64,000 bases of DNA from Desulfobulbus oligotrophicus. GTDB lineage: Bacteria; Desulfobacterota; Desulfobulbia; Desulfobulbales; Desulfobulbaceae. The notes under the pieces are model-generated. The model worked only from the letters and a program-made list of their open reading frames with translations. It was not told the origin of the DNA and ran no database searches. The position numbers were made by a program, and so were the translations under genes. The stretch covers positions 663,501-727,500 of the forward strand of contig NZ_CP054140.1 of assembly GCF_016446285.1 (NCBI RefSeq). The letters run 5' to 3'. Positions 1 through 64,000 of this stretch are shown here, piece after piece (the stretch's first letter is position 1; each line of letters opens with the position of its first letter).

Positions 1-2
1 TC

Positions 3-2357
3 AAGGCCGGGTTCGTGGCCATCAGCGCCGCGCTGGCCGGGGTGGGTTCGGCGGTCGCGACCTATTTTTTGCCCGTCACCGCGATCATCGCGGGCGTGAT
101 CCTCTCGGTGTATCTGCTCAAACGCGCCTGGGAAACCAACTTCGGCGGCATTCAGGAGATCATCACCGGGGCCTGGAACAAGGTCTCGCTGGTCTTCCAG
201 GGGATCAGAGAGCTGGTGGGTTCGCTCAGCGGCGGCGTCGGGCAGATGTCGTCCGAACTGGCCCAGAAGCTCGAATCCGCCGGACTGCTGGGCTTCGTGG
301 TCACCGTCTTCAAAGCCTATTACCGCGTTCGTGAGGCCCTGGCCGGATTGTGGGGCGCGTTCTCCCATGCCTTTGGCCGCATCCGCGCCATCCTCGAACC
401 AACCGTCCGCACCCTGATGAGCGCCTATGCGGCACTGGCCAGCGCGGTCTTTTCAGTGGTGGAAATCTTCGGCGTGGCCGCCAGCGCCACCGACGGGTCG
501 TCCTGGCGTACCTTCGGCACGGTTATCGGCACCGTCGCCGGTGTGCTTCTGCAGGGGTTGGCGTTCGCGCTGAAGATTGTGGCCTGGAACCTGTCGCTCA
601 TCGTCCGAGCCCTGGCGGTGGTGGTGCGCAGCGTGGTCTGGGTCGGCAAGGCCATCGTCGGGTCACTGGTCGGAGCGGCCAAGTTCATCTACAAGTTCCT
701 GTTGCCCGTGCGCATGATCGGCGAGGCATTCGTGGCCGCCGGGAAGATCATCTATGCGGTCTGGCAAGTACTGACCGGCGACATCTCCCTGCTGGACGGG
801 CTCAAGGCCATTGGCGGCGCGGTCTACGATTTTCTTGCCACCCCGTTCCGCTGGGCGCGGGATGTGGTGGTCGGGGTCTGGAATTTCATTTCCGGCATCT
901 TCACCTCCATCGGACGCCTGGTAGCCGACGCCGCCGGACAGATCGGCCAGGCGATTCTGAATCTGCCGATCATCAGCACCCTGCGGGAGCTGTTTGCCAC
1001 CGTGCGCTCCTTCTTCGCCGGGGACACCACCTTCTTCGAGGCGGGCAAAAAGCTGCTGATCACCCTTGGCGAAGGGATCTGGTCGGCGGTGACCTATCCC
1101 TTCACCATGCTCAAGAACGCCCTGGGCAAGCTGCGCAATCTGCTGCCGTTCTCCGATGCCCGCGAGGGACCGCTCGCCAGCCTGACCGCCTCCGGGTCCG
1201 CACTGCTCAAGACCCTCGCCGACGGCATGAGCCTTACCCAGTCGCTGCCCGCGAAAGTGTTCGGCTTCGCCGCTCGCGGGATTCTCTCGGCCGCTGCGGG
1301 AGCCTGGCAGCAGATCAAATCGGCGGGCGGAAACCTCATGGACGCCGCCTCAGCTCCCTTCCGCATGGCCGGAAAACTCTGGGACGGTCTGACCTCCGGG
1401 GCTCAAAGCGTCGCGGCCAAGGCCGGTGCCATCTTCGGCGGTCTCAAACAATCCCTGTTTGGCGACACGCCTGAGCTGGCAATCACGCCGCCCCAGGTCA
1501 ATGCCTGGGATGCGCTGGCCACGGGAGCCGTCACTGTCCGCGACCGGATCGTTGACACGCTATCGGCCGTGCCCGGCGCTGTCGGTCGAATCTTTACCAA
1601 CGCCGGTGCCGAGGGGCAAACCCTCTGGCAGAGGCTTTCCAGCGGCGCGAGCGCGGGCATTCAGGCGATCAAGGATCGCAGCGCCGGGATCGCCAACGGT
1701 TTGTTCTCCTCCGCTCGCGCCATGCTGGGAGTACAGACTCCGATTCCGCAGGTGGCCGAACAGAAGCAACCGTTCAAGGCCGCGCAGCCCGCCGAATCGA
1801 TTGGACAACGCATCATCGAAAGCGTGCTCAGTCTGGTGCCGCGTCTGGACGAACGCCTGGTGCCCAAGGCCTTGAGCGCCATGCTGATGCTCCAGCCGGT
1901 CATGTCCACGGCCGCGCCACCCCCACAACCGATGAACGGCACCGTGCAGACCGTCGCGGCGGCCGTCGAGCCGGTAAGTAAGAGCTACATCCAGCCGTTT
2001 GCGGTGGAACCGGCACCGGAAATCGGAAGTGCTTCTCTGGCTCCGGCCGGGATTGAACGGCCCAAGACGGCCGCACCGACTCCGATAGCGAAGCCCCTGC
2101 AATCGGGACTCGCCGAGACGGTGCCCTCCGAACGGTTGATTTCTCCGGCCCGCACCGCTCCAGCGACACCCCAGCGCGGAGAGGAAGCCGGTCCGGGAGT
2201 GCGCGAACTGCTGGAATCGCTGCTCTCGCGCCTCGATGGCCTGGCCGACCGACCGGTGGAACTGAGCGTGACCACCAACATCGATGGCCGGAAGGTGGCC
2301 GAGGCCGTCTACAAGGATCTTCGGGAGCGGAAGATCAGAAACTACGAAACACTTTGA
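3..2357 (+). CDS. Phage tail tape measure protein, C-terminal part (5' end outside window)
   Basis: The open frame runs into the window edge, so at least 785 residues of a longer protein are visible. The visible part is rich in Ala, Gly and Val. It has long alternating hydrophobic and amphipathic helical stretches (AIIAGVILSVYLLKRAW near the start and many later ones), then a Pro/Ala-rich linker (about residues 590-730). The end, LSVTTNIDGRKVAEAVYKDL, is typical of tape measure proteins. Tape measures set tail length inside the tube and often carry membrane-active segments used in genome delivery. It is the first gene of the same-strand baseplate block, where a tape measure is expected. The function is inferred from composition, position and the C-terminal motif; no enzymatic domain is visible here. 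Confidence 0.8.
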   Translation, partial: KAGFVAISAALAGVGSAVATYFLPVTAIIAGVILSVYLLKRAWETNFGGIQEIITGAWNKVSLVFQGIRELVGSLSGGVGQMSSELAQKLESAGLLGFVVTVFKAYYRVREALAGLWGAFSHAFGRIRAILEPTVRTLMSAYAALASAVFSVVEIFGVAASATDGSSWRTFGTVIGTVAGVLLQGLAFALKIVAWNLSLIVRALAVVVRSVVWVGKAIVGSLVGAAKFIYKFLLPVRMIGEAFVAAGKIIYAVWQVLTGDISLLDGLKAIGGAVYDFLATPFRWARDVVVGVWNFISGIFTSIGRLVADAAGQIGQAILNLPIISTLRELFATVRSFFAGDTTFFEAGKKLLITLGEGIWSAVTYPFTMLKNALGKLRNLLPFSDAREGPLASLTASGSALLKTLADGMSLTQSLPAKVFGFAARGILSAAAGAWQQIKSAGGNLMDAASAPFRMAGKLWDGLTSGAQSVAAKAGAIFGGLKQSLFGDTPELAITPPQVNAWDALATGAVTVRDRIVDTLSAVPGAVGRIFTNAGAEGQTLWQRLSSGASAGIQAIKDRSAGIANGLFSSARAMLGVQTPIPQVAEQKQPFKAAQPAESIGQRIIESVLSLVPRLDERLVPKALSAMLMLQPVMSTAAPPPQPMNGTVQTVAAAVEPVSKSYIQPFAVEPAPEIGSASLAPAGIERPKTAAPTPIAKPLQSGLAETVPSERLISPARTAPATPQRGEEAGPGVRELLESLLSRLDGLADRPVELSVTTNIDGRKVAEAVYKDLRERKIRNYETL

Positions 2358-2365
2358 GAGGACCG

Positions 2366-2677
2366 ATGAAACGCATCTTTGTCTGCAGCCCGTTCGCGGG
2401 TGACATAGCCCGAAACGTGAAGGTCGCCGAGGCGCTTTGCCGTCGGGTCATGAGAAACGGTCACGCGCCGTTCGCGCCGCATCTGCTGTATCCGACCTTC
2501 ACCGACGACAGCGTTCCCGAGCAGCGGGAGACGGGCATCGCCTGCGGCCTGGCCTACATGGAATGTTGCGACGAGGTATGGGCGTTCACCGGCAACGGCA
2601 TTTCCAGCGGCATGCGGCGGGAACTGGACCGGGCCGGACAACTGGGCAAGCCGATCATCGAGATCGCCGAGGTGTAA
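2366..2677 (+). CDS. DUF4406-type (nucleoside 2-deoxyribosyltransferase-like) protein
   Basis: A 103-residue protein beginning MKRIFVCSPFAGD, with GHAPFAPHLLYPTF, a segment around ECCDEVWAF, and SSGMRRELDRA. This is the Rossmann-like fold of the DUF4406 / YspA-like group, related to nucleoside 2-deoxyribosyltransferases and nucleotide-sugar-binding SLOG proteins. The ATG at 2366 is preferred over the upstream TTG because a GAGAGGA ribosome binding site lies five bases before it. The gene sits between the tape measure and the tube protein, four bases before the next start, so it belongs to the tail operon although it has no obvious structural role. Such proteins are common in phages, where a nucleotide-metabolism or signal-binding role is suspected. 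The substrate is unknown. Confidence 0.7.
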   Translation: MKRIFVCSPFAGDIARNVKVAEALCRRVMRNGHAPFAPHLLYPTFTDDSVPEQRETGIACGLAYMECCDEVWAFTGNGISSGMRRELDRAGQLGKPIIEIAEV

Positions 2678-2680
2678 GAA

Positions 2681-3151
2681 ATGGCCTGGGATCAACAGCC
2701 CATCAAGGGATATCTGGTGGACGCCGACACGGGGGAGCGGCTCGAATTCCAGTACAACCCCAACTCCATCAGCGACGAGAAGTCGACCGACTACGCGACG
2801 ATCAAAATTCCTGGCATGAGCCATCCGCGCTACCAGTACGTCGCTGGGGAACCGCGCCGGATCGCCTTCAAGGTCGAGCTGTTCAAGGGGCCGGTCAAAC
2901 AGAAGGTCGACTGGCTCCGCTCGCTGCAATATCCGGAACACGCCGGAACCATGCTCAAGAACGCACCGCACCGCGTACTGCTCATCTTCGGCGATCTCTA
3001 CCCCGGCGTGACCTGCATCGTCCGGCAGGTGAAGGCGCGGTTCTTCGGCCTGTTCGACCGGGACAGCCTGCTGCCGCAACGGGCCGAGGTGGACATCGTC
3101 CTCGAGGAATATGTGGACCGTTCCATCAACTGGTCGGAGGTACGTTCATGA
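2681..3151 (+). CDS. Contractile-tail tube-associated protein (CIS tube N-terminal family)
   Basis: A 156-residue protein. Its opening (IKGYLVDADTGERLEFQYNPNSI) and later FKVELFKG, LLIFGDLYPGVTCIV and EYVDRSINWSEV match the family annotated as contractile injection system tube protein, N-terminal domain (Afp7/Pvc7-like; LysM-type baseplate hub adaptors). In tails and extracellular injection systems these proteins sit at the tube-hub junction. The gene overlaps the next one by four bases (ATGA), and the neighbour carries the LysM part, so the two genes together probably equal the fused Afp7-type protein. The assignment rests on motif recall, not a search. Confidence 0.7.
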   Translation: MAWDQQPIKGYLVDADTGERLEFQYNPNSISDEKSTDYATIKIPGMSHPRYQYVAGEPRRIAFKVELFKGPVKQKVDWLRSLQYPEHAGTMLKNAPHRVLLIFGDLYPGVTCIVRQVKARFFGLFDRDSLLPQRAEVDIVLEEYVDRSINWSEVRS

Positions 3152-3438
3152 TCGGCCGTGATTCCCGCTACGCCCGCAGCATTCTCTACCGGGACAGCGA
3201 CGGCACCTCCCTCGGCATGCGCCAGCGCATCGACACCACCCCCAGACACGACGACCGCCTGCACACCGTCATCGAGGGCGACCGTCTGGATCTGCTGGCG
3301 TACCGCTATCTGGGTGACGCCAGACTCTGGTGGATCATCTGTGATTACAACGACCTCTTTTTCCCGTTGGCGCTCGAGCCCGGCCTGGCCCTGCGCATTC
3401 CTTCTCGCGAACACGTCCAGATGCGCCTGCTCGACTGA
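3148..3438 (+). CDS. LysM-like tail protein (gpX/gp53-like)
   Basis: A 96-residue protein. HTVIEGDRLDLLAYRYLGDARLWWIICDYN is the classic LysM fold pattern of tail protein X / gp53-type baseplate wedge proteins: initial beta strand, GDxL, helix, and W-I-I-xx-N. In T4-like baseplates gp53 joins wedge units around the hub. The start ATG overlaps the stop of the preceding tube gene (ATGA), so the two are translationally coupled. The last residues (LRIPSREHVQMRLLD) resemble the usual pointer sequence after LysM in phage proteins. It could equally be called a gpX homologue. Confidence 0.7.
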   Translation: MIGRDSRYARSILYRDSDGTSLGMRQRIDTTPRHDDRLHTVIEGDRLDLLAYRYLGDARLWWIICDYNDLFFPLALEPGLALRIPSREHVQMRLLD

Positions 3439-3442
3439 AGCG

Positions 3443-3474
3443 TCCGACACCTCGCCATGCCTTCCGGTAAGTAA
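3443..3474 (+). repeat. Bipartite intergenic motif, copy 1
   Basis: TCCGACAC, ten unmatched bases, then CTTCCGGTAAGTAA. The same two blocks with the same ten-base spacing occur at 10418-10449. Both copies are followed by AACCGCCG and a GGAGAGAC ribosome binding site just before the next gene. The function is unknown; a promoter, processing site or duplicated intergenic segment are all possible. Confidence 0.6.
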
Positions 3475-3504
3475 GCAGGGAACTGCGAACCGCCGGAGAG
3501 ACGC

Positions 3505-4788
3505 ATGGAACTGGATACCTTCAAGCCGACATTTCTGATTCAGATCGAGGGGCAGGACCTCTCGAAGGACATCACCCAGGAGATCACTTCGTTCGTCTTC
3601 ACCGACAACGAGGAGGAGCTGGATGTTCTCGAGCTGTCGGTGACCGACCGCAACCTGCAGTTCGTCGACGATCCGCTGTTCCAGGAAGGCAACGAGATCG
3701 TGGCCCGCTTCGGCTACGTGGGGAACCTCTCTCCGCGCAAGAAGGCGGTCATCAAGGACATCGATTACGACTTCCCGGAAAACGGCGATCCGACCATCCG
3801 CATCAAGGCCTACGACAAGGGCTTCAAACTGGCGGGCAAGGAGAACCAGAAAGTCTGGCAGAAACCCGCTCCCGGCATCCTCTATTCGGAAATCGCCGAA
3901 CAGATCGCCGCCGCCAACGGCCTCACCCCGGTGGTCACGGCCACCAAGGGAACACATCTTCGCGTCACCCAGAGCAACATCTCGGATGCCCAGTTCCTCA
4001 AGGAGCTGGCGGAAAAGGCCCGCGACCGCGATGGCGACGGCGTGAGCGGCTATGTCTTCTATATCCAGGATGACGAACTCCATTTCCATCCTCGCGAGCT
4101 CGACCAAACGCCGCTGCTGACCCTCGAATATTTCACCGACACCAAGGGCCTGCTGCGCTCGTTCCGTCCCAGCACCCAATCCCAGGGAGCCAAGGGCGCG
4201 GGTGTCGAGACCAAGACGGTCGGCGTCGACCCGCGCAAGAAGGACGTGGTCGAGCACAAGGCCAACAACGCCACCACCCCCGAGCGGACGGCCCTGGGCA
4301 AACAGACCTATCTGGTCGACGGCAACACCGGCGAAGGCAGCTTCAAGGAACAGGAGACGGGACAGATCGTGCCCAGCTTCGACCGTTCCGAAGGCTTTCA
4401 CGAAGAGCCGCGCCAGGAGCCAGCCCAGGACAGCGCCGAAGGCAAATTCCGCGAGGCCGAGCTGCGCCAGGTCGAGGCGGACGCGGCCACCATCGGCATT
4501 CCCCAGCTACGTGCCAAGAAGAACGTCGAGATCAAGGGCGTGGGCCGGAAGTTTTCCGGCATCTACTACTGCCACTCGGTGCGCCACAGCATCAGCGGCG
4601 CTGGCTATCTCTGCGAACTCAAACTCAAGAAGAACGCCCTCGGCAAGGGCGCGGGCGACAAGTCCGCCGAGTCCCAGGGCAAAACCAACGACAAGGAGGC
4701 CCCGCCCACGCCGCAAAACGAGCCGCCAGCCATGGTGACCATCGACGCGGATTCCGGCGCGGTCACACAAGGAGGCGGCAATGGGTGA
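3505..4788 (+). CDS. Phage late control D / gpD-like baseplate hub protein
   Basis: A 427-residue protein with the gpD/VgrG N-terminal fold: FLIQIEGQDLSKDITQEITSF, then LELSVTDRNLQFVDD, VARFGYVG, and AYDKGFKLAGKE. A mid-region of about residues 125-205 includes SQSNI-like and DAQFLKELAEKA motifs typical of hub domain 2. The C-terminus (about 300-427) is low-complexity, with charged and Pro-rich stretches ending in GGGNG. In P2-like phages gpD is the hub that caps the tube and carries the spike. Here it precedes the peptidase, DUF1353 and spike genes, consistent with that role. The start is preceded by GGAGAGACGC. The length is close to that of P2 gpD (about 390 residues), with a longer C-terminal tail. 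Confidence 0.8.
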   Translation: MELDTFKPTFLIQIEGQDLSKDITQEITSFVFTDNEEELDVLELSVTDRNLQFVDDPLFQEGNEIVARFGYVGNLSPRKKAVIKDIDYDFPENGDPTIRIKAYDKGFKLAGKENQKVWQKPAPGILYSEIAEQIAAANGLTPVVTATKGTHLRVTQSNISDAQFLKELAEKARDRDGDGVSGYVFYIQDDELHFHPRELDQTPLLTLEYFTDTKGLLRSFRPSTQSQGAKGAGVETKTVGVDPRKKDVVEHKANNATTPERTALGKQTYLVDGNTGEGSFKEQETGQIVPSFDRSEGFHEEPRQEPAQDSAEGKFREAELRQVEADAATIGIPQLRAKKNVEIKGVGRKFSGIYYCHSVRHSISGAGYLCELKLKKNALGKGAGDKSAESQGKTNDKEAPPTPQNEPPAMVTIDADSGAVTQGGGNG

Positions 4789-5155
4789 TCTCAGTAAGAA
4801 TTTCAACCGTTCAGAATTCGCCTGCAAGGGCAAGAACTGCTGCGGCCATTCGGCTGCGGTCCATCCCGACCTGGTCGACGCCCTGCAGGCGTTGCGCGAC
4901 CGCATCGGCAAACCGCTGTCCATCACCAGCGGCTTCCGTTGCAACCGGCATAACAAGGCGGTGGGCGGCGCGGAGCAGAGTTTCCACACGCTGGGCATGG
5001 CGGCCGACGTGAGCTGTCCCGCAGGCGTTTCGCCCGAGGAACTGGCGGTCATCGCCGAGGAAATTCCGCTCTTCCGCGAGGGCGGCATCGGCGTCTATGC
5101 CTCCTGGGTCCATCTCGATGTGCGCCAGTCGGGCAAGGCGAGGTGGCGGTCATGA
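4781..5155 (+). CDS. M15-family peptidase (D-Ala-D-Ala carboxypeptidase-like, M15_3)
   Basis: A 124-residue single-domain protein. SITSGFRCNRHNKAVGG, SFHTLGMAADV and WVHLDVR supply the His/Asp/His zinc ligands of the peptidase M15A C-terminal family. An N-terminal cysteine cluster (CKGKNCCGH) is also present. Members cleave peptide cross-links in peptidoglycan. In tails this is either the lysin that opens the wall during injection or an endolysin. There is no signal peptide, so it would need a holin or act as part of the particle. It overlaps gpD by eight bases and DUF1353 by four bases, so it is part of the same coupled unit. Confidence 0.85.
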   Translation: MGDLSKNFNRSEFACKGKNCCGHSAAVHPDLVDALQALRDRIGKPLSITSGFRCNRHNKAVGGAEQSFHTLGMAADVSCPAGVSPEELAVIAEEIPLFREGGIGVYASWVHLDVRQSGKARWRS

Positions 5156-5571
5156 GCGCCGAAATCAAGACCCTGTTTTCGGGCACCGCGCTGGGTCTCT
5201 CCGGACCGCTTCGGGTGGAGATCCTGCCCAATGGAATGACCGCGAGGCTGACCCAGCCGTTCCGTGTCCGCACCGGCGCTGGCCGCATCATCGAAGTGCC
5301 CGCCGGGTTCGAGACCGACTTCGCCTCGGTGCCGCGCCTGTTCTGGCGCGTGGTGCCGCCCTGGGGGCGATATTCCCCGGCGGCCGTCGTTCACGACTAC
5401 CTCTACCACACCGGCAAGGTCTCGCGGCTTGCTGCCGACCGTGTCTTTCTCGAACTGATGGCGGCCCTGGGCGTGCCTCTGTGGAAAAGGCAGATCATGT
5501 ATTGGGCGGTTCGCCTGGGCGGCTGGCTGGCCTGGGACGCCAGTCGAAAACGGGAGACGGAGCATGCTTGA
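5152..5571 (+). CDS. DUF1353 family phage protein
   Basis: A 139-residue protein with the DUF1353 core: GFETDFASVPRLFWRVVPPWGRY, then SPAAVVHDYLYHTG, and a helical C-terminus with ADRVFLELMAALGV. DUF1353 proteins are common next to phage lysis or tail genes, but their biochemical role is not established. The ATG at 5152 overlaps the stop of the peptidase gene (ATGA) and is preferred over the upstream GTG. The stop overlaps the spike gene start. A partner role with the M15 peptidase is suggested only by the conserved adjacency. Confidence 0.8.
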   Translation: MSAEIKTLFSGTALGLSGPLRVEILPNGMTARLTQPFRVRTGAGRIIEVPAGFETDFASVPRLFWRVVPPWGRYSPAAVVHDYLYHTGKVSRLAADRVFLELMAALGVPLWKRQIMYWAVRLGGWLAWDASRKRETEHA

Positions 5572-6613
5572 AACCCGCGACCGTCAATCCGAGGAGCGCT
5601 ACCGCAACCGCTGGTACGGCAAGTACCGGGCCTTCGTACGCGACAACAACGATCCCGAACGCCTCGGCCGGGTCCGGCTGGAGATCCCCGCCGTGCTCGG
5701 CAGCGGGCGGGAGAACTGGTCCGAATGGGCCGCTCCCTGTTTCCCCTACGGCGGCAACGACGACACCGGCATGTTCCTGGTCCCCGAGGAAGGGGCCTCG
5801 GTCTGGGCCGAGTTCGAGGGCGGCGTCGTCCAGTATCCGATCTGGACCGGGGTCTGGCTGGCCAAGAGCAATCCCGGCGAGCAGCCCGAGGAATCCAAGC
5901 GCACCTGCGCGAATGCCTTCTGCCATGACTGCGAGGACAAGGTCGAACATCAGGCCAACCGGCACGACGATCTCGAACACAAGAAGTACCACGGCCATCC
6001 GCCGTATTACTGCCCGCGCCTGAAGGTCCTGCTCAAGACCGAAACCGGCCACACCATCTTGGCCGATGACCGCGACGGCGACGAGCTGCTGCGGATCATC
6101 GACCGTGCCGGACAGATCCTCACCATGGAAGGGAAGGTGAAGCCGGAGATGCAGAGCGGCAACGCCCTGCGTCGAGGCACGAAGGACGCCGAGAATGGCG
6201 ACCAGCTCGACATCGCCTCGCAGATCGTCGGCTCCCGCGCCCGCATCCAGCTCACCGACCTCTGCCGCCAGCAGGTGATTCTCGAAGCCTGGCAAGACAA
6301 GGAGAAGGTCCACATCCTTTCGTGCGACAAGGGCCGTTCCCGCTGGCAGAAGATCCTCATCGACACCACCAAGGGCCGGGAAAAGGTTCACATCTGGGGA
6401 CTCAACGGCACCCAGGAAATCCTCGTCGATTCCACCGCCGCCGCCGAACAGATCCGGCTGACCGACAAGGCCGGTCAGATGGTGCGCATGAACGCCGCGC
6501 CCGGCCAGGAGAGCATCAGCGCCACCGACAAGTCCGGCAGCCTCGTGTTCATGGATGGGGTGGCCGGAAACATCATCATTCGCTCGACGAACACCGTCTT
6601 GATCAACACATGA
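5564..6613 (+). CDS. Baseplate spike protein (gpV / gp5 / VgrG-like OB-fold plus beta-helix)
   Basis: A 349-residue protein. The N-terminal OB-fold is seen in YRAFVRDNNDPERLGRVRLEIP, GNDDTGMFLVPEEGASVWAEF and PIWTGVWLA (about residues 20-105). An unusual insert of about residues 114-152 is rich in Cys and His (RTCANAFCHDCEDK, then HHxH-like repeats, ending YYCPRL). The C-terminal half has short repeated strands (GHTILADD, RIIDRAGQILTMEG, IRLTDKAGQMVRMN, ISATDKSGSLVFMDG) as in the triple beta-helix of gp5/VgrG needles. This is the membrane-piercing spike below the gpD hub, capped by the PAAR protein encoded two genes later. Only the Cys/His insert is out of the ordinary. Confidence 0.85.
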   Translation: MLETRDRQSEERYRNRWYGKYRAFVRDNNDPERLGRVRLEIPAVLGSGRENWSEWAAPCFPYGGNDDTGMFLVPEEGASVWAEFEGGVVQYPIWTGVWLAKSNPGEQPEESKRTCANAFCHDCEDKVEHQANRHDDLEHKKYHGHPPYYCPRLKVLLKTETGHTILADDRDGDELLRIIDRAGQILTMEGKVKPEMQSGNALRRGTKDAENGDQLDIASQIVGSRARIQLTDLCRQQVILEAWQDKEKVHILSCDKGRSRWQKILIDTTKGREKVHIWGLNGTQEILVDSTAAAEQIRLTDKAGQMVRMNAAPGQESISATDKSGSLVFMDGVAGNIIIRSTNTVLINT

Positions 6614-6625
6614 AGGAAGCATTGC

Positions 6626-7000
6626 ATGGGAGAAAGAACAACAACGCCCTCCGGACTTTCGGCCAGCGAGGAATTGCTGGCCCGGACCTTCGATCATTGG
6701 CGGGAGGAATTCCGCAGCATTCTCGAAAGTCACCGCCGGGAAATCCAGGACCGCCTCGAGAAGATCGAGCGTGAAATCGAGAAGAAATCGGACAAGGAAA
6801 ACGTCGAGGTGCTGGTCCGCTCGATCTATTCCGATCTGCACCGGCACGCCGAGGAGATCGACCGGCTGCATGCCCGGGTCGGCTCCAAGATGGGGACCGA
6901 GACCATGTGGAAGATCATCGGCCTGGTGTTGACCATCGGCAGCACCATCGGCGGACTCATCGGCTTTCTGATCCATCTGCTGCTGAAGGTGAACCCATGA
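6626..7000 (+). CDS. Coiled-coil protein with C-terminal membrane segment (haemolysin XhlA-like or holin-like)
   Basis: A 124-residue protein. Residues about 20-85 are a charged coiled coil (LARTFDHWREEFRSILESHR, DRLEKIEREIEKKSDKE). One strongly hydrophobic segment lies near the C-terminus (IIGLVLTIGSTIGGLIGFLI), followed by a short basic tail. This architecture is seen in XhlA-type haemolysin enhancers and some holin accessory proteins. The gene lies between the spike and the PAAR tip and overlaps PAAR by four bases. A role in lysis with the M15 peptidase is plausible; anchoring the baseplate to a membrane is the alternative. No family was recognised with certainty. Confidence 0.5.
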   Translation: MGERTTTPSGLSASEELLARTFDHWREEFRSILESHRREIQDRLEKIEREIEKKSDKENVEVLVRSIYSDLHRHAEEIDRLHARVGSKMGTETMWKIIGLVLTIGSTIGGLIGFLIHLLLKVNP

Positions 7001-7260
7001 GTTCCCAGGCGCGACTCGGCGACATCAGCAGCCACGGCGGCGTCATCATCACCGGGGCGAGCCGGACGCTGGACAACGGCATGCCAGTGGCCCGCATGGG
7101 GGACCTGCACGTCTGTCCCATCCCGGGGCATGGCGTGACACCCATCGTGACCGGCAGCTTCGACACCATCACCGAAGGATTGCCCAACGCCCGCATCGGC
7201 GACATCACCGCCTGTGGAGCCATCATCGTCACCGGCAGTCCCGACACCATCGACAACTGA
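6997..7260 (+). CDS. PAAR-domain spike tip protein
   Basis: An 87-residue protein with the PAAR pattern of Gly/Asp-rich repeats and conserved His/Cys: ARLGDISSHGGVIITGAS, ARMGDLHVCPIPGHG, ARIGDITACGAIIVTGS. The family caps the needle of contractile machines with a sharp, metal-bound conical tip. The ATG overlaps the stop of the preceding coiled-coil gene (ATGA). Length is normal for a stand-alone PAAR protein, so there is no fused effector. Confidence 0.9.
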   Translation: MSSQARLGDISSHGGVIITGASRTLDNGMPVARMGDLHVCPIPGHGVTPIVTGSFDTITEGLPNARIGDITACGAIIVTGSPDTIDN

Positions 7261-7270
7261 AGGGGACGCC

Positions 7271-7579
7271 ATGAACAATCTCGAACAGCCGCAGGAACCG
7301 CACTACTGGGATGTCTTCCCGAAACTGATCCGGGTCTCGCGATCCCCATTCGTCCAGCGCATTCCGCTCTCGATCCGTGGTCTACCCGAAGCGCCTGTGT
7401 TCGAATCATCCAATCCCGACGTGGCCAGTGTCGATGAGGACGGCAATGTCGAGTGCGGCTTCGTTCCCGGGGCGGCCATGATCCTGGTCTGGGATTCTGC
7501 CGAGCGGCTCAGCCTGCGTCACGTCCAAGTCGAGGTCTATGGCGGCGGCGTCTCTGCACCGGTGGAGGTTCCTTCATGA
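7271..7579 (+). CDS. Small Ig-like (BIG2-type) tail decoration protein
   Basis: A 102-residue protein. The segment PVFESSNPDVASVDEDGNV followed by GAAMILVW is the hallmark of bacterial Ig-like group 2 domains. Its whole length aligns by eye with the first 95 residues of the next gene: both have a W near residue 13, QR-PLS-RG, APVF-SSNP, a GNV/GVI turn, and LRHV-VEV. It is therefore a tandem paralogue. Ig-like domains in tails commonly decorate the baseplate or bind surface sugars. Its stop overlaps the next start (ATGA). Confidence 0.65.
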   Translation: MNNLEQPQEPHYWDVFPKLIRVSRSPFVQRIPLSIRGLPEAPVFESSNPDVASVDEDGNVECGFVPGAAMILVWDSAERLSLRHVQVEVYGGGVSAPVEVPS

Positions 7580-8586
7580 CGGATACCGCGTCAGCCTACA
7601 ACCACTGGGAGGTACAGCCTCTCTCCATCCGACTCTCCGCTGGCGAGTTCGAGCAACGGGTTCCGCTCTCCCTGCGCGGCGACGTGGACGCTCCGGTCTT
7701 TGCCTCCAGCAATCCAGAGGTCGCTGAGATCGGGCCGGATGGCGTCATTCGCTGCGGCTGGACCATCGGCAACGCCGTGCTCATGGTTTGGAGATCCTCG
7801 GTCCGGGACAGCCTCCGTCATGTACTGGTGGAGGTTCGCGATCCGTCCTGGTTTGCCGACCACCCGGACTTTGCCAGCGGAGCATCGGTCTTCCTCAGCG
7901 GCACGGTAGTCAACGCCCTCAACACCAGCGGTGTCGGCAACGCGCTGATCGAATTCCGCCGCTCGGAAACCGGCCCGGCGGCGTTTCAGACCTTCGCCAA
8001 CGCCTATGGCCGGTTTGAGCTGTCCGTGCCCGAGGGATTCTATTACGTGGAGGTCACCGCGCCGGGATACATCGCCTGGCACGGCTGGGTGAACGCCGAC
8101 CCCAACACCTCCGGCGACATCCAGATCGTTCTCTCGCCCGAACTCGACGGCCAGGTCGCCCGCATCGTGTTGCAGTGGGGGCTCAACCCCCGGGATCTCG
8201 ATTCCCATCTCACCGGACCGACGCCATCGGGCGGCAGGTTCCATGTGTTCTATTCCCACACCATCGAAAACGAGGCGGCGGAATTGGACGTGGACGACAC
8301 CAGTTCCTACGGGCCGGAGACCATCACCATCCATCGGCTCATTCCCGGCGTCTACCGCTACGCGGTCCACGACTACACCAACCGCAACGCCAATCCGAGC
8401 ACCGGCCTGGCGCAGTCCGGAGCATCGGTGAAAGTGTTCCTGAGCGATGGCCGTGAGCAGACCTTCACCGTTCCCAATGCCCCGGGCACGGTCTGGACCG
8501 TGTTCGAAATAGACGGTGCGACCGGGACTGTGACGCCGGTCAACGCCATGAGCTATCAATCCCAACCCGCCAATGTCGGCATGTAA
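7576..8586 (+). CDS. Multi-domain tail protein: BIG2, carboxypeptidase-regulatory-like and YfaP-like (DUF2135) domains
   Basis: A 336-residue protein. Residues 1-95 are an Ig-like BIG2 domain paralogous to the preceding gene. Residues about 105-185 form a prealbumin-like fold (VFLSGTVVNALNTSGVGNAL, then GRFELSVPEGFYYVEVTAPGY) typical of carboxypeptidase regulatory domains. Residues about 190-320 (RIVLQWGLNPRDLDSHLTGP, GRFHVFYSHT, PGVYRYAVHDY) match the YfaP/DUF2135 beta-sandwich. All three are binding or structural modules without catalytic residues. Inside a baseplate operon this suggests an arm or surface-contact protein. Translational coupling with the previous gene supports joint assembly. 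Confidence 0.7.
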   Translation: MTDTASAYNHWEVQPLSIRLSAGEFEQRVPLSLRGDVDAPVFASSNPEVAEIGPDGVIRCGWTIGNAVLMVWRSSVRDSLRHVLVEVRDPSWFADHPDFASGASVFLSGTVVNALNTSGVGNALIEFRRSETGPAAFQTFANAYGRFELSVPEGFYYVEVTAPGYIAWHGWVNADPNTSGDIQIVLSPELDGQVARIVLQWGLNPRDLDSHLTGPTPSGGRFHVFYSHTIENEAAELDVDDTSSYGPETITIHRLIPGVYRYAVHDYTNRNANPSTGLAQSGASVKVFLSDGREQTFTVPNAPGTVWTVFEIDGATGTVTPVNAMSYQSQPANVGM

Positions 8587-8598
8587 TGGAGGTTGTCG

Positions 8599-9489
8599 AT
8601 GATTTCCGAAGAACCCGCCGACTTGCAGGCCACCATCGAACAAACCGATTCCGGCGAACAGCAGTATGTACTGCGGGCGCTCTGCGATCACCTGTCCGGC
8701 ATCCGTGAGGAGCTTTCCGGCATCCGCACGTTGCTGGAGGCCGGTCACGCCGCCTCGGAGGCGATGCGCGGCCAGGCCCAGGCCTATCTGGAAGCCCAGC
8801 AGGCCAGGACCCAGGAGTACCTGGAGCAGGTACAGATCGAGCCGGAGCCCGATTTTTATCCCTTTGTCGAACTGCCTGTGGGCACCGAACCCCGGGATCT
8901 GCCGGATGGCAACCGGCTCTTCACCTTGCCCGACGGCATGATCCTGCGGACCACGGACGACCAGCGCATCTGCGTTATCGACGGAGGAGAACAGCAGGTC
9001 ATCACTCCCGGACCCGGCACGGCAATCGAGGTCGCCCCGGGACGCCTTTACACCCTGGTCGAGTCCTATCTGCGCTCGACCCAGGAGGCAGCCGGTATCA
9101 GCGGACTGCCTGCCGGGATCGAGCCGACCGCAATGGGCGCGGAACGCTTCGCGGTGGTTCTGCCCGAGGGCATCCGCCTCGACGTCGATCACCGGGAGCG
9201 GTTCATCACCCTGATCAACCCGGCCGGACCTATCGACATCATCGGCATCGGCCGCATCGAGGGCATCGGCGAAACCATCGCTGTCCGTCTGCTCTCCGGG
9301 GGAGCCAAGGGATTCCAGTGCGGTCAGTCCGGCCACGGCGGGCTGATCGAGGTGGACGGCACCATCCACCTGGGGCTGAACAATGGCCTGGATCTGGTGG
9401 TCCGGTTCCAGGGAGAAGCCATTGACGACGGCACTTCGGAAAATGGCTGCTCGGGACAGTGCGGCCTCGACTGCGAGGAGCGTACCTGA
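8599..9489 (+). CDS. Uncharacterised baseplate-operon protein with N-terminal coiled coil and Cys-rich end
   Basis: A 296-residue protein of no recognised family. Residues about 20-85 are helical and probably coiled (LRALCDHLSGIREELSGIRT, then AQAYLEAQQARTQEYLEQ). The middle is beta-rich with repeated proline/glycine turns (VELPVGTEPRDLPDGNRLF, LPDGMILRTTDDQRICV). The last 16 residues hold a cysteine cluster, ENGCSGQCGLDCEERT, preceded by a CGQSGHGG segment. The ATG at 8599, eight bases after GGAGG, is preferred over the TTG two codons earlier. The gene overlaps gp25 by one base. A structural role in the baseplate is inferred from position alone. Confidence 0.55.
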   Translation: MISEEPADLQATIEQTDSGEQQYVLRALCDHLSGIREELSGIRTLLEAGHAASEAMRGQAQAYLEAQQARTQEYLEQVQIEPEPDFYPFVELPVGTEPRDLPDGNRLFTLPDGMILRTTDDQRICVIDGGEQQVITPGPGTAIEVAPGRLYTLVESYLRSTQEAAGISGLPAGIEPTAMGAERFAVVLPEGIRLDVDHRERFITLINPAGPIDIIGIGRIEGIGETIAVRLLSGGAKGFQCGQSGHGGLIEVDGTIHLGLNNGLDLVVRFQGEAIDDGTSENGCSGQCGLDCEERT

Positions 9490-10406
9490 TGAGCTACGAC
9501 TTTCTCGGCAAGGGGCTGCGTTACCCATTCCGGTTTCAGTCGCTATCCGGCGGCATCCAGGTATCGACCGCCACCTCGCGGGAGCACGAACACATCCGCG
9601 AAAGCATCCTGCAGATCCTCGGCACCCGAATCGGCGAACGGTTCATGAATCCGGAGTTCGGTTCCAGGCTGAAGGATCTGGTGTTCGAACAAAACGACGA
9701 GGTGCTCAAGGGCCTGCTGCGCCATTACGTGATCGACGCCATTAAGCGCTGGGAAAAGCGGGTGATCATCACGGAGGTACACTTCGACGACCGGCCGCTG
9801 AACATCGACGGCAACCTGCTGCTGGTGCATATCGCCTACCGGGTGATCCAGAGCCAGGTGGACGGCAACCTGGTCTATCCCTTCTACAGAGAAGACCCGA
9901 ACAATCCCGCGCCCAGCTATCCCCAGCCGGAGCCCGAGCCGGAACCGCCGCCGGTACGCAGCGTGCGCCTGTCGCCGGACGTGCGCTCGCTGTTCAATCT
10001 GCTCTGGTTCGACGCAGCCGAGATGAGCCCTGATCCAGATGATTCCTTCATCTGGCCAGCGGGAGAATACGAAGTCGCCTACATCGAGGGAGCCTATCAG
10101 GACCGCAACGGCAAGTGGATCGTCAGCGATCCGGGTGACAACCACGGCCATTACCTGACATTCGAGGGAGCGCCAGAAACGGAAGCGCCCCAGGCCGAGC
10201 ACGCCCTCTATCTGGCCGCGAGCGGTCTGGGCTTCGACACCCAGAGTCAGGCGGAAGACAACGCCGCTGGCACCGTTCACCGGATCACCACCCTGGAGCC
10301 GGGCCGCATCGGTCTGTTCTATTTCGAGGGCAAGAAGGAATCCCACTACCTCAACAACACCTCCGGGCAGCCCAATCCCGTCTGGCAACTGCGCGGCCCG
10401 CTCTGA
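9489..10406 (+). CDS. GPW/gp25 baseplate wedge protein with C-terminal extension
   Basis: A 305-residue protein. Residues 1-140 carry the gp25/gpW fold: GIQVSTATSREHEHIRESIL, LGTRIGERFMNPEFGSRL and LRHYVIDAIKRWEKRVIIT. These proteins nucleate sheath assembly at the baseplate and are usually about 110-140 residues. Here a proline/glutamate linker (SYPQPEPEPEPPP) leads to an extra domain of about 150 residues with aromatic strands and no recognised homology. The start lies in a TGATG junction with the previous gene. The extra domain may be an added binding or decoration module. Confidence 0.8.
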   Translation: MSYDFLGKGLRYPFRFQSLSGGIQVSTATSREHEHIRESILQILGTRIGERFMNPEFGSRLKDLVFEQNDEVLKGLLRHYVIDAIKRWEKRVIITEVHFDDRPLNIDGNLLLVHIAYRVIQSQVDGNLVYPFYREDPNNPAPSYPQPEPEPEPPPVRSVRLSPDVRSLFNLLWFDAAEMSPDPDDSFIWPAGEYEVAYIEGAYQDRNGKWIVSDPGDNHGHYLTFEGAPETEAPQAEHALYLAASGLGFDTQSQAEDNAAGTVHRITTLEPGRIGLFYFEGKKESHYLNNTSGQPNPVWQLRGPL

Positions 10407-10417
10407 GGCATCCCGCC

Positions 10418-10449
10418 TCCGACACATCCAGGTCCCTTCCGGTAAGTAA
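10418..10449 (+). repeat. Bipartite intergenic motif, copy 2
   Basis: TCCGACAC, ten bases, CTTCCGGTAAGTAA, identical in blocks and spacing to 3443-3474. It lies in the 99-base gap before the gpJ gene and is followed by AACCGCCG and GGAGAGACC. These are the two widest gaps in the first 15 kb of the tail block. Confidence 0.6.
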
Positions 10450-10505
10450 CCGGCGTGGCGAGAGCATCAGGCGCTCGCGCATAACCGCCGAAAAACGGAG
10501 AGACC

Positions 10506-11915
10506 ATGGGCCGCGCAAGCATCGGATACATCAACAAGGATTACGAATCGATCCGCCAGGATCTGTTGGCGAAGATCCCGCAGCTCACCGACCGCTGGAC
10601 CGATTTCAACCACTCCGATCTCGGCGTCGTCCTGCTCGATCTGTTCTGCGGCGTGGGCGACATGCTGGCCTACTACCTGGACGCCCAGGCGGCGGAGGCC
10701 TTTCTGCCCACGGCCCGCCAGCGCCAGAACGTCATCAACCTCTGCAAGCTCATCGGCTACCGGCTGGACTCGCCGGTGGCCTCCACCACCACGCTGCGTT
10801 TCCGGCTCTCCGTCCCGCTTGGCAAGGATCTGACCATTTCGGCGGGGACGGCCTGCCGCGCCTTGCTGAGTGACGGCGAGGCGGATTTCGAGACGGTCGA
10901 GGACGGCTTGATCCCGCGAGGCGTACTCTCGGTGGACATCCCGGCCCGGCAAGGCGTGCGCCGCACCGAGACCTTCACATCGACGGGGCTGCCATTCCAG
11001 CGCATCCGCCTGACCGGCGACGTCATCGCCCAGGGCACCATCACCGTTACGGTGGGGGAAGACGCCTGGAGCGAGGTCGATCATTTTCAGGACAGCCTGG
11101 CCGACAGCCGCCATTTCATGGCCGACCTGGATGCGCTCGACATCTCCACCCTGATTTTCGGCGACGGGCAAAGCGGCGCTATACCCACTCAGGGAAGTGC
11201 CATCACCGTCAGCTATCTGCAGACCATCGGAGACCAGGGCAATCTCGGCCCGAACCGGATCACCCAACTGCTGAGCCCGGTCTACCTCGACGGCGGCCAG
11301 GTTTCCCTGACCGTCACCAATCCTGTGCCCGCCACCGGCGGCGCTTCGCGGGAAGCCCTCGAACACGCCCGCCGACAGGCACCGGCGGAGCTGCGCAGTC
11401 TCTGGAAGGCCGTCACCCTGGAGGATTACCAGGCGCTCGCCGAGGGCTACCCCGGTGTCGCCAAGGCCAAGGTGCTCGACACCAATGCCTGTCAGAACAT
11501 CCGCTATTACAACGTCCACCTGGCCATCGCCCCCAATGGCGGCGGCATGCCCTCAGCGCTGCTCAAGCGGGACCTCGCCGAGTTTCTCGAACGCCGCAAG
11601 GTCATCACGGTCGAGATCACCCTGTTCGACCCGATCTACCGGCCCGTTTCCATCGACGCCGAGGTCTACATCTGGCCCGGTGAACCGCTGGAAAACGTGC
11701 GCAGCCGCATCGAAGCAGCGCTCACCGATTTCTTTTCCTTCGACGAGGTCTCCTTCGGGCAGACCATTCACTTCTCCGACCTGGTGGCGCTGATCGATGG
11801 CGTGCGCGGCGTCAGCCACATGCATCTCTACGCGCCGCAGCAGGACATTGAGCTGCGCCACGGCGAAATTCCGGTTCTCGGCAGTGTCAACCTCGATCTG
11901 CGGAGGGCCGGTTGA
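10506..11915 (+). CDS. Baseplate J-like protein (gpJ / gp47-like)
   Basis: A 469-residue protein with the baseplate J pattern: an N-terminal DFNHSDLGVVLLDLFCGVGDMLAYY-like segment, then SSFRLS-type strands, QTIGDQGNLGPNRIT, the conserved central GGASREALEHARRQAPAELR and AVTLEDYQALAEGYPGVAKAK, and a C-terminal IEAALTDFFSFDEVSFGQTI-type segment. Family members (P2 gpJ, Mu gp47, T4 gp6) build the wedge ring that triggers sheath contraction. The start is set by GGAGAGACC six bases upstream. The stop overlaps the gpI start by one base. Length is somewhat above P2 gpJ (about 300) and within the range of Mu gp47-like proteins. Confidence 0.9.
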   Translation: MGRASIGYINKDYESIRQDLLAKIPQLTDRWTDFNHSDLGVVLLDLFCGVGDMLAYYLDAQAAEAFLPTARQRQNVINLCKLIGYRLDSPVASTTTLRFRLSVPLGKDLTISAGTACRALLSDGEADFETVEDGLIPRGVLSVDIPARQGVRRTETFTSTGLPFQRIRLTGDVIAQGTITVTVGEDAWSEVDHFQDSLADSRHFMADLDALDISTLIFGDGQSGAIPTQGSAITVSYLQTIGDQGNLGPNRITQLLSPVYLDGGQVSLTVTNPVPATGGASREALEHARRQAPAELRSLWKAVTLEDYQALAEGYPGVAKAKVLDTNACQNIRYYNVHLAIAPNGGGMPSALLKRDLAEFLERRKVITVEITLFDPIYRPVSIDAEVYIWPGEPLENVRSRIEAALTDFFSFDEVSFGQTIHFSDLVALIDGVRGVSHMHLYAPQQDIELRHGEIPVLGSVNLDLRRAG

Positions 11916-13489
11916 TGTCGGATTGGTTCAAGGACAATCTGCTCGGCCTGCTGCCGCCGCTTTACGAGCACAACGACGAAGCCGGTGACCTGCGCACCTT
12001 TCTGAGCCTACCCGCCGGAACGCTCGACGAGCTCAAGCAGGCTATCGACGACTTCCCGACCATCTTCGACGTCGATCACTGCGACGAACGCTTTCTGCCG
12101 CTGCTGGCGAGACTGGTCGGCCTCGAAGTGGACGGCACCTGTTCGCCGGACTGCCAGCGCCGCCGCGTGCGGGAGGCGATCGAGATCTATCGCCGCAAGG
12201 GCACTATCCCGGCCATCGAACGCGACTTTGACGCGCTTGGTTGGCAGGGGGAACTGCAGGAGACCTTCCGTTCGGCTCTGCGCCTCAATGCCCGCTCCAG
12301 ACTCAGCAGCGCCAAGCTGCCTGGACTGGTGTTCAGCCTCGGCGTGTTTCGCGTGCTGTGCCTCAACCAGACCGAGGGGCTGCGCGACGCCCTGGTGTTT
12401 CACCACCCAGCTGGCACCCGCTGTTTCTGGCTCCAGTTTCTGCTCGAATGGATCGAAGGCGGCGCGATGCTCGACTTCGGGCATGCCAACGCGGTGCGCC
12501 GGATCGTGCTGGCGTTTCTCGACGAAACCTTCGTCCTCGGACGTTCCTCGCTCGGTTCCTGCCGTCATCTGACCAACAAGCAGAGAGTCTGGGAGCTGCT
12601 GCAGCTCACCAGCACCACGGAGATGATCCCGGAAATCGACCGGGCCGCCGTGAAGGTTTCCCGTTTTCACGGCCGCCAGAACCGGATGCGCCTGAACCAC
12701 AAGGCCCTCAATGACTGGCGGCTGCCGTACACCCGCGTCGGCGAAGATCGGGTTTCCTTCTGCACGCCCATCTACACCGGCCGAGACTTCGAAGGGGATG
12801 TGCTGGAAAGCGGCTTCGGGCTGGGCGAGAGCCACCTCAACCGCACATCGCTGACCCATGGCGAGACCGCGCTGCGCTACTGCTTCCGGCAGAAGGATTT
12901 CTTTTTCGACACGCAAGCGGAACCGGTCGAACGGGCGGAGGCCAAGTACGACCTGCGCCTGCCGCTGGAATCTCGTCACCGCCTCTGCTTCCAGCTTGGC
13001 CGTGCCAGGCTCAACGACGGTCTCGATCTCACCGCCAACCAGGGCGGCATCAGCAATCTGCTGCTCGCCTCCACCGCTGGCTGCGACGCGGACGTCACCC
13101 TGGCCGTCGACCGGATCGACCGATGGCGGCGGAGAGGGCCTGTGTTCCGGCTCAACGCGAACACCCTGAACACCCGGTATCTGAGCAATGCGAATCTGAC
13201 CGGCGAACGGGCCTCGCTTGAAGTCTACGTGGACACGGGCTCTCTCCAGCGCCATCGGGTCGAGACCATGAAGCTGGGCGCGAGCCCGCTCAACACCACC
13301 GGCCTGCGCCTCTCCGTTGATCGGACCCGCCCGATGCGCGTCAGCCGCATGCGCCTCAACCAGGCCGGATTCCGCTGGTCGCGGCCGTCCTACCGTTGGC
13401 TGTTCCGTCAGCAGGACCTGCACGCGCCCACGCAGGCCGGGTTCGAGGCCGCCACCAATAACTATCGCGCCACCCAGTGGCCCACCTGA
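11915..13489 (+). CDS. Tail protein I-like baseplate protein with long repeat-bearing C-terminus
   Basis: A 524-residue protein. Residues 1-200 match the gpI-type tail protein domain: LPPLYEHNDEAGDLRTFLS, FPTIFDVDHCDERFLPLLAR, RRRVREAIEIYRRKGTIPAI. P2 gpI is only about 176 residues. The remaining 300 residues contain irregularly spaced Leu-Asn units (RMRLNHKALN, SHLNRTSLT, RARLNDGLDLT, FRLNANTLNT, PLNTTGLRLS, MRLNQAGFRW), suggesting a beta-solenoid or repeated sandwich. gpI links the baseplate wedges to tail fibres, so the extension may be a fibre-attachment or structural arm. The start is in a TGATG overlap with gpJ. Confidence 0.75.
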   Translation: MSDWFKDNLLGLLPPLYEHNDEAGDLRTFLSLPAGTLDELKQAIDDFPTIFDVDHCDERFLPLLARLVGLEVDGTCSPDCQRRRVREAIEIYRRKGTIPAIERDFDALGWQGELQETFRSALRLNARSRLSSAKLPGLVFSLGVFRVLCLNQTEGLRDALVFHHPAGTRCFWLQFLLEWIEGGAMLDFGHANAVRRIVLAFLDETFVLGRSSLGSCRHLTNKQRVWELLQLTSTTEMIPEIDRAAVKVSRFHGRQNRMRLNHKALNDWRLPYTRVGEDRVSFCTPIYTGRDFEGDVLESGFGLGESHLNRTSLTHGETALRYCFRQKDFFFDTQAEPVERAEAKYDLRLPLESRHRLCFQLGRARLNDGLDLTANQGGISNLLLASTAGCDADVTLAVDRIDRWRRRGPVFRLNANTLNTRYLSNANLTGERASLEVYVDTGSLQRHRVETMKLGASPLNTTGLRLSVDRTRPMRVSRMRLNQAGFRWSRPSYRWLFRQQDLHAPTQAGFEAATNNYRATQWPT

Positions 13490-13499
13490 AGGAGAACCC

Positions 13500-14093
13500 A
13501 TGGCGATTCACCTCTATCTTGACGAAGCGCTGACCCAGCAGATTTCCGAGGGGGATTTCAGCCGCCCCGAGGCCGAGAGCTACAACGGCACCGACGGCGA
13601 CATCAAGGATCGGCAGCTCTACGTCGCCAACGAGCAGACGAGCCTCGCCTCGGCCATAGACGCGGCGCAGATCGCCATTCCATTGGCCGAACCGCGCTTT
13701 GCCGACGGCGAACTCATCATCATCGACGGCGAGCAGATGCTCGTCGAAAGCGGCGGCGGCACCGCCAATCTCACCGTGCAGCGGGGCGTGGCCAACACCG
13801 ATCCGGCCGCGCACGACGTCGGGACGACTGTCTATTCCGGCTACGACTACACCGGGCTGGTGCTCGATCCCATCGATGAAACCGGCACCGACGAAGCGGT
13901 CTGGTACCGCCTGGCCCTGACCCAGGCCGAACTCGACACCGCCACCCAGGGCGCACCGCTGAATCTCGGCGACAAGGCCTTTCAGCAGACGCTGTCTTTC
14001 TGGCGGCGCTGCACCGTGCTCCCGGGCACGCCGGTGCAAAACAAACTCGACATCAAGCTGCGCCTGACCGGCACGGAAAACCCGATTCTCTAA
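13500..14093 (+). CDS. Uncharacterised tail/fibre-region protein
   Basis: A 197-residue protein of no recognised family. It is acidic and beta-rich: MAIHLYLDEALTQQISEGDF, then ELIIIDGEQMLVESGGGTAN, VQRGVANTDPAAHDVGTTVY, and a WYRLALTQAEL segment. The LIxxDGExM...VxRGxxGT-like pattern occurs in several phage proteins that sit between gpI and the fibres. GGAGAACCC precedes the ATG at 13500. Position between gpI and the next tail protein suggests a fibre adaptor or baseplate decoration; no catalytic site is visible. Confidence 0.55.
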   Translation: MAIHLYLDEALTQQISEGDFSRPEAESYNGTDGDIKDRQLYVANEQTSLASAIDAAQIAIPLAEPRFADGELIIIDGEQMLVESGGGTANLTVQRGVANTDPAAHDVGTTVYSGYDYTGLVLDPIDETGTDEAVWYRLALTQAELDTATQGAPLNLGDKAFQQTLSFWRRCTVLPGTPVQNKLDIKLRLTGTENPIL

Positions 14094-14103
14094 GGAGGCC
14101 GCC

Positions 14104-15093
14104 ATGGCATACCAAAGCATTCAAGGACTCGCCCACGGTCGGCTCGACCTGCTCAATCAACTGCGGACCTTCCTGGTGACCACCACCGGCTGGACCCTGC
14201 ACGACGACCAGTCGGCCGACCCGCAGCCGTATTTCGTCTTCAAGTCGCACGGGGAATCCGGGGCCGAGGACGTCTATCTGCAGTTCCGTATCAGCACCAC
14301 CTCCGGGCGGATTCACGTCGCGGCATTCCAGTATTGGGACGCGGCCACCCACACCGGCGTCAACGAGGCGTCGCACACCAGTTACACCTACCTGCGGGTG
14401 GAGGACAGCGCCGACTTCATCTTCTGGCTGTTCGCCGATCTCGACCACGTCTTCGTGGTGACCAAGCTCATCTCCACCTACTACGGCCATTACAGCGGAT
14501 CGCTGAAACGGTTCTGGTCGGGGGCTGTCGCGCTCACACAGGCGGCGGTCACTGCAGGAAGCGGTGTGGTGCTTCAGGTCAACGACGCCACCGTAGTCAC
14601 ACCCGGACAAGACTATGTGATCAAGGACGACGCGGGCATCGAACGCGTACGAGTGAGCGCCATCGACACCGCCGTCACGCCAAACACCATCACCGTCGAA
14701 ACCCTCGTTCGGGATTACGCCTCGGGGGCCAAGATCGGCGAGGACCCGCAGCCGGTCATCAACAGTTACTACAACGCGCCGGGCACCTTCTACGCCGTGA
14801 ACAAGTTCGACGGCTGGACTTCCGCGTCCGGTCAGCAGGGTCGCTGCGGTGCGGCAAATGGCGGGCTCCAGGGCGAAACCGATCCGGAGATGCGCTACGG
14901 CACCACCATCCTCTTTCCCTGGCTCGCCTCGATGTCCGGCTCCGCCGCCTACCAGGAACTGCGCGGCGAACTCATCGAGATCTTCGCCGTGGGCGGCGGC
15001 AACGTCGCCTCTGAAGACACCATCCAGATCGGAACAGACAGCTACCGCGTGTTCAACCTGACCACCGGCGGCTGGTGCGCGGTGAAGGAGTAA
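14104..15093 (+). CDS. Uncharacterised tail structural protein
   Basis: A 329-residue protein. The N-terminal part (LLNQLRTFLVTTTGWTLHDD, then YFVFKSHGESGAEDVYLQFR) is a pattern seen in phage structural proteins of baseplate operons. The middle portion (about 145-220) looks like an inserted strand-rich module (VVLQVNDATVVTPGQDYVI). The ending (YQELRGELIEIFAVGGGN, RVFNLTTGGWCAVKE) returns to the first domain. AAGGAGGCC precedes the ATG. No enzymatic motif is seen. It probably forms part of the fibre or baseplate periphery. Confidence 0.55.
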   Translation: MAYQSIQGLAHGRLDLLNQLRTFLVTTTGWTLHDDQSADPQPYFVFKSHGESGAEDVYLQFRISTTSGRIHVAAFQYWDAATHTGVNEASHTSYTYLRVEDSADFIFWLFADLDHVFVVTKLISTYYGHYSGSLKRFWSGAVALTQAAVTAGSGVVLQVNDATVVTPGQDYVIKDDAGIERVRVSAIDTAVTPNTITVETLVRDYASGAKIGEDPQPVINSYYNAPGTFYAVNKFDGWTSASGQQGRCGAANGGLQGETDPEMRYGTTILFPWLASMSGSAAYQELRGELIEIFAVGGGNVASEDTIQIGTDSYRVFNLTTGGWCAVKE

Positions 15094-15097
15094 CGCC

Positions 15098-15229
15098 ATG
15101 GCAACGCATAGCGGAAAGCTCAAATTCGTCACCACGATCACCGGCCAGCGACGCCCGGAAACGCTCCTGTCCATGAACCGTGGCCAGGCTCTCAAGCTCT
15201 GCGGGAGGATTCGCCGTGGCCGTGCATAA
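15098..15229 (+). CDS. Possible 43-residue tail-operon protein, short paralogue of the next gene's N-terminus
   Basis: An ATG at 15098 follows GAAGGAGTAACGCC and opens a 43-codon frame ending inside the next gene. Its sequence FVTTITGQRRPETLLSM resembles the opening of the next protein (SITTRRGIRRPELLAIG), with similar spacing to a following Cys/Ser-Gly. It may be a genuine small protein or the remains of a truncated duplicate. Confidence 0.4.
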   Translation: MATHSGKLKFVTTITGQRRPETLLSMNRGQALKLCGRIRRGRA

Positions 15230-15677
15230 GGGACAACTGGCATCCATCACCACCCGCAGAGGCATCCGGCGGCCGGAACTGCTCGCCATCGGCGCAGCGC
15301 AACCCGGAGCGCTCTTCGAGCTGTTTTCCGGGGCACCGGCTAGGCGCACGGTGATGGTCCGGGCCGACAGCGCAGTACGGGTCGCCCATCGGCTCGAACG
15401 TCGGTCCGACCTCGCGCTTCGCGTGAACAACCACCTGAACCGGAACACCGACCTGTGGCTCATCATCCATGGACGTCTGGGCGTCGATGCCGACACGGCG
15501 GTGCGGGTGACGCGCCCCTGGCTGCGGAGCATCGACACCAGCGTCCGGACATCCGGCGCACACATCAGCCGATCCGACACCGTTCAGCGCATCGCGATCC
15601 CGGCCGGGCTGCTGGCCGACACGCGCCAGATCCTGTTCGCGGTGCTCATCGATCAAGACCACGAAATTCAGACCTAA
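15216..15677 (+). CDS. Repeat-containing small tail protein
   Basis: A 153-residue protein starting at GTG 15216, seven bases after GGGAGGA. The start overlaps the preceding small frame. Residues about 45-110 consist of roughly 16-residue units with the core D-x-A/T-V/L-R-V: RADSAVRVAH, RSDLALRVNN, RNTDLWLII, DADTAVRVTR, SIDTSVRTSG, RSDTVQRIA. The regular spacing suggests a small beta-solenoid or stacked fibre. It was not recognised as a known family. It sits between two tail proteins and is followed by AAAGGAGAACAGC and the next start. Confidence 0.55.
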   Translation: MAVHKGQLASITTRRGIRRPELLAIGAAQPGALFELFSGAPARRTVMVRADSAVRVAHRLERRSDLALRVNNHLNRNTDLWLIIHGRLGVDADTAVRVTRPWLRSIDTSVRTSGAHISRSDTVQRIAIPAGLLADTRQILFAVLIDQDHEIQT

Positions 15678-15689
15678 AGGAGAACAGCA

Positions 15690-16223
15690 ATGGCACTGGG
15701 ACTCATCGTCAAAACCGGCCGGATACTGACGGCCAAACTCCTCCTCGGCCAGGCCGTGGACGGCATCACCCACTGCGCCATCGGCGACGGGGATGCCAGC
15801 TTCACCGACCCGCAGAATCCGCCCGCGCCGGACATCGGCCAGACCGGACTCAGAAACGAACGCGCCCGCAAGCGCTACTACAAGCGGACCTTCCTCAAGG
15901 AGGACGCCGAAGGGGCGCTCCTGGTCAACGGCGTGCGCTACCTGGAAACCGGCGAGGAGACCAACACCATCGGCATCTTCTTTCGCTTCGACGAGGCCGA
16001 GGCCAACGGCATCACCATCCGCGAATACGGCTTCTTCGGCGGCGACGTGCAGTACACGGCCAGCGTCACCGGGGATCTCGCCATGGGCGGCGTGTTCCAT
16101 CAGGACACCAACCCGACCGGCGAGGTGCTGCACCCGGGCTACCTGTACGAGGTGAAGAACATTCCCGACTTCAACAAGATTTCCGACACCCGCGTGGAGC
16201 TGGTCGGGATCATCAAGATCTAA
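15690..16223 (+). CDS. Tail-fibre-region protein
   Basis: A 177-residue protein. It opens MALGLIVKTGRILTAKLLLG, continues with ITHCAIGDGDASFTDPQNPP, and has KRTFLKEDAEGALLVNGVRY and FFRFDEAEANGITIREYGFFGGD. The pattern (gain of a measured quantity, GDGD, then an EYGFFGG segment) resembles the N-terminal domain of phage tail-collar / fibre-attachment proteins. It lies directly before the large DUF4815 protein and probably connects fibres to gpI. No catalytic residues are recognisable. Confidence 0.6.
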   Translation: MALGLIVKTGRILTAKLLLGQAVDGITHCAIGDGDASFTDPQNPPAPDIGQTGLRNERARKRYYKRTFLKEDAEGALLVNGVRYLETGEETNTIGIFFRFDEAEANGITIREYGFFGGDVQYTASVTGDLAMGGVFHQDTNPTGEVLHPGYLYEVKNIPDFNKISDTRVELVGIIKI

Positions 16224-16238
16224 CTGGAGGATTCAAAC

Positions 16239-19200
16239 ATGAGCATCTCACGCGAGACATTCGACCCGACCAAGAATTACAAGCGCATCCGTTACCATCA
16301 GGATCGCGACCTGCTGGATTCCGAACTCAACGAGCAGCAGGACATCATCAACCTGGAGCGGCGCAAGATCGCCGACATCCTGTTCAAGGAAGGCTCCATC
16401 ATCATGGGCCTCGAGGTCAGCGCGGCCGACAACGTCCTGACCCTGGCCCCGGGCGTGGTCTACATCGATGGCCATCTGGAACAGGTGAGCGGCGCGACCC
16501 TGACCTATGATCCGGCTACCACCAGCGGGGCCGATTACGTCTATGTGGAGCTGCTGAAATACAGCTACGGCTACACGCAGGACCCGGCCCTGATCAATCC
16601 GGCCACCGGCGAGCCCACCGCCGAACGGGAAAAATGGGTTCTTTCTCTCAAGGCGACGGATACCAGCGGCCAGACGCTGCCCAACAACGTCACCGAGCGC
16701 CGGGTGATCCCGATCTACAAGTTCGACCGCGAGAGCGGCGATGTCACGCCCACGGTGCAGGAGAAGTCCAACCTCTACCTGCGGGATCTGCTGGGTACGC
16801 TGCCAGGCAGCCGGATCACCGTCTCCTCGATCACCGAGGACCAGCTCTCCTTCGCCGCCGCCGAGGGGCTCAATTCCCTGATTCAGAACCTGGCCGAGCG
16901 CACCTTCGACCAGGCCGGAAGCTATCTGGTGCGGGGCTTCGACACCTTCATCGGCGGCGTCGACGACGACAGCGTGGAGGCGATCACCAACGCCGGACGC
17001 GCCTACATCCAGGGCTTCCGGCATCAGCGCGATCTGCCCACCTCGACCCTGGTGCCCAAATCCATCGCCACCAAGTCGGTGCGCGGCGAGCAGAAGACCT
17101 TCGATATCAACAAGCGCCGCTATCCGGTCAACTCCACGCCGCTCAAGGAGACGACCCAGGTGGAGGCCATCGTCGAGATCACCCGCAACGTCACTCGCGG
17201 CTCGGTGGGCGGCGGCGAAGACCTGCTCGACCCCAATCCCGTGGTGGACATCCTCGAGGTCAGCCAGGGGGCGACCATCTTCCAGGAGGGCGTGGACTGG
17301 CAGCAGTCGGGCAACCATGTCGACTGGCTCGGCTCCGGCAACGAACCGGCCATCGGCACCACCTACACGGTGCGCTGGACCTACACCAAGCAGATGGTCA
17401 AGGGCACCGACTACGTGGACAGCGGCTGGTTCGGACAGCCCAACCATCCGGCGGCCGGAAACTACTTCTATCTGGTGACCGCCTACAACGCCACCGGCGA
17501 GACGGCCTTCAACGCCGCTGCGGTCATTGCCCGGGCCACCGCCGCCGGTGAGATGAACAAGCTTTCCTGGCTGCCGGTCAGCGGCGCGACCGGCTATCGC
17601 GTCTACCGGGCCGCCACCAACGGCGCACGCACCGACTACAAGCGCCTGATGGAGCTGGGCAGCGAGGCGCTTTCCTACGTCGACGACGGCGTCGAGGAGA
17701 TCGGCACCGCTTCGCCTCCGGCCACCAACACCGCCGGACTCACCATGTCACCGGTGCAGCTCGAGCTGGGCAACCTCAACGTGATCAACTTCGGGCACGG
17801 CAGTCTCGGAGACCAGCCGGTGAACGGCTCCAACTGCAGCCTGGACTACGACTATTACCTCGGCCGCCGCGACATCGTTTACGCCACAACCACCGAGATC
17901 AAGCGGCTGGAAGGGGCTCCGGCGGATTTCCCGAAGCTGCCCATCGTGCCGGAAAACGCCCTGGGGCTGTGCAGCATCGACTGCCCGCCCAACTCCACCG
18001 ACATGGAGATCCGCAACTTCGGCCTGACCCGCATCACCATGGACCAGATCCACGACATCATCCAGGACGTCGAGGACCTGAAGTACAACGACGCCCAGTA
18101 CCAGATGAACAACGAGCTGCAGAACCGGGACGCCCAGACCAAGAAAGGCATCTACTCGGACGACTTCTCGAACACCGCCCAGTCGGACATCTACCACGCC
18201 GAATGGGACGCCCGAGTGAACGAGATCGCCCGTTTCGTCGCGCCGGACCGCATTCCGCACTCCACGGTGCTTTCGGTCGATCAGGCGGGCAGCAACGCGA
18301 GCTTCTTCGGCAGCCTGGCGCTGTTGCCGGGCAACGAGACCGTGCTGGTGGAACAGAACGACTGGTCCGAGGAGCGCAACATCAACCCCTACGCGGTGTT
18401 TGACAAGCCCCCGGCCATGCTGCAGATCACGCCCAACCTCGGGCGGCGCGGCCAGACCGGGATCGCAGTCACAGGCATCAACTTCACCCCAAGCAAATCC
18501 GGCATCGTGCTGCGCTGCGACGGCCAGGTGATGGCCAGCAACCTGATCAGCGACGAGGCCGGTCGGGTCAGCGCCTCCTTCACCATCCCGACCAACGCCC
18601 GCAACGGCAACCGCATCGTGGAGATGGCCGACGGCGTCTACTCGGCGCGGGCCAGCCTGCAGATCAACGATCCGCTGGTCATCACCCGCATCGAGCGCAT
18701 CATCGAGAACCGCATCATCCGCGTGCCCGTGGTGCAGGTGGTCTGGCGCACCCAGACCATCTTCGTGCCCCGCGATCCGTTGGCCCAGACCTTCAGCTTC
18801 ACCCAAAACCAGGTGATCTCCAGCATCGGTCTGCAGTTCACCGCCAGGGACCCGAGCATTCCGGTCACGGTGCAGATTCGCGGCGTCACCACCGGTCTGC
18901 CCAACGGCGTGGTGTTCGCCGAGAAGGTGCTGGCCCCGAACGAGATCAGCCTGAGCGGCGAGACCCGCATTCGCTTCGACGACCCGTTCTACGCCGAGGC
19001 CAATACCAGCTATGCCGTGGTGCTGCTGACCAACAGCACCAATTACAAGGTCCGCACCGCCACCCTCGGCAAGATGGGCCGCTGGGGCATCATCACCCGG
19101 CAGACCTACATGGAAGGCGTGCTGCTGGAGAGCTCCAACGCCGAAACCTGGACTCCGCTCAACGGCTCCGACCTGGCGATGAAGATCTACGGCTACAACT

Positions 19201-19787
19201 TTCAATCCGAGGGGATGATCCGCTTCCAGCCGATCACCGGCGTGCAGTTCTCCGACATCAACCTCGACGAATACTCGGCCATCCCCCAGGGCACCGGTCT
19301 CGACTGGGAATACTCCACCGACGGCGGCGTGACCTGGGACGCCATGGTTCCTGCCGAGGAGGAACGGCTGCCCAACCTCGCCACCCGGGTCCAGATCCGC
19401 GTGCGTCTGAGCAGTTCGCTTGCCAACGACACCCCGGCCATCAACTTCCGCGACGTCAACCTGGTGGGCTACCTCAACAAGACCACCGGGGCCTACCTGA
19501 CCCGCGAGAATGAGCTGACCCAGGGAGTGGAATCGACCAAGGCCTATGTGCAGATGCAAATCCCCAGCGGCACCACCCTGCAATGGTTCGCCAGCAACGA
19601 CGGCGGCCTGACCTGGGAGACGATGACCATCCAGGACACCCGGCCCATCGACGAGAACTGGACCGAGTACACCCTGGTGCGCACCTTCACCGACAACACC
19701 GGCAACAAGGTCCGCTACAAGGCTGAGATGACCGGCACGCCGCTGATCTACCCGCGCATCCATTCGCTGGGCGCGACCCTGAGCTAA
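16239..19787 (+). CDS. Large tail/fibre protein with DUF4815 N-terminus
   Basis: An 1182-residue protein. Residues 1-300 (FDPTKNYKRIRYHQDRDLLD, SELNEQQDIINLERRKIADI, LAPGVVYIDGHLEQV, AYIQGFRHQRD) match DUF4815, a baseplate/fibre domain. About residues 400-490 hold a fibronectin-type segment (YLVTAYNATGETAFNAAAVI, LPVSGATGYRVYRAATNG). About 710-800 hold an IPT/TIG-like segment (MLQITPNLGRRGQTGIAVTG). The C-terminal third contains galactose-binding-like strands with repeated SNDGGLTWETM and STDGGVTWDAM units. It is by far the longest gene of the block and probably the main host-contacting or baseplate-spanning protein. GGAGGATTCAAAC precedes the start. Confidence 0.75.
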   Translation: MSISRETFDPTKNYKRIRYHQDRDLLDSELNEQQDIINLERRKIADILFKEGSIIMGLEVSAADNVLTLAPGVVYIDGHLEQVSGATLTYDPATTSGADYVYVELLKYSYGYTQDPALINPATGEPTAEREKWVLSLKATDTSGQTLPNNVTERRVIPIYKFDRESGDVTPTVQEKSNLYLRDLLGTLPGSRITVSSITEDQLSFAAAEGLNSLIQNLAERTFDQAGSYLVRGFDTFIGGVDDDSVEAITNAGRAYIQGFRHQRDLPTSTLVPKSIATKSVRGEQKTFDINKRRYPVNSTPLKETTQVEAIVEITRNVTRGSVGGGEDLLDPNPVVDILEVSQGATIFQEGVDWQQSGNHVDWLGSGNEPAIGTTYTVRWTYTKQMVKGTDYVDSGWFGQPNHPAAGNYFYLVTAYNATGETAFNAAAVIARATAAGEMNKLSWLPVSGATGYRVYRAATNGARTDYKRLMELGSEALSYVDDGVEEIGTASPPATNTAGLTMSPVQLELGNLNVINFGHGSLGDQPVNGSNCSLDYDYYLGRRDIVYATTTEIKRLEGAPADFPKLPIVPENALGLCSIDCPPNSTDMEIRNFGLTRITMDQIHDIIQDVEDLKYNDAQYQMNNELQNRDAQTKKGIYSDDFSNTAQSDIYHAEWDARVNEIARFVAPDRIPHSTVLSVDQAGSNASFFGSLALLPGNETVLVEQNDWSEERNINPYAVFDKPPAMLQITPNLGRRGQTGIAVTGINFTPSKSGIVLRCDGQVMASNLISDEAGRVSASFTIPTNARNGNRIVEMADGVYSARASLQINDPLVITRIERIIENRIIRVPVVQVVWRTQTIFVPRDPLAQTFSFTQNQVISSIGLQFTARDPSIPVTVQIRGVTTGLPNGVVFAEKVLAPNEISLSGETRIRFDDPFYAEANTSYAVVLLTNSTNYKVRTATLGKMGRWGIITRQTYMEGVLLESSNAETWTPLNGSDLAMKIYGYNFQSEGMIRFQPITGVQFSDINLDEYSAIPQGTGLDWEYSTDGGVTWDAMVPAEEERLPNLATRVQIRVRLSSSLANDTPAINFRDVNLVGYLNKTTGAYLTRENELTQGVESTKAYVQMQIPSGTTLQWFASNDGGLTWETMTIQDTRPIDENWTEYTLVRTFTDNTGNKVRYKAEMTGTPLIYPRIHSLGATLS

Positions 19788-19799
19788 GGAGGCACGGCC

Positions 19800-20057
19800 A
19801 TGATCGTTCGACGCAAAGGCGGCCTGACCGAGTTCATTCCCTCGCCGCAGGAGAAGCGCGACGGCCTGATCCGCGACCACGCCCTGGGCCTGCTGGAGAA
19901 CCTGCACCAGCGCCTGGCGCGGCTGGAACGGGCGTCAAAGCTCCCGGCCGACGAAGCGGAGGCCTTCACGGCGCTGCTGTCGCGGATGAGGGCCGACGAG
20001 TCGCGCAACCTCGAGCTGCACGCCAGCCTGATCACCTCTGATACCGCCTCCGGCTGA
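19800..20057 (+). CDS. Small uncharacterised tail-operon protein
   Basis: An 85-residue protein following AAGGAGGCACGGCC, thirteen bases after the large fibre gene. It is basic at the N-terminus (MIVRRKGGLTEFIPSPQEKR), and the rest is predicted mostly helical (LLENLHQRLARLERASKLP, then AFTALLSRMRADESRNLELH). It is the last gene before a terminator-like hairpin, so it closes the tail operon. No family was recognised; it could be a fibre chaperone or a small structural peptide. Confidence 0.55.
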   Translation: MIVRRKGGLTEFIPSPQEKRDGLIRDHALGLLENLHQRLARLERASKLPADEAEAFTALLSRMRADESRNLELHASLITSDTASG

Positions 20058-20082
20058 CCGGCTCACTGCCACCGCCAACCCA

Positions 20083-20118
20083 GAAACCCCGGATACGGCC
20101 AGCCCGTTCCGGGGTTTC
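20083..20118 (+). terminator. Terminator-like hairpin at the end of the tail operon
   Basis: GAAACCCCGG (20083-20092) pairs perfectly with CCGGGGTTTC (20109-20118), leaving a 16-base loop. No strong T run follows, so the mode of termination is uncertain. It is the only strong hairpin seen in the 249-base gap before the amidoligase gene. The rest of the gap is AT-richer (20160-20240) and probably holds the next promoter, without a clear consensus. Confidence 0.55.
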
Positions 20119-20306
20119 GGCCGCCTGTGCGCCGCCCAATCCGGCCAAGCTCGCAAGTCATTGAAAATAAACGTGTTAAATGTCTGCTTCGGCTGTTCTT
20201 CTACTTGATTTATGTCCGGAAAGAAGCATTCATTCATGGTGTAAGCGGAGGCTGAAAAGCCTTGCCATACAACGGCTTAGAAGCGCCACGAACGACGGAG
20301 GCACGC

Positions 20307-21266
20307 ATGAACCTGAAAGAGATCCACTACGGGATCGAGATCGAGACCGTAAAACGCACCCGGGAGCAGATCGCCTGGGCCATCCACTCGGTGGTGGGCG
20401 GCACGGTCCGCCATGTCGGCATCCCCAGCAGCTATGACCCCTGGGAGGTCGAGGACCTGCGCGGCCGCGTCTGGAAGGTGGTGGGGGACGCATCCCTGAC
20501 CAGCGTCCCGGCCCATCTGCGGGCCGAGGTGGTCAGCCCGGTGCTCGGCTACGACGACATCCCGCAACTGCAGGAGGTGGTCCGGGCCATCCGCCGCGCC
20601 GGAGGCAAGATCAACAGCCAGTGCGGCATCCACATCCATATCGACGCCGCGCCCTTCGACGGCAGGCACCTGGGTAACCTGGCCAAGATCATCTACAAGC
20701 AGGAGCCGCTGATCCTCCACGCCCTCGGCATCAGCCGCGACCGCCTCAACCGCTACACACGGCCGGTCAGCGACGAGCTGATCCAACGCATCGAACAGCA
20801 TCGCCCCCGCACCAAGGACCAGCTCAACCGCATCTGGTACGGCTACCACAACCGCCAGCCCCAGCACTACGACAACAGCCGATACCACGGGGTCAACCTG
20901 CACAACGTCTGGTACCGGGGCACGGTGGAATTCCGCTGGTTCGAGGCGACCCTCCACGCGGGGCGGATCAAGGCCTACCTGCAGTTCTGCCTCGCCGTCG
21001 CCGCCAAGGCGCTCAATGGCCGGGCCGCCTCCAGCCGCAAGCGGGATTTTGATCCCCAGAGCGCCAAGTACGACTTCCGGGTCTTCCTGCTCCACCTCGG
21101 CCTGATCGGCGACGAGTTCAAGACCGCCCGCAAGCATTTGATGGCCAACATGCCCGGCGACGCCGCCTTCAAAAACGGACGGCCCAAACCGGAGGACGTC
21201 CTTCCGGACGAAACAACCACTACTCTCACCAACGAGGCCGGGCAAGTTCCCGGCCTCACTGTTTAA
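20307..21266 (+). CDS. Putative amidoligase (amidoligase_2 family)
   Basis: A 319-residue protein. The family motifs are visible in order: HYGIEIET near the start, [14 protein letters not shown], the metal/nucleotide motif [12 protein letters not shown] (about 110-120), and the later [10 protein letters not shown]...[12 protein letters not shown] (about 195-215). Amidoligases have a glutamine-synthetase-like fold and join carboxylates to amines using ATP. Comparative-genomics work by Iyer, Aravind and colleagues predicted that they act with GATase II and gamma-glutamylcyclotransferase partners, which are exactly the genes that follow here. CGGAGG six bases upstream selects the ATG at 20307. 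The substrate is unknown: a peptide, a protein tail or a wall component are candidates. Confidence 0.8.
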
Positions 21267-21274
21267 GGTGCCCC

Positions 21275-21796
21275 ATGAAGATTCTGATCCGCTCCACCAC
21301 GCTGGACGGCGAACCGATCCCCGGCAGCGGGGAAACCCTGCAAGCCGCCGACTGCCTCGAAGTTATCGAGCTGATGCGCGGCCAGACGCCGTTTACCGCC
21401 AGCCGAGCGCCCCGGGAATACATGACCGAAGTGCTTTCCGGCATCGAAGGCGGGCCGCCCCAGCCATTGCCGGAGGAAGTAGCCGCTGCGGCCGCCGAGT
21501 TTCTCACCCGTCTGGCGCGGCACGGCCTGATCGAGTTCCTGCCCGACGACAAGGCCAGCGATCCCTGGCCGGAACGCTTCCTCGAAGCCCTGGAGACGGT
21601 GCGGCTCTCCGGGCGCACCAACATGCTCGACCACCCGGAGGTGACCCGGCTGACCGCCGATATGGGCTACCCGGAGGTGGCCGAGTGGCTGGCGGACCAC
21701 CGGCGCGAATACGCGGCCTTCGTCATCGAAGGGACGAGACCGCTCGGTAAGAACTTCGGCGGCAAGGAGGACCCGGCTCCATGTGCGGACAAGTAG
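21275..21796 (+). CDS. DUF5049-containing protein of the amidoligase cluster
   Basis: A 173-residue protein. The C-terminal half (VRLSGRTNMLDHPEVTRL, then YPEVAEWLADHRREYAAFV) fits the small DUF5049 domain (VRxSGxTNMxD, then helix, then Y-xx-FI) found in phage and prophage proteins. The N-terminal half (IRSTTLDGEPIPGSGETLQ, then ADCLEVIELMRGQTPF) appears to be a separate small domain. It lies nine bases after the amidoligase stop and overlaps the glutamine amidotransferase start by 16 bases, so it is translated with the cluster. It may be the peptide or protein substrate, or an adaptor for the modifying enzymes; nothing in the sequence decides this. Confidence 0.6.
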   Translation: MKILIRSTTLDGEPIPGSGETLQAADCLEVIELMRGQTPFTASRAPREYMTEVLSGIEGGPPQPLPEEVAAAAAEFLTRLARHGLIEFLPDDKASDPWPERFLEALETVRLSGRTNMLDHPEVTRLTADMGYPEVAEWLADHRREYAAFVIEGTRPLGKNFGGKEDPAPCADK

Positions 21797-22578
21797 GCAT
21801 CATCTTCGGCCGCAAGCGCAGGCGGCCCGACGAGCGGGATTACCTGCGCGAGGTCTTCATCCGCATGCTGCTGCACAGCGAGGAGCGCGGCCCGCACGCC
21901 TCCGGTCTGGCCTGGCTCAAGACCGACGGCAGCCACCGCATCTTCAAGCGGCCGATGCGGGCGCACGAACTGGTCTACGAGAAGCCGTTCCAGGAGCTGC
22001 TCGGGCAGGTCGACAACGAGACCACCATCCTCATGGGCCACACCCGCTGGCGCACCCGGGGCAACGAGTTCAACAACCGCAACAACCATCCCATCCGGGC
22101 CGGGATCGTCATCGGCACCCACAACGGCACCATCTACAACGCCGATTACCTGTTCCGCCGTCTCGGGCTGCCGCGCTACGCCGAAGTGGACAGCGAGCTG
22201 ATCTTCCGCTTGGCCGACCGCTTCGCGCCTGAAGGCCCCATCGACCAGGAGGGCCTGAAGAAGGCGCTTGCCCTCTGTCGCGGCCAAATGAGCGCCGTGC
22301 TGGCCTCGCGGCTCGACCCCGGCACCATCACCGTGCTCAAGGGCAACAAGCCGCTCTGCCTGCGCATCCACCGCCAGCACCGGGTGGTGCTCTACGCCTC
22401 GGACGACGCCTTTATTGACTTTGCCGTGGTCAACGAGAAGGGCTGGCGCGAGCTGGAGGTTCCGCCCATGACCATGCTCACCATCCGCCACGAGGATGTG
22501 CGGGCCATCGAAAACAGCGAATTCCGCTTCATACCCCAGGAGCGCAAAGGGACACTGCCCGAAGGAGTGAATGCATGA
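21781..22578 (+). CDS. Class II glutamine amidotransferase domain protein
   Basis: A 265-residue protein beginning MCGQVGIIFG, placing the Ntn-type nucleophile Cys at position 2. Other active-site motifs of the GATase II family are present: GHTRWRTRG (about 83-90), THNGTIYN (about 115-122) and VDSELIF. There is no synthetase domain, so it must hydrolyse glutamine to release ammonia for a partner or act as a stand-alone amidase. The likely partner is the amidoligase two genes upstream. The start overlaps the DUF5049 gene by 16 bases, and its stop overlaps the next gene (ATGA). Confidence 0.85.
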   Translation: MCGQVGIIFGRKRRRPDERDYLREVFIRMLLHSEERGPHASGLAWLKTDGSHRIFKRPMRAHELVYEKPFQELLGQVDNETTILMGHTRWRTRGNEFNNRNNHPIRAGIVIGTHNGTIYNADYLFRRLGLPRYAEVDSELIFRLADRFAPEGPIDQEGLKKALALCRGQMSAVLASRLDPGTITVLKGNKPLCLRIHRQHRVVLYASDDAFIDFAVVNEKGWRELEVPPMTMLTIRHEDVRAIENSEFRFIPQERKGTLPEGVNA

Positions 22579-23099
22579 ACATTGGAGACACCGCGAAGCT
22601 GAACACAAACCCGGAAGACGCTCCCGAGACCATCCTCCGGCTGTTCGTCTACGGTACCCTGAAACGGGGCTACTGGAACCATCAACGCTTCTGCGCCCAG
22701 GCTCGCAGCATCGAACCAGCCGTGGTCTGGGGCAGGCTCTACCATCTCAACGCCGGGTTCCCGGCCCTGGAAGTGCCGGAAGGTTTGATCCTGGCCCGGG
22801 GCACCGCCGATCCACTGACCGACACCCGTAGGCAGCAGGTGATCGACACGCCACGTTTCGGCCGCCCGACCGGAGACTGGGATCTGATCCACGGAGAGCT
22901 GGTGACCTTCACCTACCCGCAGCGCGACCTGCCGCCCATCGACCGGCTGGAAGGCTTCCGGCCCGGCGGGCACAGCATGTACCAGCGGGTGATGGTGGCT
23001 GTGCTGTGCGGACGCACCTCGATTCCAGCCTGGACCTATTGGATGCCATGCCCGCCTTACGCGGAGAGAGTCGCCAGCGGCGAGTGGTTACGTCCGTGA
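22575..23099 (+). CDS. Gamma-glutamylcyclotransferase-like (AIG2/GGCT) protein
   Basis: A 174-residue protein. LRLFVYGTLKRGYWNHQRF is the GGCT signature (YGTLxxG). VWGRLYHLNAGFPALEVPEG and the PPIDRLEGFRPG segment supply the remaining fold and the likely catalytic Glu. GGCT enzymes release 5-oxoproline from gamma-glutamyl-amine compounds, so this enzyme could trim or recycle a gamma-glutamyl product made by the amidoligase. ATGA overlap with the amidotransferase gene shows translational coupling. It is the last gene of the cluster; a new promoter lies 35 bases beyond its stop. Confidence 0.8.
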   Translation: MNIGDTAKLNTNPEDAPETILRLFVYGTLKRGYWNHQRFCAQARSIEPAVVWGRLYHLNAGFPALEVPEGLILARGTADPLTDTRRQQVIDTPRFGRPTGDWDLIHGELVTFTYPQRDLPPIDRLEGFRPGGHSMYQRVMVAVLCGRTSIPAWTYWMPCPPYAERVASGEWLRP

Positions 23100-23133
23100 G
23101 CAGACTTTTGCGGCCTTATCCGGACGAAAGCGT

Positions 23134-23162
23134 TTGACAATCGGCCCCTGCCTAAATATATT
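23134..23162 (+). promoter_or_regulatory. Sigma-70-type promoter of the first defence operon
   Basis: TTGACA (23134-23139), a 17-base spacer and TATATT (23157-23162) match the sigma-70 consensus in both hexamers and spacing. It lies 95 bases before the HTH gene that opens the defence operon. The untranslated leader contains no other clear signal. Confidence 0.75.
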
Positions 23163-23256
23163 AGAGGATGTTTTAAGTTGGGGAAGCTGCGCCCAGCATC
23201 CCCGTTACCGCCTCTGGCGTGGCAAGAAAACCAATCGCCCATGAGGAGTTGGAGAT

Positions 23257-23460
23257 ATGGCCGAGATAGAAGACCGCTGGTTATCAGTAGACGAGATAGG
23301 CAAGTACCTCGGTGTCAGCAGTGACACCGTTTACCGCTGGATCGACAAGCATGCGATGCCCGCCCATCGCATGGGCCGTCTTTGGAAGTTCAAGAAAGAC
23401 GAAGTCGACGAGTGGGTGAAGGCTGGCGGCGCGGCGGATAAAACAAATGGAAACAGTTGA
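23257..23460 (+). CDS. Excisionase-type helix-turn-helix protein (HTH_17), putative operon regulator
   Basis: A 67-residue protein. WLSVDEIGKYLGVSSDTVYR is the winged HTH recognition unit, followed by AHRMGRLWKFKKDEVDEWV, the typical wing and end of the MerR/excisionase-like HTH_17 group. The family includes excisionases and small regulators of restriction-modification operons. No integrase is nearby, so regulation is more likely here. The stop lies 14 bases inside the methyltransferase gene. A similar protein heads the second defence operon at 47204. GGAGTTGGAGAT precedes the start. Confidence 0.8.
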   Translation: MAEIEDRWLSVDEIGKYLGVSSDTVYRWIDKHAMPAHRMGRLWKFKKDEVDEWVKAGGAADKTNGNS

Positions 23461-24493
23461 TTTATATGAACAGGAACCAGTGATGCTGTTAGATAAGAAA
23501 AGAAGCCCTTCCATACCTCAACCAGGGAAAGAAACGCTCTCGTCTATGCGAGAAAGATCCGTGGTTTCGTTTTTTTGCGGATGCGGAGGGCTTGACCTGG
23601 GATTTCTCGGGGGCTTTTCGTACAAGGGCACCAAAGTCCCCAAGCTTCCATTCAAACTTCTCGCCGCTTATGACCATGATGACAAGTGCGTTCAGACATA
23701 CCTCAAGAATATTTCTGATCACGCAGAAGTTCGGGACCTATCCAGCTATAACCCTATCGAAGTTCCGGCCGCCGAAGTTTTGATAGGGGGATTCCCTTGC
23801 CAGGATTTCGCCACGTGCGGGCCACGTCATGGGCTGAAGTCCACCCGTGGAAGGTTGTACCAAGCACTGATTCAATACATGGAGGTTCACAGACCCCTTG
23901 TCGTCATTGGTGAAAATGTTCCAGGTCTTGCCAATATGAAACAAGGAGATGTGTTAAACACGATAAAACAGGACATCGCTTCGGCCGGATACAGGGTCGA
24001 GGTTTGGACTCTTTTTGCTCCAGATTATGGCGTTCCTCAGAGAAGGACGAGACTTTTCATTGTGGCGGTTAGAGACGATTTGCAGGGGTTTCCGGTCATG
24101 CCTAAGAGAACTCACACCGAAGAACACTACAGGACGACTCGCTGGGCGATAGAAGATCTTGAAGGGATATCGGACGATTCAATTCCAAACCAGTCGCAAT
24201 ATTTCAGAGCGTCAAGAGCAAAAAAAGGAAATGGCCAAGGAGACGAGACCACGCCAGCCGATTCGCCTTCATACACAATCAGAGCGAACGCGAAGTCCCG
24301 TGTGCAGTTTCACTACTCTCTTGATAGACGGTTGACTGTCCGCGAGTGTGCCAGGTTGCAGACGTTTCCAGACAATTTTGATTTTCCCCATTCGGCCACG
24401 TCTAACATCATGCAAATTGGCAACGCCGTACCGCCGATTCTGGGAAATAAAGTTGCAAGAGCTATCGCCAAATATCTGGAGGGCGTGAAATGA
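23447..24493 (+). CDS. DNA (cytosine-5) methyltransferase
   Basis: A 348-residue protein with the ordered m5C motifs: VVSFFCGCGGLDLGFL (motif I, about residue 41), IGGFPCQDFATCG (motif IV, catalytic Cys about 118), VIGENVPGL (motif VI), VPQRRTRLFIVAVR (motif VIII), and RECARLQTFPDNF with IGNAVPP (motifs IX-X). It transfers a methyl group from SAM to cytosine in a specific site, protecting host DNA. The next genes (GHKL ATPase, nuclease-helicase, Vsr) are its restriction and repair partners. The region is more AT-rich than the tail block, consistent with transfer. The start overlaps the HTH gene by 14 bases. Confidence 0.92.
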   Translation: METVDLYEQEPVMLLDKKRSPSIPQPGKETLSSMRERSVVSFFCGCGGLDLGFLGGFSYKGTKVPKLPFKLLAAYDHDDKCVQTYLKNISDHAEVRDLSSYNPIEVPAAEVLIGGFPCQDFATCGPRHGLKSTRGRLYQALIQYMEVHRPLVVIGENVPGLANMKQGDVLNTIKQDIASAGYRVEVWTLFAPDYGVPQRRTRLFIVAVRDDLQGFPVMPKRTHTEEHYRTTRWAIEDLEGISDDSIPNQSQYFRASRAKKGNGQGDETTPADSPSYTIRANAKSRVQFHYSLDRRLTVRECARLQTFPDNFDFPHSATSNIMQIGNAVPPILGNKVARAIAKYLEGVK

Positions 24494-26862
24494 AATCAGA
24501 GTCGCTAATAACGCAAGTCGTCGACATCACACCCACCCCGAGAATCCTTAGAACGTTGGGGGACATTCCGTTTGCCGCTTGGCAATGCTTGGCGGAACTG
24601 ACCGACAATTCGCTGGACGCATTTTCTGAGGCTGAAAACAAAGGGAAAGTTATAAATGGCCCCAGGGTCGATATCCATTGGTCCAGTGATTCTGTCGCCG
24701 CTTATGATAGAGAAATTGTCGTTCAGGACAACGGGCTCGGCATGGAACTCGAAGTCCTCCAGAAAGCTGCTAAGGCGGGATATTCAAGCAACGATCCTAT
24801 TCACAACCTTGGACTATTTGGAATGGGTTTCAATATCGCCACTGCCCGACTTGGAGATGAAACTCTTTTCCTTTCGGCGACTCCAGATGGAACTGAATGG
24901 GTTGGAATTAAAATCAGTTTTGAACAATTGATAAAGGAGCAAACCTTTTCCGCTCCTGTTGTTAGGGAACCAAAAAAAACTCCGGACGAATCCGGCACTA
25001 AAATAATTGTCAAGAGCTTGAAAGACGGCGTTTTCGCGGAAATTAGGAAAAAGGAAAGCGCGATAAGAAGGCAGTTGGAGATAATTTACACGCCGATTCT
25101 CAGCAGAAAAAAGGTTTCAATCTTTGTACAGGGAAAGCAGCTTTCGCCTCGTCCACATTGCGTTTGGAGCGATTCAAGGTTTGTGGTCCGTAAAGGGGTT
25201 CGAGTAGAGGCGATCCAAAGAATAAACCGAGACCTCGGAGAGACATACTTCGACTCTCTGAAAAACCGCTACCTGACCGAAGACGAAACCGCTGATCTCG
25301 ATGTCTCGATTAGTAAAGGTGGTGTTTCTCCGACACACATAGTCAAACGTGCTCGTCGGCTTAAAGGTTGGATTGGTATCCAGCGGTATGCCGACCCATC
25401 TGATTTTGGTGTGGATTTTGTTCGCAACGGACGGAAAATACTGGTTTCTGACAAATCCCTTTTCGGCTACGAAAATCCGGATACTGGAACTTACACGTCT
25501 GAATACCCAGTCGAACTTGGATCGACGGTTGGCGGGAGAATCGTTGGCGAGCTCCATGTTGATTACCTGATCCCGACGTATCAAAAGAATGGGTTTGATA
25601 TCACAGACAGAGCATGGCGACTCACACTGGAAGCCGTTCGAGGCGCTGGACCGATTCTTCCCAAGAAAAGGCAAGCTTTGGGATACGATGGGGATAACGA
25701 GTCTCCTCTAGGTAGATTGGTCAATGCATACAGAAGAACAGACCCTGGCACAAAAAATCTCGCGGTTCCTAATTCACTGGCGAGGGAATTCGCCAAGCGT
25801 TTCTTTTCCGGAGACCTAGAGTACGAAACCGATGATAAGTGGTACAAGGTCGCTCAGGAATCAGACAGAGAACGGGGGGATGGCGGTAAAGGCTTGACTC
25901 CGGTAAATTCTGGAGAGTCTCCGTCAGATGACATTTCCAGCTATTTGCCCGGCGCTCAATCTGGGGCTGGCTCTCATACCTCCTCTCCTGTCAGTACTCC
26001 ACCACAGCCAACACCTACTGTGGCTCCCGTTCCGGCGACTTCTGACAGAGATCTCTTGATTCAACATTCTGACAAAGAGGAATCACTGTCAGGAAAATAC
26101 TCTTACGACACAACTCCCGGAATGGAAATAACCGCTTGGAGAGTGCGTGACAGCCAAATCAAAATCCAAGGAAGCAGAGTGCCATGTCACCTTTATCAGG
26201 ATGGAATCGAGGTTGATTTCTTTTTCGACCCGACTCATCCAATTCTATCCGAGTACCCACTTTCCCCTAAACAATTGTTGCTGCAGGGCTTGGCAGAAAA
26301 ATTTGCGCTCCGTGATCCTGGCGTGTCTATTCAAGCGGCGTTTATTGGGCTCGTTGACAATCATTTGCTTGAAGAACGGATCAATCCCCAAGCTCTACAA
26401 GAACGGGCGCATTCGATTGTTTCGTCAATACGCGAAAAACTACCTTCTTTGCTCGGGCATCGATTTGCCAAGGTAAAAGAAGTTATCCAGTCTGTTGAAG
26501 CTGAAGAGGAAGAACTGGCAAAACGCCTGCTTGATGAGGCTCCAAATCTGCTCGGTGCCTATCAAGACTCCAGTGAAGAATCGATTCAGTCTCTGGCGTT
26601 TGTTTGCGACACGACTATAAAACGGCTGATAGCCGAATTTCCTGAAGAGTTTATGGACAACAAGCTTTTCGCGCAGCCTTTTGCCAACCTAAAGATTGGT
26701 AATGAGGCGATGCGTGAACGGTTGCGGAAAAACTCCCTTGAACGGGTCCTGTCCTATTTTTCCGATGTTATTTTGCTTCTTCAGGGCGGAAGAGCACAGA
26801 GCAAACAAGAACTATTGAGGCACGCGAACACACTGTCTCTGCTGGAAGGACTCCTGGAATGA
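24490..26862 (+). CDS. GHKL (HSP90/MutL/MORC-like) ATPase of a restriction system
   Basis: A 790-residue protein. The Bergerat ATP-binding motifs lie in the first 120 residues: LAELTDNSLDAF (N box), IVVQDNGLGM (G1), NLGLFGMGFNIATARL (G2), and a later SGTKIIV. Residues about 440-540 are a low-complexity linker (SHTSSPVSTPPQPTPTV) before a C-terminal helical domain. Iyer, Abhiman and Aravind described MutL/MORC-like ATPases linked to m5C methylases, helicases and Vsr in restriction operons, and this locus has that composition. The protein probably acts as an ATP-driven DNA clamp. Four-base overlaps occur at both ends. Confidence 0.85.
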   Translation: MKSESLITQVVDITPTPRILRTLGDIPFAAWQCLAELTDNSLDAFSEAENKGKVINGPRVDIHWSSDSVAAYDREIVVQDNGLGMELEVLQKAAKAGYSSNDPIHNLGLFGMGFNIATARLGDETLFLSATPDGTEWVGIKISFEQLIKEQTFSAPVVREPKKTPDESGTKIIVKSLKDGVFAEIRKKESAIRRQLEIIYTPILSRKKVSIFVQGKQLSPRPHCVWSDSRFVVRKGVRVEAIQRINRDLGETYFDSLKNRYLTEDETADLDVSISKGGVSPTHIVKRARRLKGWIGIQRYADPSDFGVDFVRNGRKILVSDKSLFGYENPDTGTYTSEYPVELGSTVGGRIVGELHVDYLIPTYQKNGFDITDRAWRLTLEAVRGAGPILPKKRQALGYDGDNESPLGRLVNAYRRTDPGTKNLAVPNSLAREFAKRFFSGDLEYETDDKWYKVAQESDRERGDGGKGLTPVNSGESPSDDISSYLPGAQSGAGSHTSSPVSTPPQPTPTVAPVPATSDRDLLIQHSDKEESLSGKYSYDTTPGMEITAWRVRDSQIKIQGSRVPCHLYQDGIEVDFFFDPTHPILSEYPLSPKQLLLQGLAEKFALRDPGVSIQAAFIGLVDNHLLEERINPQALQERAHSIVSSIREKLPSLLGHRFAKVKEVIQSVEAEEEELAKRLLDEAPNLLGAYQDSSEESIQSLAFVCDTTIKRLIAEFPEEFMDNKLFAQPFANLKIGNEAMRERLRKNSLERVLSYFSDVILLLQGGRAQSKQELLRHANTLSLLEGLLE

Positions 26863-28556
26863 GTGAACCACAGAATGCGACTTTCCTGACTGAGGCTGTA
26901 ATGGCGGGAGGTGACTGGAGAGCTCTTGAGCTCGCAGTCTCTAGGTTATTGCTGCACTGCGGTTGGAAAAATATCCAATATGTTGGTGAGAGTGGAGACA
27001 AAGGGGCTGATGTCTTAGCAGTGAGAGCGAACCCCTCGAAAGGGATTGACGATTCATACCTCATACAGGTCAAGGCGGTCAATTCAAACTCCTATGTTGG
27101 CAAGTCCGCTGTCGATCAAGCCGTCAAGGGTCAAGCCTACTACAAAGCCAAAGTGGTAGTCGTTGCCACCAATGGGGACTTTACAAAATCAGCGTATGAT
27201 AGAAGAGATGACCTCAACAGACAGGGGTATGATGTTAGGCTCTGGAACGGAAAATTTCTGACAGATCTTGTTGCAAAATGGCCTGAATACAGTGAAGAAA
27301 AGAGGTCGCCTCGTGAATATCAGTCAAAGATAGTCGACTCGGTTGTAAAGGGCTTTCACAGTGGCCGTAGAAAGGCCCTATTCGTTGTTGCGACCGGGCT
27401 CGGAAAAACCGTCATCGCTTCATCGGTCGCCGACCTTCTTTATTCGACTGGCCTAAAAAAGATACTAGTCCTATGTCATGCTACAGACTTAGCCTTCCAA
27501 CTCCAACGATCTTTCTGGGCGCAGATTTCCAAGAACATACCAACGAGAATATTCATGGATGGAGAGCCCCCTGTTCCATCCGACGGAATCAATTTCGGGC
27601 TGTATCAGACGCTGTTTGGGTATCTCGGAGGAATCGAGCCGACCGCTTTTGATCTCATTATCGTAGATGAGGCCCACCACGCTTTGGCAAACGCTTTTTC
27701 GTCATGCATTGAGCATCTTTCCCCAAAACTTCTTATTGGCATGACGGCCACTCCCTGGCGTGGCGACGGTACATCGATTGAGTCTATTTTTGGTGAGCCG
27801 ATTGAAAAAGTATCGTTGGTCGATGGCATGAGGATGGGGTTCCTTGCAAAAGTCGATTATCGGATGATGTGTGACAACATCGACTGGGAACAAGTTCCGA
27901 AACTGGCTCGCACCTCGTTGTCCATCCGAGACCTTAACAAGCGACTTTTCCTGCCACAGAGGGATGACGCTGTTATCGCCAAGCTTCTTGAGTTGACCGC
28001 ATCCATGGAACGTCCACGGATCGCGATATTTTCACCATCAAAAAACCATGCGGACACATTCGCAGGGAAACTGGTGTCCTCGGGCATTCCAGCAGCCAAC
28101 ATGTCTGTTGATGACAAGGTTAAACGGCGACAGGTTCTGTTGAATTTCTCATCTGGAAAAATCAAAGCGGTTACGGCGGTCGATGTCCTGAATGAAGGTA
28201 TTGACGTGCCTGACGTGAATATCCTTGTGTTCTTAAGGGCTACCCACTCCAGAAGGATATTTGTGCAACAACTCGGTAGAGGGCTCAGGATCTCACCAGG
28301 AAAAGAAAAAGTCATTGTACTGGACTTTGTCACGGACATAAGACGATTGGCTGCGGTCAAGGAGCTTGACAAGGAGGCCAAGGCCGACCCCAAGCCAGGT
28401 GAAGTTGAAACGGTTTTCCTGCGGAACGGGGTGGTGACTTTTAGCAATGAAAAAGCGCAGAAGTTCGTGGATGCATGGCTTGATGATGTGGCCAGTCTGC
28501 AGGACCAAGACGACGCTGAACGTCTGGCTTTTCCTGACACGGAGGCTTGGTCATGA
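26859..28556 (+). CDS. Mrr-like nuclease fused to a superfamily 2 helicase
   Basis: A 565-residue protein. Residues 1-135 carry a PD-(D/E)xK nuclease of Mrr type: ELAVSRLLLHCGWKNIQYVG, GDKGADV and YLIQVKAVN. Residues 145-500 are an SF2 helicase: ATGLGKTVIASSVADL (Walker A, about 178), IIVDEAHHAL (about 269), IGMTATPWRGDG, and FVQQLGRGLRISPG (motif VI). It would unwind or translocate on DNA and cut it, making it the restriction subunit paired with the methyltransferase and the GHKL ATPase. It overlaps the upstream gene (ATGA) and is overlapped by the next. The C-terminus after residue 500 is short and acidic. Confidence 0.85.
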   Translation: MSEPQNATFLTEAVMAGGDWRALELAVSRLLLHCGWKNIQYVGESGDKGADVLAVRANPSKGIDDSYLIQVKAVNSNSYVGKSAVDQAVKGQAYYKAKVVVVATNGDFTKSAYDRRDDLNRQGYDVRLWNGKFLTDLVAKWPEYSEEKRSPREYQSKIVDSVVKGFHSGRRKALFVVATGLGKTVIASSVADLLYSTGLKKILVLCHATDLAFQLQRSFWAQISKNIPTRIFMDGEPPVPSDGINFGLYQTLFGYLGGIEPTAFDLIIVDEAHHALANAFSSCIEHLSPKLLIGMTATPWRGDGTSIESIFGEPIEKVSLVDGMRMGFLAKVDYRMMCDNIDWEQVPKLARTSLSIRDLNKRLFLPQRDDAVIAKLLELTASMERPRIAIFSPSKNHADTFAGKLVSSGIPAANMSVDDKVKRRQVLLNFSSGKIKAVTAVDVLNEGIDVPDVNILVFLRATHSRRIFVQQLGRGLRISPGKEKVIVLDFVTDIRRLAAVKELDKEAKADPKPGEVETVFLRNGVVTFSNEKAQKFVDAWLDDVASLQDQDDAERLAFPDTEAWS

Positions 28557-29131
28557 GCAAAAAGGTTCCTGATGATATCGCTAAAGAGATAAAAGAATGC
28601 GTCTTTCAAGAGGCTGACCGAGTTAATTATCTCGCACGTTCTAGGACAGACAACGGCAATTTCCTCGCGCAACTGGTTACCATGCCCAATGTCGGAGGAA
28701 GATTGTCCCAGTACATGAAAAAAGCCGAGGTCCGCACATATATAAAAGACGCGATTCTCAACCGGTATTCAAAAGATAAAACACAGGAGGAACGCCCAGA
28801 CGACCTTGAGTCAATAATTTTGGAAAAGGTAGGGATTCAAGCACTCTTTGTGGAACATGAGGCAAAAAGTCAGATTTCATTATTCAAGTCCCCAGCCGAC
28901 GCCTGCTTTGTGGTTGTGGCGGATGGCACAGTTCTAAAATGGGAAACCGCATTGCGTAAAGCGTTACTTTACGTTGCCTCAAAACCATTTTCCGATAACT
29001 CCGATGCATCTATAAAAATCGTTCTGACGTTGTTCGCCAGACACCAAAAGGTGTCTCCTTCCGATTTACGCCATTTGGAAAAGGCGCTTTCGATGTGCAA
29101 CGCTAAACCGTACATCTATGGAGAAGGATGA
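28553..29131 (+). CDS. Uncharacterised restriction-operon protein
   Basis: A 192-residue protein of no recognised family. It is helical and charged at the N-terminus (DDIAKEIKECVFQEADRVNY), with EVRTYIKDAILNRYSKDK and a core strand pattern CFVVVADGTVLKWETALRKA resembling small sensing or adaptor domains. The ATG at 28553 overlaps the helicase stop (28556) by four bases. GHKL-type restriction operons often include an extra small protein. A role in protein assembly is a guess from position. Confidence 0.5.
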   Translation: MSKKVPDDIAKEIKECVFQEADRVNYLARSRTDNGNFLAQLVTMPNVGGRLSQYMKKAEVRTYIKDAILNRYSKDKTQEERPDDLESIILEKVGIQALFVEHEAKSQISLFKSPADACFVVVADGTVLKWETALRKALLYVASKPFSDNSDASIKIVLTLFARHQKVSPSDLRHLEKALSMCNAKPYIYGEG

Positions 29132-29593
29132 TTGGATAACATCAGCAAAGAAGAACGAAGCCGAGTGATGGCTGCTGTAAAGCAAAAGGACACCAAGCCA
29201 GAAATGAAGGTGCGTTCTTTCTTGCACAAACATGGGCTGCGATATCGGCTTCACGACAACAAGCTGCCAGGAAAACCAGACCTTGTTTTCCCAAGGTTTC
29301 GGACGGTTCTATTTATCCATGGCTGCTTTTGGCACGGCCATCCAGACGAGCAATGCAAATTAGCCAGAATCCCTAAATCGAATGTCAAATTTTGGAAAGA
29401 CAAAATACGGGCAAACCGACAACGAGATGATAAAAATATCAGGCTATTACAGGATCTCGGGTGGAATGTTGCTGTGATATGGGAGTGTCAGCTTTGTAAT
29501 AACGCATCATTAGATAGGCTTGCCCTTCAGATTCGTAGCGCTCAAAGATTAAAGAACGGAAAAAAGTCCTCAGATATCGGAGAACAGCCATGA
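29132..29593 (+). CDS. vsr: Very short patch repair (Vsr) endonuclease
   Basis: A 153-residue protein with the full Vsr pattern: SKEERSRVMAAVKQKDTKPE, LRYRLHDNKLPGKPDLVFP, TVLFIHGCFWHGHP, and WNVAVIWECQL at the end. Vsr nicks DNA 5' of T:G mismatches formed by deamination of 5-methylcytosine and is commonly paired with m5C methyltransferases. It starts at TTG 29132, immediately after the stop of the previous gene, with GGAGAAGGA upstream. No in-frame ATG occurs before the conserved first helix. Its presence in this operon matches the methyltransferase three genes upstream. Confidence 0.92.
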   Translation: MDNISKEERSRVMAAVKQKDTKPEMKVRSFLHKHGLRYRLHDNKLPGKPDLVFPRFRTVLFIHGCFWHGHPDEQCKLARIPKSNVKFWKDKIRANRQRDDKNIRLLQDLGWNVAVIWECQLCNNASLDRLALQIRSAQRLKNGKKSSDIGEQP

Positions 29594-30927
29594 AGCCATG
29601 GGGAAAGCATGTCTATCGCATCGGGAACGAGGAGAATCTTGACGTCCAAGACCCCGATGACAGCAAAAGTATCGAATTCCAGAAAAAGCATATCGAACCC
29701 TGGCTGGCGGCTGTTTTTCAGAGTGAGCATCTTGCTCTCTTGCTTGGCAGCGGTTTCACAAAGGCAGTTGCATATCAGGCCGGAACGAGCGCAGCCGACA
29801 TGGCTTGTGACTATGGTGGTTTCCCACTGGACGACAAACTGAAGGAGGCCGCCCAGCAAGCCGCTGTGGCCATGGGACGCGGCGAGGCAAATATTGAGGA
29901 TCAGATCCGGGCTGCCAACGCGCTGGCTCAAGGCTTGAAAATTCTGGGAGATGATCGCCATACCGAGGTCATCACCGCGCTTGATTCTTTGTTCAAAAAG
30001 TTTCTGAACGGTATATCCAAAACCGAACGAGACCTGAAATCAGCGGTCGAAAAATGCGCGGCACCTGAACCAGCAGATGCCGACCCTGCGGCCGAAGAAA
30101 AAGCCGGGGAAGAAGCGTCGGAGACGCTCGATTCGCTTGTCATGCTCGTTTCTTTTTTGCTCAGCTTTTCTAGCCGGACAGCGACAAGGGAGCGTCTCCA
30201 TATCTTCACGACCAATTACGACCGGTTGATCGAATATGGTGCAGATCTAGCGGGTCTGCATTTGCTTGATCGCTTTGTCGGCTGCCTTGAACCGATTTTC
30301 AGGTCTTCGCGCTTGGACATCGATATGCACTATAACCCACCTGGCATACGTGGCGAACCACGTTACCTGGAGGGCGTAGTTCGTCTTTCTAAGCTTCACG
30401 GGTCATTGGACTGGATTTACCGAAAGGGTTTTGTAAGAAAGGTTGGGTTGCCATTCGGCCCGCAGGATGACCATCCGGCGATCAACGACCAGCCCAGCGA
30501 TTCCGTGATGATCTACCCGAACTCGGCCAAGGACCGGGAGACATCAGAATACCCCTACGTTGAACTATTCCGCGATTATGCGGCTGCGGTCTGCCGCCCG
30601 AACTCGGTGCTTGTCACCTATGGGTATGGCTTTGGTGACGAGCACATCAACCGCACCATCGCCGACATGCTGACAATCCCATCGACACACATTGTCATCA
30701 TTTCCTATGGCGATGAAGGCGGTCGAATCAGCTCTTTTTGTAAACAGGTCGGCAGAAAAGCGCAGATATCGTTATTGATCGGTCCGCACTTTGGGAACAT
30801 GCCGACCTTGGTTGAAAACTACCTTCCGAAGCCAGCGATAGACCGCATCACCATCCGGCAGACTGAATTGCTTCGAAATCGAGGCTGGGAACCGGCCGCC
30901 CACAATAGCGGGGAGGAAGAGGCATGA
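29590..30927 (+). CDS. SIR2-like NADase domain protein (defence effector)
   Basis: A 445-residue protein. The SIR2 core is visible: HLALLLGSGFTKAVAY (about 48-60, NAD-binding GxG type), HIFTTNYDRLIEYGAD (about 205-218), and VRLSKLHGSLDWIYR (about 266-280, catalytic His). The N-terminal helical segment (ISKTERDLKSAVEKCAAPEP) and an acidic linker separate parts of the domain. Bacterial SIR2 defence proteins such as those of SIR2-HerA (Nezha) systems deplete NAD+ upon infection. The next gene is HerA, fitting this pair. ATGA overlap with vsr upstream shows it is read as part of the restriction operon. Confidence 0.85.
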   Translation: MKPWGKHVYRIGNEENLDVQDPDDSKSIEFQKKHIEPWLAAVFQSEHLALLLGSGFTKAVAYQAGTSAADMACDYGGFPLDDKLKEAAQQAAVAMGRGEANIEDQIRAANALAQGLKILGDDRHTEVITALDSLFKKFLNGISKTERDLKSAVEKCAAPEPADADPAAEEKAGEEASETLDSLVMLVSFLLSFSSRTATRERLHIFTTNYDRLIEYGADLAGLHLLDRFVGCLEPIFRSSRLDIDMHYNPPGIRGEPRYLEGVVRLSKLHGSLDWIYRKGFVRKVGLPFGPQDDHPAINDQPSDSVMIYPNSAKDRETSEYPYVELFRDYAAAVCRPNSVLVTYGYGFGDEHINRTIADMLTIPSTHIVIISYGDEGGRISSFCKQVGRKAQISLLIGPHFGNMPTLVENYLPKPAIDRITIRQTELLRNRGWEPAAHNSGEEEA

Positions 30928-33065
30928 CCTCACCGATTTCCAAGATTTCGTCCCTGACAATTGGGACGGTGGAGAGTGTTGCCCCAGATGAAATCAAGGT
31001 TTTGCTGGATATCGATTCTCCAAGAAATACTGCCCTCAACACCGGTGTCCCGACACCATTTCCGAGAATAAACAGTTTCGTTCTGCTGCCCAACGAATCC
31101 GGGGCGGTCGTCGGGATCGTCGTGTGGCTGGGGGTGGAAAGATCGGCCTATCCCAAACGACAAGGGCTCAAGGATTTCGGCCTGATCGACCTGCCATTCC
31201 CGCTGCGAAAAATGGCGGTGTGTCCGATTGGAACACTTCTTTCGGAAAAGAATAAATGGCGGCTTGAAAGGGGCGTTCAGAGCTTCCCATCAGTTGGTGA
31301 TCCAGTAATTCTGCCAACAAGGGAGCAAACCATTGCCATAGTTACCGGCCAAGGCAAGGACAGCCGAGTTCCGCTTGGAACCTGTCCTATCGCGCATGAT
31401 GCGCCAATCGCGGTTGACCCTGATAAGCTGTTTGGCCGCCATCTTGCCGTTTTGGGTAACACTGGCAGTGGTAAGTCGTGCACCTTGGCAGCCTTGGTGC
31501 GATCTGCCGTTGAATCGGCTCAAAAATCCATCAAGAAACCCGAGATTCCTGCGGGAGCCGAGGAAGCTCAAAGCGGACAAGACAATCCAAACGCACGTTT
31601 CATAATCCTTGATCCTAATGGTGAGTATTCGAAATGTTTTCAGGACTTGGGAGCGGGCTGCAGGGTATTTCAGGTTCCACCGCTTACCAACACCGATGCC
31701 GCTGAATTCACTTTGCCTGCCTGGATGTGGAATAGCTCGGAATGGGCAGCAGTTGCCCAAGCGGCACCCCGCGCTCAAAGGCCGTTGTTGCAAGAAGCGT
31801 TGCGGAATTTAAGATCGAATAAACAAATAACGCTCACCATAGAAAATCGACTGAGGGCTCGTTGTAAGTCGCTAAAGTCTTATTTGTTGCAGTTTGCTGG
31901 CACGGGCGCATCTGGCTTCCCTAGCAATAACAACTGCGGACAGCAGCTAAGCCGCTTTATCGAAGATATTACATCCTACTGTTCCACTCTCACTGGCGAC
32001 ATTAAAACAAGAACAGAGCGTGCGGCGGCAGCCATTACTCAAGTGGTTGATAGCAGAAAATGGACCAGCGGCGGAAGAACTGGCTTCAACGATTTTGGTG
32101 ACAACGATTTAAACACTGTCGATCAATGGATCGAAAATATCCTCCAAGGATTTCCCCAAGGCGAAGATGTTGGGACAGTGAACGAAGATTCTCCACTACC
32201 CTTTGATCCTCAGGTGCTGGCTGAGCATCTTGAGTCATTAGCCATGCAAGAAGGTGGATCGGCCTCCCAATTCATCTCTACCCTGACGATGCGGATCAAG
32301 GGGATCATGTCAGATCCAAGAATGAATGGCGTTATCAACCCTGATTCCTCAATATCGCTGAAAGATTGGCTCGACCTTCATGTCGGCTCCGATGGTGGAG
32401 CTAATGGTCCGGTGGCAGTAATAGACCTGTCCCTTGTTCCTTATGAAATTCTCCATCTTGTTATTGCCGTTTCGTCACGTTTAATACTTGAATCACTACA
32501 GCGTTACCGAAAACATAATAATCAGAACTTACCCACCGTACTCGTCCTGGAAGAAGCACACACATTCGTGGCAAAGCGCCTTCCTCATGGCGACGACATC
32601 CCGAGTCCTGCTGATATGTGTCGAGGGATTTTTGAACGTGTCGCGAGAGAGGGGCGCAAGTTCGGATTGGGACTTGTGCTGTCATCACAGAGGCCTTCCG
32701 AACTATCCGAAACGGTACTGTCTCAATGCAACTCTTTCCTCCTCCACCGGATCACGAATGATAGGGATCAGGAGCTGATCTCCCGCTTGGTTCCTGATAA
32801 CGCACGCGGACTGCTTCGGGAACTGCCCAGCCTGCCCACACGCCATTGCATTCTCCTGGGCATCGCCTCAAAGGTACCCGCGCTCGTCGAGGTGAAACAT
32901 CTGGAGGACGGTCAGAGGCCGGAATCTGACGACCCGGATTTCTGGAATGTCTGGACCAACGAAGAAACTCGCCCAATCGATTGGGATAAAATCACCAGCG
33001 ATTGGGCAGGATCGGAAGCGGGAGCTGATGGCGACTCTATGCAGGAAGGCGGGGATGCCCAATGA
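30924..33065 (+). CDS. HerA-like hexameric ATPase
   Basis: A 713-residue protein. The N-terminus (GTVESVAPDEIKVLLDIDSP) is a HAS-barrel-like region. LAVLGNTGSGKSCTLAALVR gives Walker A (about residues 177-184), LPTVLVLEEAHTFVAKRLP gives Walker B (about 537-550), and FGLGLVLSSQRPSELSETVLSQC is the conserved HerA sensor region. HerA proteins form DNA-translocating hexamers; in bacteria they pair with nuclease or NADase partners in defence. It overlaps SIR2 by four bases upstream and SbcD by four bases downstream, giving a SIR2-HerA-Mre11-Rad50 order. The middle of the gene (31800-32500) is noticeably AT-rich. Confidence 0.85.
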   Translation: MTSPISKISSLTIGTVESVAPDEIKVLLDIDSPRNTALNTGVPTPFPRINSFVLLPNESGAVVGIVVWLGVERSAYPKRQGLKDFGLIDLPFPLRKMAVCPIGTLLSEKNKWRLERGVQSFPSVGDPVILPTREQTIAIVTGQGKDSRVPLGTCPIAHDAPIAVDPDKLFGRHLAVLGNTGSGKSCTLAALVRSAVESAQKSIKKPEIPAGAEEAQSGQDNPNARFIILDPNGEYSKCFQDLGAGCRVFQVPPLTNTDAAEFTLPAWMWNSSEWAAVAQAAPRAQRPLLQEALRNLRSNKQITLTIENRLRARCKSLKSYLLQFAGTGASGFPSNNNCGQQLSRFIEDITSYCSTLTGDIKTRTERAAAAITQVVDSRKWTSGGRTGFNDFGDNDLNTVDQWIENILQGFPQGEDVGTVNEDSPLPFDPQVLAEHLESLAMQEGGSASQFISTLTMRIKGIMSDPRMNGVINPDSSISLKDWLDLHVGSDGGANGPVAVIDLSLVPYEILHLVIAVSSRLILESLQRYRKHNNQNLPTVLVLEEAHTFVAKRLPHGDDIPSPADMCRGIFERVAREGRKFGLGLVLSSQRPSELSETVLSQCNSFLLHRITNDRDQELISRLVPDNARGLLRELPSLPTRHCILLGIASKVPALVEVKHLEDGQRPESDDPDFWNVWTNEETRPIDWDKITSDWAGSEAGADGDSMQEGGDAQ

Positions 33066-34312
33066 ATCAGAAATTGCCGCCGCTCAAATTGCTCCACACA
33101 TCCGACTGGCACATTGGGCGTACTCTTTATGGCAGAAAACGCTACGAGGAGTTCGAGGCCTTTCTGACCTGGCTGGCTGAGACGATTCAGCAGAATGAAA
33201 TTGACGCACTGCTGGTGGCGGGTGATGTCTTTGACACCAGCGCTCCGAGCAATCGCGCCCAGGAGCTCTATTACCGGTTTCTGTGCCGGGTGGCCGCTTC
33301 ATCCTGTCGGCATGTTGTTGTCGTTGCGGGCAACCACGATTCACCGTCCTTCCTCAATGCTCCCAAGGAGCTGCTCAAAGCCCTGGATGTCCACGTGGTC
33401 GGTAGTAGCACGGAATCCCCGGAAGACGAAGTGCTGGTGCTCCGTAATGAGCAGGACGTTCCGGAATTGATTGTCTGTGCCGTGCCCTACCTTCGCGACC
33501 GGGATATCCGCGTGGCGGAAGCGGGTGAGAGCGTCGAGGACAAGGAGCGGAAACTGATCGAAGGCATTCGCACCCATTACGCCGCCGTCGCTGCTTTGGC
33601 CGAGCAGAAGCGTGAAGAACTCGGGGCCGATATTCCCATCGTTGGCACGGGGCATCTGTTCACCGCAGGCGGACAAACCGTCGACGGTGATGGCGTGCGC
33701 GAACTCTATGTCGGCTCCCTGGCTCACGTGACGGCCGGGATTTTTCCTGGCTGCTTCAACTACCTGGCGCTTGGACACCTCCATGTCCCGCAAAAAGTGA
33801 ACGGCTCCGAAACCATTCGGTACAGCGGCTCTCCTCTGCCCATGGGGTTCGGAGAGGCAAAACAGCAGAAGAGCGTTTGCCAGGTTGAGTTCCACAGCAC
33901 GGCTGCATCCATACAGCTGATCGACATACCGGTGTTTCAAAAGCTCGAGCGCGTCAAGGGAGACTGGGAAGGCATCTCAAACCGCATCATTGAATTGTCG
34001 GCAACCGACTCCCAAGGCTGGCTCGAAGTCATTTACGACGGCACTGAGGTAATAGGCGACCTGCGTGAACGCCTGGAGGCTGCGATTTCCGGTACCCAGA
34101 TGGAAATCCTCCGGATAAAGAACAACCGCATCATTGAACGTGTTCTGAGACAAATCCATGAAGAGGAAACGCTCGACGACCTGAACGTGAACGACGTGTT
34201 CGAACGATGCCTCGCCGTCCATGACGTGTCCGAAGAGCAGCGGCCAGAGCTGCTTCGGGCCTACCAGGAAACAGTCTCGTCTCTCTATGAAGACGATATG
34301 CAGGCGGAATAG
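33062..34312 (+). CDS. sbcD: SbcD / Mre11-like nuclease subunit
   Basis: A 416-residue protein with calcineurin-type phosphoesterase motifs: LLHTSDWHIGRTLYG, LLVAGDVFDTSAPSN, VVVAGNHDSPSF and LALGHLHVPQ. With SbcC it cuts hairpins and processes double-strand breaks, using Mn-dependent exo- and endonuclease activity. Its length matches bacterial SbcD. It begins in the last codons of HerA (overlap 33062-33065), and SbcC starts 11 bases after its stop, so the complex is made with SIR2 and HerA. Housekeeping sbcCD usually stand alone; their place in this defence operon is unusual. Confidence 0.92.
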   Translation: MNQKLPPLKLLHTSDWHIGRTLYGRKRYEEFEAFLTWLAETIQQNEIDALLVAGDVFDTSAPSNRAQELYYRFLCRVAASSCRHVVVVAGNHDSPSFLNAPKELLKALDVHVVGSSTESPEDEVLVLRNEQDVPELIVCAVPYLRDRDIRVAEAGESVEDKERKLIEGIRTHYAAVAALAEQKREELGADIPIVGTGHLFTAGGQTVDGDGVRELYVGSLAHVTAGIFPGCFNYLALGHLHVPQKVNGSETIRYSGSPLPMGFGEAKQQKSVCQVEFHSTAASIQLIDIPVFQKLERVKGDWEGISNRIIELSATDSQGWLEVIYDGTEVIGDLRERLEAAISGTQMEILRIKNNRIIERVLRQIHEEETLDDLNVNDVFERCLAVHDVSEEQRPELLRAYQETVSSLYEDDMQAE

Positions 34313-34323
34313 AGAGGCTGTCG

Positions 34324-37300
34324 ATGAGAATACTGCAGGTACGCTTCAAGAATCTGAACTCACTGGTCGGCGAATGGCAAATCGACCTGATGCATCCGGC
34401 CTTCGCGTCTGACGGCATCTTCGCCATCACCGGTCCCACCGGCGCGGGGAAAACCACCATCCTCGATGCTATTTGCCTCGCCCTATACGGGCGGACGCCG
34501 CGCTTGAACAAGGTCACCAAGAGCGGAAACGAAATCATGTCCCGCCAGACCGGCGAGTGCTTTGCCGAGGTGACCTTCGAAACCCAGACCGGGCGTTACC
34601 GCTGTCACTGGAGCCAACACCGGGCACGCAAGAAGCCGGATGGTGAACTCCAGGCCCCGAAGCACGAAATTGCCAATGCCGATTCCGGCGAAATTTTCGA
34701 ATCCAAGATCAGAGGTGTAGCCGACCAGATCGAGTCCGCTACCGGCATGGACTTTGACCGTTTTACCCGCTCCATGTTGCTGGCCCAGGGCGGCTTTGCC
34801 GCGTTCCTCCAAGCGGCACCGGATGATCGGGCTCCTATCCTGGAGCAGATAACGGGCACAGAGATCTACAGCCAGATATCCATCCGTGTCCATGAACGCC
34901 AGCGCGAAGAGAGGGAAAAACTGAACCTGCTCCAGGCTGAAACGGCAGGCATCGTGATTCTTGAGCCGGAGCAGGAACAAGAGATTGGGCAGGCACTCGA
35001 AGCAAAGCAGAAGGATGAGACAGACCTTGCCGCCAGGGCCGCTGAAACCGGGAAGGCCATTGCCTGGCTCACTACCATCGATGGGCTGAAGAAGGAAATC
35101 GTCAACCTGGCCGATGAAGCGAGCAAGCTGCAGGGCGATATCGAGGAGTTCAAACCGGATCGTGAAAAGCTGGGCCGGGCTTTGAGTGCCGCCTCGCTGG
35201 ACGGCGCATACGCAACGCTCACCGCCACCCGCAAACAGCAGGCGGATGACAGTGCAGGCTTGAAAGCCGAGGAAGAGGCTCTTCCTGGAATCGAATCCTC
35301 CGCCAAGGAACAGGCCGAGGCACTGAAATCAGCTGAGCAACAAACTGCTCGGGCCAAAGAAGAGTTGAAAGCGGCCGCGCCTACATTGCAGAAGGTTCGC
35401 TCCCTTGATCAGAAACTTGCCGATCAGAAAAAAGCTGTATCGGAAGAGGATGAGGGCTTCAAGAAGGCTACGGCAAAAATTGATGCAGACAAAAAAGCCC
35501 GGCTCGAAGAGCAGGACAAACGATCCAAGGCTCATGAGACGCTGGATCTTGTGGACGGCTATCTCAAGGAGCATGCACAGGATGAATGGCTGATAAGTGG
35601 TCTGGCTGGCGTTGAAGAACAGATCGGCGGCCTGCTTTCCAAACAAAATGAAATCGTTCAAAAAGATGCTGCTCAAGAAGCAGCCAATACGACTCTGGAA
35701 CTGGCGACAAAGTCACTCGACGACTGTCAGAAGCAATCCGGCATTCGGAAGCAGGAGCTGGAGGACGCCTTAAAACAGCTTCAGCAGGGTAAGGATGCTT
35801 TGAGCCAGTTGCTGGGAGACCGCTTGTTGCGGGAATACCGCACCGAGAAGGAAACCCTGCTGCGTGAAATGGCCTTCCTGACGAAAATTGCGGAGCTTGA
35901 AGATCACCGGGCAAAGCTGGAAGACGGCAAGCCCTGTCCACTCTGCGGTGCAACCGAGCACCCGTTTGCGGAAGGGAATGTCCCTGTTCCCGATGAAACC
36001 GAAAAGAAGATCGACGCCCTGACCAGGCTGATCAGCAAAGCCGAGGATCAGGAAGTCGCCATCAAGAAACTCGAAGAAGCTGAAAGCCTGGCCCGCAAAA
36101 ACCTGACGGAGGCTGAAAAGCTGGAGTCAGCAGCGGCTAATGACAAGAAGGCTGCCGAGAAAGCCCACGCCGAGGTGAAGGACGGCCTGGTGAAACTCCG
36201 TGCCGATTTTGCCGTACGCAGGCAGGCTGTTGCTAACAAGCTCCAGCCGCTTGGTATTGCGGACATCTCCGAAACGGACATTTCATCACTGATCGAAACC
36301 CTCACGGCGCGGCTGAAGGGGTGGCAGGCCCAGGTCAAGAAAAAGGCGGACATCGAGAAACAGATTGCCGACATCGACAGCGAGGTGAAGCGGCTGGACG
36401 CGGTTATCGAAACTCAGAGCACCGCCCTGGCTGAAAAGCTGGAGCGTCTTGAAACCTTGAAAAAGGAACTCGCCACCGGAAGTGATGAGCGCAGTGCACT
36501 GTACGGCGACAAGAATCCCGACGATGAGGAGCGCCGTTTAAACAAGGCGATTTCGGATGCCGAAGGTGCCGAAAAACAGGCCAGAGACCGGCACAATGAG
36601 CTCCAACAAAAATGGAATACCGCGAAGGTTCATGTCGAATCTCTGAATAAACGCATCGACCAACGAGAGCCGGAACTGAGAAGGCTGGAAACTGAATTCT
36701 CCGCAGCGCTCGCGCCCGTTGGCTTTTCAAATGAAGAACAGTTTTTGGCGGCCATACTGCCTTCTGAATCGAGGGCTGAGCTGACGGCCACGGCCAAGGA
36801 TCTGGATGAGCGTCAAACAGATCTGAAAGCCAGACAGAAGGATCGGGAAACGCGCTTGGCCACGGAGGTGGCCCGCAAGCTCACAGACAAGTCGCTGGAA
36901 GAACTCGAGCCCCAATTCAAGGAGCAAGAGGAGACCCTGAAAGAGCTGAGGGACATCATTGCCGGTCTTAAGCACAAGTTGAGTGAAAATGCGGCTGCAA
37001 AAGAGCGGATAAAGGAAAAGCAGACAGCTATCGAAGCTCAGAAAAAGGAGTGCCGCCGGTGGGAAAACCTGCACGAATTGATCGGCTCGGCAGACGGCAA
37101 GAAATACCGCAATTTTGCCCAGGGGCTGACCTTCGAAATGATGATTGGTCACGCCAACCGGCAATTGCAGAAAATGACCGACCGCTACTTGCTGGCTCGT
37201 GACGATGCTCAGCCCCTGGAGCTCAACGTCGTCGACAACTATCAGGCTGGGGAGATTCGATCCACGAAGAACCTTTCCGGCGGCGAGAGCTTCATCGTCA

Positions 37301-37578
37301 GCCTGTCCCTGGCGCTGGGGTTGTCTCATATGGCCAGCAAGAATGTCCGGGTGGATTCGCTGTTTCTGGATGAAGGCTTCGGCACCCTTGACGAGGAAGC
37401 CCTCGACACCGCCCTAGAAACCCTCGCGGGCCTGCAGCAGGACGGCAAACTGATCGGTGTCATTTCGCACGTGCCCGCCTTGAAGGAGCGGATCAGCACG
37501 CAGATCCAGGTAACTCCTCAAACCGGTGGCAGAAGCCAGATATCCGGGCCTGGATGCGGCAGCGTCGTCCCAGTTTAG
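34324..37578 (+). CDS. sbcC: SbcC / Rad50-like SMC ATPase subunit
   Basis: A 1084-residue protein. Walker A is GPTGAGKTTILDAICLALYG (about 37-44). Long coiled coils follow, interrupted near residue 540 by the zinc-hook PCPLCGATEHPF (CPLC). The C-terminal lobe has the ABC signature NLSGGESFIVSLSLALGL (about 982) and Walker B/D-loop SLFLDEGFGTLDEEALD (about 1015). It tethers and remodels DNA ends with SbcD. Length and arrangement are normal for SbcC. Strong heptad content and a low-complexity Glu/Lys-rich region are expected for the family. It is the last gene in the overlapping run that starts at 23257. Confidence 0.92.
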   Translation: MRILQVRFKNLNSLVGEWQIDLMHPAFASDGIFAITGPTGAGKTTILDAICLALYGRTPRLNKVTKSGNEIMSRQTGECFAEVTFETQTGRYRCHWSQHRARKKPDGELQAPKHEIANADSGEIFESKIRGVADQIESATGMDFDRFTRSMLLAQGGFAAFLQAAPDDRAPILEQITGTEIYSQISIRVHERQREEREKLNLLQAETAGIVILEPEQEQEIGQALEAKQKDETDLAARAAETGKAIAWLTTIDGLKKEIVNLADEASKLQGDIEEFKPDREKLGRALSAASLDGAYATLTATRKQQADDSAGLKAEEEALPGIESSAKEQAEALKSAEQQTARAKEELKAAAPTLQKVRSLDQKLADQKKAVSEEDEGFKKATAKIDADKKARLEEQDKRSKAHETLDLVDGYLKEHAQDEWLISGLAGVEEQIGGLLSKQNEIVQKDAAQEAANTTLELATKSLDDCQKQSGIRKQELEDALKQLQQGKDALSQLLGDRLLREYRTEKETLLREMAFLTKIAELEDHRAKLEDGKPCPLCGATEHPFAEGNVPVPDETEKKIDALTRLISKAEDQEVAIKKLEEAESLARKNLTEAEKLESAAANDKKAAEKAHAEVKDGLVKLRADFAVRRQAVANKLQPLGIADISETDISSLIETLTARLKGWQAQVKKKADIEKQIADIDSEVKRLDAVIETQSTALAEKLERLETLKKELATGSDERSALYGDKNPDDEERRLNKAISDAEGAEKQARDRHNELQQKWNTAKVHVESLNKRIDQREPELRRLETEFSAALAPVGFSNEEQFLAAILPSESRAELTATAKDLDERQTDLKARQKDRETRLATEVARKLTDKSLEELEPQFKEQEETLKELRDIIAGLKHKLSENAAAKERIKEKQTAIEAQKKECRRWENLHELIGSADGKKYRNFAQGLTFEMMIGHANRQLQKMTDRYLLARDDAQPLELNVVDNYQAGEIRSTKNLSGGESFIVSLSLALGLSHMASKNVRVDSLFLDEGFGTLDEEALDTALETLAGLQQDGKLIGVISHVPALKERISTQIQVTPQTGGRSQISGPGCGSVVPV

Positions 37579-37622
37579 CGGAGCTGGAATTTCGAGAAGA
37601 TGGTTAATAACAAGGAGACAAG

Positions 37623-37742
37623 ATGAGCAAGAAAATCAGTGGTGCCGAATATCCTCTCTCGAAAATATTCAGCTCCGATTTTGATTATGTCATACCGTCG
37701 TATCAGACAAGCTCCCTTTCTCTCTTGTGGAGGGAAGTCTGA
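37623..37742 (+). pseudogene. Truncated DUF262 (GmrSD-like) N-terminal remnant
   Basis: A 39-codon frame with its own start (ACAAGGAGACAAG before the ATG) encodes KIFSSDFDYVIPSYQ, which is the start of the DUF262 / GmrS-type N-terminal domain. Intact members continue RPYAWT. Here the homology stops at the Gln and a short unrelated tail leads to a stop. The break near 37707 is therefore a deletion point, and the next gene begins four bases after the stop. GmrSD-type enzymes restrict modified phage DNA. Confidence 0.65.
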
Positions 37743-37745
37743 AAG

Positions 37746-38975
37746 ATGCCTTCCGTCCTTGCATGGATTGACCATGACTCGAAAGCGAGGGAACGCACGC
37801 TTCGCATCCTTTCCCTTTTCCAGGAAAAGGAAAGTCGTGACGAGCTTGGGCTCGGCTCCGTGCGGGACAGCTTTGCCGATCAGTTGTTTCCAGGAACAAG
37901 CACGATCCAGACACGCCTTCGCTACATGCTTTTCGTGCCATGGATTTACCATTCGCTGGAAGAGAAGCGACTACCAGCAGAGAGTTTTTCGATCCAGGCT
38001 GACAAGCTGGAAAGAGACCTGGTTCAGCCGTTGATGGATTCCGATGATCAGGCTGGCGTCTTTGGTAAGACCGCAGGAAAGAGGCTCAAACGGTTGCCCA
38101 GCTCCGTCTACTGGGCCGGTCTCGGTGTCTGGGGAATACGCATTACGCCATTCTCGCAGGACGAATATCACAGGCGCATCGACGAGACTTACCGTCGCCG
38201 GAATGCCCTGAAGGCTCTTGAGAAAGACGCAAAGGTACGGGGAGACGACATCGACGTTGAGCAGCGGATGGCCACTCTCAGTTGGCATCCTCGATTGCCA
38301 GCACCTCCGGAAGATTTTCCGGGGGCGGTGAACTTCGCTTTATCCAGGGAAGAAGCCGAATTTATTCGGGATCGCATCCAGGTCGCTTGCCCCAATAGTC
38401 TCCTCTCGTTCTTGGCACTGCACTGCGAACCCGCCGACACCCAAGCTCCATGGGAACATCCGGACTACGGCCGCTTTTCCGAACAGCATAAAGAACTCCT
38501 GACCCATGCACGGCTGTTCTCGGAGGTGATGCATGGAGCGGCGCTCTCGTACAACGTTCAGCTCGCCAGGCTTCGAAACCATGAAGACCTTGTCGCCGAG
38601 CATCAGGCAAGTTTCGATGAATGGACCGCAAATCTTCCCCTGGAGGAAATTCGCTCCTGGTCGGTGAGCCGCCTCTGGGAGTTGACCATGGATCATGGCC
38701 ACACCATCACCCCGCAAACGAGATTCTTCGTTCAGCAGTGGATCGACCATACCCGGAGGTCCCCCAATGACCTCCTTTCTAACGCAGATGCGCTCACCCT
38801 GATCAAAAGAAGGGAAATGAAACTCAAGGGCACGCGTTCCCGATTCAGGAACCAGAGGGCGCTCGAGCAGTGGGGCGGGTACTCCGGCGTCGGAAGACTT
38901 GTCTATCGCTGGCCGAATGTGAAGGTGCTTTTGAACGACCTGTACCAGGGGATGAGCCGGGAGGAGCAATGCTGA
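37746..38975 (+). CDS. DUF6361 family protein
   Basis: A 409-residue protein. LAWIDHDSKARERTLRILSL, LGLGSVRDSFADQLFPGTST and IQTRLRYMLFVPWIYHSLE are the characteristic N-terminal DUF6361 motifs. The C-terminal part ends with YRWPNVKVLLNDLY. The function is unknown. In genome neighbourhoods DUF6361 proteins co-occur with PLD-type nucleases and large helicases in defence islands, and the next two genes are of those types. The start follows GTGGAGGGAAG. The stop overlaps the next start by seven bases. The first 150 residues are the most conserved-looking part; no catalytic motif is recognisable. Confidence 0.75.
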   Translation: MPSVLAWIDHDSKARERTLRILSLFQEKESRDELGLGSVRDSFADQLFPGTSTIQTRLRYMLFVPWIYHSLEEKRLPAESFSIQADKLERDLVQPLMDSDDQAGVFGKTAGKRLKRLPSSVYWAGLGVWGIRITPFSQDEYHRRIDETYRRRNALKALEKDAKVRGDDIDVEQRMATLSWHPRLPAPPEDFPGAVNFALSREEAEFIRDRIQVACPNSLLSFLALHCEPADTQAPWEHPDYGRFSEQHKELLTHARLFSEVMHGAALSYNVQLARLRNHEDLVAEHQASFDEWTANLPLEEIRSWSVSRLWELTMDHGHTITPQTRFFVQQWIDHTRRSPNDLLSNADALTLIKRREMKLKGTRSRFRNQRALEQWGGYSGVGRLVYRWPNVKVLLNDLYQGMSREEQC

Positions 38976-40783
38976 ACCCAAACTCCCGGAGCCTTTATAC
39001 CTCTGCATTGACCCCACCGCCGGGGATGATTTTCGACGAGGCCATTGCAACCACCTTTTCGATGGACCCAGCCCTACTGCTTGAGGCACCTGTCTACCTG
39101 GCGTTAATGGCGGCGGATGGTCATACCGATCCTGACCCGTTGTCTGTGCTTGAAGCCATCCGCAGGTACTCGAAACGAATCACCGTCTATGTGCAACGAG
39201 GACGGATTCAAGTGCCCCAGATTGCCAAGCCCAATCCATTGTTTGGGTTTCTGGAGGAAATGGTCGTCGAGGTAACGGCCCCTGGCGGAGGCGTCTTCCA
39301 TCCAAAAGTCTGGGCAATCCGTTTTGTCAGCCCCGATCAAAGCAGCTCGATGTATCGTCTGGTTGTCCTGACGAGAAATATGACCACCGATCAGTCCTGG
39401 GACCTGTCACTTCAGCTCGAAGGGACGATTGCAGGCCGGAAGTCCAAATCAAATAAACCTCTGGCTCATTTCTTCAAGACGCTTCCTGATCTGGCCACCG
39501 GAACAACAGAGCCTGGCAGGAGCGAACAAGCTCTCAGATTCGCGGACGAGTTGCATCGAGTCCAGTGGGAACTCCCCGACGGCTTTGACGAGCTGACCTT
39601 CTATCTTCCGGGAACGAAAGCGTATGACTGGGAGCCTCCCATGGCGAATCGGATGGCCGTCATTTCGCCGTTCTGTTCTGATGAGGCCCTGCGAGCATTG
39701 ACGAGAAAAACCAAGGCCGCAGATGCTCTCATCTCACGTCCGGAGTCATTATCAGCCCTGAAGAAGGAGACTCTCGAGCTCTTCACGCAATGTCTTCATC
39801 TGGACGACGCGGCGGAAACCGAGGATGGCGAGGAAGACGACGCCATCGAACAGCCGCTTGCGACCGGCCTCCATGCAAAGGTCTATCTGTTTGAGACCAG
39901 GTACTATTCAGACTATACCCATGTGATCATGGGGTCTGCGAATGCAACCAACGCGGCGCTGAATGCTTCGAAAAATGTCGAGATTCTGGTCGGGCTAGTT
40001 GGCCGGAAGAGTAAAGTCGGCGGCATCGACGAGCTTCTTGGCGCTGACGGATTAGGTGAATATCTTGTCGACTTTGACACGAGCAAGGAAGCAGAGATTG
40101 ATGCGCTCCGGCAGGCGGCTGAGGAATCCGTTGAGAGGGCTCGCTCCCGGATAGCTGAAACAGCCCTGTCCATCGAATGCAGTCCGGGATCGAAGGACGG
40201 TCTGTGGGCATTGGTGTTGACGGGAGAAATCCCATCCCTTGATGGGATCGTCAGTGCTATTGCATGGCCGATAACCGTTACTCGGGACTTCGCGGTGGAT
40301 ATTCTTAACGGCGATGCTAACGGTGGGATCGGCCTCGGAGAGTTCTCCGCCTCTTCTGTAACGGGGCTCATCGCGTTTGAGCTTAAGACCAACCATCCGG
40401 ACGTTTCGGCCCGGTTTGTTCTGAATATTCCCGTTACCGGCGTTCCAGAAGAACGCAACTCTGCCATCCTGCAAACCGTGATCAGCAATCAGGAGGGATT
40501 CCTGCGTTATCTCCTACTGTTGTTGGGGGATGATAAGGTATCCGGACTTGATCCAGGTAGTGGCACCGGGTTTGCCAAATGGTTGGCCCGGTTGGCCGAC
40601 GGTGAAGATATCCCGCTACTGGAAGAGCTGACCCGCACGTACAGCCGACACCCGGAGCGACTATCGGAAATCTCGGGGCTGGTTCGTGATCTGTCCCAGG
40701 GAAGCCAGAATGCGATTATCCCCGAGGATTTTTTGAACCTCTGGACAGTTTTTGAATCGGCTATCGGAGGGCGTGATGCATAG
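38969..40783 (+). CDS. Phospholipase D-family nuclease
   Basis: A 604-residue protein with two HKD-type signatures: GVFHPKVWAIRF (about 108-119) and GLHAKVYLFE...HVIMGSANATNAAL (about 299-330). The second is complete with H-x-K and GSxN; the first is looser. PLD-family proteins act as nucleases in several defence systems such as Mokosh and BREX-type islands, where a helicase partner feeds DNA. ATG 38969 is chosen because GAGGAG precedes it and it overlaps the DUF6361 stop. It overlaps the next gene by eight bases, so the three proteins are probably a complex. The C-terminal half (about 390-604) has no recognised domain. Confidence 0.75.
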   Translation: MLNPNSRSLYTSALTPPPGMIFDEAIATTFSMDPALLLEAPVYLALMAADGHTDPDPLSVLEAIRRYSKRITVYVQRGRIQVPQIAKPNPLFGFLEEMVVEVTAPGGGVFHPKVWAIRFVSPDQSSSMYRLVVLTRNMTTDQSWDLSLQLEGTIAGRKSKSNKPLAHFFKTLPDLATGTTEPGRSEQALRFADELHRVQWELPDGFDELTFYLPGTKAYDWEPPMANRMAVISPFCSDEALRALTRKTKAADALISRPESLSALKKETLELFTQCLHLDDAAETEDGEEDDAIEQPLATGLHAKVYLFETRYYSDYTHVIMGSANATNAALNASKNVEILVGLVGRKSKVGGIDELLGADGLGEYLVDFDTSKEAEIDALRQAAEESVERARSRIAETALSIECSPGSKDGLWALVLTGEIPSLDGIVSAIAWPITVTRDFAVDILNGDANGGIGLGEFSASSVTGLIAFELKTNHPDVSARFVLNIPVTGVPEERNSAILQTVISNQEGFLRYLLLLLGDDKVSGLDPGSGTGFAKWLARLADGEDIPLLEELTRTYSRHPERLSEISGLVRDLSQGSQNAIIPEDFLNLWTVFESAIGGRDA

Positions 40784-43700
40784 CAACCGCTTTTTATCAG
40801 CCCCCGCCTTGGCCGGTCTGAAAGATTTCCAGAGGAAGACCGTGGAGTACGTCTTCAAGCGGCTCTATGGCAATGAGCCAACTTCCCGTTTTCTGATCGC
40901 CGATGAAGTTGGACTCGGGAAAACGCTAGTCGCCCGGGGAATCATTGCCAAGACCTTGGAGCACCTTCAAGACGAGGTGGATCGGGTCGATGTGATCTAC
41001 ATCTGCTCCAATGCCGCCATCGCGACCCAAAATGTCAATCGGCTCAATGTCAGCGACACGGATGGTTTTTCTATCGCTACGCGACTGACGTACCTGCCCA
41101 GGCAAGTACGCTCGCTGCGAAAGAACAAGGTAAATTTCATCAGCCTGACGCCCGGTACAGCCTTCGATCATGCCCGCAGTCGAGGCGGGCATGCCGACGA
41201 ACGGGCGATTCTCTATCGGATGCTGTACGACTTGCCCCTGGCGCAAAATGAACGGCGTAGACGGCTGCGCGTAGGCCTCCTCAACATTCTTCAGGCGACA
41301 GCAGGTAAGGATAACTGGCGAGCCAAGGCCAAAAACCTTCCAGCAGAGGATCTGGATACAGACCTTTCCAAGGCCTTTCGCCGGGCAGTTCTTGAGGATG
41401 CTGAGTTGTATGCGGCCTTGAAGGAAGGCTGTGAACGCTTTGCCCGATACCGGGACTACAGCAGAATTCCTTGGGAAGACTCCGAGCTTCGTTACGACCT
41501 GATCGGAAAGCTCAGAAGCAAGCTGGCTTCGGTGTGCCTTTCCGCGCTTGAGCCCGACTTGGTCATCCTTGATGAATTTCAACGATTCAAGCACCTGCTG
41601 GACGGCGATGACGAAGCCTCCATGCTGGCGACCGCGCTCTTTGAACATCCCGACGTTCGCGTTCTCCTGCTGTCCGCAACGCCCTACAAAATGTTCACCC
41701 TCGACCAGGAGAATGACGAGGACGACCACTATCCAGATTTCATCAGGACACTGAACTTCCTCTTCAATGATTCCGGCAAGGTCGACGAGGTCAAAAGTCT
41801 TTTGTCAGAGCATCGAACAACGCTCCACGCCTGCGCGAAGGGCTCCGTATGTCATCCGGGGAAAAAGGCCGAACTTGAACGAGCGCTCCTGAACGTCATG
41901 TGCCGAACGGAGCGGGTCGCGACGACTCGTGATCACAATTCAATGCTGACCGAGATCGAGCGGACGGCTCCCCTCACGCCAGCGGATCTTCAGCACGCCG
42001 CGACCGTTGACGCAGTGGCAATCTGCGTTAAAGCCGGGGAACCAATTGAATACTGGAAGTCTGCGCCTTACTTGATCAACTTTTTGAAACATTATGAGCT
42101 GAGGCATAAGCTGGATGCCCAGTTAAATGCCCCTTCAGATGCTCTTCGCGGAACTCTTTCATCGGCAAATGGGCAGTTGCTGACGAAGGACAAACTGGAG
42201 GGCTATCAGGCTCTCGATCCTGCCAACCCAAGGATGCGCGTGCTCTTCGAAGACACTATTGATAAGGGCATGTGGCAGCTTTTATGGATGCCGCCGTCCA
42301 TGCCGTATATCAAGCCTGGTGACGCATACCGGGACAAGGATGGTTTGACCAAAGCCCTTGTGTTTTCCTCTTGGAGCGCCGTTCCGGACGCGGTTGCGTC
42401 AATTTGCTCCTACGAAGCCGAACGAATGATGATCGCCGGAACCTCGGTTTCCCACAGCGAACTCTATGACAAGATCAAGCCATTGCTGCGGTTTGCGGTA
42501 GCCTCAAACGATAACCGCCTTACTGGTATGCCAGTTATTGCCTGGTTGCTGCCGTCCCCAACCCTTGCCACCAAGATTGATCCGCTCGAGATTGCACTTC
42601 GCCATGGATGCGGGCCAGTGGACGCCCAGGAACTGAGGAACGAGGTTAAGGCTACCTGCCGTAGTTTGGTCGAAACCCTGCCTCGTGCCGGGGAAGGGAC
42701 GCGAGCTGACGAGCGATGGTATTGGGCGGCTCCCATTTTACTCGATTCTCATAACGGGTTGCTGGACTGGTGTAAGAGCCATTCGGGATGGAGATCCGCT
42801 ACACCGGACCATGAATCTGGCACTCGCTTCAAAGATCACATCGACCTGCTGGTCAGCATGGCGGAGGGTAACATTCCTCTCGGCCCTCAGCCGGATGATC
42901 TAGTCGATGTGCTTTGCGATCTGGCTCTTGCCGGTCCTGGCGTGTGTGCCTTGCGAGCTCTTCGCCGTATCAGTGCCGAACTTGACGTGTCCGACCCGAA
43001 CCTCCTGTCAGCCGCAGCCAGGATCGCATCCGGCTTCCGATCTCTTTTCAATATGCCGGAAACGATTGCCATGCTGCGAGGCTCCGGCGAGGACACTTAT
43101 TGGCGGTTAACGCTTCAGTACGGTATCGACGGCAATCTCCAATCGGTGCTCGACGAATATGTGCATGTCCTTCGAGAGTCTTTGGGTCTTCAAGAGCACT
43201 CACCGGAAGAACAGGTGGCTGGCATAGCCGAGTGTATCCAATCGGTGTTGTCACTGCGGACCGCGCAGATTCGAATCGATGAAATAAAGATGTCGGGCGA
43301 CGGCTTTGCTCTTGATGATTTCAACACCCGCTGTCGTTTCGCGCTCCGGTTCGGGGATATTCGAGACGACAACAACCAGGCTCTCGTTCGTGCCGACTCG
43401 GTGCGGGATGCCTTCAACTCACCGTTTCGTCCCTTCGTTCTGGCGTCGACCTCAATTGGTCAGGAAGGGTTGGACTTCCACACTTGGTGCCATGCGGTAG
43501 TCCACTGGAACCTGCCTTCCAATCCCGTTGATCTTGAACAGCGCGAAGGCCGGGTTCATCGCTACAAAGGCCATGCGGTCAGAAAGAATATCGCGGAACG
43601 ATATGGTCTGACTGCTCTCTCCGAGGCGTTTGAGGAAGGTGATCCGTGGCAGACCCTTTTCCATATCGCGGCCCAGCGAAAGTCCAATGGGCACTCCGAT

Positions 43701-44015
43701 CTCATCCCATATTGGATCTTCGAGGATGGTTCCGCCCGGGTGGAGCGCCGCATCCCTCTACTCCCGTACAGCAAGGAGGTTGGGAAGCTCAAACGACTGA
43801 AGCAAGGCTTGGCCCTTTATCGGATGGTTTTTGGTCAACCCCGCCAGGAGGACCTGCTGTTCAGCCTTAGCCAGAACGGTAACCATGAGTCAGCGGATTT
43901 AGCCGACTGGCTGATTTCGCTTCAACCCCCGGAAACTGTTTTGAAGGATGAATCGGCCGAGGAAAACACCCTGATCCTGCCTCCGGCAAAGTCCGCTCAG
44001 GGCATTAGCAATTGA
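40776..44015 (+). CDS. SNF2-like DEAD/DEAH-type helicase
   Basis: A 1079-residue protein. Residues about 15-330 hold the first RecA lobe: LKDFQRKTVEYVF, FLIADEVGLGKTLVARG (Walker A, about 43), LVILDEFQRF (about 263) and LLLSATPYKMF. The C-terminal lobe (about 885-940) has SIGQEGLDFHTWCHAVVHWN and DLEQREGRVHRYKGHAV (motif VI with Arg finger). The 550-residue stretch between has no recognised domain and may be a nuclease-regulating insert. This enzyme would be the ATP motor for the PLD nuclease and DUF6361. The start at 40776 overlaps the PLD stop by eight bases. The stop lies 13 bases before the HNH gene. Confidence 0.8.
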   Translation: MHSNRFLSAPALAGLKDFQRKTVEYVFKRLYGNEPTSRFLIADEVGLGKTLVARGIIAKTLEHLQDEVDRVDVIYICSNAAIATQNVNRLNVSDTDGFSIATRLTYLPRQVRSLRKNKVNFISLTPGTAFDHARSRGGHADERAILYRMLYDLPLAQNERRRRLRVGLLNILQATAGKDNWRAKAKNLPAEDLDTDLSKAFRRAVLEDAELYAALKEGCERFARYRDYSRIPWEDSELRYDLIGKLRSKLASVCLSALEPDLVILDEFQRFKHLLDGDDEASMLATALFEHPDVRVLLLSATPYKMFTLDQENDEDDHYPDFIRTLNFLFNDSGKVDEVKSLLSEHRTTLHACAKGSVCHPGKKAELERALLNVMCRTERVATTRDHNSMLTEIERTAPLTPADLQHAATVDAVAICVKAGEPIEYWKSAPYLINFLKHYELRHKLDAQLNAPSDALRGTLSSANGQLLTKDKLEGYQALDPANPRMRVLFEDTIDKGMWQLLWMPPSMPYIKPGDAYRDKDGLTKALVFSSWSAVPDAVASICSYEAERMMIAGTSVSHSELYDKIKPLLRFAVASNDNRLTGMPVIAWLLPSPTLATKIDPLEIALRHGCGPVDAQELRNEVKATCRSLVETLPRAGEGTRADERWYWAAPILLDSHNGLLDWCKSHSGWRSATPDHESGTRFKDHIDLLVSMAEGNIPLGPQPDDLVDVLCDLALAGPGVCALRALRRISAELDVSDPNLLSAAARIASGFRSLFNMPETIAMLRGSGEDTYWRLTLQYGIDGNLQSVLDEYVHVLRESLGLQEHSPEEQVAGIAECIQSVLSLRTAQIRIDEIKMSGDGFALDDFNTRCRFALRFGDIRDDNNQALVRADSVRDAFNSPFRPFVLASTSIGQEGLDFHTWCHAVVHWNLPSNPVDLEQREGRVHRYKGHAVRKNIAERYGLTALSEAFEEGDPWQTLFHIAAQRKSNGHSDLIPYWIFEDGSARVERRIPLLPYSKEVGKLKRLKQGLALYRMVFGQPRQEDLLFSLSQNGNHESADLADWLISLQPPETVLKDESAEENTLILPPAKSAQGISN

Positions 44016-44028
44016 TACGAGGGAGCGC

Positions 44029-44895
44029 ATGAGTTTTTCAAAGGAAATCGTCGAAGATGCATTAGTCGCCTGCGGGCGATCATGCTGCATTTGCCACAAA
44101 TTCTGTGGGGTCCGAATTGAGACGCACCACCTCAAACCAAAGCACCTTGGCGGTGACGACAGCTTTGAAAACTGCATTCCCCTCTGTTTTGATTGCCATG
44201 CGGAAGTCGAACACTACAACAATAACCATCCGCGAGGACGCAAATTTTCGGAGGGAGAACTCAGGAAACATCGGGACAACTGGTACAGCATGGTCCGCGA
44301 GCTGAATACGCCGCTTCCGCGTCATGAGAATTCCGTCCACGTTATTCAGGCGGTGAATGGCAAAGGAAATATGGTAGCCGGTCGAGACCTGAATATTGTT
44401 ACCGAGAGAGTGGTTAAGAAGACCGTCGTGCAGACAGATCCCGGCGGAAAGCACATTGAAAATGCTACAGCTCGAAAAATCCAAGAGCTTGTAAAGGAAT
44501 ACATCGACCTTCATACGGCGGCCGAAAAAGATCCCCAGCGTGCTGCTCAGCGCATTTGGAGTGGCATCAAAAAGGAGTTTAATGTCACCACGTACAAGGA
44601 GATACCTGCCGAGAAGTCCGATGAAGCCATTCAATGGTTGTATGCTCAAATTGCCATGGCTCGTCCGAAGATCAGGCGTAAGGCTCCGGAGCGGTGGAAG
44701 CAAAGTTTCTATAAGCCGATCTATGCCCGAGCTAATGAGCTTGGGATGTCAAAAGAAGAGCTCTATGCGATTGCGCAAACACGACTTGAATTGAAGAAAC
44801 CGGTCGGGTCTCTAAAAGACCTGACCCAGAAGAACCTTGAAAAATTACACCATATTATGATTGGCGAGGTTAACAAATCGAAGCGCGGGGATTGA
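44029..44895 (+). CDS. HNH endonuclease with ORF6C-like C-terminus
   Basis: A 288-residue protein. CCICHKFCGVRIETHHLKP...CIPLCFDCHAEV is a zinc-stabilised HNH motif (about 18-65). A GKGNMVAGRDLNIV segment follows at about 110-125, a short motif often found between domains of phage and defence proteins. The C-terminal segment QRIWSGIKKEFNVTTYKEIP resembles the ORF6C domain of phage regulators. The HNH part would cut DNA; the C-terminal part may bind it. GAGGGAGCGC precedes the ATG. It lies just after the helicase and before an unknown GTG-started gene, probably as an accessory nuclease. Confidence 0.75.
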   Translation: MSFSKEIVEDALVACGRSCCICHKFCGVRIETHHLKPKHLGGDDSFENCIPLCFDCHAEVEHYNNNHPRGRKFSEGELRKHRDNWYSMVRELNTPLPRHENSVHVIQAVNGKGNMVAGRDLNIVTERVVKKTVVQTDPGGKHIENATARKIQELVKEYIDLHTAAEKDPQRAAQRIWSGIKKEFNVTTYKEIPAEKSDEAIQWLYAQIAMARPKIRRKAPERWKQSFYKPIYARANELGMSKEELYAIAQTRLELKKPVGSLKDLTQKNLEKLHHIMIGEVNKSKRGD

Positions 44896-44898
44896 TCA

Positions 44899-45333
44899 GT
44901 GGAAACGGCAGATACGCCTTTGGGGCCGAATAAATTGGGTCGGAAACACATCAAGAGCTTTGCCAGCGGCATCGCTCACATGTTTTCCTGTTCGGCCCAG
45001 CATTATGCTTGGCAGGCGTATCAGCACCGGTTGCCAACGGTGACAATTGACCTCCTGGATCTGCGAATAGAGCCCTCGGCATTCGACATTGAAAGGAACC
45101 GGATTCTTGCCGGGATGTGTCAGAGAACACTCATCCGAAACGCCGGGCAACTGGCACCACCTGGCGCTGTGGTTACGGCGGTTCTCTCTGTCCACTTCGG
45201 GATCGATGACTATTCGGAGGACGGCCGTTCTGCCTCGATTGGCAGGTCAGTTTTCACCGCAATCCTGACCGATGACCGAGGCAAGGAGTGGCGCGTGGAC
45301 CATGCTGAGGAGCGGATGTTGATCCAAGCGTAG
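44899..45333 (+). CDS. Uncharacterised protein at the end of the first defence operon
   Basis: A 144-residue protein with a GTG start, three bases after the HNH stop. It begins METADTPLGPNKLGRKHIKS, continues with IAHMFSCSAQHYAWQAYQHR, then VVTAVLSVHFGIDDYSEDGR, and ends RVDHAEERMLIQA. No family is recognised. The beta-rich C-terminus suggests a small binding domain. It is the last gene before a 55-base gap and a new RBS for DUF2188. Its pairing with the HNH gene suggests partnership, but only from spacing. Confidence 0.45.
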   Translation: METADTPLGPNKLGRKHIKSFASGIAHMFSCSAQHYAWQAYQHRLPTVTIDLLDLRIEPSAFDIERNRILAGMCQRTLIRNAGQLAPPGAVVTAVLSVHFGIDDYSEDGRSASIGRSVFTAILTDDRGKEWRVDHAEERMLIQA

Positions 45334-45388
45334 CCGAAAACGGTTCGATCAACTCATATAAATGGAAACCATGAAATAGGAGGCAACC

Positions 45389-45622
45389 ATGCCAAAGAAA
45401 CCAGGATCACATCATGTCGTGCCCAACGCTGACGGCGGCTGGGACGTCAAGAAAGACGGCGCGACCCGTAGCAGCGGCCACTTCGACAAGAAGCAGGATG
45501 CCGTCGATGCCGGGCGCAAGATCAGCCAGAACCAAGGCACCGAGTTCTACATCCACGGCAAGGACGGGAAGATCCAGAACAAGGACAGCCACGGGAACGA
45601 TCCGTATCCGCCCAAAGGGTGA
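45389..45622 (+). CDS. DUF2188 family protein
   Basis: A 77-residue protein. HHVVPNADGGWDVKKDGATR...GHFDKKQDAVDAGRKI matches DUF2188 (W-x-V-K-x-x-G-x-x-R, then helix with A-V-x-x-G). DUF2188 proteins are small and often genomically next to plasmid or stress genes; their activity is unknown. AGGAGGCAACC gives a strong RBS. It lies between the two defence operons, 37 bases before the antiporter. Confidence 0.75.
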   Translation: MPKKPGSHHVVPNADGGWDVKKDGATRSSGHFDKKQDAVDAGRKISQNQGTEFYIHGKDGKIQNKDSHGNDPYPPKG

Positions 45623-45658
45623 TCCGGTGCATCTGCTTTCAGGGAGTTTTGGTTCTGT

Positions 45659-46636
45659 ATGACACTGGCCTTCATCGCTGTAATTTTTGGCTTGGCGCTC
45701 CTCGTCTGGAGCGCCGACCGTTTTGTGGAAGGATCGGCCTCCACCGCTCGCCATTTCGGCATGCCGCCGCTGCTGATCGGTATGGTGATTGTCGGGTTCG
45801 GTACCTCCGCACCGGAAATGGTGGTTTCGGCCCTGGCCGCTTCGCAGGGTAACCCAGGCATCGCGCTGGGCAACGCCTACGGCTCGAACATCACCAACAT
45901 CGCCCTGATCCTGGGGGTGACGGCCTTGATCAGCCCCATCGCCGTACATTCGCAGGTGCTGCGCAAGGAACTGCCCATTCTCACGGTGGTGACCGCCCTG
46001 GCGGCATGGCAACTCTGGGATGGTGAGATCACCCGGATCGATGCCGTTGTGCTGCTGACCGTGTTCGGAGGCCTGATGGCCTGGACCATCTGGCAAGGGA
46101 TGCAAAAGAAAGAGGATGCGCTGGGAAGCGAGATTGAGCAGGAACTGGACGTCCGCACCATGCCGATCCGCCGTGCGGTCTTCTGGTTGGTAGTGGGGTT
46201 GGCGCTACTCATCGTCAGCTCTCGCATCCTGGTCTGGGGCGCGGTGGAAATTGCTCATGGATTCGGGGTCAGCGACCTGATCATCGGCCTGACCATCGTC
46301 GCGGTCGGCACCTCGCTGCCGGAACTGGCCTCGTCAATCATTGCAGCCAGGAAGGGTGAACACGATATCGCTCTCGGCAATATCCTGGGCTCCAACCTGT
46401 TTAACACCCTGGCCGTGGTGGGCATCGCTGGAGCGATTCATCCGTTGGCGGTGGGGCCGGAGGTATTCAATCGGGACATACTGGTGATGGCCGTGCTGAC
46501 CCTGTCGCTATTCGTCATCGGCTATGGGGTCCGGGGGCCGGGGCGTATCAATCGCATCGAAGGCGCGGTGCTGCTGGCCTGTTATGTTGGCTACACGGCT
46601 TACCTGATCAGTACGGTTTTCGGTGGGCAGGCATAG
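45659..46636 (+). CDS. Calcium/sodium antiporter (CaCA family, YrbG-like)
   Basis: A 325-residue membrane protein with about ten hydrophobic segments. The two alpha repeats are visible: GFGTSAPEMVVSALAASQGN...GNAYGSNITNIA and AVGTSLPELASSIIAARKGE...GNILGSNLFNTLA. These Glu/Ser motifs form the cation-binding site of Na+/Ca2+ exchangers in the inner membrane. A charged linker (MQKKEDALGSEIEQELDV) joins the halves. GAGTTTTGGTTCTGT precedes the ATG weakly. It is a host-type gene, not related to the defence operons on each side. Confidence 0.88.
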   Translation: MTLAFIAVIFGLALLVWSADRFVEGSASTARHFGMPPLLIGMVIVGFGTSAPEMVVSALAASQGNPGIALGNAYGSNITNIALILGVTALISPIAVHSQVLRKELPILTVVTALAAWQLWDGEITRIDAVVLLTVFGGLMAWTIWQGMQKKEDALGSEIEQELDVRTMPIRRAVFWLVVGLALLIVSSRILVWGAVEIAHGFGVSDLIIGLTIVAVGTSLPELASSIIAARKGEHDIALGNILGSNLFNTLAVVGIAGAIHPLAVGPEVFNRDILVMAVLTLSLFVIGYGVRGPGRINRIEGAVLLACYVGYTAYLISTVFGGQA

Positions 46637-46676
46637 GCCAATTCGATTCCTGTTTTGGGAACCGAACCGGCGTCCG

Positions 46677-46724
46677 AAAACCGGATTCGAAGTTGTTGCT
46701 GAGAAGCGCGAGGTATCCGGTTTT
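46677..46724 (+). terminator. Hairpin after the antiporter gene, possible terminator
   Basis: AAAACCGGAT (46677-46686) pairs with ATCCGGTTTT (46715-46724), a perfect ten-base stem with a 28-base loop, 40 bases after the antiporter stop. Only four T residues follow the stem, so termination is likely but not certain. Confidence 0.45.
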
Positions 46725-47203
46725 ACTGCAAACCAGTAACCCTCGTCCGGTGCAGGGAAATCAGGGGAGAAAATCGTTTCTCTGGTCGGGTTGTCGGGAA
46801 ATGGTTGTGTAAGATGACTTCGGCGTTTATTATCAAGGAGTTACGAGGAGCGCGGGCTTTGAGACTGTTTTGCGGTAGGTCGGCGTTCCCTCCACCATTT
46901 ACAAAAGATAAACCCGTCTCTCCAGAGGATGACCTTGGAGTGACGGGTTTTCTTTTTCCGCGTACCACCGGCAATGTGTGTTGCCATCAGGGTACCGTGC
47001 TGCCGCTGTTATCACTCTTTTTTCGAGAAGTCCGTCACATCCCGCTTCTCTTTTGCCTCGAAATTTTCTGCATTCTTATCCCTGTTATCCGGATCTCGTC
47101 CGCTTTCCTGCATCCTTCCTACATTCTTCTTGTTTTTATTGGTGCCCAGGGTTATCTTTCTTTATCATTTTTTCACTACGAATCTCTTCTGAGCGGTGAG
47201 GTC
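46725..47203 (+). other. 479-base gap before the second defence operon
   Basis: No gene is supported here. A frame extending the next ORF upstream from 46805 is open, but it lacks an RBS-supported start and reads as noncoding. The segment 46990-47170 is pyrimidine-rich on the + strand. A weak promoter-like pair, TTGTTT (47130-47135) and TTATCT (47152-47157) with 16 bases between, precedes the HTH gene. The terminator-like hairpin at 46910-46959 lies inside it. Confidence 0.4.
46910..46959 (+). terminator. Rho-independent terminator-like hairpin upstream of the second defence operon
   Basis: AAACCCGTC (46910-46918) pairs with GACGGGTTT (46942-46950), with an inner CTCCA/TGGAG extension, followed by TTTCTTTTT-like Ts. 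It forms a good terminator. No annotated gene ends here, so it could end a small RNA or a leader transcript, or terminate leftward reading on the other strand. Confidence 0.55.
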
Positions 47204-47401
47204 ATGGATAAAATCGACAAATGGCTGACCATTGATGAGTTGGCAAGCTACATCAAAATGAGCCGAACCAAGCTCTACGGTATGGCCCAGCGCGGCGAGG
47301 TTCCCGCCTCCAAGATCGGCAACCAATGGCGTTTCGACCGGGAGGAGATCGATCGGTGGATGAAGGCGCACGCGACCGGCAAAGGGGAACCCAAGGCATG
47401 A
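47204..47401 (+). CDS. Excisionase-type helix-turn-helix protein, putative regulator of the second defence operon
   Basis: A 65-residue protein. WLTIDELASYIKMSRTKLYG is the HTH unit and GNQWRFDREEIDRWMK the wing/C-terminal part, as in HTH_17. It is similar in layout to the protein at 23257 (W-L-S/T-V/I-D-E, then Y-R/G, then W-K/R-F, then E-V/I-D-x-W), though clearly diverged. The ATG at 47204 follows GCGGTGAGG. The stop overlaps the next start (ATGA), tying it to the methyltransferase gene. Each of the two defence operons begins with such a protein. Confidence 0.8.
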   Translation: MDKIDKWLTIDELASYIKMSRTKLYGMAQRGEVPASKIGNQWRFDREEIDRWMKAHATGKGEPKA

Positions 47402-50151
47402 ACGCCGGAATCGACACTAAGGAATCTTCCATGAACACCAAAGATATCATCGATCATATCTTCAGGGACCCGGCCACCAAATACGAGCTGACCGAGTTCG
47501 AAAACCTCGGCAAGGCGATTCACGACATCCTGGCGATCTACCCAAAAACGGCCGCCACGGGTCGGGATGCGGGCAAAACCAAGTACTACCTGAAAAGCTT
47601 CATTCCCTTTTCCTCGGGCAACGAGGAGGTACAGGTCTACGTCGAGAACGGCAAGGCCAACCCCGAAGAGATCGTGCGCCAGCTGTGGGTCTACAAGCTG
47701 ATCCACCAGTACGGCTACAAGATGGACGAGATCGACCTGGAGGCCGGCGTGCAGTTCGGCACTGAGGTCGGCACCAAGGCAGCGGACATCATCGTCTACA
47801 CCGACAACACCAAGGAAACGCCGAAGATCATCGTTGAGTGCAAAAAGCCCAAGCGCAAAGACGGCATCGAGCAGCTCAAGAGTTACATGAACGCCAAGGG
47901 CGCGCCGGTGGCGGTCTGGTCCAACGGCAGTGACAGCATCATTCTTTACCGGCCCTATCCAAAAGAATTCGACGACACCCTGTTCGATATCCCCAAGCGC
48001 GGGCAGGAGCCGAAGGACGTTCTGGAAACCAAGAAGACCCTGCTGCAGCTCAAGAAGGACTTCAACTTCAAAAAGATCATTCAGGACCTGGAAGAACTGG
48101 TGCTGGCCGACAGCGGCAAGGACGAATTCAACGAGATCTTCAAGCTGATCTTCGCCAAGATCTGGGATGAAAAAGAGGCGCTCGAAAACCGCAGGGACAG
48201 GACCGTCGAGTTCGGCAAGGCCCTTGACCCTGATATCACCTTCGACCGCATCAACGGCCTGTTCAAAAAGGCCTGCGAGGAGTGGCCCGGCATCTTTAAG
48301 GAGAATGAAGATATCGAACTGGCCAAGCGCCACCTGCAGGTCTGCGTCGGCCCCATCGAGGGTGTGCGGTTGCTGGGCTCCAACCTGCGCATCATGGACG
48401 ACGCCTTTGAATACCTGCTGCCCACCGAATCCAAGAAGAAGAAAGGCCAATTCTTCACCCCTCGTCATGTGGTGGAGATGTGCGTGCGCATGCTCAACCC
48501 GACACGGAAGGAGTACGTCATGGACCCGGCCTGCGGTTCCGGGGGCTTTTTGCTGCACGCCATGGAGTGGTGCTATCCGGTCGGGGACAATGACCAACGC
48601 GAACTCCGCAAGCACAAGTACGCTGCCAAGTATCTCTGGGGCATCGATTTCGAGGCCCGCGCCGCCAAGACCTCCCGCGCCCTGATGCTGATCGCCGGCG
48701 ACGGCCACACCAATATCTTCGGCCCGGATGTGAACAGCCTTGACCCCAAAACCTGGTATGAAAGCGGCTCCGGCCAGGCCCTGATGCTTGGCCTGCGCCA
48801 GGCCAAGCTGACCGCCAAGAAGATTCCGGAGCAGGAAAACCTCAGGGATGAAGACAAGGCCTGGGAATACTTCAACGAGTTAAAGTTCGACGTCATCCTC
48901 GCCAATCCGCCCTTTGCCGGAGAAATAAAGGACCGCAAGATGCTGGTTCACTACGATCTGGCCAAACCGGCCCTGAAACGGGCCGGCAGTAACAAATCCC
49001 CCAAGGAAGAGCGCGACGTGCTCTTTATCGAGCGTATCTTGAAGATGCTGCGCCCCGGCGGCCGGGCCGCCATCGTTTTGCCCCAGGGTAAGTTCAACAA
49101 CTCGTCGCTGGCCTTTATCCGTGAGTGGATCTTGAAAAAAGCGCGGCTGCTGGCAGTGGTCGGGCTGCACCCCAACACCTTCAAACCTCATACCGGCACC
49201 AAGACCTCGGTGCTCTTTGTGCAGAAATACACCAGGCAGCAACTCGCCGATATCGCCCGCGTTCATGACGAGGTGGCCAAGGATTGCCCGGCTTTTGATG
49301 CCGAGATTCAGGCCCTGCTCGATGAGAACGAGGGCGATGTGGCGGAGGACGCCATCCCCGAAGCGGTGGCCGACCTGCTCGCCGAGACCTTCAACGAACC
49401 AGAGGCGGAAGAGCCTGCTGAGAATGGCGACGGTGAAAAGAGCGACGAAGAGGCCGCTGAGCTGCCCTCTGATGAAGAACGCATCGCCCAGGCCGAAGAG
49501 AAGGTAGACAACCTGCGGGGCGAGCTGCTGCGGGTGAAGCAGAAGCTCGCCGACCTCGACAGCGACGTGGAAGCACTGGCGCAGCAGCAGGAGCAGGACC
49601 TGGACGCCCTGGCCAGCGCCTGGACAGGCAACAAGGGGGACCTGCGCTTTCAGGTTAAGGAAATGAGGGCCACCTACAAGGTTGATACCCAGACCCTCAA
49701 GCAGAGCCAGAAGGAAAAATCTAAACGCTACAAGGCTGAGATCAAGCGGCTGGAAAAGGAGATCCCGATTGCCGAGCGCGACCTGAAACTGCTCACCAAT
49801 CGCGGCAAGCTGGAGTTGATTCTGGCTGACACCGACCTGATCGACACCTTGAAGGAGCGCTGGATCGCCGCCGAGGTGGCCAAACGGCTCGACTACCCGA
49901 TCTTTATGGCGGTGAGTGAGCGCGGCGGCAAGAACAACTCCGGTGATTACGAGTATGTGCTCGATGCGGACGGCCACCTGATGGAAGAGGCCAGCGGCCA
50001 GCCCAAGATCGACCAGGATCTGGTCAACTACGACCTGACCGCAGCCGACCTTTTCAATGCTGCCACCATCCCCGATGACCAACTCTGCGTAGCCGAGGCC
50101 TTTGTGCGCTTTGCGCAAGCTGAGGGGTTTGATTTCTGGGGGGCGGGGTGA
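47398..50151 (+). CDS. Type I-like N6-adenine methyltransferase with N-terminal PD-(D/E)xK domain
   Basis: A 917-residue protein. Residues about 55-175 resemble the nuclease N-terminus of HsdR-type proteins: AGVQFGTEVGTKAADIIVY, then KIIVECKKP (D...ExK about 130-148). Residues about 345-620 form the N6 methylase: KGQFFTPRHVVEMC, MDPACGSGGFLLHA (SAM, about 376), DVILANPPFAGE (catalytic NPPF, about 503), and GKFNNSSLAFIREWIL. A charged low-complexity stretch and coiled coil (about 660-810) precede the C-terminus. HsdM normally lacks the nuclease part. The start at 47398 overlaps the HTH stop; an internal ATG at 47431 is possible. Confidence 0.85.
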   Translation: MNAGIDTKESSMNTKDIIDHIFRDPATKYELTEFENLGKAIHDILAIYPKTAATGRDAGKTKYYLKSFIPFSSGNEEVQVYVENGKANPEEIVRQLWVYKLIHQYGYKMDEIDLEAGVQFGTEVGTKAADIIVYTDNTKETPKIIVECKKPKRKDGIEQLKSYMNAKGAPVAVWSNGSDSIILYRPYPKEFDDTLFDIPKRGQEPKDVLETKKTLLQLKKDFNFKKIIQDLEELVLADSGKDEFNEIFKLIFAKIWDEKEALENRRDRTVEFGKALDPDITFDRINGLFKKACEEWPGIFKENEDIELAKRHLQVCVGPIEGVRLLGSNLRIMDDAFEYLLPTESKKKKGQFFTPRHVVEMCVRMLNPTRKEYVMDPACGSGGFLLHAMEWCYPVGDNDQRELRKHKYAAKYLWGIDFEARAAKTSRALMLIAGDGHTNIFGPDVNSLDPKTWYESGSGQALMLGLRQAKLTAKKIPEQENLRDEDKAWEYFNELKFDVILANPPFAGEIKDRKMLVHYDLAKPALKRAGSNKSPKEERDVLFIERILKMLRPGGRAAIVLPQGKFNNSSLAFIREWILKKARLLAVVGLHPNTFKPHTGTKTSVLFVQKYTRQQLADIARVHDEVAKDCPAFDAEIQALLDENEGDVAEDAIPEAVADLLAETFNEPEAEEPAENGDGEKSDEEAAELPSDEERIAQAEEKVDNLRGELLRVKQKLADLDSDVEALAQQQEQDLDALASAWTGNKGDLRFQVKEMRATYKVDTQTLKQSQKEKSKRYKAEIKRLEKEIPIAERDLKLLTNRGKLELILADTDLIDTLKERWIAAEVAKRLDYPIFMAVSERGGKNNSGDYEYVLDADGHLMEEASGQPKIDQDLVNYDLTAADLFNAATIPDDQLCVAEAFVRFAQAEGFDFWGAG

Positions 50152-51506
50152 TGGCTGCAATCAATCATGTAATGCTCAGTGATGCAGTTTCCAATAACAG
50201 ATTCTCAGCCGAATTTTTTGATCCACAATATGTGTTTAAACCAAACAATTCCGTGTGTTGGGCACCAATCGGACGAATCCTGAAAAAATGTGAATACGGC
50301 ATTTCCATTTCGATGAATACTGAAAGCAAGGGTTTCCCTATTTTCAGAATGAACGAATTGAACAACTGCTTTGCCTTACGACCAGAAAAATTCGCAGCTA
50401 TCTCACGGCAAGTATTTGAGCAGTACCGATTAAACGAAAACGATGTGCTGTTTAACCGCACGAACTCTTTTGACTTTGTTGGACGTACCGGAATAGTAAA
50501 AGACCAGACCGACTGCACATTTGCATCATATTTGATCCGTCTGGTTCCAGACAGAAACGTAATATTGCCCGAATATTTGGCTGTTTATCTGAACACTCAG
50601 TTTGGAATAGGCCAGATTAAACGCCGCGCAATGCGTTCGATTAACCAGGCAAATGTGAGCGGATCTGAGGTTAAAAGAATCCTGATCCCCCTCGTTGCTC
50701 CCGAAACTCAAGAGCATATTGCCGAGCTTGTTAATGCCTCGTATCAGGTAAGCAAAGAAAGTGAAGCTTACTACACCCAAGCCCAGCAACTCCTCGAATC
50801 TGAGCTGGGGCTGGACAGGCTGCGTTTTGACAAACCCGTGGGCTACACGGCGCGGTTTAGTGTTATCGGGCTGTCTGACAGCGTCAGCGCCAATCGTATT
50901 GATGCCCAGTGTTTCTCGCCTGAAGCCGTGTTCTATGAAGACTGGTTGCTGAAACATGCGAACTGCGATCGACTGAATCTCTTGCTTGCCAGCACTGCGA
51001 AAGGTCGGCAACAAGCCGAAGCCGAAACGGGCACAGCAGACTATTGCAGCATCAAACACATCACTAGCTGCGAAATTGTCGGCGCATCCAAAGCATCACC
51101 TTCTGCCGGAACACCAAACGCCAGAAAGGATGATCTACTGTTGGCCATTACCGGCGCGACCATCGGCAAAATCGGCATCGTCAATCGCTACGACAACCTC
51201 GTTTTTTCGGGCGACATGTTGCGTCTCCGGGCCAATGGTGCGGTCAATCCCCACTATCTCCTGCTGACTCTGGATCATCACTTGGGCCAGGTGCAATTTA
51301 ATCGCTGGATCACCGGATCAACCAACGGCCATCTTGCCCAACGCGATGTCAGCCGGGTTCTGGTGCCGCGCCTTGCTCCTGAAAAAGAAAAACAAATTGC
51401 CGTGCTGGTGGCGGAGTCGCTTGAAAAGCGGCAGGAGTCGGAACAACTCCTTGACCAGGCCAAATCCCGCGTCGAACAACTCATCGAAGAGGCGGTGCGG
51501 GCATGA
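50151..51506 (+). CDS. hsdS: Type I restriction specificity (S) subunit
   Basis: A 451-residue protein with two target-recognition modules. The first (residues 1-215) has LFNRTNSFDFVGRTGIVKDQ and GSEVKRILIPLVAPETQEHI; the second (about 235-440) has LLLAITGATIGKIGIVNRYD and VSRVLVPRLAPEKEKQIAVL. Each module ends in the conserved helical spacer. The S subunit sets the DNA site for the methyltransferase. Bases 50150-50700 are clearly more AT-rich than the rest of the operon, suggesting that the first recognition domain was exchanged. The start overlaps the M gene by one base. Confidence 0.9.
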   Translation: MAAINHVMLSDAVSNNRFSAEFFDPQYVFKPNNSVCWAPIGRILKKCEYGISISMNTESKGFPIFRMNELNNCFALRPEKFAAISRQVFEQYRLNENDVLFNRTNSFDFVGRTGIVKDQTDCTFASYLIRLVPDRNVILPEYLAVYLNTQFGIGQIKRRAMRSINQANVSGSEVKRILIPLVAPETQEHIAELVNASYQVSKESEAYYTQAQQLLESELGLDRLRFDKPVGYTARFSVIGLSDSVSANRIDAQCFSPEAVFYEDWLLKHANCDRLNLLLASTAKGRQQAEAETGTADYCSIKHITSCEIVGASKASPSAGTPNARKDDLLLAITGATIGKIGIVNRYDNLVFSGDMLRLRANGAVNPHYLLLTLDHHLGQVQFNRWITGSTNGHLAQRDVSRVLVPRLAPEKEKQIAVLVAESLEKRQESEQLLDQAKSRVEQLIEEAVRA

Positions 51507-52597
51507 GCGACAAACCCGACAAACTACCTACCGACTACGTCGGGTTGTTGGCCGATATCAAGCAGCGGGTGCGTCATGCCCAGACCCGCGCCGTGCTGGC
51601 GGTCAATGCCGAGTTGATCCGCCTCTACTGGGAAATCGGCGCCCTGATCGACCGCCGCCAAAAACAACAGGGCTGGGGCGCCGGGGTGATCCCGCGCCTT
51701 GCCCGCGATCTGCACAACGAGTTGCCGGAGGAAAAGGGATTTTCCGAACGTAACATCAAGCGGATGCTGACTTTTTACCGCGAATATCCTCACCTGAAAT
51801 TTGTGCCACAGGCTGTGGCACAAATCGAATCCGAGCCAAAAGGGCCACAGGCTACGGCACTTTTTCCGGCCGACCTGATCCAGTCCGTGCCCTGGGGCCA
51901 CCACGCCGAGCTGATCACCAAGGTCAAGGATCCGACCACCCGCCACTGGTATATGCAGGCAAGCCTTGCCAATGGCTGGAGCCGCACTATTTTGGTCATG
52001 CAAATTGAAACCGCCGCCCATCAGCGACAGGGACGGGCCACCACCAACTTTGCCAAACGCCTGCCGCCACCCGATTCCGATCTGGTGCAGCAAACCCTGA
52101 AAGATCCCTACCTGTTTGACTTTCTCACCCTGGAAACGAGTTTTCACGAACGCGAGCTGGAAACCGACCTCATCGCCCATCTGGAAAAATTCCTGCTGGA
52201 ACTGGGCCAGGGGTTTGCCTTTGTCGGGCGGCAATACCACCTTGATATCGGCGAGCAGGATTTCTACATCGACCTGCTCTTCTACCACCTCAAACTGCGC
52301 TGCTATGTGGTGATCGATCTCAAACGCGGCAATTTCAAACCGGAATATGCCGGCAAGATGAACTTCTATTGCAGCGTTGTCGATGACCGACTGAGTCATG
52401 CAACCGACAAGCCGACCATCGGCCTGATCCTCTGCCAGCAGCCCAACCGTGTGCTGGCGGAATACGCCTTGCGTGGAGTTGATAAACCCATTGGGGTATC
52501 CAGCTTTGAATTGACCCGCGCCTTACCGAAGAGCCTGGAAAGCAGCCTGCCGACCATCGAAGAGATCGAACGTGAATTGGAAGGGGATAAACCATGA
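51503..52597 (+). CDS. DUF1016 / YhcG-family PD-(D/E)xK nuclease
   Basis: A 364-residue protein. The N-terminal winged part (RLYWEIGALIDRRQKQQGWG, RLARDLHNELPEEKGFSERN) and the C-terminal nuclease (YHLDIGEQDFYIDLLFYHLK, CYVVIDLKRGNFKPEYAGKM) are typical of DUF1016. The D...DxK set is present. YhcG-like proteins commonly travel with type I methyltransferase/specificity pairs and may provide a second nuclease. The ATG at 51503 overlaps the S gene stop. The next small gene also overlaps by four bases. Confidence 0.88.
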   Translation: MSDKPDKLPTDYVGLLADIKQRVRHAQTRAVLAVNAELIRLYWEIGALIDRRQKQQGWGAGVIPRLARDLHNELPEEKGFSERNIKRMLTFYREYPHLKFVPQAVAQIESEPKGPQATALFPADLIQSVPWGHHAELITKVKDPTTRHWYMQASLANGWSRTILVMQIETAAHQRQGRATTNFAKRLPPPDSDLVQQTLKDPYLFDFLTLETSFHERELETDLIAHLEKFLLELGQGFAFVGRQYHLDIGEQDFYIDLLFYHLKLRCYVVIDLKRGNFKPEYAGKMNFYCSVVDDRLSHATDKPTIGLILCQQPNRVLAEYALRGVDKPIGVSSFELTRALPKSLESSLPTIEEIERELEGDKP

Positions 52598-52779
52598 ATC
52601 TGACCAGTGAGGACAAACGGCTGCTGGAGGATCTGTGCCGACAACACGGTGTGAGCGCCGACAAGGTGCTGAAGCTACTCGACACAGTGCGTGATTACGA
52701 ATTCAAGGAGCGCCGCACCGGGGTCTATGACGCCCTGCGCGAGATCCTGAAATCGACACCGGGAGGCGCGACATCATGA
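52594..52779 (+). CDS. Small protein of a DNA-modification operon
   Basis: A 61-residue protein (MNLTSEDKRLLEDLCRQHGV, then LLDTVRDYEFKERRTGVYDA). The size and the LLDTVRDYEF segment are like the small proteins found between modification and Dnd-type genes. ATGA overlaps with both neighbours show it is translated in the operon. It has no obvious catalytic site, so a structural or regulatory role is likely. Confidence 0.6.
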   Translation: MNLTSEDKRLLEDLCRQHGVSADKVLKLLDTVRDYEFKERRTGVYDALREILKSTPGGATS

Positions 52780-53414
52780 GCCACGGTGGAGAGGTCGAGC
52801 GTTATATGAAGGACCCGGGCCTGCTGGTGGAGTTGTGCCGGAAGGTGATCGAGCGGCTGGACACCGGGAGCGAAAACGGCGAGACCGCCGCCATGGAGGC
52901 GCAGTTGCGGGAAATAGCCCGCACCATTGACAAGCTCGACAAGCAGGGGGTGCCGGTGCCGGACGCACTTCGGGCTGAGAAGACCCGTCTAGCCGCTGCC
53001 CTGGGCGTGAGTGCCGAAGCCACCCAGATGCTTAACCATCTGGCCGATGAACTGGAAGAACTGCTGAAAGAGCTCAAGGATCGTATCGGCCGCACTCCTG
53101 AAGCTGCGCCCACCAAAAAGCCTCGTACCAAACGGTCGAAATCTCCAAAGACCGACAAAGCGATTCTGCGTATATTGATCATTGAAGCGCTCCGCCATCT
53201 CGGCGGCTCCGCGCCCAAGAATGATGTCTTGAAGTACATGGAGGAAAAACTCCTTGGCAAGCTCCTGCCCGGTGATCTGGAATGGCGGGAGGCAACAAAT
53301 GACCATGCCTGGCAGAACAACGCCTGTTGGGAGCGAAATGCCATGAAGAACGATGGGATTTTGAAAGCGGATTCCACTCGCGGCATCTGGGAACTGAGTG
53401 AGGGCCACCGATGA
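52776..53414 (+). CDS. Winged-helix (Mrr N-terminal-like) protein
   Basis: A 212-residue protein. Residues 1-100 are helical, with a coiled-coil-like AEATQMLNHLADELEELLKE. A basic linker (KKPRTKRSKSPKTDKAI) leads to the C-terminal domain: RILIIEALRHLGGSAPKNDV, WQNNACWERNAMKNDGILK and GIWELSEGH. The W-x-N-x-x-x-W...Gxx...G-x-W-x-L pattern matches the wing of the Mrr N-terminal-type winged helix. It lies before the SMC gene and overlaps the 61-residue gene. It could recruit the Dnd-like ATPases to DNA. Confidence in the DNA-binding assignment is moderate. Confidence 0.6.
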   Translation: MSHGGEVERYMKDPGLLVELCRKVIERLDTGSENGETAAMEAQLREIARTIDKLDKQGVPVPDALRAEKTRLAAALGVSAEATQMLNHLADELEELLKELKDRIGRTPEAAPTKKPRTKRSKSPKTDKAILRILIIEALRHLGGSAPKNDVLKYMEEKLLGKLLPGDLEWREATNDHAWQNNACWERNAMKNDGILKADSTRGIWELSEGHR

Positions 53415-53488
53415 CAAATTTGCAGAACAGAAAATTTGCATGCACGCAGTGCGCCCGTCAGGCTGACATACAGGGAGGTATGTCATGA
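53411..53488 (+). CDS. Possible 25-residue coupling peptide
   Basis: A 25-codon frame starts in the ATGA shared with the winged-helix gene and ends in the ATGA shared with the SMC gene. The peptide contains CTQC. It lacks its own RBS, so it may simply be a reading bridge that keeps translation coupled. Two direct AAATTTGCA copies (53416-53424 and 53432-53440) lie in it. Confidence 0.3.
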   Translation: MTNLQNRKFACTQCARQADIQGGMS

Positions 53489-55476
53489 AATTCATCAAAC
53501 TGACCATCGAGAACTACAAGTCGTTCCAGTTCGCCACCGAGATTGCCTTTCCCATGGCGGCGGACGGCCGCAGCATCTTTTTGATCGGCGGCATGAACGG
53601 TGCGGGCAAGACCTCGATCATGGAGGCGATCAACTATTGCCTCTATGGGGCCAAGGCGGACGAGATCTACCGCAACATCAACCGCCGCGAGAAGGCCAAG
53701 GGCAACGCCAATGTGGTGTTCGAACTGGTCATGGAGATGGACGACGGTGCAGAGCTGATCGTCAAACGCTCCTGGAGCGCGGGTGCGGTGGCGGAACCCA
53801 AGCCCCGCGACCTGAGCGAGCGGCTGGTGGTGGTGCGCGACGGCAAGCGGGTTTCAGTGCAGAATCAGGAGATCTGGCAGGATTTCATCCGCGCCGCCAT
53901 TCCGCCCGGTATCACCCAGTTCTTCTTTTTCAACGGCGAGAAGATTCAGGAGATCGCTGCCGATGATCATTCCGAGGTGCGCCTGAAATCCTCGCTGGAG
54001 GCGGTGCTGGGCATCCAGAACATTAACCGCCTGGCCTCGGACCTGGCCTACATCAAGCAGGAAGAGCGCAAGGGCTTTGTGGAGATCTCCGACGAGGACC
54101 TGGAGTTCAAGCAGAGCGAGCTGAAAAAGGAGAAAAGCAAACTCGGTCGCAAGCAGCAGGAGCGCACCGGCTTGCAGGAGGAACTGGCCGGGTTCCGCGA
54201 GCAACTCGCCGACGCCAAGAAGCGCTTTGAGGCAACCTTTCATGCCGAGCCGGAAAGCCGCGAGACCATGCGCGAGCAGGAAAAGCGGCGCATTCAGGCA
54301 TCCAACCGCCTGACCCAGGTGGAGAACGAAATCCGCAATCTGTGCGAAAAGGCGCTGCCCTTTGCCCTGGCGGGCAAACTGTTTGATGGCATCCGCCGGC
54401 AGATCGACCAGGAGCGCGACTCGGCCACCGGCGCAGCCATCAAGGAGCACGCCGCCGAGTTGGCCAAACGGCTGGTGCGAGTAGTCGAGGAGCCGGAGCC
54501 GATCTACCGGGAAAAGCTCTCCGCCGAAAGGATGGCCGAACTGGAGCGGCGCATCGTCCGCCTGCTCAAGGAAGGTGACGGTCGCGGCGATGCGGCCAAA
54601 GTGCTTGATCTCTCCGACCGGGACGCGGCACGGGTGCTGAACCAGATGGAGAATCTGGAACGAAGCGAGGTGTTCCTGATTCAGCCGCTACTGGAGGAAA
54701 AGCGCGAGCTGGAGACTCTGGTGCGGGCACTGACCGGCCTCTCCGGCCTCGGTGGCATGACCGAGTCGGAACGGGAGCTGTTCGACCAGCTGCAGGCCGA
54801 GATGGAAAGCTGCTCGACTCAGATCGGCCGCAAGACCGAGCAGCTTCGCCTACTGGAAGAGGAAATTCTTTCGTTGGAAAAACGCATCGGCGAAATCGAG
54901 ATGGAGATCGAAAAGCTCTACGAGAAACACAACGTCTCCAGGGAGAAGGCGGAGTTCATCGAGGAGTGCGACGCCGTCGCCGGCGTGCTCAACCAGTTCA
55001 TGGTGCGCCTGCGCAAGAACAAGGTGTACCTGCTGCAGGAAAAGACCTTCGAGATGTACCGCCTGCTCTCCAGCCGCAGCGGCTTGATCAAAGACCTGAC
55101 CATCGACGACAAGACTTACGAGGTGCGTATCAGTGACCGCAACGGGCACGAGATCAAAAAGTCGGGCCTATCGGCGGGGGAAAAGGAGGTGTTTGCGGTG
55201 TCGCTGCTGTGGGGGCTGGCTCAGACCAGCCGGCTCAATCTCCCGATCATCATCGATACCCCGCTCTCGCGTCTGGACAGCACGCACCGGGATAACATCG
55301 TCAACAACTACTTTCCCAACGCCGGGGAGCAGGTGGTGATTCTCTCCACCGATACCGAGATCGATACGAACTACTACCGGAGCCTGAAGCCGCACCTGAG
55401 CGGTGCCGGTTGCCTTGCCTTTGACCAGCGGCAAGAGCTGACCACCTTCAAAATCGGCTATTTCTGGGAGAACTGA
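53485..55476 (+). CDS. DndD-like SMC-family ATPase
   Basis: A 663-residue protein. The N-terminus (LTIENYKSFQFATEI, then FLIGGMNGAGKTSIMEAINY) carries Walker A at about residues 36-43, with the DndD-like CLYGAKADEIYRNINR. Two coiled-coil arms surround a central GLSGLGGMTESERELFDQ region without a CxxC hook. The C-terminus has KSGLSAGEKEVFAVSLLWGL (ABC signature) and LPIIIDTPLSRLDSTHR (Walker B and D-loop). DndD belongs to the DNA phosphorothioation set, but DndA, DndB and DndC are not seen here. GGGAGGTATGTC precedes the ATG. The neighbour downstream is a DndE-HerA protein. Confidence 0.8.
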   Translation: MKFIKLTIENYKSFQFATEIAFPMAADGRSIFLIGGMNGAGKTSIMEAINYCLYGAKADEIYRNINRREKAKGNANVVFELVMEMDDGAELIVKRSWSAGAVAEPKPRDLSERLVVVRDGKRVSVQNQEIWQDFIRAAIPPGITQFFFFNGEKIQEIAADDHSEVRLKSSLEAVLGIQNINRLASDLAYIKQEERKGFVEISDEDLEFKQSELKKEKSKLGRKQQERTGLQEELAGFREQLADAKKRFEATFHAEPESRETMREQEKRRIQASNRLTQVENEIRNLCEKALPFALAGKLFDGIRRQIDQERDSATGAAIKEHAAELAKRLVRVVEEPEPIYREKLSAERMAELERRIVRLLKEGDGRGDAAKVLDLSDRDAARVLNQMENLERSEVFLIQPLLEEKRELETLVRALTGLSGLGGMTESERELFDQLQAEMESCSTQIGRKTEQLRLLEEEILSLEKRIGEIEMEIEKLYEKHNVSREKAEFIEECDAVAGVLNQFMVRLRKNKVYLLQEKTFEMYRLLSSRSGLIKDLTIDDKTYEVRISDRNGHEIKKSGLSAGEKEVFAVSLLWGLAQTSRLNLPIIIDTPLSRLDSTHRDNIVNNYFPNAGEQVVILSTDTEIDTNYYRSLKPHLSGAGCLAFDQRQELTTFKIGYFWEN

Positions 55477-55480
55477 ACCT

Positions 55481-57007
55481 ATGGCGGATCGTCTGTACAC
55501 ATCGAGTGAGGCGGATGAAATCCTGAGCGCTCTGCGCTTTGAAACCAAGCTGGAGAAGGCAACCCTGGCACGGATGGCCTTTGCGCTCTCTCTTTCCAAG
55601 GTCGGTGCCGAGGTGCCGGGCAGCCCCAACTTCAGCGGCGGGGAGATGAAACGGCCAACATTCTTCGCTGAGGACGAGACCTTTATCCGTACCTTGCTTT
55701 CCTTCGCCTACAAGAGGCCGGATATCAGCGAAGACGAGCTGTTTTCGAACCGGTCGCTGACAAAGAATCACATCGACCATGGCGCAATGCTGCTGAATGA
55801 GTTGTTCCAGACCTGTGGTCGCAGCGGTAACGGGCTGATCGCCCGGTTGGTGGAAGAGGTGGAGTTCTCCGGCCGTCGCGAGAATTTTGGTCTAGAATTG
55901 GATATCTTCATCGGCCGTACGTTACTCAAACGCAACGAACTGGTGATGGCGTTGAACAACACCGCCAGGCATGCCAACTCTCACCTGGCCATCATGGGCA
56001 AGCCCGGCGTCGGCAAGACGCAGTTCCTGTTGAAGCTGCTCGCGGATATCCGGATTCAATCAAACTACCAGACCAATTTTGTTTACTTCGATTACAAGGG
56101 CGATGTAGTTGATAACGAACGGTTTCTGGAAATCGCCAAGGTTCAGCCGTACCGGCTTTTGCAGGCAGGGCAGAGCCTGCCGATCAACCCCTTTGTACTG
56201 CCCGCCTACGACGAGCAGACCATCAACGTTTCAGCCCGCGAAAAAGCGGAGAGCTTTGCCTCCATCAACAATAAACTTGGCGTGGTCCAAAAAGGGGCGC
56301 TGACCGAAGCGATCCGGGCCGGATATGCAAAACGTACCGGGTCTCCGACACCTTACCCGGATTTCCAGGACATTCTTGAAATTGCTGCGGCAGCATACGA
56401 GGAGGATGGCAAAAAGGACGACAGCCTGATCGAGGTCCTACGCGATCTGTCGGACTTTGATCTGTTCTGGAAGCACGGCAGCGACGCGCCGCCCATTGAA
56501 AAACTCTCCAATCGCACCCTGCTCATTGATGTACACGCCATGCCGGTTTTGAAGGAGCTGGTGGCCTACCTGGTCATTGAGCGAATGTATAAGGAGATGG
56601 CAAGCATGCCGGATAGCCCGGTGACCGACGGGCGACGAACCATCCGCACCATTCTGGTTATCGATGAGGCCCATAACTACCTCAACCAGAAGAATATCTT
56701 CTTGCAGCGTATTATTCGCGAGGGCCGCTCAAAGGGCGTGGTGGTGTTTTTCGCCAGCCAGTCGCCCAACGATTACCAGCAGGACTTCTTCAATTTCCAG
56801 GAACTGCTGGAGTTCGCCTATATCTTCCAATGCGAGGGCGTGGCTGCCGGTTCGGTCCAGAAGATTCTCGGCTGCACCAGCAAGACGGCCAAGGAGTTGC
56901 AGACGGAAATTGCCCGGTTGGAACCCTGGCAGGTGGTAAGTCGCAGTTCCGACAAGACCGAGGAGTTCGTTAAGTTCACGGCCGAAGCGTTTTACAAGAA
57001 CTATTAA
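55481..57007 (+). CDS. DndE-like domain fused to a HerA/FtsK-type ATPase
   Basis: A 508-residue protein. Residues 1-110 resemble DndE: YTSSEADEILSALRFETKLE, KATLARMAFALSLSKVGAE and FIRTLLSFAYKRPDIS. The ATPase follows: LAIMGKPGVGKTQFLLKLLAD (Walker A, about 168-178), then TILVIDEAHNYLNQKN (Walker B, about 389-400) and VFFASQSPNDYQQDF. DndE normally is a small stand-alone protein. Its fusion to a motor ATPase suggests direct coupling of DNA binding to translocation. It lies four bases after the SMC gene and ends the operon; sequence beyond 57010 is decayed. Confidence 0.8.
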   Translation: MADRLYTSSEADEILSALRFETKLEKATLARMAFALSLSKVGAEVPGSPNFSGGEMKRPTFFAEDETFIRTLLSFAYKRPDISEDELFSNRSLTKNHIDHGAMLLNELFQTCGRSGNGLIARLVEEVEFSGRRENFGLELDIFIGRTLLKRNELVMALNNTARHANSHLAIMGKPGVGKTQFLLKLLADIRIQSNYQTNFVYFDYKGDVVDNERFLEIAKVQPYRLLQAGQSLPINPFVLPAYDEQTINVSAREKAESFASINNKLGVVQKGALTEAIRAGYAKRTGSPTPYPDFQDILEIAAAAYEEDGKKDDSLIEVLRDLSDFDLFWKHGSDAPPIEKLSNRTLLIDVHAMPVLKELVAYLVIERMYKEMASMPDSPVTDGRRTIRTILVIDEAHNYLNQKNIFLQRIIREGRSKGVVVFFASQSPNDYQQDFFNFQELLEFAYIFQCEGVAAGSVQKILGCTSKTAKELQTEIARLEPWQVVSRSSDKTEEFVKFTAEAFYKNY

Positions 57008-57786
57008 GGAAGCTCATGGTGCAGCCCGAGTTCACCATTGCCAGACGGCAGACCTCCGCAATCATCCGCATCAAATGGGCTTGGTCTGTTTGGCTTCGTG
57101 TTGAACCGGATCAAAGGTCCCACAACTTCACGAAAGGGCTTTGGATATTGTAATCAGCGAGGGAGGCAACACCCTGAGCGAGGCGCAGCATGGTCAACTA
57201 CCTCATCGGGGGGGGGTAACCAATAGGCACAAACAGCGGTTCAGGAACGATCTTTACCCAGTACTGACGCAATCTCTCACACTCTGTCCGCAGCATGGCA
57301 TCAACGAACAACGGTTCCAGTGGGATATAAAAGCTGGACGGATTCCCTTCCGCAAATAGCATTGAGTCCACCCATCCTTTCTCTCTGCCTTGTAACTCCC
57401 TGCAGTACAAGAACAGATCATCTGCTCATCTGAAGAGCTGTATCCTTTAATAAAAAAGGTTGTCAGCTCAAGCGTTATCTGATGTTCGCTCTTCCGGACA
57501 AGTTGGTTTTATTGATCAATTGGTGCCTGAAAACCGAGGTTTATGTGATTTCCCACCCGGTGAGACGGCAAAAGAAGACGGCTACCCTTGCTTGTTGATG
57601 CTATTAAACTACAGCCTTAAAATTCACAAGATGGTATGCATATGATGCCATCTTGGCAAAAAATAAGAAGATATCTAATCTGACGAATATTTTTTTATGA
57701 CTGGAAAAAATATTTTTCTCTCTACAATCACTGACCAGGATCCTTAACACTCATTTTTGATATCCTGTCAAAATGTCTGACGATCA
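57008..57786 (+). other. Degenerate stretch after the second defence operon
   Basis: No convincing gene is seen in 779 bases. A nine-G run lies at 57208-57216. Short frames on both strands (for example 57198-57410, minus) lack starts, RBS or recognisable motifs. Base composition drifts from GC-rich to AT-rich (57610-57780). It looks like old, decayed DNA marking the right boundary of the defence operon, and the AT-rich end probably contains the promoter of the next gene. Confidence 0.45.
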
Positions 57787-58704
57787 ATGAAGCTACCTTT
57801 TTTTCAACGGCTCAAATCTACGATATTCAGAAAACAGCAATCTGCACAGGCCGAACACATCCATCCATACTGGAGTATCGGTATCTACACCGGAAAAACT
57901 CCCGACGCTCTCTCCTCTCCGACAGGTAGCATAAACCCGGTTCTTACCGCCAAGGATGTATCTGATGTCCCGGCAAATTTTGTTGCCGACCCGTTCATGC
58001 TCTACGAACAGGGCTGCTGGTACATGTTCTTTGAAATTGAAACCACGCTCAACGGGGCACCCATCGGCAGAATCGGGCTGGCCACCAGCCCGGATGGTCT
58101 ACATTGGCGGTATGAGAAGGTCGTTTTAGAAGAGTCCTTTCACCTGTCCTACCCCTATGTCTTCAAGTGGCAGGATCAGTTTTACCTTGTGCCGGAAACC
58201 AGGTCGGTGCGGGAAGTACGTCTGTATCAGGCTGTTGATTTTCCATGGAAGTGGCAGTACAAAAGGTTGCTGTTAAGTGGCCGCCGGTTTGCCGACTCCT
58301 CACTTTTCCGCTTTAACGACCGCTGGTGGATGTTTTCCGATGCCGGTAACAACACCCTGCGGTTGTATCACTCTTCTGAGCTGACAACCGGCTGGCAGGA
58401 GCATCGTAAAAGCCCGATCTTAAGAAAAAACCCCTTGCATGCACGGCCGGGCGGCCGGGTTATTCCCACAGACGGTACTGTCCTGCGTTTTGCCCAGGAT
58501 TGCCAGACATCCTACGGCAAACAGGTCTTCGCCTTTACCGTGACAGAGCTGACACCGAAAACCTATCGGGAAACACCGATAACAGAGCCGATCCTCTTGC
58601 CTGGTGCGTTTGCGTGGAACCGGTTTGGGATGCACACTGTTGATCCGCATCAACTGGCCGATGGCAGCTGGATTGCGTGCGTTGACGGCCTGGGTGAGAA
58701 GTAG
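57787..58704 (+). CDS. Five-bladed beta-propeller-like protein, glucosamine inositolphosphorylceramide transferase N-terminal-like
   Basis: A 305-residue protein. VADPFMLYEQGCWYMFFEIE, GRIGLATSPDGLHWRYEKVV, YPYVFKWQDQFYLVPETRSV and WQYKRLLLSGRRFADSSLFR are characteristic of the family annotated as glucosamine inositolphosphorylceramide transferase N-terminal / GH43-like propellers. In bacteria these genes occur in polysaccharide clusters; the activity is unproven. The next gene, a glycosyltransferase, starts four bases after the stop. The start codon is not preceded by a strong Shine-Dalgarno sequence. The AT-rich leader (57650-57780) probably holds the promoter. Confidence 0.65.
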   Translation: MKLPFFQRLKSTIFRKQQSAQAEHIHPYWSIGIYTGKTPDALSSPTGSINPVLTAKDVSDVPANFVADPFMLYEQGCWYMFFEIETTLNGAPIGRIGLATSPDGLHWRYEKVVLEESFHLSYPYVFKWQDQFYLVPETRSVREVRLYQAVDFPWKWQYKRLLLSGRRFADSSLFRFNDRWWMFSDAGNNTLRLYHSSELTTGWQEHRKSPILRKNPLHARPGGRVIPTDGTVLRFAQDCQTSYGKQVFAFTVTELTPKTYRETPITEPILLPGAFAWNRFGMHTVDPHQLADGSWIACVDGLGEK

Positions 58705-58708
58705 CGGC

Positions 58709-59809
58709 ATGCAGAGATATACCATTGTCCACTCTCTTTGTCATAACCAGTGGGGAGGGCTGGAGCGGCGCGTGTTTAACGAGGCGCGCTGGATGGCGGC
58801 ACGCGGTCACCGGCTCTGTATTGTCGCCCCGGAAGGATCCCCCATCTTCTGCGAAGCACAGGAAGAGGGATGGGATGTTGTGGCCATGGAGTTTTCCAGG
58901 GCTTCGTTACTGCCCGATCTCTTCCGCTTTCGCCGACTCCTCCGGGCTATGCGACCGGATATACTCAACACGCACGGCAACATTGATACCAAGGCAGGCC
59001 TGTGCGCGGCCATGGGCTTACATATCCCCTGCATCATCTTATCGCGTCATATCACCGCACCTGTTCCGAACTCGTTTTACAACAGGCTGCTCTACAACAC
59101 CCTGTGCCATAAAATTCTCACAACATCCGAATCAGCCCGGCAGCAGATTATCCAGACTTTATCGATCAGCAGCGATAAAATCTTTGCCGTGCCAAGTGGC
59201 ATTATACCGCCGGCAACCCTCGTCTCACAACAGACCGCTCATCTGAAGATGACAAGGCAGCTGCAACGGCCGCAGCATACCCGGTTTATTGGCTTTGTCG
59301 GCCGGGTGACACGGGACAAGGGGGTCGATTATATTGTGGAAGCCTTTGCCAATATACACGACCGCTTTCCCCACTATGAGCTGGTGCTTGCCGGGCATTG
59401 CGATTACCACAACCAGCTGACGGAGTTTATACAGGAACGATCGCTTACCGGTCGAGTGCACCTGACAGGTTATCAGGAAGATATCTGGACGCTCTATCGT
59501 GCCTTTTCCTGTACAATTCTTGCCAGTGTTGAAAACGAAGGCGTGCCCCAGTCGCTCATTGAATCTATGTATGCGCAGTGCCCTGCGGTCGGTACCAATG
59601 TTGGCGGCATTCCTGAGATACTGAAAGACGGCGAGCTCGGATGGCTTGTTCGCCCGAGAAGTTCAGCGGATATTGCTGCGGCACTGACCAACATCATTGA
59701 GCAACCTGCTGCTGCCATGCAAAAAGTTGCAAAAGCCTCTGCCCATGTCAAGAACCATCACACCATCGACCAGATGGGCAACAGACTGCTGCATATCTAT
59801 AAAAACTGA
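58709..59809 (+). CDS. Glycosyltransferase family 4-like protein
   Basis: A 366-residue protein. The start (YTIVHSLCHNQWGGLERRVF, then NEARWMAARGHRLCIVAPEG) is the N-lobe of GT4 enzymes. The C-lobe has RFIGFVGRVTRDKGVDYIVE, LVLAGHCDYH and SVENEGVPQSLIESMYAQCP with the conserved E-x7-E. It transfers a sugar from an activated donor to a polysaccharide or lipid carrier on the cytoplasmic side of the membrane. The real start is the ATG at 58709; an earlier frame extends upstream through the previous gene and is not used. It is coupled with the propeller gene. Confidence 0.88.
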   Translation: MQRYTIVHSLCHNQWGGLERRVFNEARWMAARGHRLCIVAPEGSPIFCEAQEEGWDVVAMEFSRASLLPDLFRFRRLLRAMRPDILNTHGNIDTKAGLCAAMGLHIPCIILSRHITAPVPNSFYNRLLYNTLCHKILTTSESARQQIIQTLSISSDKIFAVPSGIIPPATLVSQQTAHLKMTRQLQRPQHTRFIGFVGRVTRDKGVDYIVEAFANIHDRFPHYELVLAGHCDYHNQLTEFIQERSLTGRVHLTGYQEDIWTLYRAFSCTILASVENEGVPQSLIESMYAQCPAVGTNVGGIPEILKDGELGWLVRPRSSADIAAALTNIIEQPAAAMQKVAKASAHVKNHHTIDQMGNRLLHIYKN

Positions 59810-59900
59810 TTTCCGCATATACGGCCTGCAGTGTATGCGACAGGGGTAGGGTTAGCAATGGCAGCTCTGTGTGTTTTAGCCGTTTTTTACAGCTCCTTGA

Positions 59901-60041
59901 ACAACCAGGGCCGGGCGGCATGAGGATTTTGATTTTAACGAAGCCTTGCAGAAAATCCATATGGAGCTGGAGGACCTGAACATCGAGGCAGCAAGGCTGG
60001 CTGCGACCATTAAAAAGAATTTTAAGAAACTGGGAATATGA
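59901..60041 (+). pseudogene. 3' remnant of a type I methyltransferase gene (hsdM)
   Basis: The in-frame open segment, bounded upstream by a stop at 59898, encodes FNEALQKIHMELEDLNIEAA and IKKNFKKLGI before a stop. This helical ending is typical of HsdM C-termini. Nothing upstream matches the rest of the gene, so only the last 40 or so codons survive. The stop overlaps the ATG of the transposase-like frame (ATGA). Confidence 0.6.
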
Positions 60042-60660
60042 CATACCGCCCGGATACACAGCATCGGCGTTCCATTCGGTTGCAGGGCTATGATTATTCC
60101 AGGGCCGGGGCCTATTTTATCACAATCTGCGCACAGAATCGGGAATGCCTGTTCGGCAAAATTGTGAATGGGAAAATGGGGTTAAACAATGCGGGGATGA
60201 TGGTGCAAACGGTCTGGGATGAAATCCCGGCCCATTATCCGGGCATTGATATCGATGCATTTATTGTCATGCCCAATCATATCCACGGTATTGTCGTCAT
60301 TGTTGGGGCGGTATTCGTAACCACCCCGATGATGGTAATGGGCAGAATAACGGGCAGCCACAGGGGCCTGCCCCTACGACGGCCCCTGATGTTCGTTACG
60401 ATGATGGTAAAAAACGTACGGCGGGATTGTCCTTACCGGATGTGGTGCCTCGATTCAAAACCATGACCACAAAACAATATGCCCATGGCGTGAAACAAAA
60501 CCATTGGCCAAGGTTTTCCGGTGAATTGTGGCAACGCAATTATTATGAACGTATCATCCGTGATGAAAACGAATTGAACCGCATCCGCCAATATATCATG
60601 GATAACCCGGCCAGATGGGACATTGACCGGGAAAATCCAGACATGGCAAACAGACAATGA
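60038..60660 (+). pseudogene. Frameshifted Y1/REP-associated (RAYT-like) transposase
   Basis: The first frame (from 60038) gives YDYSRAGAYFITICAQNREC and FIVMPNHIHGIVVI, the Y1 transposase HUH-type signature (HIH). Homology continues in another frame after about 60300 with GIRNHPDDGNGQNNGQPQG and later TTKQYAHGVKQNHWPRFSGE, NYYERIIRDENELNRIRQYI. The shift lies in the GTTGGGGCGG region (about 60302-60311). The gene is therefore broken. RAYT-like proteins are domesticated transposases of REP elements and often sit in type I restriction operons, here next to the hsdM remnant. Confidence 0.7.
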
Positions 60661-60766
60661 CCGATTGTGCAGGAAAAAACTGCAGCTGTCTTTGGCCATG
60701 TGTTCCGTGCGTACCCCGCAGTGCCCTCGTCCTATCGTCCTATTATGCGGCCATGCCCGCATAAAA

Positions 60767-60798
60767 AAGGAGGAGCAGACCAGGATCTGCTCCTCCTT
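60767..60798 (-). terminator. Rho-independent terminator for the lipoprotein gene (minus strand)
   Basis: AAGGAGGAGCAGA (60767-60779) and TCTGCTCCTCCTT (60786-60798) form a 13-base perfect stem with a six-base loop. On the minus strand the stem is followed by a run of six Ts (the plus-strand A run at 60763-60768). It lies downstream of the minus-strand lipoprotein gene. Confidence 0.75.
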
Positions 60799-60838
60799 CA
60801 CAACAAAATCAAAAGTTATGGAAACGCTGATTCATTCT

Positions 60839-60937
60839 GTCATTGCGAGGAGCGTAGCGGCGTGGCAATCTATAACCGACTGATAAATCAAGAATTCTTG
60901 ATTACTTCCCGCTTCGATTCCTCACGGTCACAATGAC
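60839..60937. repeat. Palindromic repetitive element (REP/MITE-like)
   Basis: About 99 bases with ends GTCATTG (60839-60845) and CAATGAC (60931-60937) in inverted orientation and a central 18-base perfect palindrome (60886-60903). The starting words TCATTGCGAGGAGCG are typical of an interspersed repeat seen in many bacterial genomes. It lies beside a broken Y1-type transposase, a class known to mobilise such elements. Confidence 0.65.
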
Positions 60938-61068
60938 TGTCTCAATTTAATCAGTGCCTCCTTAAGTCTTTTACAAAATTCCCACTTACGCGGGCATAAC
61001 CTATAAAGCAGTACCTACTTAAAATCCCCGATGAAGCGGGGTGCAACGGTGTAGCATCAGGCACCACA

Positions 61069-61602
61069 TCATCGGCAACGGAGCATGAGCACCTGCATGA
61101 TGATCGGCATCTCATACACCACATCAACATTCCCCCACTGCCGGTAGCCAACAGATACCCACTCTCCCTGCTTTTCCCAGAGATCATAGCCATACTTCCA
61201 GGCACCGCACTGATCGGCACACAGGTACTGGTAGGTCGGGCCATAGTAGAGAAAGGTCGGCCCACTGTTTTTTGTACTTGTCCGCGCCTGACCGATGAGC
61301 ACCTGGTCAGCTCCGCGCGTACCGGCCTCTTTCAAAATGGTGGATTCGATATCTTTGCCGGAAAACTGCTCAGGCAGTTGAACCAGCACCTCTGCAAAAA
61401 CACGGCACGATCTGTTTACCTGATCTGCTTGAAAAGCAGTGGCGATTTTGCTGGTGGCCGGATACACTGGCCCGCTGTAAACGGTCGGGTCGGGTCCACC
61501 TAAACCAACAACCTGCATGACGCGGTCTTTGGCTCCGCACCCTGAAAGAACAGCCAGAAGAATAACCGCGGCGATCATACACTTTACATTGACTCTATAC
61601 AT
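61069..61602 (-). CDS. Putative lipoprotein
   Basis: A 177-residue protein with a lipoprotein signal: a short basic start, MIAAVILLAVLSGC with the lipobox LSGC, and GAKDRVM after it. The mature part contains CRVFAEVLVQLPEQFSGKDIE, GADQVLIGQ and a Tyr/Cys-rich segment (YYGPTYQYLCADQCGAWKYG). It has no recognised domain. The ATG at 61602 is preferred over the GTG three codons upstream because it gives the compact signal peptide; an internal ATG at the hydrophobic core is a further alternative. It ends before the minus-strand terminator at 60767-60798. It is probably an outer-membrane host protein of unknown role. Confidence 0.7.
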   Translation of the reverse strand: MYRVNVKCMIAAVILLAVLSGCGAKDRVMQVVGLGGPDPTVYSGPVYPATSKIATAFQADQVNRSCRVFAEVLVQLPEQFSGKDIESTILKEAGTRGADQVLIGQARTSTKNSGPTFLYYGPTYQYLCADQCGAWKYGYDLWEKQGEWVSVGYRQWGNVDVVYEMPIIMQVLMLRCR

Positions 61603-61701
61603 GCTTCGCACCCGTTGTGGTGTTGACTAAGAAGAAGGCTGTGCCGGCAGCACTTCCATTGCAGAACAACTGCTTTCAAAACAAACAAGACCTATCCAAG
61701 A

Positions 61702-62586
61702 ATGCAAGAAGAAAAACAGCATACCTTTGGCGCAGATTTCCTTCTGCTGCTGGTTGCCCTGATCTGGGGATTCGGCTTTGTCGCTCAAAGAGCGGGCATG
61801 GAGCATCTGGGCCCTTACACCTTCAACGGCATCCGGTTTCTTTTTGGCTCCTTCTGCCTCCTGCCGCTTGTATTGCGCCAACAACCCAGACAGCACGACC
61901 ACACAAAAAACCAAATCTCACTGACCAAAGCAGGGCTGATAGCAGGGGTCATGCTCTTTGCCGCGGCCACCTTTCAGCAGGTTGGCCTGCAGTACACCAC
62001 GGCCGGCAAGGCTGGTTTCATAACCGGGCTCTATGTGGTTCTGGTACCGTTGATCGGCCTGCTCTGGGGGCAGAAGACCACGGCCGGCACCTGGCTCGGT
62101 GCAGCAGCCGCTGCTGTCGGCCTGTACTTGCTCAGTGTGAACGAGGACTTTTCCATAGAACCCGGAGATCTCTTAGAGCTGTTCGGCGCTGTTTTCTGGG
62201 CAGGGCATGTGCTGGTTCTGGCCTACCTTTCGCCACGAACAAATCCGGTACGGCTGGCCATGGTCCAGTGCGTGGTCTGCGGTGTGTTGAGCCTGGCTGT
62301 CAGCCTCGTCACCGAATCATTCAGCCTGGCTGCTCTTAGCGATGCCGCCATACCGCTCATCTACGGCAGTGTCTTTTCCGTGGCCGCCGGGTACACCTTA
62401 CAGGTTGTGGTGCAACGCAAGGCACATCCTTCCCATGCCGCCATTCTTCTCAGCCTTGAGTCGCCCTTTGCCGCCCTGGGCGGTTGGCTCCTGCTGGGGG
62501 AAATCCTCTCTGGTCGGGCCATGGTCGGCTGCGCGCTGATGCTGACCGGAATGCTGGCCTCCCAGCTGTGGACCAGAACACGGTAA
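61702..62586 (+). CDS. EamA/DMT-family transporter
   Basis: A 294-residue membrane protein with about ten hydrophobic segments arranged in two EamA repeats: FLLLLVALIWGFGFVAQRAG and FNGIRFLFGSFCLLPLVLRQ in the first, and LLELFGAVFWAGHVLVLAYL with AGYTLQVVVQRKAHPSHAAI in the second. Members of the drug/metabolite transporter superfamily export amino acids or metabolites across the inner membrane; the substrate is not evident. It reads divergently from the lipoprotein gene, with starts about 100 bases apart. No strong RBS precedes the ATG. Confidence 0.85.
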   Translation: MQEEKQHTFGADFLLLLVALIWGFGFVAQRAGMEHLGPYTFNGIRFLFGSFCLLPLVLRQQPRQHDHTKNQISLTKAGLIAGVMLFAAATFQQVGLQYTTAGKAGFITGLYVVLVPLIGLLWGQKTTAGTWLGAAAAAVGLYLLSVNEDFSIEPGDLLELFGAVFWAGHVLVLAYLSPRTNPVRLAMVQCVVCGVLSLAVSLVTESFSLAALSDAAIPLIYGSVFSVAAGYTLQVVVQRKAHPSHAAILLSLESPFAALGGWLLLGEILSGRAMVGCALMLTGMLASQLWTRTR

Positions 62587-62725
62587 ACTACATCCCTAAA
62601 AGCAGATCAACATGTCTGCAGGCGGTCTTTCCACCTGTTTCACCCGCATCTTCCCGGTTCAAGGCGATTGCCGGAACAACGGTGTGCTGGTAAGATAGCA
62701 CCTGTCCTGAGACTTTTATCACCGA

Positions 62726-62765
62726 CTGCCGGAGAGCACGATCAGATCGATCCGTTCTCCGGCAG
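62726..62765 (+). promoter_or_regulatory. Inverted repeat in the ettA upstream region
   Basis: CTGCCGGAGA (62726-62735) pairs with TCTCCGGCAG (62756-62765) around a 20-base loop. No T run follows, so it could be the EamA gene terminator or a regulatory hairpin in the ettA leader. Confidence 0.4.
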
Positions 62766-62807
62766 CGGTTGCAAATACATTTCCACAGAGGAGAAAAAAG
62801 AGAATAC

Positions 62808-64000
62808 ATGGCCAATGAACCAAACAAAATCATCTATTCGATGATCAAAGTCAGTAAAAAATACAACCAGAAGCAAATTTTAAAAGACATCTCCCTCTCC
62901 TACTTCCATGGGGCTAAGATCGGGGTGCTTGGCCTTAACGGCTCCGGCAAGAGTACCCTGTTGCGTATTCTGGCCGGTATAGACAAGGAACATGAGGGAA
63001 AGACCGTCCTCTCGGAAGGCTATACCATCGACTATCTGCCCCAGGAACCTGCTCTCGACCCGGACAAGACCGTCCGTGCAATCGTTGAGGAGGGGGCACA
63101 GACCACGGTTGACCTGCTCAACGAGTTCAACGCTATCAACGAAAAATTTGCCGAGCCCATGGACGATGATGCCATGCAGGCTCTGATCGAACGCCAGGCC
63201 CAGGTACAGGATCGACTTGATGCAGTGGACGCCTGGAACCTGGACTCACGCCTGGAGATGGCCATGGACGCCTTACGCTGTCCACCGGCGGACACACCCT
63301 GCGGTGTGCTTTCCGGTGGGGAGCAACGACGGGTGGCTCTGTGTCGTATCCTCCTGAAAAACCCGGATATCCTACTTTTAGACGAGCCCACCAACCACCT
63401 GGATGCCGAGTCTGTGTCGTGGCTGGAACAGCATCTGCAGAAATACCCAGGAACCGTGATCGCTGTTACCCACGATCGTTACTTTCTCGACAATGTGGCC
63501 GGCTGGATCCTTGAACTTGACCGCGGTCATGGCATTCCCTGGAAGGGAAATTACTCGTCCTGGCTGGAACAGAAGCAAAAACGACTGGCAACAGAGGAGA
63601 AAAAGGAAACGGAACGCCAACGTACCCTGGCCCGCGAGCTGGAATGGATCCGCATGAGCCCGAAAGGACGACGGACAAAGTCAAAGGCCCGCATCACAGC
63701 CTATGAAAACCTGCTCAATCAGCAGAGCGACAAGGTTGCCGCAGATCTTGAGATCTATATCCCACCGGGTCCGCGGTTGGGAAAACTGGTTATTGAGGCC
63801 AGGGATCTCAGTAAAGCCTATGAAGACAGGCTCCTGATGGATACGCTCAACTTCTCCCTGCCACCGGGCGGTATTGTCGGCATCATCGGTCCCAACGGTG
63901 CCGGCAAGACCACCCTGTTTCGCATGATCACCGGCCAGGAACAGCCCACCAGCGGGACGATTCGTGTTGGTGAGACGGTCAAACTGACCCATGTGGATCA
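62808..64000 (+). CDS. ettA: Energy-dependent translational throttle protein EttA (ABC-F), 3' end outside window
   Basis: The open frame reaches the window end, covering about 397 residues of a family of about 555. The first ABC domain has VLGLNGSGKSTLLRILAG (Walker A), LSGGEQRRVALCRILL (signature) and ILLLDEPTNHLDAESV (Walker B). The linker domain has KNYSSWLEQKQ-like and RGR-type segments (ELEWIRMSPKGRRTKSKARI). The second domain starts with IIGPNGAGKTTLFRMITG. These match EttA, which binds the ribosomal E site and gates elongation according to ATP/ADP ratio. GGAGAAAAAAGAGAATAC precedes the ATG. It is a host gene flanking the accessory region. Confidence 0.9.
   Translation, partial: MANEPNKIIYSMIKVSKKYNQKQILKDISLSYFHGAKIGVLGLNGSGKSTLLRILAGIDKEHEGKTVLSEGYTIDYLPQEPALDPDKTVRAIVEEGAQTTVDLLNEFNAINEKFAEPMDDDAMQALIERQAQVQDRLDAVDAWNLDSRLEMAMDALRCPPADTPCGVLSGGEQRRVALCRILLKNPDILLLDEPTNHLDAESVSWLEQHLQKYPGTVIAVTHDRYFLDNVAGWILELDRGHGIPWKGNYSSWLEQKQKRLATEEKKETERQRTLARELEWIRMSPKGRRTKSKARITAYENLLNQQSDKVAADLEIYIPPGPRLGKLVIEARDLSKAYEDRLLMDTLNFSLPPGGIVGIIGPNGAGKTTLFRMITGQEQPTSGTIRVGETVKLTHVD

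What the first reader, a model, noticed from the sequence alone, without database searches (positions are those of the whole stretch)
47204..57007. A type I-like methyltransferase/specificity pair with DndD and a DndE-HerA fusion but no HsdR
The operon has a modification unit (M, S), nucleases (N-terminal PD-(D/E)xK of M, DUF1016) and two ATPases of Dnd type, but no HsdR translocase and no DndA/B/C phosphorothioation genes. This suggests the motor of restriction is the SMC and HerA-type ATPases. It may be a poorly described hybrid of type I restriction and Dnd machinery.
Basis: partly seen in the sequence, partly recalled or inferred. Interest (0 to 1): 0.85.

Follow-up and report, generated by a model that had tools for sequence, protein, structure and literature searches.

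The report
Methyltransferase operon using Dnd motor proteins
A bacterial operon joins a DNA-methylating, nuclease-bearing enzyme pair to two motor proteins of the DNA-sulfur (Dnd) defence machinery and keeps only the small piece of the missing sulfur enzyme that should grip the motor; the same set recurs in distant bacteria, so it looks like a real defence system that I could not find described.

Summary
Of three DndC residues whose joint mutation breaks that binding, two align with residues kept in 21 of 21 full-length family members; the third does not. The genome has no other DndC match, no PAPS-reductase-family match and no DndB match. Its five HsdRs each lie beside their own M and S.

In 18 relatives with enough upstream sequence the tail gene is present in 18, M in 16, S in 17; DUF1016 in only 3. 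M, tail, DndD and DndE-HerA diverge together (rho 0.85-0.96); S much less so (0.40-0.42).

Best reading: an S-guided m6A restriction-modification machine whose M carries an intact HsdR-type nuclease site and whose motor is DndD plus DndE-HerA, docked through the freed DndC tail. Parts and co-inheritance are shown; methylation, restriction and docking are inferred. Nine paper searches found no description of it.

The parts
47204..47401 (+). Small HTH (excisionase/MAD1-like) protein, 65 aa; accessory, probable regulator
   Evidence: PF12728 1.1e-16; NF047737 67.5 bits, below its cut-off of 80; found in 6 of 18 loci
47398..50151 (+). M: HsdR-type PD-(D/E)xK nuclease domain (HSDR_N_2) + N6-adenine methyltransferase, with a coiled-coil insertion of about 195 residues; 917 aa
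   Evidence: Pfam; D130, E147xK149, Q159xxxY163, DPxCGS and NPPF kept in 14 of 14 M proteins; insertion absent from three relatives of 694-705 aa; predicted helical hairpin 692-741/746-797, pLDDT 74-88 in an otherwise poor model
50148..51506 (+). S: type I-like specificity subunit, the exchangeable part; 452 aa
   Evidence: PF01420 2.3e-12; 34% identity to S of L015 although DndE-HerA is 96% identical; median 30% against 76% over 78 pairs
51503..52597 (+). DUF1016/YhcG nuclease; cargo in the slot after S, not core
   Evidence: PF06250 3e-65, PF17761 1.1e-39; 3 of 18 loci; slot otherwise holds RhuM, DarT/macro, macro or a zeta-toxin-like kinase
52594..52779 (+).
   Evidence: TIGR03183 395-446 of 447, 3.4e-5; family profile hits 4 of 5 plasmid-collection DndCs near the C-terminus, E. 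coli residues 436-485; present in 18 of 18 testable loci
52776..53414 (+). 212-aa protein with Mrr_N-like wHTH and probable coiled coil; accessory
   Evidence: PF14338 6.3e-5, below cut-off; 11 of 18 loci
53485..55476 (+). DndD: SMC/Rad50-like ABC ATPase, 663 aa
   Evidence: TIGR03185 388 bits, cut-off 245.85; Walker A and Walker B kept in 18 of 18 orthologues aligned
55481..57007 (+). DndE fused to a HerA/DndH-C-type ATPase, 508 aa; last gene of the operon
   Evidence: PF08870 38.4 bits, cut-off 25; 7es4 DndH C-domain; Walker A G173xxGxGKT and D395-E396 invariant in 17 rows

Best explanation
The operon encodes one machine: an S-guided N6-adenine restriction-modification system whose ATP-driven arm is of Dnd type. 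Shown: the core M-S-DndC tail-DndD-DndE/HerA recurs in order in distant phyla; M, tail, DndD and DndE-HerA diverge together while S is exchanged; the nuclease, methyltransferase and ATPase motifs are intact. Inferred: (1) M-S methylates host sites chosen by S. (2) The 61-aa protein binds the DndD head as the same segment of DndC does in canonical Dnd and, perhaps with the coiled-coil insertion of M, ties M-S to DndD/DndE-HerA, so that base methylation stands where sulfur chemistry used to be. (3) On unmodified DNA, DndD loads DndE-HerA, which translocates the DNA while the HsdR-type nuclease domain of M cuts, in place of the SF2 motor of HsdR. (4) Genes in the slot after S (here DUF1016) are optional extra effectors.
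For: Recurrence: 18 testable loci with tail 18, M 16, S 17. Co-divergence of M, tail, DndD and DndE-HerA, rho 0.85-0.96, 0 of 1000 permutations each. Tail = the DndD-contacting segment of DndC: PMC12193691 section 2.3 and profile alignment with L458 on L28 and R471 on R41, both kept in 21 of 21 full-length members. Nuclease and methyltransferase residues kept in 14 of 14 M; Walker motifs kept. M insertion seen in the Dnd-linked M proteins and not in three relatives. Other DndE-HerA loci have a real DndC where M-S-tail stands here (L014, L026). S turns over while the rest does not.
Against: No biochemical or phage data. E462, the third DndC contact residue, is V in 19 of 21 members, and the second DndC-DndD contact (the last helix of DndC) is not part of the 61-aa protein. 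L039 and L044 have tail, DndD and DndE-HerA but no M, and L045 has tail, DndD and DndE-HerA with TPR/ankyrin genes upstream, so the tail is not bound strictly to M-S. M-S pairs without Dnd genes exist (L099, L100), so M-S may work alone. Other nuclease genes lie at the edges of some loci: Mrr-type before M in L037 and GmrSD-type 6 bases after DndE-HerA in L042, so M need not be the cutter. S is not fully independent of the rest (rho 0.40-0.42, 48-61 of 1000 permutations as high).
Confidence: 0.55

Rival explanations
1. The DndD/DndE-HerA unit serves modification: as in canonical Dnd, DndD and DndE scan DNA and hand it to the modifying enzyme, here M-S, giving ATP-dependent methylation. Restriction is then done by the nuclease domain of M or by cargo nucleases.
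For: In canonical Dnd, DndC, DndD and DndE form the modification complex, and DndC binds DndD (PMC4611135 passages; PMC12193691). PMC10853773 proposes that DndDE is a core that recruits different modifying enzymes, including cytosine methylases. The tail sits in the place of DndC.
Against: Type I-like M-S pairs without Dnd genes exist (L099, L100), so methylation should not need a motor; a HerA translocase suits restriction better. Both points are indirect.
Confidence: 0.25
2. Two modules in one operon: M-S is a self-sufficient restriction-modification enzyme, and tail-DndD-DndE/HerA is a separate Dnd-like defence or back-up unit that merely travels with it.
For: M-S without Dnd genes exists (L099, L100). 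Tail-DndD-DndE/HerA without M exists in L039, L044 and L045 (L044 keeps an S remnant, so it may be decay).
Against: M tracks DndD and DndE-HerA at rho 0.96 and 0.92; the Dnd-linked M proteins carry an insertion that the others lack; M is present in 16 of 18 loci.
Confidence: 0.15
3. An incomplete standard system: an HsdR or DndC elsewhere in the genome completes it, or the operon is a decayed remnant.
For: Five HsdR genes exist in the genome, and some relatives of the operon are broken (L018, L030, L043, L044, L046).
Against: Each HsdR lies beside its own M and S. No DndC or PAPS-reductase-family match elsewhere; the PF01507 control rang in 14 of 14 control genomes. All eight frames of the window operon are open, and the same HsdR-less, DndC-less set is open in L037, L042 and L048.
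Confidence: 0.05

Closest known systems
Dnd phosphorothioation systems with DndE-HerA fusions (HerA clade 3 of Rakesh, Aravind and Krishnan 2024, PMC10853773)
   Same: DndD next to a DndE-HerA fusion; the DndC segment that contacts DndD is kept.
   Different: No DndC catalytic part, no DndB; N6-adenine M and S stand in its place. That paper's main text mentions cytosine methylases with the sister CxC systems but gave no hits for HsdM, HsdS or DUF1016.
Type I restriction-modification (HsdRMS)
   Same: N6-adenine M with S, an HsdR-type nuclease domain, turnover of S, and passenger genes after S.
   Different: No HsdR; the nuclease domain sits on M; no SF2 motor, but DndD and DndE-HerA instead.
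MADS (methylation-associated defence system, mad1-mad8)
   Same: Weak relatives of MAD1, MAD2 and MAD5 (HTH, HSDR_N-containing M, S) and a HerA-type ATPase (PADLOC mad8 5.5e-21).
   Different: All three below the NCBIfam cut-offs; DndD and DndE-HerA match no NCBIfam MAD model; Dnd parts and DndC tail instead. The MADS gene set is otherwise recalled, not read.
DndFGH
   Same: The HerA part is closest to the DndH C-terminus.
   Different: Here it is fused to DndE and lacks the N-terminal domains of DndH; no DndF or DndG in the operon.
CxC-DndE systems / PbeABCD
   Same: ABC ATPase paired with a DndE and, in some, a methylase (PMC10853773 section 16).
   Different: The ATPase scores best as DndD (448 bits, PbeC 421); no HKD nuclease-helicase (PbeA) in the operon; M-S is of type I.

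Membership tests
Type I restriction-modification | HsdM and HsdS | tested here: met
   PF02384 4.9e-35, PF01420 2.3e-12
Type I restriction-modification | HsdR with SF2 translocase in the locus | tested here: not met
   None in the operon; the five in the genome lie in other M-S loci
Dnd phosphorothioation | DndD and DndE | tested here: met
   TIGR03185 388 bits over a cut-off of 245.85; PF08870 38.4 over 25. TIGR03184 (DndE) 37.1 is below its cut-off of 71.85
Dnd phosphorothioation | DndC sulfurtransferase | tested here: not met
   Only the 61-aa tail; no PF01507 match in the genome
Dnd phosphorothioation | Sulfur in the DNA backbone | not testable with these tools
   Needs mass spectrometry
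DndFGH | DndF, DndG and DndH with N-terminal DndH domains | tested here: not met
   Only the C-terminal HerA part of DndH is matched (positions about 1340-1713 of 1715); the genome search for a DndF-type family rang in no control and is inconclusive
MADS | MAD1, MAD2 and MAD5 above curated cut-offs | tested here: not met
   67.5/80, 272.7/720, 115.5/400 bits
MADS | The full eight-gene mad set | tested here: not met
   No NCBIfam MAD model matched by DUF1016, the 212-aa protein, DndD or DndE-HerA
CxC-DndE / PbeABCD | PbeA HKD nuclease-SF2 helicase | tested here: not met
   No such gene in the operon; the ATPase scores DndD 448, PbeC 421 bits
HerA/FtsK capture systems (as named in PMC10853773) | HerA/FtsK ATPase of DndH-related type next to other defence modules | tested here: met
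   placement in their clade 3 was not tested by a tree

The most novel reading that the evidence does not exclude
A separate class of restriction-modification enzyme: the nuclease is built into the methyltransferase, the motor is a HerA ring loaded by an SMC-like DndD clamp, and the halves are held together by a docking segment cut out of a lost sulfur-transfer enzyme; in effect one DNA-scanning chassis re-tooled from backbone sulfur to base methylation.
Probability: 0.4. Interest if true: 0.85.

Novelty: new variant of a known kind. Interest (0 to 1): 0.72.

Why it matters
What DndD and DndE do is hard to study because in Dnd their role is tangled with sulfur chemistry. Here close relatives of these ATPases sit with a methyltransferase whose product long-read sequencing can see, and the DndC segment thought to hold DndD is a separate gene that can be deleted by itself. 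That makes the proposal of PMC10853773, that DndD-DndE is a general DNA-scanning core which recruits different modifications, directly testable. If the restriction reading holds, it is also an R-M system driven by HerA instead of an SF2 motor.

Tried and rejected
Phosphorothioation in trans: rejected for this genome, no DndC or PAPS-reductase-family match beyond the tail. A stray HsdR completing the system: unnecessary. Membership of MADS: below cut-offs. DUF1016 as the core nuclease: 3 of 18 loci. The 61-aa gene as a chance ORF: rejected, 21 other loci encode it, one as a truncated fragment. TAL-effector matches of the 61-aa protein: sums over repeats, no stretch passing by itself; not followed. 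DndF-type genome search: no control rang, no conclusion. IMG/VR scan: 2 short HerA-core matches only. PHROGs: generic ATPase hits for DndE-HerA, none for the 61-aa and 212-aa proteins. Plasmid search with the 61-aa protein: no match. Phage-record search with DndD: 4 records, 23-73% of the query covered; one is annotated with DndC and DndD; not followed. E. coli DndC by DNA: no match; by protein: found. Fold of M: mean pLDDT 51, used only for the helical hairpin; no fold search was run on it. Fold of DndE-HerA: mean pLDDT 70.

Full report
What is there. The operon runs 47204-57007 on the + strand of an unnamed 3.10-Mb genome in one contig (99.99% complete; window at C1:663501-727500). It lies in a defence-rich stretch whose G+C falls from about 0.64 to 0.48-0.59 near 23 kb. 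An eighth gene lies between DUF1016 and the wHTH gene: 52594-52779, 61 aa, ATGA overlaps on both sides. It matches only the C-terminal part of DndC (TIGR03183 395-446 of 447, 3.4e-5; PRK06850 405-456 of 505, 2e-6). A DndC search of the whole genome returned this segment and nothing else. PF01507 (PAPS reductase) and DndB (TIGR03233) gave no match; PF01507 rang in 14 of 14 control genomes, DndB in 2.

The DndC segment is a known contact. In E. coli B7A DndC, residues 433-482 contact the DndD head in an AlphaFold3 model, and the triple change L458D/E462A/R471A broke binding in a pull-down (PMC12193691 section 2.3 read in full; section 2.4; other passages). A profile of the 61-aa family (21 sequences) was run on five DndCs of the plasmid collection plus 1000 shuffles: 4 of 5 were hit near the C-terminus (domain E 1.1e-7 to 9.5e-5), Hymenobacter only at 0.5; the best shuffles had domain E 1.7 and 2.3 (whole-sequence E 0.41 and 0.12). 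E. coli H240 DndC has L458, E462 and R471 at exactly those numbers. L458 aligns with L28 and R471 with R41, both kept in 21 of 21 full-length family members; E462 aligns with position 32, V in 19 and E in 2. On 15 DndCs from the class, 4 were hit at domain E 0.0024 or better and one at 0.056 (best of 2000 shuffles 0.27), one at 1.6, and 9 not at all; several of these are short DndCs without such a tail. The DndC of L014 gave only 4.2 bits. The second contact in that paper, the last helix of DndC, is not part of the 61-aa protein.

Conservation. DndE-HerA was found at E 1e-20 or better in 6 of 257 genomes of the class, own genome included, and at 1e-18 or better in 2 of 395 of the phylum sample, own included. 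One search tabulated 29 loci; L027 and L015 are one contig, as are L050 and L014. Of these 29, 27 carry DndE-HerA at 67% identity or more over the best segment; the other two are L045 (44%) and L050 (26%). Eighteen of the 27, the window included, hold at least 5.5 kb before a DndD whose start is present: tail 18, M 16 (not L039, L044), S 17 (a 78-aa remnant in L044, a part in L043), wHTH 11, HTH 6, DUF1016 3. Rows dropped: L018 (a broken DndE-HerA with no other operon gene found) and L049 (S, part of DndD, start of DndE-HerA, no M or tail) have the length but no whole DndD; with them the tail is in 18 of 20 and M in 16 of 20. The other seven are cut short; L035 and L040 among them still show the tail. 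By record title (phyla assigned by me) loci with M include Pseudomonadota, Desulfobacterota, Nitrospirota, Planctomycetota, Bacillota and Bacteroidota. Many are metagenome bins, where wrong binning is possible; the records not marked MAG are Paracoccus (L030), Bowmanella (L037), Psychroserpens (L042) and Desulfoferrobacter (L043). In L037, L042 and L048 nothing but S and the tail lies between M and DndD, and the four long frames are open. Broken relatives: M of L030 (one stop), M, DndD and DndE-HerA of L046, DndE-HerA of L044, an M-S deletion fusion in L043, DndE-HerA of G093 (six stops).

One unit with a swappable reader. Across 12 loci the pairwise distances of M, tail, DndD and DndE-HerA correlate at rho 0.85-0.96 (0 of 1000 permutations each); S correlates with them at 0.40-0.42 (48-61 of 1000). 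Window and L015 share 96% of DndE-HerA but 34% of S; over 78 pairs the medians are 76% and 30%. S is best conserved in its central spacer and at its C-terminus. In M, D130, E147xK149, Q159xxxY163, DPxCGS and NPPF are kept in 14 of 14 proteins; reading these as catalytic motifs rests on established knowledge of the families. Walker motifs of DndD are kept in 18 of 18 orthologues and of HerA in 17 of 17 rows. Against three M relatives at about 40% identity (L098-L100, 694-705 aa), the Dnd-linked M proteins carry an insertion of about 195 residues (four aligned; lengths 896-948 for 13), predicted as a helical hairpin in an otherwise poor model. L099 and L100 show M-S with no match to the window's DndD, DndE-HerA or tail among the ORFs of 18 kb; L098 is a 4-kb contig and cannot tell. 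Close M proteins (91%) occur in 3 of 249 class genomes, own included: the same three that give tail-only DndC matches and whole DndE-HerA at 93% or more. A fourth genome, G135, has an 89% DndE-HerA fragment at a contig start.

Cargo. Between S and the tail other loci hold RhuM (L025, L032, L044, part of one in L046), a zeta-toxin-like kinase (L028), DarT plus macro (L033) or macro (L043). The M-S pair of L099, without Dnd genes, is also followed by DarT and macro. DUF1016 is thus one of several passengers. Other nuclease genes sit at the edges of some loci: Mrr-type before M in L037, GmrSD-type just after DndE-HerA in L042.

Origin and mechanism. Distant DndE-HerA relatives (27-28% identity) L014 (Candidatus Electronema, same family as the window genome) and L026 (Methylorubrum extorquens AM1) have a DndC-type PAPS-reductase-family gene directly before DndD, in line with the statement in PMC10853773 that HerA fused to DndE, next to a DndD-related ATPase, occurs in a subset of PT systems (section 22). 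The simplest inference is that the sulfurtransferase was replaced by an HSDR_N-type M-S pair while the part of DndC that grips DndD stayed as a gene of its own. No tree was rooted, so the direction is inferred. I favour a restriction-modification machine in which DndD loads DndE-HerA as translocase and the nuclease domain of M cuts (0.55); the main rival is that DndD-DndE drives methylation (0.25).

Literature. Nine searches of the held library showed no paper describing M-S with a DndC tail and DndE-HerA. PMC10853773: outline, sections 12, 16 and 22 read, plus passages; no hits for HsdM, HsdS, DUF1016 or 'specificity subunit'; its supplements could not be opened. PMC12839542, PMC12707154 and PMC4611135: passages only. 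Many subscription papers and all bioRxiv preprints are outside the library, so novelty is provisional. MADS is described from model names and recall.

Noticed in passing
window 37746-44015: Genes matching PADLOC ZacA (9.7e-147) and ZacC (score 1222.8) flank a PLD-like gene at 38870-40783, probably a complete Zac-type system, followed by an HNH gene at 44029.
   Followed up: no
window 29590-33065: SIR2 and HerA genes side by side, resembling the SIR2-HerA defence pair.
   Followed up: no
window 33062-37578: An SbcD-SbcC-like pair inside the defence island; best models just below the curated cut-offs for E. coli-type SbcC and SbcD.
   Followed up: no
window 23447-29593: C5 methyltransferase, HATPase-domain protein, Mrr-helicase and Vsr in one run, where the G+C content drops.
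   Followed up: no
L019, L020, L021, L022, L023 (own genome): Five HsdR loci, each with its own HsdM and HsdS; two of them (L020, L021) also carry a DUF1016 gene.
   Followed up: partly
L045:7514-11341: Brocadiaceae locus with tail, DndD and DndE-HerA (44%) but TPR and ankyrin genes in place of M-S: perhaps a further partner of the same core.
   Followed up: partly
L099:7242-12521: M-S pair without Dnd genes, followed by DarT and macro genes, the same cargo as in the Dnd-linked locus L033.
   Followed up: partly
own genome G000: No PAPS-reductase-family (PF01507) match at all, although 14 of 14 control genomes rang.
   Followed up: no
L086 (NZ_OL790696.1): A 4.8-Mb E. coli record in the plasmid collection that is labelled a plasmid but has the size of a chromosome.
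   Followed up: no
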